Positions 1-30,457 of a DNA stretch of 30,457 nucleotides are shown in pieces. The notes beneath the pieces were generated by a model. The model ran no database searches. It saw nothing but the letters and a program-made list of their open reading frames with translations, and was not told the DNA's origin. The stretch covers positions 1-30,457 of the IMG/VR virus record IMGVR_UViG_3300046534_000322; one strand, given 5' to 3'. The translations under genes were made by a program, and so were the position numbers. Source of the stretch: a virus. Position 1 is the stretch's first letter; every line of letters begins with the position of its first letter.

Positions 1-1420
1 ATTTAGACACATCAGCACCAGCTCCTTGGTTTTCTATGTTTAAGAAGTCAGTCATCATTTTAGCTTTGTAATGTCTGCCTAGAGGAGTAGAACCTAACTT
101 GACTTTACGCCACTTAGCTATGCCTTCCTGCTGCCACTTAGTTATCTCTTTCCAAAGATTAGACCAGCGTGTTTTAATGCTAGAAGCTTCACGATGGCTT
201 AACACTACAGAAGCTATTTGCATCATAAACCCTATAAACATGTCAACACCGCCTCCGTACAACAGGCCGAAGTTAGCGCCTTTAGAATACAGTCTATGCA
301 TAGAAGTGAAGTCTTCACCGAACAACATCTGAGCAGTAAAGCTGTGAACATCTACGCCTTGTCTAAACATCTTAACCATCAACAGCACATTTAATATCGC
401 TGCAATAGTTCTAAGCTCAAGTTGAGCATAATCAGCGTAAATAATAACACGACCACTATCCGGAGCATAACCAAACACGCCTTTAAGTGCTCTTGGGATT
501 TGCTGAATATTATCATCATCAGAAGTAAGACGTCCGCTACGAGCAGAAGGCTTAAGCTTGCCATAAAGATAGGCTCCACAAGCATTGTATTTCTCCAAGA
601 AATTAATAAGTTTAAGAAGCTTACGCCTCTTGCGAATTCTACCTGCCTTAATTCCTTTCTCAGATGATTCTAAACATCCATTGTCAGGAGCTAATTGCAG
701 TATAGACAGAGCTTTATCGTCAGACTTAGTAACGTCTAACCATTTCCTAACTTGCTGCCAAGAGTTTACATTTATAGGCACAGGATTGGCGTCAAGTTCT
801 ATTATAGACTCATTAAGCTTAATCTCTAGTAAGTATTGGTCAATAGGCATGCCGTTATTCTGTATCTCAAGACACGTTCTAACAGTAGCAATATCTAGCT
901 GGTAGTTTATATCTTCTATAGCAACTACTATCTTATCCCACACTTCTGGCATATGGTAAACATCTAGCGCAGCATACAGCTTTTGTTGTTCAGTTAAGAC
1001 ACCAGACCAGTTAGACTTCTGAAGAACTTTTTTATCTAAGTTTTCATTCTTGTAAGGGTCAAACCCTAAAACTTCTAACAACAAAGAATCTAATGTGTAA
1101 GACTCCATGTGAGGAAGAGCTATTCTAGCTAATAAGAATGTGTCTTCAAAGTGCTCAGGTATCCAAGGCATTTTAAGCATAGTCTGCACACAAGTTAAGT
1201 CATAGTGTGCGTTATGCCAAACAGTGTTTTTATTGAGCATAGCCATCAGTTTGAATCTTTCAGGGTCACGTACTAATAACGCTTTATCCCATCCAGCTTG
1301 CATGACCTGAAGCATGACAATACGGCCATAAAGACCGTCTGTCTCAGAGTCAGAAAAGATGAGCTTAGAATAATCTATAGCTCCATCTAATTCTTCCAAA
1401 CTGACTACATCATAAATCAA
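1..1420 (-). CDS. Family A DNA polymerase with 3'-5' exonuclease (partial, 3' end outside window)
   Basis: This is the replicative DNA polymerase of the phage; about 473 codons are visible and the C-terminal part runs off the left edge. The DEDD exonuclease motifs can be read: DSETDG (D24, E26), WHNAHYD near residue 67 and YAALD near residue 150. Polymerase motif A is ADYAQLELR near residue 325, and the O-helix motif is RLYSKGANFGLLYG near residue 380. The visible end reads ENQGAGAD, just before the palm motif C. No ATG lies before the exonuclease motif, so I place the start at a TTG that overlaps the stop of the upstream gene by 3 nt, with AAGGGA about 9 nt before it. It is last in view of the ssb operon. 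Function is secure; the start codon is less so. Confidence 0.93.
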   Translation of the reverse strand, partial: MIYDVVSLEELDGAIDYSKLIFSDSETDGLYGRIVMLQVMQAGWDKALLVRDPERFKLMAMLNKNTVWHNAHYDLTCVQTMLKMPWIPEHFEDTFLLARIALPHMESYTLDSLLLEVLGFDPYKNENLDKKVLQKSNWSGVLTEQQKLYAALDVYHMPEVWDKIVVAIEDINYQLDIATVRTCLEIQNNGMPIDQYLLEIKLNESIIELDANPVPINVNSWQQVRKWLDVTKSDDKALSILQLAPDNGCLESSEKGIKAGRIRKRRKLLKLINFLEKYNACGAYLYGKLKPSARSGRLTSDDDNIQQIPRALKGVFGYAPDSGRVIIYADYAQLELRTIAAILNVLLMVKMFRQGVDVHSFTAQMLFGEDFTSMHRLYSKGANFGLLYGGGVDMFIGFMMQIASVVLSHREASSIKTRWSNLWKEITKWQQEGIAKWRKVKLGSTPLGRHYKAKMMTDFLNIENQGAGADVSK

Positions 1421-1836
1421 AGTTTTGCAATCCCTTGAAGAGTTACTACAGCGTCCTTGCCTAGACGACCTTCAAGCTCTTCTTGAAAAGCTCTACGTGT
1501 CTTTTCAAACTCTAGCTTGTTAACCTGCTTCTTGACGCCAGATTCTGCCAATTTGCATTTTTCATAGTAGTCTAAATCAACTTTAGACACTACCCATTTA
1601 TACTCGTACTTGTTATCTACTTCAGATATGTCAAGAATAGACTCTACGCGTACAACTTTAAAACCAGTAGGTGACTCGACAACAACAAGGTCATCAGGCA
1701 ACAACTCTAGAGTTGTTTTGTAAGTGTAAGTCTTAGTGCTTTCTTGGTTTAAGGCTTGATTTGATTCATCCATAAAACGTACAGTTACAAATTTAAAAGC
1801 GTCGTTTTGAGAAAGTATAAGATTTGCAGTATTCAT
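1417..1836 (-). CDS. Hypothetical protein between ssb and polymerase
   Basis: A 139-residue soluble protein of unrecognised family. The middle, DDLVVVESPTGFKVVRV near residues 48-64, looks like a small beta-barrel (KOW/SH3-like) strand pattern. The C-terminal third is charged and probably helical (KLEFEKTRRAFQEELEGR). A GGAG ribosome site precedes the ATG. Its stop overlaps the likely TTG start of the DNA polymerase, which suggests translational coupling, and it follows the single-stranded DNA-binding protein. An accessory replication role is plausible from context only; no catalytic motif is visible. Confidence 0.8.
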   Translation of the reverse strand: MNTANLILSQNDAFKFVTVRFMDESNQALNQESTKTYTYKTTLELLPDDLVVVESPTGFKVVRVESILDISEVDNKYEYKWVVSKVDLDYYEKCKLAESGVKKQVNKLEFEKTRRAFQEELEGRLGKDAVVTLQGIAKL

Positions 1837-1872
1837 TTGTTAGTCTCCATTGACTATAGTGTTAAATTAGGT

Positions 1873-1896
1873 GGTAGACTACTAGGCGGTCCTACC
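1873..1896 (-). other. Possible intercistronic hairpin
   Basis: Between ssb and the next gene, GGTAG (1873-1877) can pair with CTACC (1892-1896), with two or three further pairs across a one-base bulge. There is no T tract, so it is not a standard terminator. It may be an mRNA-stability or processing hairpin below the highly expressed ssb, or chance. Confidence 0.25.
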
Positions 1897-1936
1897 AGCG
1901 CTCTTCATAGGATATACTATAGTTGCATATCAGAAC

Positions 1937-2593
1937 TTATAAACGAAGCTTCTTACCTTGAGGAGCAGGGGCAGCTTTTTCTTCACCTTCCCAGCCTTCA
2001 TCGCCAGTCCAGCCACCGTCTTCATCATCTTCATCATCAGGCTCGTAATTATCGCCGTCGCCTTCGTATTCGACCAGCTTTGAGATTTTAATTGAGTTAA
2101 GGTATAAAGTTATACCTGCATCAATTATAGTTTTGCCTTTAGGGTCCATAGTTGTATAGATGCCCATAGCGCCAGATATTTGACCTATTGTACTGTTACC
2201 GATTTTAACTCCGTCAGGCAACTCAACTTTATTAGCTTTAGAGTTGTATATCTGGATTTTCTTCGGCGAGCCGTCAGGATAAGTAGTGCCAGTTTTAAAA
2301 GCCATAGAGAGACGAGTTTCATCTACTTCATATATGTCTTTACCATCTTCATCTTTTTCTTCTGTTTTGATTTTGTAAGGGTACAAGCCATTAGACTTGC
2401 GTTCTTTTCTAAAACCTTTAGGCTTGTTTTCTTCCCAAAAAGCTTCAATTTCAGCGACTACTGGGTCGTCTGCTGAGATTACAGAATTAGCTACGTACTG
2501 AAGAACTCCGGATAAGTTTTCTTTGCCTTCGCCTTCGATAGTAGCCCATTCAATTTCGCCTTTCGGAGATGTAAACTTCTTTGTTACTGCCAT
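1937..2593 (-). CDS. Single-stranded DNA-binding protein
   Basis: A 218-residue protein that resembles phage ssDNA-binding proteins of the T7 gp2.5 / Enc34 (DUF2815) type. The N-terminal 170 residues look like an OB-fold domain (for example YPYKIKTEEK, GSPKKIQIYN, GITLYLNSIKI). The C-terminus is a strongly acidic Asp/Glu/Gly tail from about residue 175 (EPDDEDDEDGG), the usual docking tail of phage SSBs for polymerase and helicase. Unusually, it ends in a short basic tip (GKKLRL) rather than an acidic or aromatic end. AGGAGT precedes the ATG with a 9-nt spacer. It has its own promoter of the repeated class and is followed by the polymerase genes. Role confident, exact family moderately so. 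Confidence 0.85.
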   Translation of the reverse strand: MAVTKKFTSPKGEIEWATIEGEGKENLSGVLQYVANSVISADDPVVAEIEAFWEENKPKGFRKERKSNGLYPYKIKTEEKDEDGKDIYEVDETRLSMAFKTGTTYPDGSPKKIQIYNSKANKVELPDGVKIGNSTIGQISGAMGIYTTMDPKGKTIIDAGITLYLNSIKISKLVEYEGDGDNYEPDDEDDEDGGWTGDEGWEGEEKAAPAPQGKKLRL

Positions 2594-2635
2594 TTTGTAT
2601 GACTCCTGATTGTGTTGGTGTATTCCAACAGTTTA

Positions 2636-2680
2636 ATTATACCGTGTATCGGCAATTTATTAAATTCAATTTTGTTATAT
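2636..2680 (-). promoter_or_regulatory. Phage promoter of repeated class, copy E (ssb)
   Basis: On the minus strand a perfect TATAAT (2636-2641) lies 18 nt below TTGAATTTAA (2660-2669), a diverged form of the GTTATTTATT element of the other copies. An ATATAAC half-site lies just upstream (2674-2680), overlapping the stop of denV. The ssb start codon lies 43 nt downstream of the -10 box. It is the most diverged of five copies. Confidence 0.55.
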
Positions 2681-3082
2681 ATTATGCAATAATTGAATAT
2701 AATAGTCTTTTTTTACTTTTACTTTATTAAGAGTATAAAAAGTAGGCTTCTCAACTACTTTAGCTGATAGCCTGACTAGATTTGTTATTTTATCTTGTTT
2801 CGTAGGCTCCCAATCATCGTTCAATGATATGGGGTGAGGTTTATATAATTTTTTTGTGGGATTATACCCTCGAATAATTAATTCATCGTAGAGACGTTCA
2901 CAGCGATTAGCTAAATAAAGACCTTTGTCATAAAAGAACTTTACATGACCTTCGCCTAGCGTATACTTACCGTAGTCTAGCATACCTCTTGACAGTTTAC
3001 TAACACGAGTAATTTCACGGTACTCAATAAACAAGTGTTGGTCTGCTAGGTCTTCAACAGGTATGCAATTTATTCTAGTCAT
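2675..3082 (-). CDS. denV: Pyrimidine-dimer DNA glycosylase / AP lyase (T4 endonuclease V family)
   Basis: A 135-residue homologue of T4 endonuclease V, which starts base excision repair of UV-induced cyclobutane pyrimidine dimers. The N-terminus MTRIN, then LADQHLFIEYRE, places the nucleophile Thr2 and the catalytic Glu23, and also Arg22 and Arg26, at the same positions as in T4. GHVKFFYDK near residues 45-53 matches GHVTFFYDK of the family. The end differs: the T4 WYKYY aromatic segment is replaced by PTFYTLNKVKVKKDYY, so the DNA-contacting C-terminus has diverged. Length (138 in T4) is typical. It sits between two promoters of the repeated class, so it is transcribed as its own unit and into ssb. 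Confidence 0.95.
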   Translation of the reverse strand: MTRINCIPVEDLADQHLFIEYREITRVSKLSRGMLDYGKYTLGEGHVKFFYDKGLYLANRCERLYDELIIRGYNPTKKLYKPHPISLNDDWEPTKQDKITNLVRLSAKVVEKPTFYTLNKVKVKKDYYIQLLHNI

Positions 3083-3112
3083 TAACTTTTCCTTTGATTA
3101 AGTCGACTATTT

Positions 3113-3159
3113 ATTATAACAAGGTTTTGATGATTTAATAAATAACTAATTGATATAAC
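3113..3159 (-). promoter_or_regulatory. Phage promoter of repeated class, copy D (denV)
   Basis: The minus strand has TATAAT (3113-3118), an 18-nt spacer and GTTATTTATT (3137-3146), with a GTTATATC half-site upstream (3152-3159). The upstream dyad is reduced to one arm and is 8 nt closer than in copies A and B. The denV start codon lies 31 nt downstream of the -10 box. Confidence 0.7.
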
Positions 3160-3170
3160 GTTATTCTATT

Positions 3171-3488
3171 TTAATCTATCTCTTCACCGCACTCATCACA
3201 CTCTAGTCTGCTACTCTCACAGTTACTACAAGGAGGCATACTTGTAGCACTGCAATAGCAAGGCTCTTGTGTGAGTGCTATAGTACCTCCGCACTCACAC
3301 TCACCACCTTCTTCAAGGCTCCTTAGTTCTTGCTCAAATAAAACAGCGTAAACTACTCCGTTAGTAGCATCAACACTAACCATGTTGTTTACTACACTTC
3401 TAACAGTAGTAACAAAACCAGAGTATGGTATACCAGCAGGCATCGGACCGTCAAGAGGAACTACTTTGACTCTGTCTCCTCTGTTCAT
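3171..3488 (-). CDS. Small protein with KOW/SH3-like N-terminus and cysteine-rich zinc-binding C-terminus
   Basis: A 105-residue protein. Residues 1-58 (GDRVKVVPLDGP, YSGFVTTVRSVVNNMVSV) have the strand pattern of a KOW/SH3-like barrel. Residues 61-105 hold eight cysteines in CxC and CxxC pairs (CEC, CYC, CSNC, CDEC), which would suit one or two zinc sites. Such an arrangement suggests nucleic-acid or RNA-polymerase binding, but no named family was recognised. Its ATG overlaps the stop of the Dda-like helicase by 4 nt (ATGA), so the two are translationally coupled. Confidence 0.78.
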   Translation of the reverse strand: MNRGDRVKVVPLDGPMPAGIPYSGFVTTVRSVVNNMVSVDATNGVVYAVLFEQELRSLEEGGECECGGTIALTQEPCYCSATSMPPCSNCESSRLECDECGEEID

Positions 3489-4786
3489 GGTGTGTATACC
3501 TTGTGTGATGCGCGGCTTATGCCTACGTATGTTAATGTTAAGTATAAATCAAAGTTACGTTCTGCAGCTATAGCTAAATCGTCAGTATCTAGTATAACAG
3601 TATGGAACGTTGAACCTTGACTCTTGTGTACAGTCATAGCATGAACAAAGTCCATACATACAACACAGTCATCGAAACTAAGAAACTCTCTCCAAGCTTT
3701 AGACCGCTCTCTAGCTAACTTGTGAGTGTAGTTAACTTTAGCCCAAGCTACTGCTTTGTAGCCTCTAAACTCATCTTCTATAGCTTTGTTACTAGCTACA
3801 GCGGCTCTTTGAAGCTCTTCCCTGAGTCTTTTAAAACGATAGTGACCGAAGACATAAGCAAATACAAATTCAGCACCGTCAGTGTCTTGAAACAGACCGA
3901 ACCCACAATTTTCTGACTCTATAAGACCTTCAAGAGTTTTAAACTTACTACCTAAGCTCAAAGGGTCAGTATAGTGTAAGTCTATACAGTTAACATCTTC
4001 TACACTGTGTTTAAACACATAGTGATGCTGAGTAGTAGGACTAAATACATCGTCGTCATTTGCTGGGAACGCATAGCCTTGAATTTTGTAGTTCAAGTCT
4101 TCTACGCGTTTGTTAGTGAAAGCTAGATACACCTTGTCAGGCTCTCTAAACCTTACTTTGTCAATGTCGATGCCTCTTTCAAAGAAGCCCGGTATAGACT
4201 CTAGAGGCTCTGGCTGTGCGACTTTATCTATATAGCTAATTAGTTTCTTCAGAGGAATTTGCAAAGGGTTGTCGTTGCGGTACTGCTTAGTTAACTTCTT
4301 ATGGTACTTGCTACCTTCAGCTTTAAGAGTCTGTTTATCTCCAACAGGTGGCAGTTGGTGATGGTCACCGTACGCAACTAATTTAAGTATTGGCTCACCT
4401 GTGTACATAGGGTCTTGACATGCACGTATGTCCATAGTGTCTTTATCACCGACCATACTATACTCGTCTAAAAACATGACACGAGGCTTTTCATCAGGCT
4501 TACTAGTCTGCATAGATGAGCTAACTTCAGACATCTTAACAGCACTAGAGTTAACAGTAGGACGCTTACCTAAGAAACTGTGCAGAGTCTGTACACGAGC
4601 AAATGTAGGTAACTTAGCTCTAAGTATACCACAAGCTTTGTGAGTGTAAGCGCAAACAACGTAAGGTATTTCATTGTCAATACAGTACTGCACGTCTTTG
4701 CGCATGTCAGTAGTTTTACCTGTGCCAGCAGCACCAGTAACAAACATATCCCAAGCTTCTGGGTCCTCTAAGAATTGCTTAAACAT
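3485..4786 (-). CDS. SF1B DNA helicase (T4 Dda / RecD-like)
   Basis: A 433-residue ATP-dependent 5'-3' type DNA helicase. Motifs in order: Walker A GAAGTGKT (18-25), DEYS motif II (107-110), GDHHQLPP motif III (140-147), VHKSQGST (386-393, UvrD_C_2/RecD-type motif V) and YVGISRAS (420-427, motif VI). The length equals that of T4 Dda (439). It would remodel forks or help strand exchange and origin firing during phage replication. AGGA precedes the ATG, and the start overlaps the upstream 76-residue gene by 8 nt. It is in an operon with a GHKL ATPase upstream and a zinc-binding protein downstream. Confidence 0.93.
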   Translation of the reverse strand: MFKQFLEDPEAWDMFVTGAAGTGKTTDMRKDVQYCIDNEIPYVVCAYTHKACGILRAKLPTFARVQTLHSFLGKRPTVNSSAVKMSEVSSSMQTSKPDEKPRVMFLDEYSMVGDKDTMDIRACQDPMYTGEPILKLVAYGDHHQLPPVGDKQTLKAEGSKYHKKLTKQYRNDNPLQIPLKKLISYIDKVAQPEPLESIPGFFERGIDIDKVRFREPDKVYLAFTNKRVEDLNYKIQGYAFPANDDDVFSPTTQHHYVFKHSVEDVNCIDLHYTDPLSLGSKFKTLEGLIESENCGFGLFQDTDGAEFVFAYVFGHYRFKRLREELQRAAVASNKAIEDEFRGYKAVAWAKVNYTHKLARERSKAWREFLSFDDCVVCMDFVHAMTVHKSQGSTFHTVILDTDDLAIAAERNFDLYLTLTYVGISRASHKVYTP

Positions 4787-5009
4787 CTATTATTCCTCTT
4801 GGGAAGTACTTAAGTATTTCAGGGCTCATATCTTCGTTTAAATAAGTAAAGCAGAATTTAGCACCGAAGTATTCAAAAGCTAAATCTCTGCCATGAGCAT
4901 GGTCTTTGCACTTTATCGCAGCTACACAGTTCTTATCAAAAGTTTTACCATTAACAGAGTGAGCGTGTATCTGACCGAAAGTCACAAATACTGTATTATC
5001 AGAAGACAT
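4779..5009 (-). CDS. Small hypothetical phage protein
   Basis: A 76-residue protein with no recognised catalytic motif. It begins with a strand-rich segment (TVFVTFGQIHAHSVNGKTF) and ends with AFEYFGAKFCFTYLNE and LKYFPRGIIDV. The pattern (NGKTFDKNCVAAI, FEYFGAKFCF, KYFPRG) resembles small conserved proteins that recur in phage replication operons. The start overlaps the GHKL ATPase gene by 11 nt and the end overlaps the helicase start by 8 nt, so it is embedded in a tightly coupled operon. Confidence 0.78.
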   Translation of the reverse strand: MSSDNTVFVTFGQIHAHSVNGKTFDKNCVAAIKCKDHAHGRDLAFEYFGAKFCFTYLNEDMSPEILKYFPRGIIDV

Positions 5010-6015
5010 CAGCAGCTCTCCAACCTTTAGACCTGTGAATTAGTTTTTCGAAGTTGTTTTGTTCGTCACGACGCATAAAGCGCTTGTTGTCTACAGCGAA
5101 TGTAGTTAAGAAGTTAAAAGGAGTGTTTGGGTCAGGTGGAGTAGGTGTTGTGTCAATTCCTGCGCCTTTAAATACACCGTAAGCTGAATAACCGAATGAC
5201 AAACCGCCTACCTTCTGACCTGTTTTGACTATAGGAACATCTCCATAAGTGTATGTAAATATGTTCTTAATCTTTGTCTGCATTTTAGGAGTGATGTAGT
5301 ACTCTAGCAGGCTAACGTCTTTAGCTTCGTTAATTAGCATATCAAATACTTGTTTAGGGTCTCCATAGTTTCCGTGGCCTACAGCTAAAGCTGTTGAAAT
5401 ACCGTCAACCATGTTTCTATCGCGGTTTAGCTCTATCGCATCTGGAGCAAAGTTGTAAGAGTGTGTTAGTTCTTTGTCACGGCATACAAATAAGCCATTG
5501 ACGTAGATATCTCCACCTTCACCAACTACATCGAAGTGTTCTGGCTTGCCTAAGAAACTACCGAAAGGAGTAAGCTTCTTCTGTATCTCGCTCTTATAAG
5601 AGTCTAACAGGTCACACGTGAAAATAGTGTCGCTAGAAGAGTATTCTAACACTTCGAATACTAGACAGAATGTATCCTCTCTTGTTATTTCATTAGTTCT
5701 GAATTGGCCAGATATTTTGCTTTTGCCAGTAAATATGACAGGATTAGTTTCAAGTCTTGTCAGTATCATCATAGCTAGTTTAAGACCTTCACCGTACTTG
5801 CCTATAGAACCATCGCTTTTCTGGGATACACCTAGTGTAAAACAATTTAAAGGTATTTCTGTGTCAAAAGTTTGAACTACTATAGCTTGGTTAAAAATTT
5901 CATAGCTCGCTTCGCAGTCTAAGTCTAACGCGTTTTGTGCAACTTCTCTAAGTGCTTCTAAATAGCCCCAATCAGAGCAATATTCGGCTGACATATTAAA
6001 GTCTAGTATTTTCAT
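4999..6015 (-). CDS. GHKL (Bergerat-fold) ATPase
   Basis: A 338-residue protein with an N-terminal histidine-kinase/Hsp90-like ATPase domain. The N box is EALREVAQNALD (E24, N28) and the G2 lid is GSIGKYGEGLKL (G75, G77). The G1 box is degenerate: where DxGxG is expected I see TFDTEIPLNC, keeping Asp51 but losing the glycines. The rest has no recognisable kinase, topoisomerase or MutL part. Phage GHKL proteins of this type are common but of unknown role; T4 RIIA is one distant example with a GHKL domain. The gene overlaps the 55-residue gene upstream (ATGA) and the 76-residue gene downstream. ATPase fold likely; role unknown. Confidence 0.85.
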   Translation of the reverse strand: MKILDFNMSAEYCSDWGYLEALREVAQNALDLDCEASYEIFNQAIVVQTFDTEIPLNCFTLGVSQKSDGSIGKYGEGLKLAMMILTRLETNPVIFTGKSKISGQFRTNEITREDTFCLVFEVLEYSSSDTIFTCDLLDSYKSEIQKKLTPFGSFLGKPEHFDVVGEGGDIYVNGLFVCRDKELTHSYNFAPDAIELNRDRNMVDGISTALAVGHGNYGDPKQVFDMLINEAKDVSLLEYYITPKMQTKIKNIFTYTYGDVPIVKTGQKVGGLSFGYSAYGVFKGAGIDTTPTPPDPNTPFNFLTTFAVDNKRFMRRDEQNNFEKLIHRSKGWRAADVF

Positions 6016-6179
6016 GGTCTGTACCTATTGTAAAGTTCTAAGTGTTGTAAAGATAACGCAGACACTATTAGCATTTCAGAACATTCTTCTTTGCCTCTAA
6101 GCCACGCTTGGTGGTCGTCTGACATTTCATGGTACCAATCACAAGATTTAAGTCTTGCTTCATACTCGTCTAATTCCAT
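6012..6179 (-). CDS. Small acidic hypothetical protein (55 aa), first gene of GHKL-helicase operon
   Basis: A short open frame, MELDEYEARLKSC to LYNRYRP, with a good ribosome site (AAGGA, spacer about 6) before the ATG. Its stop overlaps the ATG of the GHKL ATPase by 4 nt. The segment DWYHEMSDDHQAWLRGKEE resembles short conserved phage proteins with a DWYxxxSDDHxxWxxG pattern, of unknown function. It is the first gene after promoter copy A. Coupling, codon pattern and promoter position make it very likely real. Confidence 0.8.
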   Translation of the reverse strand: MELDEYEARLKSCDWYHEMSDDHQAWLRGKEECSEMLIVSALSLQHLELYNRYRP

Positions 6180-6195
6180 AATATTCCTTAAAATA

Positions 6196-6224
6196 TATCT
6201 AGAATATTCATTATATTCTAGATA
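6196..6224. other. Perfect 12-bp inverted repeat over the -10 and leader
   Basis: TATCTAGAATAT and its exact complement flank a 5-nt loop (12+5+12 nt). It covers the TATAAT box (6210-6215) and the expected transcription start of promoter copy A, and lies 17 nt from the start codon of the 55-residue gene. As DNA it could be an operator; as RNA a leader hairpin. No T tract follows, so it is not an ordinary terminator. Confidence 0.65.
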
Positions 6225-6262
6225 CGTATTTTAATAAATAACAATTTGTTATATGATATAAC
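6210..6262 (-). promoter_or_regulatory. Phage promoter of repeated class, copy A (GHKL-helicase operon)
   Basis: The minus strand has TATAAT (6210-6215), a 17-nt spacer, GTTATTTATT (6233-6242) and a perfect dyad GTTATATCATATAAC (6248-6262) directly after the MazG-like gene stop. The start codon of the 55-residue gene lies 31 nt below the -10 box. This is the most complete of the five copies. Confidence 0.75.
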
Positions 6263-6780
6263 TAAATTTTGTCTGCTCGAGCTACAGCGCTTTCGTTACT
6301 ATACTTGAAGCCTTCATAACGCTTGCCCAGTTTTTCTGTATTCGCAGCTTTAGCTCCAGCTTCGTTTATAGATAACATAAGGTAAATACCACTCAGAGTC
6401 GCTCTAAACTTTGAAGCCTTAGAAGCTACAAGCTCTAAGTCCAAAGGCTTATTGTAAAACAGATGAGGCTTTATACTGCCGTACAGGTCAGCAGCTGCTA
6501 CTGCTAGCATTAATAATGAGCATTGATTAATATGTTCTACAACTAAATCTAACTCTAGCTCTTGAATTAAGCCTTCAAAGTAGAATTCTACATCACCAGA
6601 CTCTTCTAGTATGTTTTTATCGTCTACTATAATTGCATTTACGCCTTCAATTAGTTCACCTACTTCTTCCATTATGCAAGCTGACATGTGAATTAAGGCA
6701 CACTTTTTAGGTGTCATTTCTGCTAATATAGCTTCACCGGGTTTTGCTAGTGTTCTTACCATTTCTGCGTGATTAATCAT
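6262..6780 (-). CDS. MazG-like nucleotide pyrophosphohydrolase
   Basis: A 172-residue all-alpha protein. EEVGELIE (residues 38-45) and EESGDVEFY (59-67) form the ExxE...ExxD metal site of the MazG/dUTPase all-alpha NTP pyrophosphohydrolase superfamily. The C-terminal KLGKRYEGFKYSNESAVAR matches the RY-GFS-E-A-R end seen in phage MazG-like proteins. It would hydrolyse (d)NTPs, or (p)ppGpp-like alarmones as proposed for phage MazG, to NMP and pyrophosphate. GAAGGAAG precedes the ATG. It is the last gene before promoter copy A. Confidence 0.87.
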   Translation of the reverse strand: MINHAEMVRTLAKPGEAILAEMTPKKCALIHMSACIMEEVGELIEGVNAIIVDDKNILEESGDVEFYFEGLIQELELDLVVEHINQCSLLMLAVAAADLYGSIKPHLFYNKPLDLELVASKASKFRATLSGIYLMLSINEAGAKAANTEKLGKRYEGFKYSNESAVARADKI

Positions 6781-6805
6781 GATACTTCCTTCGTTGTTGA
6801 GAGCT

Positions 6806-7108
6806 TTATTGCTCTAGGTTTTCTAGTATGTCTTGAACTTGCTCTGCTGCGCTTAACAGCTCATTCCTTATTCTGTCTACTTCCTGTTCAACAAAAGCTG
6901 CATAGTATAACATCGCAAATGCTTTGTTAAAATACCATGGTTTTGATATGACAAAACATAAATCTTTATCATTTCCAGCCTCTTCAACAGCCTGCTTTTT
7001 TACTTCGTCACTAACACGAGGCAAGCTTTTCTGTAGAGCTTTCATCCTCACATCAGCTGCGGCTTTTGCTTTAACTAGTATCTTACCTTCTAAATCTTTT
7101 ATGTTCAT
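6806..7108 (-). CDS. Hypothetical helical protein
   Basis: A 100-residue, mostly helical protein rich in Ala, Lys and Glu (ILVKAKAAADVRMKALQKSL, ELLSAAEQVQDILENLEQ). No membrane segment or catalytic motif is visible. A GAGGAAG ribosome site precedes the ATG, which shares a base with the stop of the upstream gene. It lies between the primase operon and the MazG-like gene. Unrecognised. Confidence 0.75.
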   Translation of the reverse strand: MNIKDLEGKILVKAKAAADVRMKALQKSLPRVSDEVKKQAVEEAGNDKDLCFVISKPWYFNKAFAMLYYAAFVEQEVDRIRNELLSAAEQVQDILENLEQ

Positions 7109-7476
7109 TATTTTCTTCCTCTGTTAAGTTTAATATACTTTTTAACAAACACTATTACCGAGCCAATCCAACCTTTTGAGCAATAGTAATTTACAGGCTG
7201 ATTACAAATTACTTCTTCTTTGTCCCATACGTATCGCTTATTAACATCAACACTTACTCTCATGCCGCCTCCTAATTGTACATTGACCTTGCATTTTTCT
7301 GGGCCGAATTTAATAAGCCCATCAAATCCCAAGCCATGTAAAGTATCCATATCAACTAGATATTCATTATTTTTATACTCCCCTAAATCACGAGTAACTA
7401 TAAATGTCATTGTAGAGTTGTCTTGCCCCTTTGTTACGTCAAATAAAAATTTATTAGGTTTTATTGTGTATGTCAT
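7108..7476 (-). CDS. Hypothetical protein
   Basis: A 122-residue, beta-rich protein (TMTFIVTRDLGEY, CKVNVQLGGGMRVSV, KGWIGSVIVFVKKYIKL). Three cysteines are scattered and do not make a clear metal site. The hydrophobic C-terminal stretch GSVIVFVKKYIKL is too short for a sure membrane helix. AAGGAAGG precedes the ATG. It overlaps its upstream neighbour by 4 nt and its downstream neighbour by 1 nt, showing operon membership. Unrecognised. Confidence 0.72.
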   Translation of the reverse strand: MTYTIKPNKFLFDVTKGQDNSTMTFIVTRDLGEYKNNEYLVDMDTLHGLGFDGLIKFGPEKCKVNVQLGGGMRVSVDVNKRYVWDKEEVICNQPVNYYCSKGWIGSVIVFVKKYIKLNRGRK

Positions 7477-7757
7477 TGCTTACCTTCCTTTAGTCCTTTG
7501 GTTATACATTTAATCCGTCTTAGTATATTTAATGGGCTAGACTTTTGTTTCATGACTGTGTTTATAAAAATAAGCTTCCATTTATATCCATTAGTTATTT
7601 TTATAATACTCTTACCAAATAAATGCTTTAATATAATTTTACCTTTAAATCTGTATACTAAGACCAACCCATTAAAGGTAACTGAAGGTATTTTTTCACC
7701 TCTTATTCCTACTATCCATTCGGGGACATTATCCCCCCATTTATAAAATCTAATCAT
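7473..7757 (-). CDS. Small basic hypothetical protein
   Basis: I choose the ATG at 7757 (MIRFYKWGDN, 94 residues) because it follows the strong GGAGGGAGGAAG ribosome site; an ATG 27 nt earlier lacks one. The protein is Lys/Ile-rich and basic, with strands at the start (EWIVGIRGEK, GLVLVYRFKGKIIL) and a basic helix at the end (LNILRRIKCITKGLKEGK). It overlaps its upstream neighbour by 8 nt. The C-terminus could bind nucleic acid, but no family is recognised. Confidence 0.68.
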   Translation of the reverse strand: MIRFYKWGDNVPEWIVGIRGEKIPSVTFNGLVLVYRFKGKIILKHLFGKSIIKITNGYKWKLIFINTVMKQKSSPLNILRRIKCITKGLKEGKQ

Positions 7758-8064
7758 AACTTCCTCCCTCCAATTCTGTATCAATTACATGCAGCCTGTG
7801 TAACTCCTTATCAAGGGCGTTAAACTCCCTATCAATAGCTGCAATCTCTTCTTTGAGCTCTGCCACTTGCGCCTTCTCTAACTCAACAATGCGCTTAATG
7901 TCTGCTAGTGAGCGCATATCATCCTGTAAAGATAAATCACAAAGAGAACACCATTTACTTTTTTTTCTATTCCAATAGCTATTATTATCTGCATTTAAAT
8001 AATCGGTACCATCAATGTGAGTTGCCCCCTCTGGCGCATTATCTATAATTTCTTGGTTATTCAT
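7750..8064 (-). CDS. Hypothetical protein with C-terminal coiled coil
   Basis: The N-terminus (NNQEIIDNAPEGATHID) belongs to a pattern often seen in small phage proteins, APxGATH followed by Y and W residues (SYWNRKKSKWCSL). From about residue 45 the sequence is a long amphipathic helix or coiled coil (VELEKAQVAELKEEIAAIDR). I place the start at the third of three successive ATGs (8064), 7 nt after AGGAG. An ATG at 8100, overlapping the stop of the primase gene (TAATG), is an alternative that adds 12 residues. Confidence 0.75.
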   Translation of the reverse strand: MNNQEIIDNAPEGATHIDGTDYLNADNNSYWNRKKSKWCSLCDLSLQDDMRSLADIKRIVELEKAQVAELKEEIAAIDREFNALDKELHRLHVIDTELEGGSYD

Positions 8065-8099
8065 CATCATGCTCCTGTTGTATGAAATTATTGTGCTCA

Positions 8100-10295
8100 T
8101 TATTCATCTGCCTCAAATGGGTTTTCTTCAGGGAGTGTTATGTTGTATGACTTAACACCGTCTTTACTGCTCGGTCTAATTTGTATGCCGTGAGTCTTAA
8201 TAACTTTAGTTAGTGAACGTTGCTCTCCATTGTGGTCTGTCATTTCAGCGTATAGTAAGAATAAATCATCTAGTGTTACATGCCTGTTTGAGAATGCTCT
8301 TCCTACATCTGGGCATTCATAGTCATCACACATGTCAACTAGGTAATCAAACATACAGTGTTTAATACAAAATGCAATACGGCCAGCAGCGTATAAACTG
8401 TCAGCTATTAGATTAAGCTTATCTTCTGATTCGTGAGCTCTCATGTAGTCAGTCATGTTAAGTGCAGGAACTTCTGTAGCTAAGTAATATGCCCAGTCTT
8501 TACTCTCTGCCATTATTCTATCGTGAACATCACTCATACCGCCTGCTGCCTCAATCCACATGGCATCAGCTAATACATTAGGAGTATTAATTAGTGTGAC
8601 ACGTCTATCGCCATCCTCAATCATCAGAGGGTTCTTATTTGCAGTCATTATGAATGTCACATGGTGATAATAGTCAAATCCATCTGTGCGCATCTCACGT
8701 ACCCTAATCTTAGGCTTTCCGGTATAAGCTTTGATTTTGCCTAGCGCTTCATCTTTATCACGCTGATTAGTAAGCTGATTACCGTACTCATCTAACTGTA
8801 CAAAGTAACTATCTAACATGTAGCCGTTGTATACTTCTAAGAACTCTTTTACAGTAGGCCTGCCCATGCTACCCATCATCTTCTCTAACAGAGACACAAA
8901 CAAATCTTTACCTGAGCCGTGCTTACCTATGAAGTATAGTATAATAGGTGAGTACTTAAACGTTGTTAGCTTTGTCTTAATAAAAGAAATAACGTAGTTA
9001 CGCATTACTGGGTCAGGTATGAGAGTTTCCATGTATTTTATAGTAAGCAGCGGTCTACTGTACTTAGCTTCGTATATCTCAGGGTCTCTGAGTATAGCTA
9101 ATTCAGGAGTCTGTATGAATGTGTTTAAGTCTCTAGCTGTTGGGTCAACTCCTTCATGAAATCCGAATGTGTCTGCTGGGTCTGACTTAACATTAAGCAT
9201 CGGTACACTGCACTTAACTTCTTTCTTAGACGGGTGAGTTACAGCTACAGCTTCTATGAATGCCATTAGCTCACTGTCTCTAGCAAAGCTTTTATACTCT
9301 TGATTTATTTCATCGACTACATAGTACATATTACGATGGTCGTCAAAGCCTATATCTAATGCTGCCTGCCTTTTAGACTGAATAATGAGTCTGTGTGCGT
9401 CCCAGTTGTCCTCATATTTCCATATAGGTACACCATCTATAGATGCATGCCTTGTTAACATCGGGTCCAGTATAGTCTTCTCAAGACGTCCAGATTGCAT
9501 AGGCTTACTAAACATCTCATTAATAGTTACCATAGCCTCCATGTACATAGTCTCGTCTATAGAGATGTCTGCTCCTAGTATCGCACTAACTTTAGACATG
9601 TACTCTGAGCCACGACCCATAGGCACATCATTAGGGTGCAAGTGACCTTTAGCAACATACTGAGGTACACTTCTGAAGTCTTTAGGCGTTATTATCTTAA
9701 ACAGCCCCGGCATGTACTTATTTCTTTTTAGTAACTCTGTAACTAATGGATTTAAACAAGACGCAGTGAATATATTAGTTACTGCTGATTCAGCTGGCTT
9801 CTGTTTTAAACTAAGCTGTAGTAACAGTGCTTTGACTGCTGGAGGCAATGAAGGAGGCTGAGATACTTCTGCTAACGGGACTTTAGTTTTGTTGCCAGCG
9901 GTAGCTAAATATATGAAGCCTCTATTACTATAGAAGTCTAGTGCAAAGTTGTTGTCTTGTATACTAAACGATGAAGGTAATTCGTCATCATAAGCATATA
10001 TCAGTGTGCCTGCTTTGTAGCCCTTGCCTTTAGACAAGAACACCATTTTGTTGTCTACATCAAGAGCTCTGAAAATATCCCAAGTGTTAGTATTATCACA
10101 GTCAATAGCAATAATGCCTGAGCAACGTCCGGTAATCGCCCCACCGATTGACGTAGCATTTGTGTTCGTGACTTTCTCATACTTATCTCTCCAATTCTTT
10201 TCGAATATAGGTAAAGTCTTCTGTCCGCCTTCTATTCTTTCTAGCTTGCCTTTAAGCGGGACTGTGTTCCATCCTAAGTCTATATATTTTTGCAT
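8100..10295 (-). CDS. Primase-polymerase / SF3 (D5-like) helicase
   Basis: A 731-residue bifunctional replication protein. Residues 1-150 look like a PrimPol (AEP) domain: GWNTVPLKGK, IAIDCDN with D65 and D67, and a later acidic residue in LDFYSNRGFIYLA. I see no histidine anywhere in the first 200 residues, although AEP motif II is normally sxH. Residues about 430-600 are a DUF5906/D5-type SF3 helicase: Walker A FIGKHGSGKD near 455-463, Walker B QLDEYGN near 500 and a sensor segment IMTANKNP near 552. The start overlaps the HTH gene by 16 nt. It would unwind and prime phage DNA. Confidence 0.9.
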   Translation of the reverse strand: MQKYIDLGWNTVPLKGKLERIEGGQKTLPIFEKNWRDKYEKVTNTNATSIGGAITGRCSGIIAIDCDNTNTWDIFRALDVDNKMVFLSKGKGYKAGTLIYAYDDELPSSFSIQDNNFALDFYSNRGFIYLATAGNKTKVPLAEVSQPPSLPPAVKALLLQLSLKQKPAESAVTNIFTASCLNPLVTELLKRNKYMPGLFKIITPKDFRSVPQYVAKGHLHPNDVPMGRGSEYMSKVSAILGADISIDETMYMEAMVTINEMFSKPMQSGRLEKTILDPMLTRHASIDGVPIWKYEDNWDAHRLIIQSKRQAALDIGFDDHRNMYYVVDEINQEYKSFARDSELMAFIEAVAVTHPSKKEVKCSVPMLNVKSDPADTFGFHEGVDPTARDLNTFIQTPELAILRDPEIYEAKYSRPLLTIKYMETLIPDPVMRNYVISFIKTKLTTFKYSPIILYFIGKHGSGKDLFVSLLEKMMGSMGRPTVKEFLEVYNGYMLDSYFVQLDEYGNQLTNQRDKDEALGKIKAYTGKPKIRVREMRTDGFDYYHHVTFIMTANKNPLMIEDGDRRVTLINTPNVLADAMWIEAAGGMSDVHDRIMAESKDWAYYLATEVPALNMTDYMRAHESEDKLNLIADSLYAAGRIAFCIKHCMFDYLVDMCDDYECPDVGRAFSNRHVTLDDLFLLYAEMTDHNGEQRSLTKVIKTHGIQIRPSSKDGVKSYNITLPEENPFEADE

Positions 10296-10795
10296 TCAGA
10301 CATCTTCTTATAAACTGTGCTCATACTAACATTAAGCTTCTTAGCTATCTGATGAGCATCTAAGTGATGTAGCTTCCTAACGTCTTCTACAGTTATCAGA
10401 GTACGCTTCTTTCTTTCTTTGCGTAGATTAAACTGTCTTGCTACTTGAGACACTCTAGCCTGAGTGACGCCTAGGACAACTGCAATGTATTCTTGAGACG
10501 AATTAGGGTTAGCATTAAGCATTGCAGATATATCGTCTGTGAGACTCTTACGGGGCTCAGTCCAGCCTTTAGAATATAACACCTTGTTATTCTCAATATT
10601 AGTCAGGTAGAAGTAGTACTTAGGGTCTTCGGAGACTAAGGCTTCTTCGTACAGGCCTTTAGTCATTTTATACATAGGTAGCTTGCTTCTTTTAAGCCAC
10701 CTGCGATACTCTTGATGGTTTATGTTAGCCTCTAAAAGCAGGTCATCTATAGTACCTTGCTTCTGCATGGAATGCAGCAAGTAAATTACTTCCAT
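10280..10795 (-). CDS. DNA-binding protein with two helix-turn-helix motifs
   Basis: A 171-residue basic protein. One HTH is at about residues 100-123 (SSQEYIAVVLGVTQARVSQV) and a second at about 146-165 (DAHQIAKKLNVSMSTVYKKM), the latter resembling Hin/resolvase-type HTH. The N-terminus (DLLLEANINHQEYRRWLKRS) could be a third helical DNA-binding part. It is co-transcribed with, and overlaps, the primase-helicase gene, so it may load that enzyme at an origin or regulate the operon. A ribosome site (GAGG) precedes the ATG, and a terminator lies upstream of the gene. Confidence 0.82.
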   Translation of the reverse strand: MEVIYLLHSMQKQGTIDDLLLEANINHQEYRRWLKRSKLPMYKMTKGLYEEALVSEDPKYYFYLTNIENNKVLYSKGWTEPRKSLTDDISAMLNANPNSSQEYIAVVLGVTQARVSQVARQFNLRKERKKRTLITVEDVRKLHHLDAHQIAKKLNVSMSTVYKKMSECKNI

Positions 10796-10830
10796 TGCAC
10801 ATACCTCAGTTATTAAATAATGTTAATAGC

Positions 10831-10858
10831 AAAAAAAGCCACCATGAGGTGACCTTTT
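10831..10858 (-). terminator. Rho-independent terminator after the 159-residue early gene
   Basis: On the minus strand GGTCACC pairs with GGTGGC plus T across the loop TCAT, followed by seven Ts. Flanking A and T runs extend the stem to about 11 pairs. It ends transcription of the 10877-11356 gene. The A tract on the other side would let it work in both directions. Confidence 0.85.
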
Positions 10859-10876
10859 AAGTGTATGAGGCTTGTA

Positions 10877-11356
10877 TTACAGACCGCGAGCTTCAGAGTC
10901 AGCTAAACATTCTTCTAGTGTGGCGAACCCGTAGCCATCGTCTAAAGGAGATATCTTAGCACGCTCAAGTGCAATAGCTTCTTGCTCAGTAGCGATGTCA
11001 GCAACTTCTATCTCACCGGCGGTTAAACGAGTAAGCAAACCAGCTTCAGCTTCTTTAGCAGCTTTATACTGACCATTCCACTTTGCTGTACCGTCTTTAC
11101 TCATCGAGCTTAAGCCTGATGCAGATGAAGTCTTAGCTCCAAAATCTACAACACGAGGGTCGAAGAACAACTTGTGATAAGCACAACGAACGGCAACAAC
11201 TACGTCGTCTACAATATGGAAAGCACTTACACCACCGCCGCCACCTGTTTTGGCTTCAGCTAACTTAATTACTTGCTCGATTACAGAACTTACTTTTTTA
11301 TCTACGTTAGCTTCTAGTAAGTCAACGATGGCAGAGAACATTTTTTTAATAGCCAC
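10877..11356 (-). CDS. Conserved early protein, paralogue of the 14755-15168 product
   Basis: A 159-residue protein that starts at GTG with GGAG about 8 nt before it. It shares a pattern with the 137-residue protein at 14755-15168: VxLLEANxxKKVS, a YHK, then SSAxGLxSMxKxGxxxW and QxxAxKxAExxLL. It has a glycine run (GGGGG near residue 38) and a longer acidic C-terminus than its paralogue. It forms a single-gene unit with its own promoter and a strong terminator, which suggests high and separately controlled expression. Function unknown. Confidence 0.85.
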   Translation of the reverse strand: MAIKKMFSAIVDLLEANVDKKVSSVIEQVIKLAEAKTGGGGGVSAFHIVDDVVVAVRCAYHKLFFDPRVVDFGAKTSSASGLSSMSKDGTAKWNGQYKAAKEAEAGLLTRLTAGEIEVADIATEQEAIALERAKISPLDDGYGFATLEECLADSEARGL

Positions 11357-11406
11357 GATAGGCTCCTTTTTTAGGTTGGTGGGATAATTCCCGATTTGTG
11401 ATATAC

Positions 11407-11435
11407 ATCTTATACTGATTTATATCGTACGTAAA
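11407..11435 (-). promoter_or_regulatory. Probable sigma70-type promoter of the 159-residue early gene
   Basis: The minus strand has TTTACG (11430-11435), a 17-nt spacer and TAAGAT (11407-11412). The sequence around the -10 (AGTATAAGATGTAT) closely matches the region before the paralogous gene at 15168 (AGTTAAGATGTAT). The -35 lies in a small dyad TAAACAGTTTA. It does not carry the GTTATTTATT element. Confidence 0.45.
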
Positions 11436-11470
11436 CTGTTTATTTAGAATAAAATCGTATAATTATTCGA

Positions 11471-11929
11471 TTAAGACATCAAGCTAAAATTATAGAAGTC
11501 ATGTATTGTCCTAGCTTCAAGCAGTCTTATCTTATTAAGGTCAGAAACACAGTGAATGTTAGAAGCACACTCTATAGTGTTATCAGGCATTAGGCGCCAG
11601 TAAGGTTTATCACCTTTATCCATCCATACTTCGTAGTCATTATTACTTATGTACCTGTACTTAGTATTATCATCATCGATGTGAGTGACTAAACTAATGT
11701 CATTAACTTCTTGATACGCTATTACAGGCTCTACTATACTATTTCCTCTTCCCCATCCGTACCTTTCGTAGTAAGATTCAGGAGTTACACCTGTGATAGA
11801 TAACCTGTCTGCACTAAAGTCTCTAGACAGTACAGACTGTTTGTGTAATGCATCTAGTAGTATCTGCTCTAATGTGTCAGTACTCATGTCTTCATCTGGA
11901 GTACTTATTGTAATTGTAAATTCTGCCAT
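11471..11929 (-). CDS. Hypothetical protein
   Basis: A 152-residue soluble, acidic protein with no recognised family. It begins with a strand and helix (EFTITISTPDEDMSTDTLEQ) and is rich in aromatic residues (SYYERYGWGRGN, YEVWMDKGDKPYW). GGAG precedes the ATG. It is the last gene of the leftward run that starts at promoter copy B. No clear terminator follows; only a weak AATCG/CGATT stem lies before the next promoter. Confidence 0.75.
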   Translation of the reverse strand: MAEFTITISTPDEDMSTDTLEQILLDALHKQSVLSRDFSADRLSITGVTPESYYERYGWGRGNSIVEPVIAYQEVNDISLVTHIDDDNTKYRYISNNDYEVWMDKGDKPYWRLMPDNTIECASNIHCVSDLNKIRLLEARTIHDFYNFSLMS

Positions 11930-11942
11930 TTCTTGCTCCTAG

Positions 11943-12257
11943 TTAGTTTATTAAGTCATTTATAGAGAAAGAGAAGTCGATGAACAGCTCAGTCTTAAAG
12001 ACTTCTTTGTCGTTGTTTGTAGGGAACCCTGTAAGCCACTGTGAATGATGACTGATACCAAACTTTATACGCTTACTGTATCTGTACTCTATACTGATTC
12101 TAGCTGATAGAGGGTCATCTACCAATCTTCCGTTATAGTAAGTCTTGTCCTCGTGAAATATCCAGCCAGCACCTACAACTACGACTGTCTTGTCTTTCCA
12201 ATCATCAGCAAATGAAGATGCTGATAGTAATAGTGTTAATAGTAATAAATACTTCAT
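11943..12257 (-). CDS. Predicted secreted protein with signal peptide
   Basis: A 104-residue protein with a clear Sec signal: MKYLLLLTLLLSASSFA, with cleavage likely after FA-D near residue 17. The mature part has alternating strands (ARISIEYRYSKRIKFGI, KTELFIDFSFSI) like a piece of an outer-membrane beta-barrel or a small periplasmic protein. It is too short for a full barrel of eight strands. Early phage proteins exported to the envelope can block superinfection, but here that is only an idea. Its ATG overlaps the previous stop by 4 nt. Confidence 0.78.
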   Translation of the reverse strand: MKYLLLLTLLLSASSFADDWKDKTVVVVGAGWIFHEDKTYYNGRLVDDPLSARISIEYRYSKRIKFGISHHSQWLTGFPTNNDKEVFKTELFIDFSFSINDLIN

Positions 12258-12454
12258 GAGTCATCTTCCAGCTTATTTATTTCTTCCCGTAACTCCTGCA
12301 GTTTGCCAGTTATGCAACTATCATAGTAGCCGTCTATCCAGTTATATACACTCTCTATGCCCTTAATCTGCCCCTCTATGTATATTATAGTTAGTTTTTT
12401 CTCAGCCTCTGTATGTATCTGTACACCTTTATAAGTCTTGCATTTTACACTCAT
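12254..12454 (-). CDS. Small hypothetical protein
   Basis: A 66-residue protein that I start at MSVKCKTYKG (12454), which has GGAG about 8 nt before it and avoids overlap with the upstream gene; an earlier ATG at 12520 lies inside that gene. It has two strands (GVQIHTEAEKKLTIIYIEG) and an acidic C-terminal helix (GKLQELREEINKLEDDS). Its stop overlaps the signal-peptide gene. Unrecognised. Confidence 0.7.
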   Translation of the reverse strand: MSVKCKTYKGVQIHTEAEKKLTIIYIEGQIKGIESVYNWIDGYYDSCITGKLQELREEINKLEDDS

Positions 12455-12471
12455 TTCTTGCTCTCCTTTAG

Positions 12472-12681
12472 TTATCCGAAACTCTTTCTGGCGTCTGCCT
12501 CGTTGTTGAAAAGTGTGCAACCGAATATGCTGTTGTCTTTAGCAACGTATAGTTCTCCTAAGCCATTAGAAATTGAAGCTAATTTACAGGCGTGCTCGAA
12601 TGTATCAGCGTAATAGTCACCTAAGTACTTAGCTCTTTGTTTAGGCTTAAAGCCTTCCATCCACACGTTATGCTTTGGCAT
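12472..12681 (-). CDS. Small hypothetical protein
   Basis: A 69-residue protein. The pattern YADTFEHACKLA, then GELYVAKDNSIFGCTLF and NNEADARKSFG looks like a compact alpha/beta domain. No catalytic motif is recognised. It overlaps its upstream neighbour by 14 nt, and a ribosome site lies within that gene (AGGGAG). It belongs to the small-gene early operon. Confidence 0.7.
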   Translation of the reverse strand: MPKHNVWMEGFKPKQRAKYLGDYYADTFEHACKLASISNGLGELYVAKDNSIFGCTLFNNEADARKSFG

Positions 12682-12931
12682 TGTTATTCTCCCTTAATAT
12701 GCTTAAGTAAATGTTTGTATGCAAGTAAGTCTTCTTTCTTACTATAGATTTAGGTATCCAGATAGTTAAGCCTTCAGTAGTAATCTTGTAAGCTTTATCA
12801 GTCTTATCTACAACTACAAAGTCTACATGCGTATGGTGGAACAGCGGGTCACTAACGAAGTCATCTGAGTACATACTATCTATGTCTTCAGTTTCATAAG
12901 CGTCCAAGCCATGATTGAATGTGTCACTCAT
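12668..12931 (-). CDS. Small hypothetical protein
   Basis: An 87-residue protein with an acidic N-terminal third (YETEDIDSMYSDDF) and a compact beta part, FVVVDKTDKAYKI then GLTIWIPKSIVRK. The last pattern (modify strand, then W-P-K-S) is frequent in short phage and plasmid proteins of unknown role. It overlaps the CGYxACVC-family gene by 8 nt. Function unknown. Confidence 0.72.
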   Translation of the reverse strand: MSDTFNHGLDAYETEDIDSMYSDDFVSDPLFHHTHVDFVVVDKTDKAYKITTEGLTIWIPKSIVRKKTYLHTNIYLSILRENNNAKA

Positions 12932-13376
12932 TAGTTAACACCTTTACTAGCATTCTGATGTATCTTGCAGCTAACTTGGGTGAGGACTCGCTGTTAAGGT
13001 GAGGGTGCTCTAACTGATTAGGTGTTAGTAAGTTAGAACTATGTGCGAATAACTTACGGTCGCAACTGCTTGTTACAGACTTTGCAAGATAAGAGCTACC
13101 TGTATGTACTATGCAAGCTTCTCGTATATCTTCGTCTATATAGTTAGCTAAGTATATTCCTTTTAGAGTACCTAAAGACAAGGCTGTATCTGATTTGGGA
13201 AATAACTTTAAATCTCGTGATACAGCTTGATGGCTACATACACAAGCCACATACCCGCAAGTATTAATTGAACTACCTCTATAGTATGTGAACATGTTGA
13301 AACTGTCTTCATCAACTTTGCTCATTGTCTTAGCTAAAGCTAACAGCTGACTTATAAATAGCGGAGATTCTTTCAT
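12924..13376 (-). CDS. CGYxACVC-family early protein, copy 1
   Basis: A 150-residue protein clearly related to the product of 13958-14407. Shared patterns are LFISQLxALA, CGYxACVC near residue 40, FPxxD, YIDEDxRxAC, LAKSVT, then LTxxQLxHPHL and a C-terminal SSPxxAAxYIRMLxxVLT. Three invariant Cys in the first half and the HPH could bind metal, but no known fold is recognised. It overlaps the upstream gene by 4 nt and the downstream gene by 8 nt. Confidence 0.82.
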   Translation of the reverse strand: MKESPLFISQLLALAKTMSKVDEDSFNMFTYYRGSSINTCGYVACVCSHQAVSRDLKLFPKSDTALSLGTLKGIYLANYIDEDIREACIVHTGSSYLAKSVTSSCDRKLFAHSSNLLTPNQLEHPHLNSESSPKLAARYIRMLVKVLTNE

Positions 13377-13639
13377 AGTGTTATTCCTGTCCCTATGTAT
13401 TTGTTAATAGGCTTTAGGGCTACCTCAATAGCTCTGAGTACGTTTCTTGAGCGGATGTGGTCGATACTAAGGATAGCCTCATTACGTTTAATCTCGTTGA
13501 CTAGAGAGACTAATTGAGCTACATCGAACTTATTAACTAATACTACTCTTGAAGAGCGAGACTTTAGCTCTAGTAAGTGGCAAAGTTCATCACTCAGGTC
13601 AACCTCGTGAGTCGTGGTCTTGACTACTGTATATATCAT
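13373..13639 (-). CDS. Small hypothetical protein
   Basis: An 88-residue protein with a strand start (MIYTVVKTTTHEVDLS) and helical remainder (FDVAQLVSLVNEIKR, VLRAIEVALKPINKY). No motif is recognised. Its start codon follows copy 1 of the repeated hairpin/leader element, with AGGA as ribosome site. It overlaps the CGYxACVC-family gene downstream by 4 nt. Confidence 0.72.
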   Translation of the reverse strand: MIYTVVKTTTHEVDLSDELCHLLELKSRSSRVVLVNKFDVAQLVSLVNEIKRNEAILSIDHIRSRNVLRAIEVALKPINKYIGTGITL

Positions 13640-13644
13640 GGTAC

Positions 13645-13699
13645 TATTCCTAGTTTAAGGGTGTTGTCAATAGGACCTCGTGAAGCCCTATTAAGAATC
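13645..13699 (-). repeat. Repeated hairpin/leader element, copy 1
   Basis: A 55-bp element just before the 13373-13639 gene. On the minus strand AATAGGGCTT pairs with AGGTCCTATT across a CACG loop (hairpin 13669-13692, with G-T pairs). TTGACA follows, then TTAAACTAGGAATA, which carries the ribosome site. It is nearly identical to copy 3 (37 nt identical in the hairpin half). Confidence 0.85.
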
Positions 13700-13701
13700 G
13701 C

Positions 13702-13857
13702 CTAATCATCTTCTACGCGTTTTTTAATGAGCTCATCTAAGAGCGTCTGGATGGTCCCAGTCTGATTCTCGAGTTCTTCTATAGCATTATCCATATCTTC
13801 GTCTTCGATGAGCTCACAGATGTGCTCAAGCTCCTCAATTAAATCTCGTATACTCAT
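13702..13857 (-). CDS. Very acidic small protein (51 aa)
   Basis: A short frame from MSIRDLIEELEHI to KKRVEDD, with AGGAG 6 nt before the ATG. It is strongly acidic and almost wholly helical, with heptad-like leucines and isoleucines (DLIEELEHICELIEDED, TLLDELIKKRVEDD), so it may form a coiled coil or mimic DNA charge. It is the first gene after promoter copy B and is followed by hairpin element copy 1. Function unknown; existence likely from ribosome site and promoter spacing. Confidence 0.72.
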   Translation of the reverse strand: MSIRDLIEELEHICELIEDEDMDNAIEELENQTGTIQTLLDELIKKRVEDD

Positions 13858-13883
13858 TATATTCTCCTAGTGAATTCATACCC

Positions 13884-13935
13884 ATTATATACGGATATGA
13901 TATTTAATAAATAACGATTAGGTATATGATATAAC
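13884..13935 (-). promoter_or_regulatory. Phage promoter of repeated class, copy B
   Basis: The minus strand has TATAAT (13884-13889), a 16-nt spacer, GTTATTTATT (13906-13915) and a near-perfect dyad GTTATATCATATACC (13921-13935). The 51-residue acidic gene starts 27 nt below the -10. It would drive the small-gene operon down to 11471. Confidence 0.75.
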
Positions 13936-13957
13936 TAATCATTATATATAAGTAGTG

Positions 13958-14407
13958 TTAAACTGTTAATACTCTTATAAGCATTCTGATGTAACTTGCA
14001 GCGTGCTCAGGTGAAGACTCAGTAGTTAGATGAGGATGTTGTAACTGCTCATCTGTAAGATACTCAGACGCTTTCTTCTTACGTGTTTCCGCACCGACCA
14101 TAGTTACACTCTTTGCTAAAGAGCTGTAACCTGTAGCTGTGTGGCACGCTGCTCGTAAGTCTTCATCTATGTATCCAGCTACATTAGGTATAATAAAACT
14201 CATCGTCGGTGATTTAAGCTTCAATGAATCAGCTATAGGAAAGAACTCCAGTCTACCTGACAATGCTTGCTCTCCACATACACAAGCTGTGTATCCGCAC
14301 TTATTCAAGAAAGTGCTATAATAATAGCTCATACTAAAGTTAATAGCTTTAGTTTCTTCTAGTGTAGTAGCTAATGCTTCTAGCTGACTTATAAATAATT
14401 TCTTCAT
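13958..14407 (-). CDS. CGYxACVC-family early protein, copy 2
   Basis: A 149-residue paralogue of the 12924-13376 product, sharing LFISQLxALA, YYxxxxxxxCGYxACVC, YIDEDxRxAC, LAKSVT, QLxHPHL and the C-terminal YIRML. The variable middle (residues 60-80) and the segment after LAKSVT differ most. The start follows hairpin element copy 2 with TAGGAA as ribosome site, so expression differs from copy 1. No known family is recognised. Confidence 0.82.
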   Translation of the reverse strand: MKKLFISQLEALATTLEETKAINFSMSYYYSTFLNKCGYTACVCGEQALSGRLEFFPIADSLKLKSPTMSFIIPNVAGYIDEDLRAACHTATGYSSLAKSVTMVGAETRKKKASEYLTDEQLQHPHLTTESSPEHAASYIRMLIRVLTV

Positions 14408-14411
14408 TGCT

Positions 14412-14454
14412 TATTCCTAGTTTAATGAGGTTGTCAATAGAGCCTCGTGAAGCT
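14412..14454 (-). repeat. Repeated hairpin/leader element, copy 2
   Basis: A shorter, diverged copy before the 13958-14407 gene. The stem AGCTT/AGGCT keeps the CACG loop but has different paired bases from copies 1 and 3, so structure looks conserved rather than sequence. TTGACA and TTAAACTAGGAATA follow as in the others. It overlaps the stop of the upstream gene by 2 nt. Confidence 0.75.
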
Positions 14455-14692
14455 AAATGTCGTTATCATACTCATACTTAACGATGTCTATCTCATCGTA
14501 TAAGTCTTGGCCAAATGCTGCGATGACTTCAGCCTTAGTTATAGACTCATCCTCATAGGCTTCAGAACACGCGTTGTACTTCAATTGGTCCATGTATTCA
14601 TCAGCAGTAGGCTTAGACGGTATCCAATTTCTGTCGTCCTTAAGCTCAAACTCTGCAATTTCAGCTTGTAGTAATGCTTCGCATTTAGTCAT
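14453..14692 (-). CDS. Small acidic hypothetical protein
   Basis: A 79-residue acidic protein (MTKCEALLQAEIAEFELKDD, ending DEIDIVKYEYDNDI), mostly helical with no recognised motif. It starts directly after hairpin element copy 3 with AGGA as ribosome site, and its stop runs into copy 2. It is therefore framed by two copies of the element. Confidence 0.72.
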   Translation of the reverse strand: MTKCEALLQAEIAEFELKDDRNWIPSKPTADEYMDQLKYNACSEAYEDESITKAEVIAAFGQDLYDEIDIVKYEYDNDI

Positions 14693-14697
14693 GGTAT

Positions 14698-14752
14698 TAT
14701 TCCTAGTTTAATGGGGTTGTCAATAGGACCTCGTGAAGCCCTATTAAGAATC
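14698..14752 (-). repeat. Repeated hairpin/leader element, copy 3
   Basis: A 55-bp copy between the 14755-15168 and 14453-14692 genes; the hairpin is at 14722-14745. It is almost identical to copy 1, including GATTCTTAATAGGG and TTGACAAC. The -35-like TTGACA is 16 nt from AATAAT, but that would start transcription at about the ATG. A leader or processing role seems more likely than a simple promoter. Confidence 0.85.
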
Positions 14753-14754
14753 AA

Positions 14755-15168
14755 CTAAACTATTGGTACGATGGCATTCGCTGCATTATTGATAGCCTCT
14801 TGAAGCGCTGGGAGGTCTTTGATACTTGTTGAACCATGAGCTAAGGATGCCAATAGAGCGGTCTCAGCAGCCTTCTTAGCGCGTTGTTGCTTAGTCCAAT
14901 GGGATACACCGACTTTGCACATCGAAGCTAATCCAGTCGCACTCGAGGCCTTCTTCCCATATTCGTGAGTGGATACTTCTTCCCATTGCTTGTGGTAGTA
15001 GCAATAGACTGAGGTGACATTACCTTCGCTGTCCTTAATGAAATTCTTGGAATTCTGCTTAGTGGTAACTAATTCAAGAATCTGAGGGAGCATCGTTGAT
15101 ACCTTCTTGTTTTTGTTAGCTTCAAGAAGAGCGACTATTTCTGCGTACTGGGTTTTGATGTTTGACAT
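14755..15168 (-). CDS. Conserved early protein, paralogue of the 10877-11356 product
   Basis: A 137-residue protein, the first gene of the whole leftward arm. Shared with its paralogue: VxLLEANxxKKVS, YCYYHKQW, KKASSATGLASMCKVG, HWTKQQRAKKAAE and a C-terminal QEA. The basic W-x-KQQRAKKAAE helix could contact nucleic acid or RNA polymerase. AAAAGG precedes the ATG. It sits under promoter copy C, where its paralogue has a simple sigma70-like promoter. No family name is known to me. Confidence 0.85.
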   Translation of the reverse strand: MSNIKTQYAEIVALLEANKNKKVSTMLPQILELVTTKQNSKNFIKDSEGNVTSVYCYYHKQWEEVSTHEYGKKASSATGLASMCKVGVSHWTKQQRAKKAAETALLASLAHGSTSIKDLPALQEAINNAANAIVPIV

Positions 15169-15197
15169 GATGTTTTCCTTTTGGTTAGCGTGAATAC

Positions 15198-15252
15198 ATC
15201 TTAACTGCTTGTGACTTATTTAATAAATAACAAATAATTATACTATATAACT
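15198..15252 (-). promoter_or_regulatory. Phage promoter of repeated class, copy C
   Basis: The minus strand has TAAGAT (15198-15203) as -10, an 18-nt spacer, GTTATTTATT (15222-15231) and a degenerate dyad around 15237-15251 (GTTATATAGTATAAT). The gene at 15168 starts 30 nt below the -10. It lies at the edge of the structured non-coding region. Confidence 0.65.
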
Positions 15253-15483
15253 AACTGATATATACTAGCGTTAGCTAATTGTGGTACGCACGTGTACGCT
15301 CGCATAATAAATGGTGAATTATACTAGTAAGCGCTGAGTGAGCTCTGGTCGTGTTTAGTAGTCTCGGATAGGTGTTACTATTAGTTAGATGATTGGAGCT
15401 GAAATCACTTTTGAGAAATATTGAACTACTCGTGTAGTATAACTTAAGCTTATAACGCAGTTTAACACTCATAACGCTGTTCT

Positions 15484-15585
15484 ATAAATCTAATAAATCT
15501 CATCTTTTTGTAACCTGTACCTTAGATGGTAAGTATTCTTACCTTATTCATAGGTTGTATATTGATTAAGATTTATTAGATTTAT
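15484..15585. repeat. Nested inverted repeat (possible cruciform)
   Basis: Outer arms of 17 bp are exact complements (15484-15500, ATAAATCTAATAAATCT, and 15569-15585). Inside lie AACCT/AGGTT (15512-15516 and 15552-15556) and a hairpin GGTAAG-TATT-CTTACC (15528-15543). Gaps between the levels are nearly equal on both sides, so the whole 102 bp can fold symmetrically. Each outer arm is itself two copies of TAAATCT. Confidence 0.75.
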
Positions 15586-15619
15586 TAAATAATATAATAA
15601 TAACTACTAATATTAGCTA

Positions 15620-15840
15620 TACTCATAAGTTCTAAGCATATTTAGGTCTAAGCTATAAGCTCGCTGGTTCTATATTAGTTATGCTTTTAAGTTCTAAGAA
15701 CTATTGGCACGAGCATATACTCATAAGTTCTAAGAACGTTTAAGCATAAGCGAAAGCACGCTGTCATCTATGTTAGTTATATGTTATGCTTTTAAGTTCT
15801 AAGAACATTTGAGTCTAAGCTAGTAAGTTCTTATAACTTA
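15620..15840. repeat. Iteron-like palindromic repeats
   Basis: AAGTTCTAAG recurs at 15627, 15689, 15725 and 15794, three times as the dyad GTTCTAAGAAC. The left flanks alternate between ACTCAT and ATGCTTTT, so the four cores form two copies of a two-part unit about 100 bp apart. A fifth degenerate copy ends at about 15840. They look like protein-binding iterons. Confidence 0.75.
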
Positions 15841-15950
15841 TAAGTTAGTCCAGGTAGGTACCCCTAGGGTAGATGTTGCTTGTAGTTGTTCTTGCGTCCC
15901 TGCCTTTTAAATTGTAGTAGCGTTTTAGAGTTATTAAATTTATTAACTTG

Positions 15951-17576
15951 CTACACATCTCCTCCTTGCGGTATCGAGCTAGTTCTAAGAGTCTTAGCCT
16001 TGTAACTGAAACTTTTATCAGTAGCAAGCTGCCTAAGACAATCAGCTCCGTGAGAGTACTCATCATGTCTAGGAGTCTTCTTCCAGATTTTCAACTTGTC
16101 GTCCCACTCCTTAGTATACTTGTTTATGCAGCTAATTAGATAAGTGCAGCACGGGTCAATGTACATATTAGGTATGATACTACGCACGTGCTCGATGCCG
16201 TCCAGTAAGTCACCTTTAGGTATGACGTCTATGAACCACTTTTGATAATTGTCACGCTTGTAGTCTTGCACTATAGCCTTTCTCTTCTTAGCTCGTCCGT
16301 TGCTGTGATGTGCTCCTTGCTCTCGTACTTCTATGTCATGAGGGAACTTAAGAGAGTATACGTTGTCACTCCACTTGTGATTTTTGATGTAGTCAAGATA
16401 GTGCACGATAGCATATCCATCGTTGTAGTACTCATCAAGTATCTTCCACTCACCTTTATAGAACTGAGCGAAGATTAGAACTGTGTAATCGTCTACGCCT
16501 AAGTCGAAGAATACATACAGTTTAAGGTTAGGGTCGTACAGGCCCTTGACTACTCTGTTTTTACGTACACAAGTCTCGCTGAATGTGCGTGAGAAGTAGG
16601 TTCCGTCTTTGGAGGCCATGAAAGCTTCCTCTGGAGTTCCAGGGTACTCTTGAAGTATGTCGCTACCGAGTTCGCGCCTCTGAGCTATCCAGAAGTTTTT
16701 CTGCTTCACAGTTAGCTTAGCACCTGTTAGTTCCTCTAGTTTACTGAAGTAAGTTGCAGCTTCCTCGTCTATAGACTGTAGTATGTCTAATTGGCAGTCA
16801 GGGTCATCGAGCCACGATAAGAAGACAGGATAGAAGTCTTTAGGTGACATCTCACCAGAATGCAGAGCTAACTGAGAGTTGTTCCACATAGTTTTAAACT
16901 CATTGTCACCTTCAGCAGTTGATTCGATTACACCAGTGTTGCCAGCAGCTAGTGCCTGCAGTGTACCAGTCTTGACTTCTCTAGCACGCTTCGGGTAACT
17001 ATTAGCGATTTTGCCGAACTCAGATATGTGCAGGCGTTGAAGTGTAGCAGAACGAAAAGACACACGTATGAACATAGAAGAGTTGTTGCTAAAGCTGTAC
17101 TCCTTCGTATTGTCTTTCTGAAGTGACACTTGTATGAATGCTTTGATTTCATCGCTTACGTTATCCCATAAAAATTTAGTTCGTTCAAGTAGAGTAGAAG
17201 CCTCGTCAGTACCTTGAGCCATGAGTCCTACATTGAGGTGGCTCTTGAAAACTGAGTCGTCGAAGTAGCTAACAAGCCAGAATGTGCTTATGCCCTGCTG
17301 TCTTGACTTAAGTATTATTACACGAGGGTGGATTCTAGAAACAGCATACACTCTGTGCTGAGCGTAGTTCATACGGAATACTACTACTTCACCTTTCTTG
17401 TTTATAATCTTATATATGTTATTAAGGCGCCAGAGTTTGTTACTTAGGTATACTCGCTCGAACTCTTTCTTGCTAATACCTGCAGGTGGTGAGTCATTAA
17501 AGAAGTCAAAGTAACCTTTTAAGTCAGGATATAAGTAATTAAACTGCTCCCGGGTTATCGATAGTCGGTTTGTCAC
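15951..17576 (-). CDS. Terminase large subunit
   Basis: A 541-residue DNA-packaging motor. The ATPase part has an atypical Walker A, KSRQQGIST (90-98), and a Walker B/coupling segment near LHISEFGKI (about 185-193). The C-terminal RNase H-like nuclease has FFDLGVDDYT near residue 360 and the last acidic residue in SHGADC (D512). The start is GTG with AAGGAG 8 nt before it; an overlap of 38 nt with the small subunit supports coupling. It is transcribed away from the capsid genes, which is uncommon. Family clear; packaging mode not inferable. Confidence 0.93.
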   Translation of the reverse strand: MTNRLSITREQFNYLYPDLKGYFDFFNDSPPAGISKKEFERVYLSNKLWRLNNIYKIINKKGEVVVFRMNYAQHRVYAVSRIHPRVIILKSRQQGISTFWLVSYFDDSVFKSHLNVGLMAQGTDEASTLLERTKFLWDNVSDEIKAFIQVSLQKDNTKEYSFSNNSSMFIRVSFRSATLQRLHISEFGKIANSYPKRAREVKTGTLQALAAGNTGVIESTAEGDNEFKTMWNNSQLALHSGEMSPKDFYPVFLSWLDDPDCQLDILQSIDEEAATYFSKLEELTGAKLTVKQKNFWIAQRRELGSDILQEYPGTPEEAFMASKDGTYFSRTFSETCVRKNRVVKGLYDPNLKLYVFFDLGVDDYTVLIFAQFYKGEWKILDEYYNDGYAIVHYLDYIKNHKWSDNVYSLKFPHDIEVREQGAHHSNGRAKKRKAIVQDYKRDNYQKWFIDVIPKGDLLDGIEHVRSIIPNMYIDPCCTYLISCINKYTKEWDDKLKIWKKTPRHDEYSHGADCLRQLATDKSFSYKAKTLRTSSIPQGGDV

Positions 17577-18033
17577 TTAGATACTCCTTATAGCCAGATT
17601 CACCAGAGTCAAAGTTATTGTTTTGTACATTGACGTTAACAGCGTTCTTGTTGAAGAAAGCATTCTGCAAGTCACACAGAAGTTTAGTGCAGCTCATAAG
17701 GTCAACAACATCATCTGGTCCTACATTAGCTATTACTGTTTTTAGCTTAACTAATATTAGCTCAGCAGACATCTGCATGTTAACGTTAAGTCTGTCTAAG
17801 CCTTTTATCTTGTCCATAAATTCAGAAGCGTCTTCAGGCAGCTCGCCAGATATGTGCTCTATTAGTTTTAAGTCTTGTGAAAGTATTAAATCTAGTTTGC
17901 CTTCTTTTTCTGCTATGTCATACTCCTTTTTATATTTTAGAACTGTCGTGTAGCCAAGTTGAAGAGATGTGGCTATGTCAGCGAAAGCCGTGCCTTTACT
18001 TATTTCTATAAAGACTTTATCTCTGTTTGTCAT
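17539..18033 (-). CDS. Terminase small subunit (probable)
   Basis: A 164-residue protein whose N-terminus carries a HTH (GTAFADIATSLQLGYTTVLKYK, residues 14-35), followed by an oligomerisation-type helical middle and a flexible, Asn-rich C-terminus (NVNVQNNNFDSG). This is the layout of phage TerS proteins that bind the packaging site. It lies directly upstream of and overlaps the large subunit. AAGGAG precedes the ATG. Assignment rests on HTH plus position. Confidence 0.82.
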   Translation of the reverse strand: MTNRDKVFIEISKGTAFADIATSLQLGYTTVLKYKKEYDIAEKEGKLDLILSQDLKLIEHISGELPEDASEFMDKIKGLDRLNVNMQMSAELILVKLKTVIANVGPDDVVDLMSCTKLLCDLQNAFFNKNAVNVNVQNNNFDSGESGYKEYLSDKPTIDNPGAV

Positions 18034-18172
18034 TCTCTAGCTCCTTATTCTGCTTTGTTATAGCTTGTACTACCATTGCACTAAAGTTAATATAATTCTT
18101 TTTACAGTACAACTTTAGCTTAAGTACTTCTTTTTGTGTCTCTTCTTTAGTTGAGAAAGTGTGTATAGCCAT
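18017..18172 (-). CDS. Small ribbon-helix-helix-like protein (51 aa)
   Basis: A short frame beginning MAIHTFSTKEETQKEVLKL with a near-perfect GGAGGT ribosome site. The pattern is one N-terminal strand (IHTFST), a helix (EETQKEVLKLKLYCKKN), then NFSAMVVQAITKQNKEL. It fits the Arc/CopG ribbon-helix-helix fold, including the S-x-x-V-x-x-A-I second helix. It heads the terminase operon next to the divergent promoter region and overlaps terS by 17 nt. A transcription regulator of the late genes is the natural guess; it is not shown. Confidence 0.75.
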   Translation of the reverse strand: MAIHTFSTKEETQKEVLKLKLYCKKNYINFSAMVVQAITKQNKELENDKQR

Positions 18173-18210
18173 ATGACCTCCAAAATATTTTAATAATAAT
18201 AATATTTTTG

Positions 18211-18239
18211 TTTCTTTTTGTACACAATTATATTATAAT
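18211..18239 (+). promoter_or_regulatory. Probable late promoter of the structural operon
   Basis: TATAAT (18234-18239) lies 17 nt below a poor -35 (TTTCTT, 18211-18216), and the scaffold ATG follows 27 nt after the -10. It lacks the GTTATTTATT element, so it may depend on another factor. The 93-bp gap also has to hold the promoter of the leftward terminase operon. Confidence 0.5.
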
Positions 18240-18265
18240 GATTTTTTAACCATGAGGGTACCACG

Positions 18266-18961
18266 ATGGCAACTTTTGAAGAAGAAGTAAATGAGATTGT
18301 AGCAAATTCTACCGTAGATGAAGAAGGTAACTTGCAACTCCCAGAAGGCACAGAAGCTAATGAGCAAGTTATATACGCTGCTAAGCTTGAAAAAAGACAC
18401 AGAGACACTCAAAGCTCATATACTAAGAGTCAGCAGAGGAATAAACAGCTAGAAGCAGAGAATTCAAAGCTTGCTGAAAGCTGGGAAGTCGATGCTATAG
18501 AGTCTCTAACCTCTAGTCAGAAGTCTAAGCTAGAAGAACTAAAATCCCAAGACCCAGACGCTTACGTCAAGAAAATATCTGAAATTAGAGACGAAGCAAA
18601 AGTAACGTTTAAAGAAAAACGTGAAAAGTTAACTAAAGAAGTATCAGACTTAAGCGAATTAGAAGTACGTCAAGCAGAATTAGACGCTTACAACGCTTAC
18701 AACCCTAAAGCACAAATCACACAAGAGTCTATTGACAACGACGTCCCTCCTAGAGTAGTTAAACAGCTTAAAGAAGGTAAAATAACCTTTACAGAGTTTT
18801 TAGAAACAGCTAAAAAGTACCTAACCACTGGTAAAGCTGTTAAAAAAGGTGAAAAAATTGAAGATGAGCCTGATTTAAACAAGTCTAGCGGTTCAGACTC
18901 TCCTTCTGGTGAAGCTTTAAAAAATCAGTCGTCTAAAGACTACACTAAAGAAATATACTAA
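18266..18961 (+). CDS. Scaffolding protein (probable)
   Basis: A 231-residue, highly charged protein just before the major capsid gene. It is rich in Glu and Lys, with long helical stretches (YTKSQQRNKQLEAENSKLAE, VTFKEKREKLTKEVSDLSEL) and a disordered Ser/Gly/Asp C-terminus before a basic end (SSKDYTKEIY). This is typical of internal scaffolds that direct procapsid assembly. GAGGGT precedes the ATG with a 7-nt spacer. No protease gene is seen near by, so the scaffold may leave intact as in P22. Confidence 0.8.
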   Translation: MATFEEEVNEIVANSTVDEEGNLQLPEGTEANEQVIYAAKLEKRHRDTQSSYTKSQQRNKQLEAENSKLAESWEVDAIESLTSSQKSKLEELKSQDPDAYVKKISEIRDEAKVTFKEKREKLTKEVSDLSELEVRQAELDAYNAYNPKAQITQESIDNDVPPRVVKQLKEGKITFTEFLETAKKYLTTGKAVKKGEKIEDEPDLNKSSGSDSPSGEALKNQSSKDYTKEIY

Positions 18962-19138
18962 TCCTATTTATTATATAATGCTGTACATTACCGCACGGAC
19001 GCGGTACTATAATACAGTAATAGTAAATTATCAGATGACTCGGTTTTTAACCACCATCGCACCTCAATTTACTAGCCAAGGACTCCTAAGGGATTCTCCT
19101 AAATAACACTTAACTTATAATCAACTTGGAGAATTATC
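18962..19138 (+). promoter_or_regulatory. Structured leader before the capsid gene
   Basis: The 177-nt gap holds TACCGC-ACGGAC-GCGGTA (18989-19006), enclosed by CTGTA (18981-18985) and TACAG (19013-19017). Two TATAAT boxes occur, at 18974-18979 and 19008-19013, but neither has a convincing -35. No T tract follows, so it is not a standard terminator. It may be a separate capsid promoter with a stabilising 5' hairpin or an RNA-processing site. Confidence 0.45.
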
Positions 19139-20290
19139 ATGACTACAGCAGTCGTAGATATTGGCTCAGACTTAGTACGTAAGAAGTGGATGAGAGAAGG
19201 TCTCGTTCAGTCTGCATCTAAGTCTTTTTGGGGTGCATATACTGGAACATCTAAAGATGCTATAGTATTTCAGTCTAATAACGAAAATTCGGGGTCTGGA
19301 CATACAGTAGTATTCGATTTTGATGGCAACCTTAGTGGTAAAGGCATCAAAGGTAAAGACACAGCGTTCGGTAAAGGCGAACAGAAGAAGAAATTCTCTG
19401 ACAAGCTTACTGTAGAGCGTTATCGTCTAGTCGCTGACAATGGCGATAAATTTGACGGTGTGAACATCGGTGATTTAAGCATCAATGAGCACAGCGACTC
19501 TCGTAACAAACTCGGCGATTTATTTGTCCGTTTTAAAGACCAAATGTTGTTTGACGCAGCTTCTGGTGTCGTAAATACTGAAAGTAAGCAGGTTCAGGCG
19601 CCTACTCACGTAATTGACTTGGGTACTACCTTTACTTTTAACCAACTGTTAAGTATAAGTACTACTTTGAAAACGTCTCAAGGTTTCACTACAGGCGCTA
19701 TTCGTGCTCCACTTAAGCCATTTATGATGGACGGCGACAAGCCAATGTGGGTCATGATGATTGACGCTTCAATGGCTAACATCTTGCGTAAAGACAGTAA
19801 CTTCCAAACTATTGTTTACAACGCTGATGTTCGAGGTAACAACAACAGACTACTATCTGGCGTAATGGGCAAAATCGGTAACCTTATGATTGTAGAAGCT
19901 CCTCAGTTCTTTGGTGCTACTGAAGGAATAGTTCCTGGTTTTGGTTTTAACGACTCAGAAGTAGAAATTGCAGGCTTACGTCAGTATGACGGCGCAACTC
20001 CAGCTACAGCTATATGGACTGGTCAAACTGGTTTTGACTACAGTTCTAGTAACTTGCATTCTCGTGGTTTTATATTAGGCGCTGGTGCTTTGCAGATTGC
20101 TTTTGGTAAGCAGCCTGATTATAAGTATAAAGGTTCTCAAGATTTTGACATCAAGTCTGAATCTGCTGTTGAGTTCTGGACTGACGCTTGTAAAACTAAG
20201 CTTTTAGCAGAAAACAAAGACTACAAAGCAGCCAAAATCTCGGGTATTGATTATGGCCTAATTGCTGTTGATGTTAAGGTAGGGAGCTAA
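19139..20290 (+). CDS. Major capsid protein (N4-gp56 / DUF4043 family)
   Basis: A 383-residue shell protein. The start (RKKWMREGLVQSASKSFW) and end (FILGAGALQIAFGKQPD, then GIDYGLIAVDVKVG) follow the Phage_capsid_3/DUF4043 and N4-gp56 type, a form of the HK97 fold common in phages without a capsid protease. The middle, KKFSDKLTVERYRLVADNGD and HSDSRNKLGDLFVRFKDQML, also fits. GGAG precedes the ATG. It stands between the scaffold and a small accessory protein, the usual capsid context. Confidence 0.92.
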   Translation: MTTAVVDIGSDLVRKKWMREGLVQSASKSFWGAYTGTSKDAIVFQSNNENSGSGHTVVFDFDGNLSGKGIKGKDTAFGKGEQKKKFSDKLTVERYRLVADNGDKFDGVNIGDLSINEHSDSRNKLGDLFVRFKDQMLFDAASGVVNTESKQVQAPTHVIDLGTTFTFNQLLSISTTLKTSQGFTTGAIRAPLKPFMMDGDKPMWVMMIDASMANILRKDSNFQTIVYNADVRGNNNRLLSGVMGKIGNLMIVEAPQFFGATEGIVPGFGFNDSEVEIAGLRQYDGATPATAIWTGQTGFDYSSSNLHSRGFILGAGALQIAFGKQPDYKYKGSQDFDIKSESAVEFWTDACKTKLLAENKDYKAAKISGIDYGLIAVDVKVGS

Positions 20291-20292
20291 TC

Positions 20293-20724
20293 ATGACTGA
20301 TTTAGTACGTAAGAATAACAACATGCAGAAAAAAGGTGTCTGTATGTTTGTCGCACCCATCGTAGAAGGTACTGCTGATGGTAACGTAGAAGCTGCTGCA
20401 GGTAATCATTTACTTGGTTATTTGCCACCTGACTCTCTTGTACTTGCTACACATATACAAGTCCAAGTAGTCAGCGATGCTGCTACTTCCGCTGCAGCTA
20501 CCGTCGGTACTGCTTCTGCTGGTGCTCAGCTTATGACTGGCGCCAACCTAAAAACTGCCGGAAAACAAGGAACAGCTGTAGCAGGCGTTGAAACAGGAAC
20601 AGGTGTTCCTATTTGGCTTAATGTATCTAAGGCTGGCGGCGTTACTGCTGTAGCCAAGTACTTAGTATACATCGAGTACTTAGAGTATGAGAAAAATACT
20701 GGCGAGTACACTAAGTTAACTTAA
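20293..20724 (+). CDS. Capsid-associated structural protein
   Basis: A 143-residue, Ala/Gly/Thr/Val-rich protein that starts 2 nt after the capsid gene with GGGAG as ribosome site. It is beta-rich (LVLATHIQVQVVSDAA, AVAKYLVYIEYLEYEKNTGE), with a low-complexity centre. Small proteins in this position usually decorate or cement the shell. A strong terminator follows, so it is made at capsid-like levels. The specific family was not recognised. Confidence 0.72.
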   Translation: MTDLVRKNNNMQKKGVCMFVAPIVEGTADGNVEAAAGNHLLGYLPPDSLVLATHIQVQVVSDAATSAAATVGTASAGAQLMTGANLKTAGKQGTAVAGVETGTGVPIWLNVSKAGGVTAVAKYLVYIEYLEYEKNTGEYTKLT

Positions 20725-20730
20725 TCTAAT

Positions 20731-20755
20731 AGCCTCCTTATGGAGGCTGTTTATT
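20731..20755 (+). terminator. Rho-independent terminator after the capsid genes
   Basis: AGCCTCC and GGAGGCT form a perfect 7-bp stem with TTAT as loop, followed by GTTTATT. The T run is broken by one A, so some read-through is likely. This would let the capsid genes be expressed more than the downstream structural genes, for which I see no clear separate promoter. Confidence 0.8.
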
Positions 20756-20801
20756 AAAGAGCTTTAAACTAGAGTTCTTCAATAATCATTAGGAGTTAGT
20801 A

Positions 20802-21080
20802 ATGCAAATAACAGCTATAAACGGTACTTATACAATACCATCGCCTGAAGGTAACATGCGTTACCATGATTTTGCTGTAAACATACCAGCTTCAGTAACA
20901 GCTGGTACTGTAACAGTTACAGGCAAAAAGCCCGGCTCAAGCTTTTTTGAAGCTATAGAAGCTATAGACTTATCAGCTCCTTCTACTATACAGTTTATCG
21001 GAGCTGTAGAAGAGTACAAGTTTGTTTTGACTGGTGTTGCAGGCTCTGGCACTTTAACATTCACTGATACTGTGAACTGA
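20802..21080 (+). CDS. Small beta-rich structural protein
   Basis: A 92-residue protein made mainly of strands (NIPASVTAGTVTVTGKKPG, YKFVLTGVAGSGTLTFTDTV), with the feel of an immunoglobulin-like or jelly-roll decoration domain. AGGAG precedes the ATG. It is the first gene after the capsid terminator. A surface or fibre role is likely from context; no family was recognised. Confidence 0.7.
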   Translation: MQITAINGTYTIPSPEGNMRYHDFAVNIPASVTAGTVTVTGKKPGSSFFEAIEAIDLSAPSTIQFIGAVEEYKFVLTGVAGSGTLTFTDTVN

Positions 21081-21081
21081 T

Positions 21082-21594
21082 ATGTTTACTAATATAGTAA
21101 AAGGTTACAGTAGCTCACCTGTAGAGCCTGTAGATAGAACATACTGGTTTGTTACCAGAAGTACTGCTGCAGCTATATCGCACGTTGGCGGTGCAACTGA
21201 TACATATTTAACTAACAACGCTAACACTACAGCTTCTTATAACCCAGATGGAAAGCCTTTAATATGGAATCCTGCAACTGGTAAATTTGACTTGTCTAAC
21301 ACTAAAATTGGCGATGTTATTCATTTTACAGCAAGAGGTACATTTGACAATCTTGCAGCACAAGAGATTGACATGTTTATATCTGTATCGGAGGGGACAG
21401 GCTCAGCCCACGAACATCAGCTTAACCACGCTTATTATAAGACTGCTGCCGTTGGCACTGGTTTTACATTTGATTATCATATGACTATTGAAGATGCAGA
21501 TGAAAGAGACGGTGGAGCTAGGTTCAGATTTGCTAGCGTTCAAGCAGCATCTATTACAATAGATAATTTCACAGCTATAGTAACAGAAGTATAG
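21082..21594 (+). CDS. Structural (surface or fibre) protein
   Basis: A 170-residue protein starting 1 nt after the previous stop; its ribosome site is weak, so it probably depends on coupling. It looks like a beta-sandwich (GDVIHFTARGTFDNLA, IDMFISVSEGTGSAHEHQL, TGFTFDYHMTIED), like the jelly-roll head- or tail-fibre domains of marine phages. No signature was recognised. Confidence 0.7.
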   Translation: MFTNIVKGYSSSPVEPVDRTYWFVTRSTAAAISHVGGATDTYLTNNANTTASYNPDGKPLIWNPATGKFDLSNTKIGDVIHFTARGTFDNLAAQEIDMFISVSEGTGSAHEHQLNHAYYKTAAVGTGFTFDYHMTIEDADERDGGARFRFASVQAASITIDNFTAIVTEV

Positions 21595-21618
21595 TAGCCC
21601 TGTATTAAGGAGTATCTT

Positions 21619-21819
21619 ATGAGACTATGGGAAAGAGTTAAAGCCTGGAGAAGAAAAGAGCATATGGTTAAGGGAGTTAACAGAGGTCGCTGCTTCGTTA
21701 AGAAAGATTCTGAATCTACAGGCGGAGCTAAACAAGCTACAGCTAAAGCAGAATCTAAGCTAGTAGAAATTAAAGTAATACGTGCAGACGGCACAGAGGA
21801 GGTAATTAAGCATGGCTGA
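21619..21819 (+). CDS. Small basic hypothetical protein
   Basis: A 66-residue protein, basic at the start (MRLWERVKAWRRKEH) and with a small strand pair at the end (LVEIKVIRADGTEEVIK). AAGGAG precedes the ATG. The end overlaps the next gene by 8 nt. It may be a minor structural or assembly factor; nothing specific is visible. Confidence 0.62.
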   Translation: MRLWERVKAWRRKEHMVKGVNRGRCFVKKDSESTGGAKQATAKAESKLVEIKVIRADGTEEVIKHG

Positions 21820-22171
21820 TATATTCACAGATGCAGGGGAAGCTAAAACTGCAGACATTATTGACGGTACAGTATCAGCTCCTACTTGGAGAGCTGCTTG
21901 GGGAGCAGGAGCTGGTACTGCAGCTAAAGCGGATACTACTCTGTTTTCTGAGGGTGCTGAAGCACGCGTTAGCACAACTAACTCGCAACCTATAGCTAAC
22001 CAGAACCAGTTCGTAGCTACCATTACTTCTTTAAGTGCGCAGACTATCACTAACGCTGGAGTATTTGATGCAGCTAGTGCTGGCAGTATGCTGCTTAAAA
22101 GTGACTTCACCGGTATAGCATTAGCTATAGGTGATAAGATAGCGTTTACTTTTCAACTTACTTGGTCTTAA
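21812..22171 (+). CDS. Beta-rich phage structural protein
   Basis: A 119-residue protein. WGAGAGTAAKADTTLFSE, then ITNAGVFDAASAGSMLLKSDF and the end GDKIAFTFQLTW follow a pattern I know from small structural proteins of many tailed phages (...AITNAGxFDA...LKxDF...GDxIxFTF). Such proteins are probably part of the head surface or tail tip. GAGG inside the upstream gene serves as ribosome site. Confidence 0.72.
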   Translation: MADIFTDAGEAKTADIIDGTVSAPTWRAAWGAGAGTAAKADTTLFSEGAEARVSTTNSQPIANQNQFVATITSLSAQTITNAGVFDAASAGSMLLKSDFTGIALAIGDKIAFTFQLTWS

Positions 22172-22179
22172 GATAGACT

Positions 22180-23661
22180 GTGTCTTTATCTACAGAAGGT
22201 TTTACCTACCTAGGAACATTAAAAGTACCCGCAGTAAGTGGTGCTACTTCTGTTGATACCGCTCTTGTAATTAGGGGTGCGGCCTACACAACTGCGATGA
22301 TTGCCGACCTTAAAAGCGATGGCGGTGACGTACGGTTTTCTGGTGATATAGGAGGTAATACACAGTACCCGATTGAGGTAGTTGATGGTTTAGACATAGT
22401 CTGGACACTGATTCCTAGTGTTGCGGTTGATACATTAGTTTATGTATGGGGTAATAAGCCAGCAGCAGTAAAGGAGATTGATACAGCCACATACGGCAGT
22501 GAAGCGGTTTGGGTTAATAGTAAGATGAGAGCGCATTTAGGGGCAACAGTCTATGACTCGACAGGAAACACCTCTTTAAACTTCGATAATAGTATAGAAG
22601 ATTTAGCTGGGCAAATAGGCTCTGCTAGGGATTACGACGGTAATACCCAATACGGAAGGTTTACTGACGCAAATGCTAACTCAAATCTACAAGGTAAAGG
22701 CAAGTCATCTGTATGGTTTAAACCGGACTCAGGGCTGAGCGGAAAGGCTGCCATCTGCTTTGATAGAAGTAGTACTAGCAGCTATAAACATTTGCTTTAT
22801 ATCTCAGGTGGTTCTTCGTCAGTTAACGCGTTTATAAGATTATCAAACGGTAATACTTACTCAGCAGGGCTTAATACCGGTGGTACTATTACAGGCTGGC
22901 ATAGGCTTACTGCTACATTCGATAGGTCTTTAGCTACCCAGCGGCTAAAGGTGTATTATGACGGGGCTTTAGTTTCTACAGATGATGCTGAGAATTTAGA
23001 CGTAGCAACCAATAATGACGGAGTAAGTCTTGGTCGTTGGGGTAATAATCGTCTTTACAAAGGTTCGCTTGATGAGTACGATTTAAGCACTGATGTAACA
23101 GCAGACAAAGAAACAATAGAATACCAGAACCAAGCGGTAACATCAGGAGCTTGGTGGATTGCAACGGATGCAGGCGGAGGCGGTGGTACAACTACTCCCT
23201 TAACTCTAACTTATTCAGCGGTAGCTGCTTCCTCTATAGCTAAATCTCTTGACTTGTCTCTAGCTCTTAGCTACGCAGGTACAGGGACTGCAACTACAGA
23301 TACAGCATCTACCTTTAACCTTACTAAGTCTTACACAGCTACAGGTACTTCAGCAATAGCTAAACTTATACAGAAGACCTTAGCTTACTTAGGTATAGGA
23401 ACTAACAGTATAGCTAAGGAAGTAGCAGTAACTAAAGAGTACAGCGCTACAGGTACAGCAGAGCAAGAGGAGTCTTTAGTAACTGAGATAGCTTTCTCTT
23501 ATACTGCTTCTGCTTTACTTACCTTAGCTGCTCAGTTCATACTTAAGCCTATAGTAACAGCTGGTAAAGGCTACAGTATAGCCGGAGTCTATACAGCATT
23601 TAAAGGCTATAAGGTGAAAGCTGGCTATTTATATGAAACCGTATTTAAACCGACAGAATAG
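22180..23661 (+). CDS. DUF2341 plus LamG-like virion surface protein with repetitive C-terminus
   Basis: A 493-residue protein with three parts. Residues 1-110 match the DUF2341 layout (DGGDVRFSGDIGG, YPIEVVDGLDIVWTLIPSVA). Residues 115-325 are a concanavalin/LamG-like lectin domain (GWHRLTATFD, LKVYYDGALVST, GSLDEYDLS). A GGGGG linker near 333 leads to about six units of YxAxGTxxIAK (YSAVAASSIAK, YTATGTSAIAK, YSATGTAEQEE). This is likely a glycan-binding fibre or decoration protein. The start is GTG with a weak ribosome site, 8 nt after the upstream gene. Confidence 0.78.
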   Translation: MSLSTEGFTYLGTLKVPAVSGATSVDTALVIRGAAYTTAMIADLKSDGGDVRFSGDIGGNTQYPIEVVDGLDIVWTLIPSVAVDTLVYVWGNKPAAVKEIDTATYGSEAVWVNSKMRAHLGATVYDSTGNTSLNFDNSIEDLAGQIGSARDYDGNTQYGRFTDANANSNLQGKGKSSVWFKPDSGLSGKAAICFDRSSTSSYKHLLYISGGSSSVNAFIRLSNGNTYSAGLNTGGTITGWHRLTATFDRSLATQRLKVYYDGALVSTDDAENLDVATNNDGVSLGRWGNNRLYKGSLDEYDLSTDVTADKETIEYQNQAVTSGAWWIATDAGGGGGTTTPLTLTYSAVAASSIAKSLDLSLALSYAGTGTATTDTASTFNLTKSYTATGTSAIAKLIQKTLAYLGIGTNSIAKEVAVTKEYSATGTAEQEESLVTEIAFSYTASALLTLAAQFILKPIVTAGKGYSIAGVYTAFKGYKVKAGYLYETVFKPTE

Positions 23662-23672
23662 AGTAGCATAAT

Positions 23673-24467
23673 ATGAGCAGAATAGAAGACATACTAGCTA
23701 GAAGCAGAATAACTCTATCAGATGTTAATAAAGATAGGTATTCTGATGCAAACTTGCTTGTAGTATTAGACGAAGCCCAAAAAGATTTTTGTGAAGCTAC
23801 TAAAGTACTTAAAGAATCTAAGTACTCTCTTCTATCTGTAGGAGTTAGCACTATAACTCTTCCGGAAGACTGCTGGATGATAACTAGAGCAGTGTACAAA
23901 AACAGTAAGCTACCTCTTTTAAGCTACGCCGATGTAGACTTTATACTAGGAAATTCTAACATAGAGTTAGACTTCGGACTAACTCAAGGCTGGGAAAGCG
24001 ATGTAGGCTCTCCTAGAGCTATTATATACGATAAAAACAACTTAGGAACTGTTAGACTGTACCCTATTCCAGACGATAGTATTTTAGAAGATGACTTTAC
24101 TATTGACACTTACGGAGTAGTAGCAGATTTAACTTACTTCGGTGTACTAACAGAGTTTTCTGGTCCTCTAGGAGTTGCTACAGGTTTAGAAGGTGACAAT
24201 AAGCTCATAAAAATTTACTATGTCAGAATGCCGGATGACGTTACTGAGCTTACAGATACTTTAAATACTCATAAGATGTTTGACAAAGCTCTTAAGTACT
24301 ACATAGTAGGTCAAACATTTTTAAACGACTTAGATGCAGGCTGGCAAGCAAAAGGTTTACAGCAACTGCAGTTCTATGATAGAGACTTAAAGAAAGCTAA
24401 AGACTCAGAAGCTGCAAACCACAATCGCTCTGGTGAGTTTCATACTAACTACAGAAGTTCATTCTAA
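23673..24467 (+). CDS. Head-tail adaptor-like protein
   Basis: A 264-residue protein. The N-terminus (YSDANLLVVLDEAQKDFCEA, then SVGVSTITLPEDCWMITRAV) fits the gp4/DUF6682-type adaptor proteins that join the portal ring to the tail in short-tailed phages: N-terminal helices, a small beta region, and a C-terminal helix (FYDRDLKKAKDSEA). Its stop overlaps the next start (TAATG). The portal itself lies about 5 kb downstream, an unusual separation. Confidence 0.75.
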   Translation: MSRIEDILARSRITLSDVNKDRYSDANLLVVLDEAQKDFCEATKVLKESKYSLLSVGVSTITLPEDCWMITRAVYKNSKLPLLSYADVDFILGNSNIELDFGLTQGWESDVGSPRAIIYDKNNLGTVRLYPIPDDSILEDDFTIDTYGVVADLTYFGVLTEFSGPLGVATGLEGDNKLIKIYYVRMPDDVTELTDTLNTHKMFDKALKYYIVGQTFLNDLDAGWQAKGLQQLQFYDRDLKKAKDSEAANHNRSGEFHTNYRSSF

Positions 24468-26371
24468 TGAAGCTTCAGAAATTTGATGGAGGCTTGTCTA
24501 CTAGACTAGACTCCCATCTAATTAACTTAGACCAAAGCACTGTTAATATTAATATAGACAATGCTAAAGGTTCACTTAGTCCTGTTAAGAGTAAAGTTAG
24601 CACAGGATTAGCTGGTAGTGTGTACATGAAGTGGTATGATAAAGGCGATGAATGGATACAAAGCGATACTAGAACTGACTTCGTAGAGTTTCAAGGTTTC
24701 ATGTTTACTACTAATGGAACTCAGCCTACAAAAAGAAGAAACAGCGTTACAAGCAACTTAGGAATAGCAGCTCCTTTAGCTAAGCCTACAATAACTCACT
24801 TATCAGGAGCTAATCCTTTAACAGGAGTTGAAGTTGTACTAAAGACTGACTCAGGTGGGTTAGAGACATACAACCATAACTATTTATTGTTTAACGTTAA
24901 AAATGGGATAAAATCAAGAGCTTACAGGCTTATAGAAAGCTCTCTAAGCCCTACTGAAATAAAGACTACAGTTATCGCTTCTTCTTTAGACGCTCCTCCG
25001 ATAGCTGTAAACACAGGAATACTTAGAACTCTTTACAGAAGTGTAGAGTTTAATAACTTCTTAGGAGAAATTGGTGACTCTATAGAGCTGTACAAGTACC
25101 TAGGAAACCAGTGGAGACGTATGGGTACTACTTCAGACGCTTCTGTAGCTATATTAGATACAACTGACAACAGCAATATTGTAGGTCCTATTGTACTAGA
25201 TGTTTCAACTATAAGCCCATTTAATGGCACTTATCAGTATGTTTACACTTACTACAACTCTGCAGACGGTTCTGAATCAGCGCCTTCTCCTTTATCTGAT
25301 GAGTTAAAATTAGACAGCGGCCAGATAGAATTAGACTTTGTAGCTTCTACAGACTCTCAAGTAGACAAAATAAAACTTTATAGAGTAGGCGGTAATGTAG
25401 CAACATTTACATTAGTTGTAGAACTTGCTGCTTCAACAGCAGACTATATAGATAGCATACTAGATACAGATTTGTTAAGTGAGACTCTTACATCTGAAAA
25501 TTACAACGCAGCTCCTACAGACTTGATATACTTAACAGAAGCTTATGCTATGTTGTTTGGAGCAGTTGATGACAAGCTAAGATTTACTCCTATAGGAGTA
25601 CCTGACGCTTGGCCAACAGAGTATTTTCTGCAGTTTGATAGTGATATTACTGGTATAGGCGTTGTTGCTTCAGGCTTGTTAGTTATGACTTTAGGTGAGA
25701 CTTACTTAGTAACAGGCTCTGGCCCGTTCTCTCTGTCTCCCCAACCGCTAAGTGGAGACCAAGGTTGCATATCTCAAGAGTCAGTTCAAAGAGTTGGCAA
25801 GGGTATGCTAATATGGGCTTCAGAAGATGGCTTGTGTATATCCTCAGGTAATGATGTTAAGAGTATAACTAAGTCAGATATAGGTGATATAAGATTCAGT
25901 GTTAAAACTTCTACTGTCGTAGGTGAAGTGTACTACTTGCATTTAACAGACGATACTACTTTTGTTTGGGATTACAGGTTTAAGCCTATATTTAAAAAGC
26001 TTGATTTAGACGTTATTTCACTGTATAAAAAAGAAGGTGTGTTATACGGTACATACGACAGCTTAATATACACTGTATTAGCTACTAGTACACTTCTTAG
26101 CATGTCTTATGTGTCCCCAAATTTTATAGAAGGCTCTTACACTGAGTTAAAATACTATATGAAATTTTACTTCCGTACGGAAGGAGCAATAGAAGTTAAA
26201 ATACTCATAGACGACGTTGTAGTAATAACTAAAGAATTTACTACAAAGAATACTCATATGGTTAAAGTTCCTCAAGATAGTCAGTCAGGATACAGTTGTA
26301 GTATTAGAGTAGCTGGAACAGGTTCTGTTTATGAGATAGAGTATGAAGTGTCTAGGAGGAAGAATGACTAG
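24467..26371 (+). CDS. Tail-hub / stabilisation-like structural protein (P22 gp10-like)
   Basis: A 634-residue beta-rich protein. The opening (MKLQKFDGGLSTRLDSHLI) is typical of podovirus tail-hub or packaged-DNA stabilisation proteins. A fibronectin-like stretch (GTYQYVYTYYNSADGSESA) lies near residue 260, and propeller-like repeats follow near 400-470 (LLVMTLGETYLVTGSG, GMLIWASEDGLCISSG). It would seal the portal-adaptor channel. The start overlaps the adaptor stop and the end overlaps the next gene by 8 nt. Confidence 0.7.
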   Translation: MKLQKFDGGLSTRLDSHLINLDQSTVNINIDNAKGSLSPVKSKVSTGLAGSVYMKWYDKGDEWIQSDTRTDFVEFQGFMFTTNGTQPTKRRNSVTSNLGIAAPLAKPTITHLSGANPLTGVEVVLKTDSGGLETYNHNYLLFNVKNGIKSRAYRLIESSLSPTEIKTTVIASSLDAPPIAVNTGILRTLYRSVEFNNFLGEIGDSIELYKYLGNQWRRMGTTSDASVAILDTTDNSNIVGPIVLDVSTISPFNGTYQYVYTYYNSADGSESAPSPLSDELKLDSGQIELDFVASTDSQVDKIKLYRVGGNVATFTLVVELAASTADYIDSILDTDLLSETLTSENYNAAPTDLIYLTEAYAMLFGAVDDKLRFTPIGVPDAWPTEYFLQFDSDITGIGVVASGLLVMTLGETYLVTGSGPFSLSPQPLSGDQGCISQESVQRVGKGMLIWASEDGLCISSGNDVKSITKSDIGDIRFSVKTSTVVGEVYYLHLTDDTTFVWDYRFKPIFKKLDLDVISLYKKEGVLYGTYDSLIYTVLATSTLLSMSYVSPNFIEGSYTELKYYMKFYFRTEGAIEVKILIDDVVVITKEFTTKNTHMVKVPQDSQSGYSCSIRVAGTGSVYEIEYEVSRRKND

Positions 26372-26861
26372 AGAATCTATAGTAGCTGTCCCTGCAGACT
26401 TATCTAATGAGACTAGTCTTAGAAGAGTTTTAAGAATATTAGTTCAGAACATAGATTCTATACTGGGTCTTAAGTCTGGGACTGATAATATACAAGCGTT
26501 AAGAAAAAGCATAGACGCTCTAGAAGAATCTATAGTCTCTACTGAAGAAGAATCTGAAGTAGAAGAACTTGACAGAACAGAACTTAGTACAGTTAAAATT
26601 GACTTTGACTGTAGAGTTACAAACGGTGATGTAACTATAAACAAGTCTAGCCGCGTATCATCAGGAACAAGAACAGCTGAAGGTGTCTACCTATTTGAAG
26701 TAGAAGAAGACGTTAATAGAGTTAACTCTTATTTTACGTCTAACAAAGAAACTACAGTTACTATAGTCTCATCGACTTCTATAGAAGTTCGTGTCTATAC
26801 AAGTGGCGTTCTTGATGATTCATTAACTCAAGTAACAGTGAGCGGAACTTATGTATCCTAG
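26364..26861 (+). CDS. Small structural protein with coiled coil and beta domain
   Basis: A 165-residue protein that I start at MTRESIVAVP (26364), 4 nt after AGGAGGA; an ATG 21 nt earlier has no ribosome site. Residues 10-70 are helical with an acidic coiled coil (RKSIDALEESIVSTEEESEV). The C-terminal half is strands (VKIDFDCRVTNGDVTINKSS, TTVTIVSSTSIEVRVYTSG), ending in a short beta domain. A trimeric needle or fibre attachment is possible. It overlaps both neighbours. Confidence 0.7.
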   Translation: MTRESIVAVPADLSNETSLRRVLRILVQNIDSILGLKSGTDNIQALRKSIDALEESIVSTEEESEVEELDRTELSTVKIDFDCRVTNGDVTINKSSRVSSGTRTAEGVYLFEVEEDVNRVNSYFTSNKETTVTIVSSTSIEVRVYTSGVLDDSLTQVTVSGTYVS

Positions 26862-27300
26862 TTTAACAAAAGAAGAAGTGCACAGTGTTGTAGCGTTAGA
26901 CTTTTTGCTATTCTCAAACAAGAGCTACGCAGAAAGAGTATACTCTTTTGAGAAGTACTTGATGACTTTACCTCAAGCTACTATAGAGCCTACTCATGAG
27001 TTTATAGACGGGTTGTGTAAACGTGAAATAGTTTTTGAGGCAAATATGTTAGCTACAGGAAAGGTTCACGCTACAGCTCATATGGATGTTATGCTAGAAG
27101 GTGAAATGATTGTAGCTACTGAAGACGGATTCAAAAGGCTAGTAGCTCCTTGCACTATGATAACTAAGCCTGGAACTAAAAAAGCTGGTATAGCGATTAA
27201 AAGAACTAGATGGATAAGTTACCATCCTACATTAGCTACAACTAGAGAAGAACTAGAGGCTGAAGTAGTATTTGACGAGAGGAAAGAATTATGGCTGTAA
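26851..27300 (+). CDS. Cupin-like phage protein
   Basis: A 149-residue protein whose centre has a cupin pattern: KREIVFEANMLATGKVHA, HMDVMLEGEMIVATEDG, then APCTMITKPGTKKAGIA. GxxH...HxxxMLEGE gives two histidines and a glutamate that could bind metal. Such proteins recur in podovirus structural operons beside ejection proteins, with unclear function. It overlaps the upstream gene by 11 nt and the downstream gene by 10 nt. Confidence 0.75.
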   Translation: MYPSLTKEEVHSVVALDFLLFSNKSYAERVYSFEKYLMTLPQATIEPTHEFIDGLCKREIVFEANMLATGKVHATAHMDVMLEGEMIVATEDGFKRLVAPCTMITKPGTKKAGIAIKRTRWISYHPTLATTREELEAEVVFDERKELWL

Positions 27301-27914
27301 TAAACGTCGTTGTAGGTGGAACAGCTCTTTTAGGCGCTGTTGTTTCTGACAAAGCTTCAAAAAGAAGCACAAGGAGAGCAGATGAGTCTGAAGCAAACTC
27401 TCTTGCTTTTGACCAAGAGCGCTACGATGATTGGAAAGAGACTTACGGTGACATAGAAGACAACTTAGCTAGTTATTACGAAGGTTTAACAGGCGATTAC
27501 TACGAGTCTATGGGACTTGAGACTTTTCAGCAAGAATTTGAAACTAGCATGACTAGTATGAGAGAGAATCTTGCTCAGAGAGGCATAACTGATTCTGGTG
27601 TTTCAGCTAGCTTAGAGTTCCAAGGAGAGTTAAGCGCAGCGGAAACTAGAGCTGGAATTAGAAGAGACTCTGACAGACAAGTAGCTGCTGATAAAACAAG
27701 CTTTTTACAGGTTGGCTTAGGACAAAATCCTGCTAACACAATAAGCTCTAATATGAATAGTCAAGCTCAGTCTGCTAGAACTCGTGCTACAAACTCTGAA
27801 ATAGCAGCAGGTAAATCTATAGGTAATGCTATAGACGTAGCTGGAACTGCAGCTGCTGATTATGTATCAAAACCTGCTGCAGAAGCTCCGCCGCCTAACA
27901 TAGGAATAATATAA
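27291..27914 (+). CDS. Small ejection / internal virion protein
   Basis: A 207-residue protein with a hydrophobic N-terminal stretch (INVVVGGTALLGAVV, residues 4-18), then an acidic, aromatic helical segment (ERYDDWKETYGDIEDNLASY) and a long Ala/Ser/Gln-rich helical part (EFQGELSAAETRAGIRRDSD, NMNSQAQSARTRATNSE). This resembles T7 gp14 and P22 gp7-like ejected proteins that form the trans-envelope channel. GAGGAAAG precedes the ATG. Assignment is by composition and position. Confidence 0.72.
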   Translation: MAVINVVVGGTALLGAVVSDKASKRSTRRADESEANSLAFDQERYDDWKETYGDIEDNLASYYEGLTGDYYESMGLETFQQEFETSMTSMRENLAQRGITDSGVSASLEFQGELSAAETRAGIRRDSDRQVAADKTSFLQVGLGQNPANTISSNMNSQAQSARTRATNSEIAAGKSIGNAIDVAGTAAADYVSKPAAEAPPPNIGII

Positions 27915-29521
27915 TGAGTGCTTACATAGGATTAGGTATAACTGAAGGAGCTAAGTCTGTTCAGAAGTATGAGCAAGGCAGAGTTACAAGAGAAGCTAAT
28001 CAAGCTGATGCTGTTGCGAGAAGAAAAAAATCTGAGTTAATGCTTAGTGACTATGAGAATCAGCAGCCTTTAAGAGACCAACAACACACTCAAATGATGG
28101 CTGAGTCTAAGTTAGAGACTAGAAAAGCTAATCAGCAATTGCTTAAAGCTACTACATTTTCAGCTTTTGATAAGTATGAAGCAGATGGTGACACTAGACA
28201 TCTTAACAATATGCTTGCGTCAGTTAAAAAGAATCCTGTAGGAGCTAAAGCAAACAGTCCTATAGTTAGATACGACTCTCTATCAGACACTCCTGAAATT
28301 AGACAAAAAATGAAGTCTGCTGGGTATGAAGATTTTGACGGTATACTAGCTGATAAAAAACTAAACAAGAGCTTTGTAGTAACTACTGATAATAAAGGTG
28401 AAAAGACAGTTTGGGATATCGATAAAGTCTATGCTATGTCAGGATACGGCAAGCACATGACAAATGAGAAGCTAGAGGAAACTAGGAAGAGAGCTGAGAT
28501 ATCTGAGCTTGCTCGCAAAGGTATGTCTATATCTAAGATTGACATGACTAATAGAGCTGTAGAGTCAATGATTAAAGCTAACCCTGAGATGTCTTATCAT
28601 AAAGCTTTTCAAGCTGTAACAGAGATTGAACAAGGTGGTTCTAAAGGTCAAGATTTAGAAGCTATTAAGCTTATAGCTGAAGAAAGTAAAATATCTACAC
28701 TAGAAGCTACTGAAAAGTACTTCGCTCAAAAGAATTCTGGCAAAGGTATGACAGACCAAGAGCGGTATGTTCAAGCTTACATAGATGACAATAAAGGTTC
28801 TACTCGTGAAGAAGCAGTAGGTAAGTACAAAAATGAAAACAGGTCAGCTAAGTCTAAAGATATAGAAGAAGCTAACTTAGCTAAGGACTCTCTTGACGAG
28901 ATAGACTTCTTAGATAGTAACATGTCCAATTTAACTTCTAAAGAAAGTGCTGGTATACAACGAAAAGTAGCAAGCATTCAAAGGCTGCTAGGTGTAGAAA
29001 TAAGCACTGAAGATAAACGAGTTCTAAGAGACTTAAATAATCTAACTCAGCTAGGCGGAGTTGCTGGTGAAGAACTTACTCCTAGTGAGACAGGCCTAAT
29101 GGACAGTATGTTAAGCAACGTTAAGAAGTATATATTCGATGAAGTAGGTGGAGCTAAAGGCACATCTTCATACGAGACTTTTAGAAACATATTTCGTAAT
29201 TCTTTATACGGAGCTACACTAACTCCTGCTGAGATAAAAGCTTTTAACAAAGCAGCTGGTACACTAGGTCAGAAGTTCCAGCCTGTTATGCAAAGACTTA
29301 ATACTCAAATGGGGACTATAAAAAACCAGCTTGAAAGTATACGTAATACTAACGACCCATATGTTGCTAAGTTTTACTTAGGCAGCAGTGTTGATAACAT
29401 CGATGAAGCTATAAGACAGATAGACTCTCGTATAAACATGGTTAACTCTGTTAAGCCTAATAAAGTGACTACAGAACAGGTTATGGACGATTCTTGGAAA
29501 GACGCATTTGAGGACTTATAA
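27914..29521 (+). CDS. Large ejection / internal virion protein
   Basis: A 535-residue, almost wholly helical, charged protein (KYEQGRVTREANQADAVARR, ANLAKDSLDEIDFLDSNMSN). No lytic transglycosylase motif is visible. Position after a small ejection-like protein and before the portal suits an internal virion protein that leaves the capsid with the DNA. AGGA precedes the ATG, which overlaps the upstream stop (TAATG); its own stop overlaps the portal ATG by one base. Confidence 0.68.
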   Translation: MSAYIGLGITEGAKSVQKYEQGRVTREANQADAVARRKKSELMLSDYENQQPLRDQQHTQMMAESKLETRKANQQLLKATTFSAFDKYEADGDTRHLNNMLASVKKNPVGAKANSPIVRYDSLSDTPEIRQKMKSAGYEDFDGILADKKLNKSFVVTTDNKGEKTVWDIDKVYAMSGYGKHMTNEKLEETRKRAEISELARKGMSISKIDMTNRAVESMIKANPEMSYHKAFQAVTEIEQGGSKGQDLEAIKLIAEESKISTLEATEKYFAQKNSGKGMTDQERYVQAYIDDNKGSTREEAVGKYKNENRSAKSKDIEEANLAKDSLDEIDFLDSNMSNLTSKESAGIQRKVASIQRLLGVEISTEDKRVLRDLNNLTQLGGVAGEELTPSETGLMDSMLSNVKKYIFDEVGGAKGTSSYETFRNIFRNSLYGATLTPAEIKAFNKAAGTLGQKFQPVMQRLNTQMGTIKNQLESIRNTNDPYVAKFYLGSSVDNIDEAIRQIDSRINMVNSVKPNKVTTEQVMDDSWKDAFEDL

Positions 29522-30457
29522 TGAAAGCTACAGTTAAGCATTGTAGAGATGCATTTAAAGAAGGCTACTACGCTTTTGAAGACTCTAGAATAGAGGCTAG
29601 AGAAGTATGGGACCTGTACCACAACAGGCAGTACACGTCTGAGCAGTTAGCTGTGCTCTCTAACCGAGGTCAGCCTGCTGAGACTTTTAACGTCATTAAG
29701 CTTTTTGCAAGAATGCTTGTTGGGTATTATTCAACGGTCGTTAATACTGCTGTGGCGCGTGCGAGGCATCCTAGAGACGTCACCACGGCCACCGTTTTAA
29801 ATGACACGATTCAATATACGTTTGAACAAAATAGATTCGACCTAGAAGGCGATGAGATTAAATTAGGTGGCCTAATCTCCGGTATAATGTGTTGTTCTAC
29901 TAACATTAAAGACTCAGGAGCCATAGACCAGTTTGGTAGGTCTATACATGATATAGACACTAGGCATGTACCAGATTATCAGATTGTAATAGATGCTAAC
30001 AGCATGGAGCACGACTACTCTGACGGCACATACTTGCATAGATTTAAGTGGATGCCAGAAACTGAATTAGCTAGAATGTTCGGTCAAGATGCTGCTAAGT
30101 CACTTAATCCTCAGTATAACCATTTGGCTGTAGACGAAGCTGAATATACTTACGCTGAAGAAACTTACAAAGGTGACAACTACAGCAGCAGCTCTTCTTA
30201 CAGCGGTTACAGCGGTGAGTTCAGAGTTGATGATAACTATCTAGTTGTACACACTGTATTAGTTGACGATGAAGATAGACGCTGGTCTATGTTCTGGTGT
30301 GACGACAAACTGCTAGCTAAGAAAGAAATCACTTATCGTAAAGTTAAGTGGCCTTACAGAGTGCAAAAGCTGCATAGCTCAAACAAAAAAGAGTACTACG
30401 GTATATTCAGAGAGATTATACAGTCTCAGAAGGCTATTAACCAAGCTCTTATACAGA
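29521..30457 (+). CDS. Portal protein, P22-like (partial, 3' end outside window)
   Basis: The first 312 codons of a portal protein; the gene runs off the right edge. The N-terminus has FKEGYYAFEDSRIEAREVWD, then GQPAETFNVIKLFARMLVG and PDYQIVIDANSMEHD, matching the helical entry and clip layout of P22-type portals (Phage portal P22 family). A later segment KWPYRVQKLHSSNKKEYYG and GIFREIIQSQKAINQALIQ also fits. The start overlaps the ejection protein stop. Unusually the portal is the last structural gene in view, far from the terminase and capsid genes. Confidence 0.87.
   Translation, partial: MKATVKHCRDAFKEGYYAFEDSRIEAREVWDLYHNRQYTSEQLAVLSNRGQPAETFNVIKLFARMLVGYYSTVVNTAVARARHPRDVTTATVLNDTIQYTFEQNRFDLEGDEIKLGGLISGIMCCSTNIKDSGAIDQFGRSIHDIDTRHVPDYQIVIDANSMEHDYSDGTYLHRFKWMPETELARMFGQDAAKSLNPQYNHLAVDEAEYTYAEETYKGDNYSSSSSYSGYSGEFRVDDNYLVVHTVLVDDEDRRWSMFWCDDKLLAKKEITYRKVKWPYRVQKLHSSNKKEYYGIFREIIQSQKAINQALIQ

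Follow-up and report, generated by a model that had tools for sequence, protein, structure and literature searches.

The window analysed here is a fragmentary 30.5-kb virus record from a Kafunavirus-like podovirus: its left end interrupts the DNA polymerase gene, and about one quarter of the genome is missing; named relatives measure 40.6–42.8 kb. The clade comprises the relatives of Edwardsiella phage KF-1, and the window shares with it the primase, the phrog_10459 proteins, and the split early/late gene order. Searched singly, the primase returned no viral relatives, which were recovered with an alignment: the protein is 44–56% identical to clade primases over at least 97% of its length (12 phage records), among them Vibrio phage VPMS1, Edwardsiella phages KF-1 and ETP-1, Dickeya phage Amaethon, Pseudoalteromonas phage PH1, and two metagenomic podoviruses. 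The same 12 records contain phrog_10459 genes. A search for DNA near-matches between the window and phages gave a 34-nt match only. For comparison, we collected 67 loci via phrog_10459 and 46 via the primase. Known hosts of the clade include Edwardsiella, Dickeya, Vibrio, and Pseudoalteromonas, and no published transcription scheme for this podovirus clade was found in the literature.

Four intergenic regions of the window, all on the minus strand, carry a putative promoter of common layout. The first (15198–15254), recognized by sequence and matrix score, precedes phrog_10459a (14755–15168, minus strand), the first gene of the leftward region, and consists of a dyad (TTAGTTATATAGTATAAT, 15254–15232), a 14-nt box (GTTATTTATTAAAT, 15231–15218), and the −10 hexamer TAAGAT (15203–15198). 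The second (13884–13938) lies before a 51-aa ORF (13702–13857), with the dyad at 13938–13916, the box at 13915–13902, and TATAAT at 13889–13884. The third (6210–6265) lies before a 55-aa ORF (6012–6179) and the overlapping HATPase gene (4999–6015), with the dyad at 6265–6243, the box at 6242–6229, and TATAAT at 6215–6210. The fourth (3113–3160) precedes a pyrimidine-dimer glycosylase-like gene (2675–3082) and has a dyad half-site only, followed by the box GTTATTTATTAAAT (3146–3133) and TATAAT (3118–3113). The exact 13-mer GTTATTTATTAAA is present in all four, and the 14th base is T in three and A at 6210. All −10 hexamers are good sigma-70 hexamers (TATAAT in three sites, TAAGAT at 15198), and are separated from GTTATTTATT by 18 (3113), 17 (6210), 16 (13884), and 18 nt (15198), and from the end of the 14-nt box by 12–14 nt. 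The start codons follow the −10 at 30 (3113), 30 (6210), 26 (13884), and 29 nt (15198), and the leaders end in ordinary ribosome-binding sites.

The dyads have arms of 6–11 bp around a 3-nt centre near −53. As originally predicted, each box has a dyad or half-site upstream. The dyad at 6210 (GTTATA-TCA-TATAAC) is free of mismatches, those at 13884 and 15198 contain one mismatch each, and 3113 has a half-site only; in three of the four sites, AGTTAT and the GTTAT of the box are a constant 20 nt apart. A loose dyad pattern by itself is not enriched, and the dyad therefore carries weight only jointly with the box and the relatives. Half-sites of the form TTAG(T/C)TAT(A/G) also occur in three of four 45-nt repeats on the plus strand (15611–15822), and the region upstream of the paralogue phrog_10459b (10877–11356, minus strand) contains TTTACG-N17-TAAGAT without the box. 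The original prediction had counted five leftward regions of one layout. The fifth, before the SSB gene (1937–2593), at 2636–2680 on the minus strand, has a TATAAT (2641–2636) at 42 nt from the start codon; its box is out of register, with a best in-register match to GTTATTTATT of only 6/10 and TTTATTAAAT on the opposite strand, and it was not accepted as a member of the class.

Chance does not account for the four remaining sites. On both strands of the window, GTTATTTATTAAA was observed four times versus about 0.005 expected occurrences (Markov orders 1–3), and the 10-mer GTTATTTATT four times versus 0.16–0.21 in the window. Since all four sites fall in non-coding DNA, which makes up 6.8% of the window, the motif is not equally frequent inside genes, the finding that the original prediction had named as speaking against it. 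The combination of a perfect box and a perfect −10 occurs at three window sites, each intergenic and on the minus strand.

A pattern built from the window alone, before any relative was known to share the layout, was scanned over 2.9 million viral contigs. It gave 34 matches, and the whole layout including the dyad was found in one contig, L018, where it occurs twice; L018 was again the sole fitting contig for a dyad-plus-box pattern. This contig belongs to the clade, and its second copy lies directly before its phrog_10459 gene, the orthologue of the early gene behind the 15198 site. Dyad and box are common to the window and L018, the spacer differs, and both L018 sites keep the 20-nt distance between dyad and box. 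Most other matches, including L005 and L012, derive from unrelated phages and were rejected as chance matches. The exact motif was not found in VPMS1, PH1, KF-1, ETP-1, Amaethon, MW202665, or MW202744; degenerate forms in PH1 and MW202665 were visible only with matrices derived from relatives.

Matrix scans revealed such a degenerate element, ATAAC...TTCC...GTTATTTAnnAAAT followed by TATAAT, in about 12 further phages of the clade. Its variants include GTTATTTACTAAAT, GTTATTTAATAAAT, GTTATTTAACAAAT, GTTATTTCATAAAT, and similar words, mostly 13–14 nt before TATAAT or a near variant; ATTCC precedes most of them at one fixed distance, and ATAAC often lies about 20 nt further upstream. This layout is kept among relatives with primases only about 44–57% identical. 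The element is absent from KF-1 and from many further relatives. In the frame of the clade, the −35 hexamer reads TTTACT with a 17-nt spacer, which identifies TTTATT in the window as a weakened −35 within a longer conserved word. The box had originally been proposed to stand in place of a −35. A conserved element does cover the −35 region, but a degenerate −35 (TTTACT, TTTAAC, TTTCAT or, in the window, TTTATT) persists inside it, so the box is not simply a replacement.

Applied to 1.46 Mb of relatives, a matrix of the four window boxes matched at 16 intergenic and two genic positions, compared to a mean of 5.8 and a maximum of 9 intergenic matches for 20 column-shuffled matrices; with relaxed thresholds, the matrix no longer exceeded its shuffled versions, and only strong matches were therefore trusted. 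The pattern GTTATTTNNNAAAT N12-15 NATAAT matched 11 times in six of 26 whole records (backward control 0), and TTCC N5 RTTATTT 11 times in seven of the 26 (control 4); as both were derived partly from the same sites, these counts are descriptive and not proof. Taken together, the sequence comparisons establish the element and its register with the −10. Window-type and TTCC-type elements have different dyad sequences. Covarying arms that could form an RNA or cruciform hairpin were striking in L127, L057, and L056, did not exceed shuffles over 19 sites at that centre, and were discarded; one position further, at the centre corresponding to the window dyad, arm covariation reached z 3.1.

The 38-nt pattern ATAAC...TTCC...GTTATTT, which represents the TTCC type and not the window-type dyad, was found in five viral contigs, every one in the clade. 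Among 84,980 prokaryote genomes, it matched seven unrelated contigs (Lokiarchaeon, Nitratifractor, Clostridia, Flavobacteriaceae, Pelistega, Alkalihalobacillus, and Pedobacter) and neither a gammaproteobacterial genome nor any plausible host. Restriction of the element to the clade is thus established at this level, and this form is not a host regulon element. The layout is kept in distant relatives and absent from the hosts tested, and the proposal of a distinct phage-specific promoter class, in which a conserved element over the −35 is joined by another just upstream, is supported.

The genes behind the elements, predicted as targets from their position, mostly function in DNA metabolism. 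The main conserved target is phrog_10459a, which lies directly downstream of an element in the window and in L018, and 0.3–0.5 kb from one in L051, L056, L080, and L070, with a small ORF or other DNA in between; in L052 and L055, the element of this gene has a poor −10. An element precedes the SSB gene in L130, L124, PH1, and L042, phrog_10459b in L085, and the pyrimidine-dimer glycosylase gene in the window. The thymidylate synthase gene (thyX) is preceded by an element in L127 and L160 and followed by genes for an NTP-pyrophosphohydrolase and a dCMP deaminase. The HATPase gene has an element in L127 and, via the 55-aa ORF, in the window. The contig that holds L127 and L052 contains three elements, located before phrog_10459a, the HATPase gene, and the thymidylate synthase gene.

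A poor −35 with an adjoining conserved site in register with the −10 is the general arrangement of activator-dependent sigma-70 promoters. The activator sites of lambda CII-activated promoters lie beside or across a poor −35; the clade element likewise adjoins a poor −35, whereas CII uses TTGC direct repeats. The middle promoters of T4 carry a MotA box with a TGCTT core centred at −30, 12 ± 1 bp upstream of the −10 (PMC2988021). As in T4, a phage element lies in the −35 region of many promoters with a good host −10 and with DNA-metabolism targets (PMC2988021). The element itself, GTTATTTAnnAAAT, is unrelated in sequence, the dyad has no counterpart in T4, and at none of the four window sites is the TGCTT core found in register; of the T4 middle logic originally invoked, the nature of the targets fits, and the relationship to MotA is unsupported. 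The Mu promoter Pm has a recognizable −10, lacks a proper −35, and is used by the host sigma-70 enzyme with the phage activator Mor, which binds beside the polymerase to a 16-bp dyad (5-bp arms, 6-bp spacer) centred at −43.5 that replaces the −35, with AT-rich DNA nearby (PMC4390567). The clade element shares with Pm the good −10, the poor −35, a dyad, and AT-rich surroundings, but its dyad is longer, with 6–11-bp arms and a 3-nt centre near −53, and a separate box covers the −35. The logic thus resembles that of both Mu Pm and T4 middle promoters; we claim membership in neither class, since there are differences in the sequence of the box, in the position of the dyad and, as far as the searches show, in the activator family.

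From these features, we infer that the sites are promoters, that they respond to an activator and not to a repressor, that this activator is of phage origin, and that it acts early. Our preferred reading, to which we assign a probability of about 0.58, is that these are host sigma-70-type promoters of one phage clade, with a degenerate −35 embedded in a conserved word, that are switched on by an early phage-made activator at an adjoining site. Each site keeps a near-consensus −10. The degenerate −35, which reads TTTATT in the window and TTTACT or TTTAAC in relatives, lies within GTTATTTAnnAAAT at about −40 to −27, and a two-fold-symmetric or paired half-site follows directly upstream with its centre near −53; the paired site as a whole extends over about −65 to −36. 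An early DNA-binding activator, probably phage-encoded, would bind this upstream site and the GTTAT at −40 and contact RNA polymerase held at the −10, so that the first leftward gene, the repair genes, and the replication genes could be switched on together. Several observations count against this model: with an element in front of the first early gene, the activator would first have to be expressed from elsewhere, the dyad at 3113 is incomplete, the dyads of window and TTCC type differ in sequence, and KF-1 is among the many relatives without the element.

The strongest doubts about an activator arise from the AT-rich upstream DNA, which may serve as an UP element, and from the possibility that the element is an operator. 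In the former case, these would be constitutive host sigma-70 promoters with no activator involved, and the weak −35 would be compensated by a good −10 together with an AT-rich UP element to which the alpha subunit of RNA polymerase binds. UP elements consist mostly of A and T tracts (PMC4390567). The DNA at the UP-element position upstream of these promoters is indeed very rich in A and T, and the −35 variants TTTACT and TTTATT retain part of TTGACA. However, this would explain neither why exact GTTATTT and TTCC recur at fixed distances across otherwise different phages nor why the element is absent from other promoters of the same genome, and we regard it as unlikely, though a serious alternative. 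Less probable still is that a phage repressor uses the dyad as its operator, or that the dyad has two roles and closes one promoter while opening another. Dyads and half-sites are typical of operators, a near-consensus promoter (TTAACA-N17-TATAAT, 11/12) lies just upstream of the 13884 site at 13969–13941 with its start covered by the dyad, and the −10 at 6210 sits within its own 12-bp inverted repeat. Yet the tandem arrangement is found at one site only, and the conserved part spans the −35 in register with the −10, as expected for an activator site.

A host regulator driving these promoters appears very improbable. The layout would suit, for instance, the LysR-type activator CysB, whose convergent half-sites are located immediately upstream of the −35 (PMC11329422), and CTTATTCC occurs in the upstream regions of E. 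coli cysK and cysP. This word is all that the weak consensus has in common with CysB promoters, and in contrast to the host CysB regulon, the element is clade-restricted, with viral matches in this clade only and no gammaproteobacterial match among 84,980 species. Finally, the two L018 copies, near-identical over about 80 nt, would suit a promoter cassette that is mobile or was recently duplicated and has no regulatory meaning; given that the window copies share the dyad and box alone, with different spacers and flanks, and that the box register is retained in distant phages, we give this reading hardly any credence.

If a phage activator is at work, the acting protein may be a tandem helix-turn-helix (HTH) protein (10280–10795, minus strand), a member of the phrog_10459 family, or a regulator encoded in the quarter of the genome that the window lacks; each single candidate has at most about one chance in three, and the distribution of the element is followed by none of them. 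The HTH protein, one of two regulators originally put forward, remains a candidate only. Its orthologues in L160, L127, L056, and L129 have a near-identical pair of HTH motifs, and the TTCC-type element is present in three of these four phages (not in L129); L130 has the element together with a different HTH protein. The structure model of the tandem HTH protein gave no significant fold match. The other original candidate, a ribbon-helix-helix-like 51-aa protein beside the terminase small subunit (18017–18172, minus strand; no Pfam match), is disfavoured, because its predicted DNA-contact strand FTFSTK is nearly invariant clade-wide, even in phages lacking the element. Relatives further encode a small XRE/CII-like HTH protein, whose gene would fall in the part missing from the window; a search for a CII-like HTH gave one weak match, below the cut-off, in one relative. 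Across eight records, we found no match to a sigma factor or phage RNA polymerase (of all controls, those for sigma and Mor alone worked), none to the Mor family PF08765 (full-length relatives included; control positive in one genome), and none to MotA or AsiA, for which the control was positive nowhere and the records included the fragmentary window.

The phrog_10459 family is the commonest target, has paralogues in these genomes, and lacks a recognized fold or domain. Its confident model (pLDDT 91.5) had no match with E below 1 in the PDB, the best VIA hit, a coiled coil with Z 5.2, fell in the range expected for common arrangements, and viral matches outside the family were weak, many of them to HNH-type endonucleases. 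It is conceivable, if rather doubtful, that a phrog_10459 protein is itself the activator; it would then be a phage activator of a new type that is directed at RNA polymerase, takes part in an autoregulatory loop, and has a site diverging between lineages.

The common signal upstream of DNA-replication genes suggests that a viral protein turns these genes on together. A clade-specific promoter signal defines a regulon to test, and cultured phages, PH1 among them, offer a route to finding its regulator. If the preferred reading is true, the clade would add to the cases in which a lytic phage covers the −35 and thereby redirects a host polymerase that it leaves unmodified.

A second recurrent promoter type was identified, in which TGTGTACAAG/A is followed after approximately 16 nt by TATTAT or TATAAT. 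In the window, it lies on the minus strand at 18224-18196, before the terminase-side gene, and it recurs (L038, L040, and L041) in the clade phages KF-1, Amaethon, and VPMS1, where it precedes SSB or other genes. In the relative's locus L055 (2903-3215), CATA(A/G)C-AAATAGCATAAGCATATTCCAAA occurs four times at intervals upstream of phrog_10459, and three of these copies carry GTATTGTAC instead of GTTATTT at the -35 position. At the 6210 promoter of the window, a perfect 12-bp inverted repeat, TATCTAGAATAT-AATGA-ATATTCTAGATA (6200-6230), encloses the -10.

The window further contains several repeated features. Two paralogues of phrog_19396, a family of unknown function (12924-13376 and 13958-14407), adjoin the duplicated phrog_10459 genes. 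The intergenic element AATAGGGCTTCACGAGGTCCTATTGACAACCCCATTAAACTAGGAATAATACC is present in three near-identical copies (13640-13701, 14408-14452, and 14693-14754), each with a hairpin past the stop codon and ending immediately 5' of the next ATG. Between the terminase and the early genes (15611-15822), four 45-nt repeats contain GTTCTTAGAAC palindromes and half-sites of the promoter dyad; this is possibly an origin or an enhancer-like array.

Many relatives carry the word TTCTTTAACAATTT upstream of the phrog_10459 gene, in the leader of their first early gene (L054, L067, L068, L074, L087, L090, L106, L108, L110, L116, and others), often with strong hairpins 3' of it. The word is absent from the window. 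It resembles boxA, the signal for antitermination in rRNA operons, and could mean that the early region of these relatives is subject to Nus-dependent antitermination.

Follow-up and report, generated by a model that had tools for sequence, protein, structure and literature searches.

The window analyzed here, that is the complete 30,457-base stretch of the virus record, encodes on its minus strand two similar small proteins with a conserved cysteine motif, which raises the question of what family they belong to, why they are present twice and what they may do for the phage. Copy A (12924–13376, minus strand; 150 aa) carries the motifs CGYVACVCS and HPHL, and copy B (13958–14407, minus strand; 149 aa) carries C37-G-Y-T-A-C42-V-C-G and HPHL. 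The two proteins are identical at 73 of 146 positions (50%; BLASTP E 6e-43), with a Smith-Waterman score of 310 against at most 48 across 500 shuffles, and the motifs CGYxACVC, YIDEDxRxAC, LAKSVT, QLxHPHL and YIRML were all found in the pair as quoted in the preliminary description. A ribosome-binding-like sequence, AGGAATAA, is located shortly ahead of the ATG in both copies, the nucleotide differences between them are most numerous at the third codon position (54/48/81 at positions 1/2/3), and dN is 0.49 against a dS of 1.33, indicating that both are real coding genes under purifying selection. Paralogy with divergence, the gene ends and the motifs thus stand as first proposed, while the strictly tandem arrangement does not, because two small ORFs are located between the copies: one of 88 aa (13373–13639, minus strand), directly upstream of copy A and overlapping its start by 4 nt, and an acidic one of 51 aa (13702–13857, minus strand). 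Neither of these gave a family match, nor did the 79-aa ORF (14453–14692, minus strand) upstream of copy B.

The pair was left by a segmental duplication of approximately 1 kb. Direct repeats in the coding sequences have spacings of 1031 and 1037, and a repeated 70-nt start/leader element has a spacing of 1053: its copy upstream of the 88-aa ORF (13636–13705, minus strand) is 93% identical to the one upstream of the 79-aa ORF (14689–14758, minus strand). The direct repeats span both coding sequence and leaders, which were thus probably duplicated jointly; the small ORFs now found between copies A and B have probably been exchanged or have diverged since. A third leader of this type, 43 nt long, is present directly upstream of copy B (14411–14453, minus strand). 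The three near-identical 43-nt leaders (13644–13686, 14411–14453 and 14697–14739), each placed directly before a different ORF, contain TTGACA and GAGG/CCTC segments, and a regulatory role is possible for them. A sigma-70 promoter was considered for the repeated leader but rejected, since its -10-like hexamer coincides in part with the ribosome-binding site and the region contains no more promoter-like sites than expected from shuffling (15 versus 22). An AT-rich 48-nt segment (13901–13948, minus strand), which is 79% identical to 15217–15264 at a spacing of 1316, is a possible promoter region. Apart from these repeats, four copies of a repeat of about 45 nt (67–78% identical; core ATAAGTTCTAAG or TTAAGTTCTAAG) are clustered at 15611–15822, with the terminase gene on one side and the early operon on the other, possibly representing an origin or operator region.

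The window virus is a podovirus, whose DNA polymerase/primase, Dda-like helicase, terminase, major head and portal-type proteins match those of Vibrio phage VPMS1, Pseudoalteromonas phage PH1 and Edwardsiella phage KF-1. The gene pair lies in a variable early block bounded by two paralogues of PHROG 10459, one on the start side (14755–15168, minus strand; E 7.8e-48) and one at the other boundary (10877–11356, minus strand; E 1.7e-45). The small ORFs between these paralogues had few or no matches in VPMS1, PH1 and KF-1, where the block content is different, and in profile and motif searches the CG[TY]xxC family was absent from all three genomes; the pair is therefore accessory in the window lineage, which supports its location in an accessory, early-type region. 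The three related phages also have two or more PHROG 10459 copies around their own variable block, so that these paralogues may constitute a conserved frame for accessory genes.

The initial view of the family as an unrecognized one had to be revised, since both proteins match a catalogued family and belong to a branch of a CGTxxC family that includes PHROG 889. The closest match, PHROG 19396, covered nearly the full length of both copies (residues 7–144 in A, E 7e-11; residues 2–145 in B, E 7.3e-16; positions 10–165 of 170 in the profile); its function is unassigned in PHROG, and by sequence the window pair represents two further members. Within the phage collection, PHROG 19396 was matched only in the Marinomonas phages CPP1m, CPG1g and CB5A, with two tandem copies each, which in CPP1m are located at 3083–3580 and 3911–4384 with one small ORF in between and the RNA polymerase gene following at 6013. 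These phages are members of the Autographiviridae (Murciavirus), with the pair placed after the genome start and ahead of the RNA polymerase gene. In T7-like phages, the class-I early genes occupy this position, and by analogy the Marinomonas pair is likely to be expressed early. The Marinomonas proteins have in common with the window pair the CGYxACV motif, the C-terminal HL...SPEEAxxYI, the tandem arrangement and the early-type position. In contrast, their identity to the window proteins is only 31–38%, they have FRHL or FEHL in place of HPH, and their second copy has lost the first Cys of the motif in favor of Gln. Passages found in a paper on Marinomonas phages (PMC5576922) do not mention the PHROG 19396 genes, and none of the papers searched named either PHROG 889 or PHROG 19396.

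A profile of the four closest members extended this branch to contigs L017 (three copies), L044 (two copies and a more distant third), L018/L019 and L046 (two each) and L047, and to Alteromonas phage vB_AmeP-R22Y. The proteins found are similar to the window pair in length, FxM, CGTxACV, Arg109 and an HL near the C-terminus, and several of the contigs, as the window, carry two or three copies; they differ in that the Tyr of the motif is replaced by Thr and HPHL usually by FxHL. Because these relatives carry CGTxACV[CV]G, the CGYxACVC signature can be understood as a Tyr variant of a CGTxxCxxG (CGTxACxxG) motif. The broad family with this motif was gathered by a DNA motif pattern, which yielded 71 viral-contig stretches, many with a recognizable family ORF, and which did not gather the window proteins. 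A profile of 61 rows (A8), made from the motif stretches and other broad-family loci with zero members of the window branch, detected both window proteins (E 5.8e-5 and 1.6e-4 at Z=10,000). In hhalign comparisons, the branch matched the broad family with a probability of 96.8% and the profile of the four closest members with 95.4%, against a maximum of 1.3% in column shuffles (59 valid each), in an alignment that covers about 50 N-terminal columns and ends after the Cys motif. As far as sequence comparison can tell, the window branch belongs to the broad FxM...CGTxxCxxG family, as shown for the N-terminal half, while homology of the C-terminal halves is plausible: of the middle and C-terminal motif of the broad family, W..Y..F...W...DNTPxGAAxRI, the window proteins have only an SPE.A..YI helix resembling TPxGAAxRI.

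The broad family includes PHROG 889 (Pseudomonas phage 119X gp51, E 8.5e-22). No direct match to the PHROG 889 model was obtained at E≤1 with the window proteins or elsewhere in the window genome; the bridging proteins P0004, L017 and L044 matched it with E values of 0.00086–0.028. Similarly to the window pair, PHROG 889 and the broad family have an N-terminal helix, FxM, the CGTxxCxxG turn and frequent tandem arrays, and their TPxxAxxRI-like C-terminal helix may be shared as well, but their middle part is different (W..Y..F...W...DNTP) and lacks HPH. Apart from 119X gp51, the broad family spans Agrobacterium, Rhizobium and Synechococcus phages, cluster E mycobacteriophages and a Sphingopyxis locus, with podo-, sipho- and myovirus-type genomes and prophages as carriers; plasmids gave zero family matches, and bacterial genome contigs gave zero confirmed matches with the branch profile. 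The locus in Sphingopyxis flava (L136, 301–4429) is prophage-like and contains several broad-family copies, including one ORF consisting of two fused family domains, and apparently coincides with a viral contig locus (L105). A broad-family protein with CHTAACAAGH also occurs in cluster E mycobacteriophages, in many cases at two places per genome, exemplified by gene 93 of Mycobacterium phage Henry (L135, 8067–8510). The UniProt name 'RDF protein' of a Henry protein, which was tied to gene 93 by its length (147 aa) and an A8 profile match (E 8.8e-6), was not relied on: no supporting experiment was found for it. Cluster E phages were looked for in a paper on mycobacteriophage toxic genes (PMC7474061) and are not mentioned there. 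In contig L017, the ORF directly after the three family copies (4489–4890) has another Cys-rich motif, ENGMCCIVGHM, which resembles the CxxG turn. No characterized member of the CG[TY]xxC family was found in database and literature searches.

The AlphaFold2 model of copy B, based on 16 sequences, was all-helical (pLDDT 84.3, pTM 0.85), with a poorly predicted part at residues 30–39, just before and into the motif (pLDDT about 41). The structure search foreseen in the preliminary description returned a PHROG 19396 member with the same predicted fold, the Marinomonas CPP1m protein A0A1W5S465 in BFVD (Foldseek E 6.1e-5, TM 0.71/0.67), and no credible match in the PDB (best E 1.0, probability 0.12). 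VIA-align reached at best Z 4.4, to helical bundles and cytokine mimetics, a score no higher than that of commonplace helix packings, and a PDB search by sequence gave an unrelated best hit with E 0.2. The model of a broad-family member (pLDDT 85.5, pTM 0.81) had nothing significant in BFVD (best E 0.033) and no PDB row with Z of at least 2 among the 25 chains compared. The absence of a fold match does not prove a new fold. Pfam, NCBIfam and PADLOC likewise had no credible match for the family, and a weak, isolated match to AMT4_dom_C, below the cut-off, was rejected.

The Cys and His residues had been described as invariant and as suggestive of metal binding or a catalytic thiol. In an enzyme of this kind, C37 and C42 with a nearby His would form a metal site or a catalytic thiol that modifies a host component. 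In the 16 branch members, the invariant residues were M26, G38, A41, C42, R109 and L127; C37 was retained in 15 of them, the exception being the second Marinomonas copy, and the conserved Gly after the motif (G45) was Ser in copy A. The near-invariance of the Cys pair therefore stood, and it has its counterpart in the broad family, where C47, G48, C52 and G55 were invariant in the 61-row alignment. The invariance of the His residues did not: H124, the first His of HPH, was Phe in most branch members and H126, the second, was Phe once and was limited to the window branch, HPH being without a counterpart in the broad family. No further invariant Cys, His, Asp or Glu was present in the 16 sequences, which leaves two shared Cys and no complete invariant set of ligands or catalytic residues, either as third and fourth ligand or as acid/base, and no enzyme fold was matched. 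A Cys-His metal or catalytic site is thus not supported by the alignments as a family feature, and the Cys turn is more simply interpreted as structural; we consider a metal-binding or thiol enzyme unlikely.

The duplication of these genes is not restricted to the window. Family copies cluster by genome in the tree (99/99 for the window pair, 95/88 for the Marinomonas pair and 98/99 for the L017 triplet; the grouping of the L044 pair was weaker, 86/79, with long branches), indicating independent duplications in the window, Marinomonas and L017. The longer branch belonged to the second copy in the direction of transcription both in the window (1.18 for copy A versus 0.30 for copy B) and in Marinomonas (2.34 versus 0.30). 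Other phages hold 4–7 family copies in arrays, such as the tandem arrays of seven broad-family genes in the 15-kb contig L104 (2971–6383) and of six in L109 (11980–13737) together with L100 of the same contig. In the arrays, the loop between FxM and CGT had a mean pairwise difference of 0.74 versus 0.29 elsewhere and of 0.75 versus 0.34, based on seven copies in one of the arrays and four in the other, and none of 5,000 random column choices matched this excess in either array. In L104 the pN of the loop approached pS (0.50 versus 0.54), compared to 0.05 versus 0.19 upstream, and the hypervariability of the array loops may reflect relaxed constraint rather than selection. In the window pair the loop is short and its pN only weakly raised (0.47 versus 0.33–0.36). 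If the copies had the same function, the duplications would only raise expression or be neutral in an accessory early region. The evident segmental duplication of coding and leader sequence, the presence of recent and old duplicates in many phages and the twofold occurrence of PHROG 10459 in the same region are in favor of such dosage or redundancy, which nevertheless appears improbable: the window copies are only 50% identical with strongly unequal branch lengths, and from plain dosage one would not expect array copies that retain the scaffold and vary mostly in a single loop. A nucleic-acid-binding or regulatory protein acting on the phage's own genome, i.e., an accessory factor of early transcription or replication, is slightly less likely still, since the location of members among early, replication or nucleotide-metabolism genes and the name 'RDF protein' of one BFVD relative with a weak structural match are countered by the lack of a recognized DNA-binding domain or a DNA-binding fold that stands out and by the current GenBank record, in which the likely gene, Henry gene 93, is a 'hypothetical protein.'

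The explanation we tentatively prefer, at somewhat less than even confidence, is an early binding protein directed at host or defence proteins, as suggested by position and evolution. It would be a small, mainly helical and probably non-structural phage protein, made early in infection, which would attach to a host or defence protein and then inhibit or redirect this target. In this view, the constant part would consist of the helical scaffold and the CG[TY]xxC turn, both with a structural role, so that the Cys pair would not be a catalytic thiol, and the choice of target would reside in the variable loop that immediately precedes the turn; duplication would then produce copies with different or faster-evolving specificity. 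The family membership, the early-type position, the recurrent duplication, the variable loop and the lack of an enzyme-like catalytic set or fold are in favor of a binding protein, and the concentration of the differences between copies in one short loop suggests, without proving, different targets per copy. Two versions with different host targets, as put forward in the preliminary description, would be consistent with the asymmetric divergence of the copies and with the hypervariable loop of the arrays. Against it, the loop variability comes from broad-family arrays and is only weakly raised in the window pair, multi-copy genes could serve dosage instead, the link to the broad family depends chiefly on some 50 N-terminal residues and a motif-gathered set, and the conserved Cys pair could bind metal or be reactive.

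The array pattern outside the window, with tandem copies and one hypervariable loop, is the most interesting point. A wider proposal, which we regard as doubtful, is that the CG[TY]xxC proteins are phage-wide effectors whose scaffold is fixed and whose single hypervariable loop sits beside a conserved Cys turn, with tandem copies forming a repertoire of up to seven loops per phage against different host or defence proteins; the window would then provide an example with two members. Recognition proteins engaged in an arms race are expected to show such a pattern, in which copies are amplified in tandem and one loop of an otherwise conserved scaffold is hypervariable, and the copy-to-copy variation of the loop makes the function of the CG[TY]xxC family testable. 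Even if the binding of host or defence proteins were refuted, a recurring class of 'hypothetical proteins' would be explained.

Follow-up and report, generated by a model that had tools for sequence, protein, structure and literature searches.

Between its terminase genes and its early genes, the phage DNA analysed here carries a stretch of almost 800 bp without a gene, and the question is whether it serves replication, packaging or both. A preliminary description, made from the sequence alone, had proposed a candidate replication origin or packaging site. The packaging or terminus half of that proposal is now well supported by comparison with relatives, through a pair of elements at fixed spacing and two isolate records opened there, and the origin half stays unproven. 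No report on the packaging site or packaging mode of Kafunavirus-like podoviruses was found in the literature.

The phage and its gene-free region

The window, that is, the whole stretch of 30,457 nt that was analysed (positions 1–30,457 of IMG/VR record IMGVR_UViG_3300046534_000322), belongs to a Kafunavirus-like podovirus, of which it is a 30.4-kb piece. Its structural arm is read rightward from 18.2 kb, and its early arm and terminase pair leftward, a two-arm layout also present in complete relatives, and the early arm codes for a P4-family primase-helicase, a Dda-like helicase, a Gp2.5-like SSB and a family A polymerase. The small terminase subunit, TerS, is predicted, partly through its structural neighbours, to have an N-terminal helix-turn-helix (HTH) domain with long helices after it. 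Structural matches were clear for the HTH part only, and the G20c small terminase is listed among them at Z 5.7 with a poor rmsd. A profile search returned no solved structure for the large subunit, TerL, to which the TerL proteins of the Bcep22 group are distant relatives (~29 %). The first early gene belongs to the phrog_10459 family, which has a second member in the window (10877–11356), the two paralogs sharing conserved YCYYHK and MCK motifs. Two copies, one being the first early gene, are also found in many relatives, and the protein gave a confident model (pLDDT 89) with no informative PDB match.

The gene-free stretch between the first early gene and the TerL gene covers 782 bp (15169–15950). 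Though the preliminary description was correct in finding no gene in approximately 700 bp at 15253–15950, the true left edge lies ~85 bp further left, and the extension takes in a promoter-like repeat (Table 1). The single internal ORF (15275–15472, minus strand, 65 aa) is probably not a gene, since it has no match among 50,697 phage records. Repeated 10-mers cover 0.19 of the region, as against a mean of 0.03 and a maximum of 0.13 in shuffled sequences, and the features that had been named there earlier are all present and all above chance. An Rfam search of 14.6–18.4 kb found no RNA family, no tRNA or tmRNA was found, and blastn of the region against phages yielded only weak AT-rich matches.

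Table 1. Coordinates of features in and beside the gene-free region of the window
Feature	Position	Strand	Remarks
First early gene, phrog_10459 family	14755–15168	-	Family match; no function assigned
Repeated intergenic promoter-like element	15219–15262	-	Others at 3133, 6230 and 13903; TATAAT on minus strand
Degenerate copy of palindromic promoter-like block, apparently in opposite orientation	15282–15314	+	16.6 bits, next unrelated 10.5; no -35 part
Nested inverted repeat	15484–15585		Perfect arms of 17 bp, resembling AT box; 6-bp hairpin inside
Repeat array, lineage-specific, with GTTCTAAGAAC palindromes	15611–15837		GTTCT-A-AGAAC exact at 15691, 15727 and 15796; diverged copy at 15827
GC core CCCTAGGGG (TerL strand), proposed terminase cut site	15861–15869	-	Sole CCCTAGG in window, 69 bp from AT box
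Whole bipartite site	15865–15956	-	nhmmer envelope, E = 0.001, top hit in window
AT palindrome TTATTAAATTTATTAA, upstream box, proposed TerS-binding box	15931–15946	-	Sole window site with at most 1 mismatch to TAATAAATTTATTA
TerL gene (terminase large subunit)	15951–17576	-	phrog_2, 1e-22; ~59–60 % identity to VPMS1, PH1 and KF-1
TerS gene (terminase small subunit)	17539–18033	-	phrog_18995; predicted N-terminal HTH

A two-part signal downstream of TerL

Relatives, both isolates and IMG/VR sequences, were gathered via TerL and via the first early gene. Downstream of TerL, those that were fetched have a largely gene-free stretch, some with a small ORF inside it or just past TerL, and on the TerL strand the order is mostly AT palindrome(s), GC core, repeat array, promoter-like block or elements, and early genes. 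The AT palindrome (consensus TTAATAAATTTATTAA) follows TerL in nearly all relatives, and a GC-rich core with the consensus GGACTGG/CCCTAGS lies ~70 bp beyond it. At a score threshold of at least 22/28, the AT box and GC core were found as a pair in 36 of 65 non-redundant TerL-downstream regions, in the reversed order in five, and not at all in each of five sets of shuffled sequences, and the distance between box and core in the 65 regions peaks sharply at 67–72 bp. A two-part signal at the same spacing is, then, common to dozens of related phages. It is also specific: in 2.9 million viral contigs, scanned without selection, the combined pattern occurred at five loci, each of them next to a TerL of this family, and it was absent from 257 Gb of bacterial and archaeal genomes. 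The bipartite site is conserved with the terminase relatives and adjoins the terminase genes.

When a profile was trained on 24 IMG/VR loci, among them neither the window nor any isolate, the site came first in Amaethon (3e-11), PH1 (6e-9), VPMS1 (2e-8), KF-1 (6e-6) and ctXG1253 (3e-4). The window is the weakest of the first-ranked matches (E = 0.001), and the match there is limited to the AT box and the spacer (model positions 9–72). Its core, CCCCTAGGG, adjoins GGTACC and keeps the CCCTAGG half of the consensus without the GGACTG half. None of 2000 shuffled sequences placed CCCTAGG 69 bp from the AT box. The CCCTAGGG/GGTACC patch, on which the packaging reading mainly rests together with the AT palindrome, had been mentioned only in passing in the preliminary description and is present as described, its CCCTAGG being unique within the window; the AT palindrome had gone unnamed. 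As the core of the window is only half conserved, we infer its packaging site from the relatives.

Two isolate records are opened at the core. That of ETP-1, a close relative, is labelled circular, has no terminal redundancy and was opened inside the GC core, so that it ends with ...GGCGGTCCGGT and begins with GCCTAGGGTCCCC.... No reason for this opening point was found. If records were opened at random over the genome, an opening in the 14-bp core would arise by chance in ~3 of 10,000 cases, and if the depositors picked the ~490-bp intergenic stretch the figure is ~3 %, the fairer of the two. The ZHX record starts 27 nt upstream of the ETP-1 opening point, and its termini share an exact direct repeat of 1288 bp, amounting to 3.2 % of its unique length. 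Because its right end, where the terminal repeat ends, sits at the start of a tandem repeat, the length of the terminal repeat may be an assembly artefact. The KF-1 and IW-1 records were opened at TerS.

A second repeat-rich stretch follows the first phrog_10459 gene in relatives, at 3385–3800 in locus L154 (KF-1), where it consists of tandem repeats of ~100 bp, and at 4218–5367 in locus L155 (Amaethon). The end of the ZHX record falls in this stretch.

The ends of assembled contigs were rejected as evidence of physical ends, since contigs mostly break within repeats and those of full length are closed by overlapping ends. Among IMG/VR contigs beginning on the early side, none begins at the core, which counts against the site, and three contigs (L078, L032 and L086) end 19–24 nt beyond it, too few for use. 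The start of the VPMS1 record, 1.3 kb beyond the core, was considered as a second cut and is actually a 20-nt overlap at a repeat.

On this comparison, 15861–15950 is likely to be the packaging initiation site, where the terminase would both recognise the DNA and make its first cut, predicted between 15869 and 15870, and the mode of packaging is probably headful (pac). The HTH domains of TerS proteins that bind pac or cos sites are known to bind packaging initiation sites, and in SPP1 the DNA protected by TerS adjoins the cut (PMC4737164, PMC7672466). TerS of the window would bind the AT palindrome and, once bound, would position TerL on the GC core, at a distance of ~70 bp (6–7 helical turns), for the first cut in the concatemer. 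Filling of the head would start at the cut end, with headful packaging the most likely mode and with ~3 % terminal redundancy, and filling away from the AT box would fit the ZHX record, if that record mirrors the virion molecule. The remainder, on the side of the early genes, would contribute early promoters and a fast-evolving array of operator, origin or packaging-accessory sites.

The repeats as a possible replication origin

It is possible, though doubtful, that the region is a replication origin, in which the palindromic repeats would act as iterons, the AT-rich inverted repeat as an unwinding or cruciform element, and the 171-aa HTH protein or the P4-type primase-helicase as initiator. 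Such a role is compatible with a packaging site at the TerL end. The symmetric nested inverted repeat with 17-bp outer arms that had been reported earlier proved to be exact and far beyond chance. Its outer arms (15484–15500 and 15569–15585) are complementary at 17/17 positions with a spacing of 68 nt, an arm this long arose in none of 500 Markov shuffles, and as single-stranded DNA the repeat folds at -16.4 kcal/mol (z -6.8), with an inner hairpin, GGTAAG/CTTACC, at 15528–15543. The arms of this supposed cruciform resemble the AT box (AATAAATCTAATAAATC), the one at 15574 matching it with 2 mismatches, and therefore may be extra protein sites instead.

The palindromic repeats were likewise recovered: GTTCTAAGAAC has 8 hits, both strands counted, against 1.06 expected (0/100 shuffles), and the AAGTTCTAAG family is a 45-nt unit present in four copies, at 15611, 15673, 15709 and 15778. 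No other clustered array of repeats was seen in the window, and this one forms a cluster in a gene-free AT-rich region. Arrays occur at the same place in 27 of 38 relatives, compared with 1 of 38 coding controls, which is beyond chance. The HTH protein (10280–10795) is encoded beside the P4-family primase-helicase, has weak similarity to D5-like regulators and to the CRISPR-repeat binder Cbp1, and is a candidate for binding the array.

Against an origin, neither the sequence of the array nor the inverted repeat is conserved, and several relatives have no repeats. Hence, of the expectation that the repeats would recur in related phages, the part concerning arrays at this place holds, and the part concerning the window's own repeats and inverted repeat does not. 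The array differs in sequence between lineages (for example, CTGGACGTCTA in PH1), an 18-mer from the window array is absent from all viral contigs searched, and in the relatives that were fetched the inverted-repeat arm is missing and the 11-mer palindrome occurs only as single copies, in a few of them, so neither of the latter two can be taken as a conserved element. No DnaA-type box was found in the window at the stringency tested. The preliminary description had also looked to cumulative GC skew for a turning point at the region. In four of five complete relatives (PH1, KF-1, Amaethon and ctXG1253) the minimum instead lies beside TerS, at the divergent promoter, and therefore the skew follows gene direction; a switch independent of gene direction was absent, and skew was set aside as a guide to an origin.

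Promoter-like elements

Before the early genes, relatives carry a promoter-like block, TKTACW-N17-TATTCGCRYGYGCACRY, that is followed by AATA and lies at 2461–2520 in locus L154 (KF-1), with equivalents in L153, L155, L156 and L157. There is one copy per isolate genome, and its weight matrix scores ~50 bits in each isolate with the next best match below 10. By its sequence, the block resembles an extended -10-like promoter overlapped by a palindrome. The window has a degenerate copy (Table 1).

Two further families were seen in the window. The promoter-like intergenic elements at 3133, 6230, 13903 and 15219 share TTAGTTATATNRTATAA...GTTATTTATTAAA on the minus strand, upstream of genes read leftward. 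The other family is a repeat, up to 70 bp long and 86–93 % identical between copies, at 13636–13705, 14411–14453 and 14689–14758; it carries TTGACA on the minus strand, precedes a short early gene in each case and is probably a duplicated strong early promoter with its leader.

A broader arrangement, which we consider speculative and quite unlikely, is a genome-junction cassette of like construction throughout the phage group, in which the AT/GC cut site and the promoter-like block would enclose an array unrelated between lineages. This array would serve as an exchangeable module, either origin or operator, that the equally variable HTH protein next to the primase recognises, and the cassette would couple replication start, early transcription and packaging.

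Unlikely alternatives: fixed ends and transcription signals

Fixed genome ends would give the GC core a different part. It is unlikely that the core is the border of a fixed direct terminal repeat of the T7 or tf type, with a second cut ~1.26 kb downstream, in place of a headful pac site. In T7, TerL is followed by the concatemer junction, repeats and early promoters, and the order here (TerL gene, proposed junction, short repeats, early promoters) is alike. Such ends would also suit ZHX, whose exact terminal repeat starts so close to the ETP-1 opening point, and phage tf has 186-bp direct repeats with a left end that begins CCCCGG (PMC3517423). However, a tandem repeat starts right where the ZHX record ends, the search for a second conserved sequence resembling a cut site gave nothing, and the closest families of this TerL are not those of T7. 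The nearest TerL group with reported ends that was found, the Bcep22-like group, is circularly permuted, terminally redundant and likely headful (PMC9144972), again in favour of the headful site proposed here.

A cos site with cohesive ends is very unlikely. The core is GC-rich with partial dyad symmetry, the cos of PaP3 starts with GCCGGCCCC (PMC7672466), and the ETP-1 record is free of terminal redundancy. However, 33 IMG/VR contigs extend more than 400 nt across the core and the assemblies of the isolates KF-1, IW-1, PH1, VPMS1 and Amaethon all cross it, which disfavours plain cohesive ends, and complete contigs close on themselves by overlaps located elsewhere than the core.

It is equally improbable that the AT and GC pair is a transcription signal unrelated to packaging (a terminator of the terminase operon or an operator), for though the pair comes directly after TerL and ordinary hairpins lie near it in some relatives (VPMS1 and KF-1), it is present besides those hairpins, the core was rejected as an intrinsic terminator because its RNA folds no better than shuffled sequences (mean z -0.12) and only 1 of 24 has a T run behind it, and the opened records would be left unexplained.

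Comparison with known packaging sites

The site resembles the pac of SPP1 and SF6 (pacL-pacC-pacR) in having TerS-bound DNA beside a defined first cut by TerL, a TerS of the HTH type and headful filling (PMC4737164, PMC7672466), all of which are only proposed here. It differs from SPP1 pac, which was mapped around the start of the TerS gene, in lying after the TerL stop codon, and the proposal for SPP1-type TerS is that it selects DNA by its bend, with no strict sequence, whereas a conserved 14-bp palindrome at fixed spacing is found here. With P22 pac it would share a sequence-defined start of headful packaging by the terminase genes, again only proposed in the present case, but P22 pac is an asymmetric 22-bp sequence within the TerS gene (PMC7672466) and the site described here is bipartite and intergenic. 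A GC-rich cut sequence with TerS recognition nearby, both of them predictions for this phage, recalls the cos of lambda and PaP3, and PaP3 also has two convergent gene arms and an HTH TerS (PMC7672466, PMC3517423). Lambda and PaP3, however, have unit-length genomes with cohesive ends, in contrast to the assemblies that cross the core and the terminally redundant ZHX.

Implications for Kafunavirus-like phages

The predicted cut base, with its fixed two-part code, would give a start coordinate for the annotation of these genomes, and the relatives KF-1, ETP-1, ZHX, Amaethon, PH1 and VPMS1 can be cultured. If TerS does read the AT palindrome, these phages would provide a new case of DNA reading by a small terminase, via a conserved palindrome at a set distance as opposed to the bend-reading proposed for SPP1. 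The adjacent repeat array may, in turn, be a lead on where replication starts in these phages.
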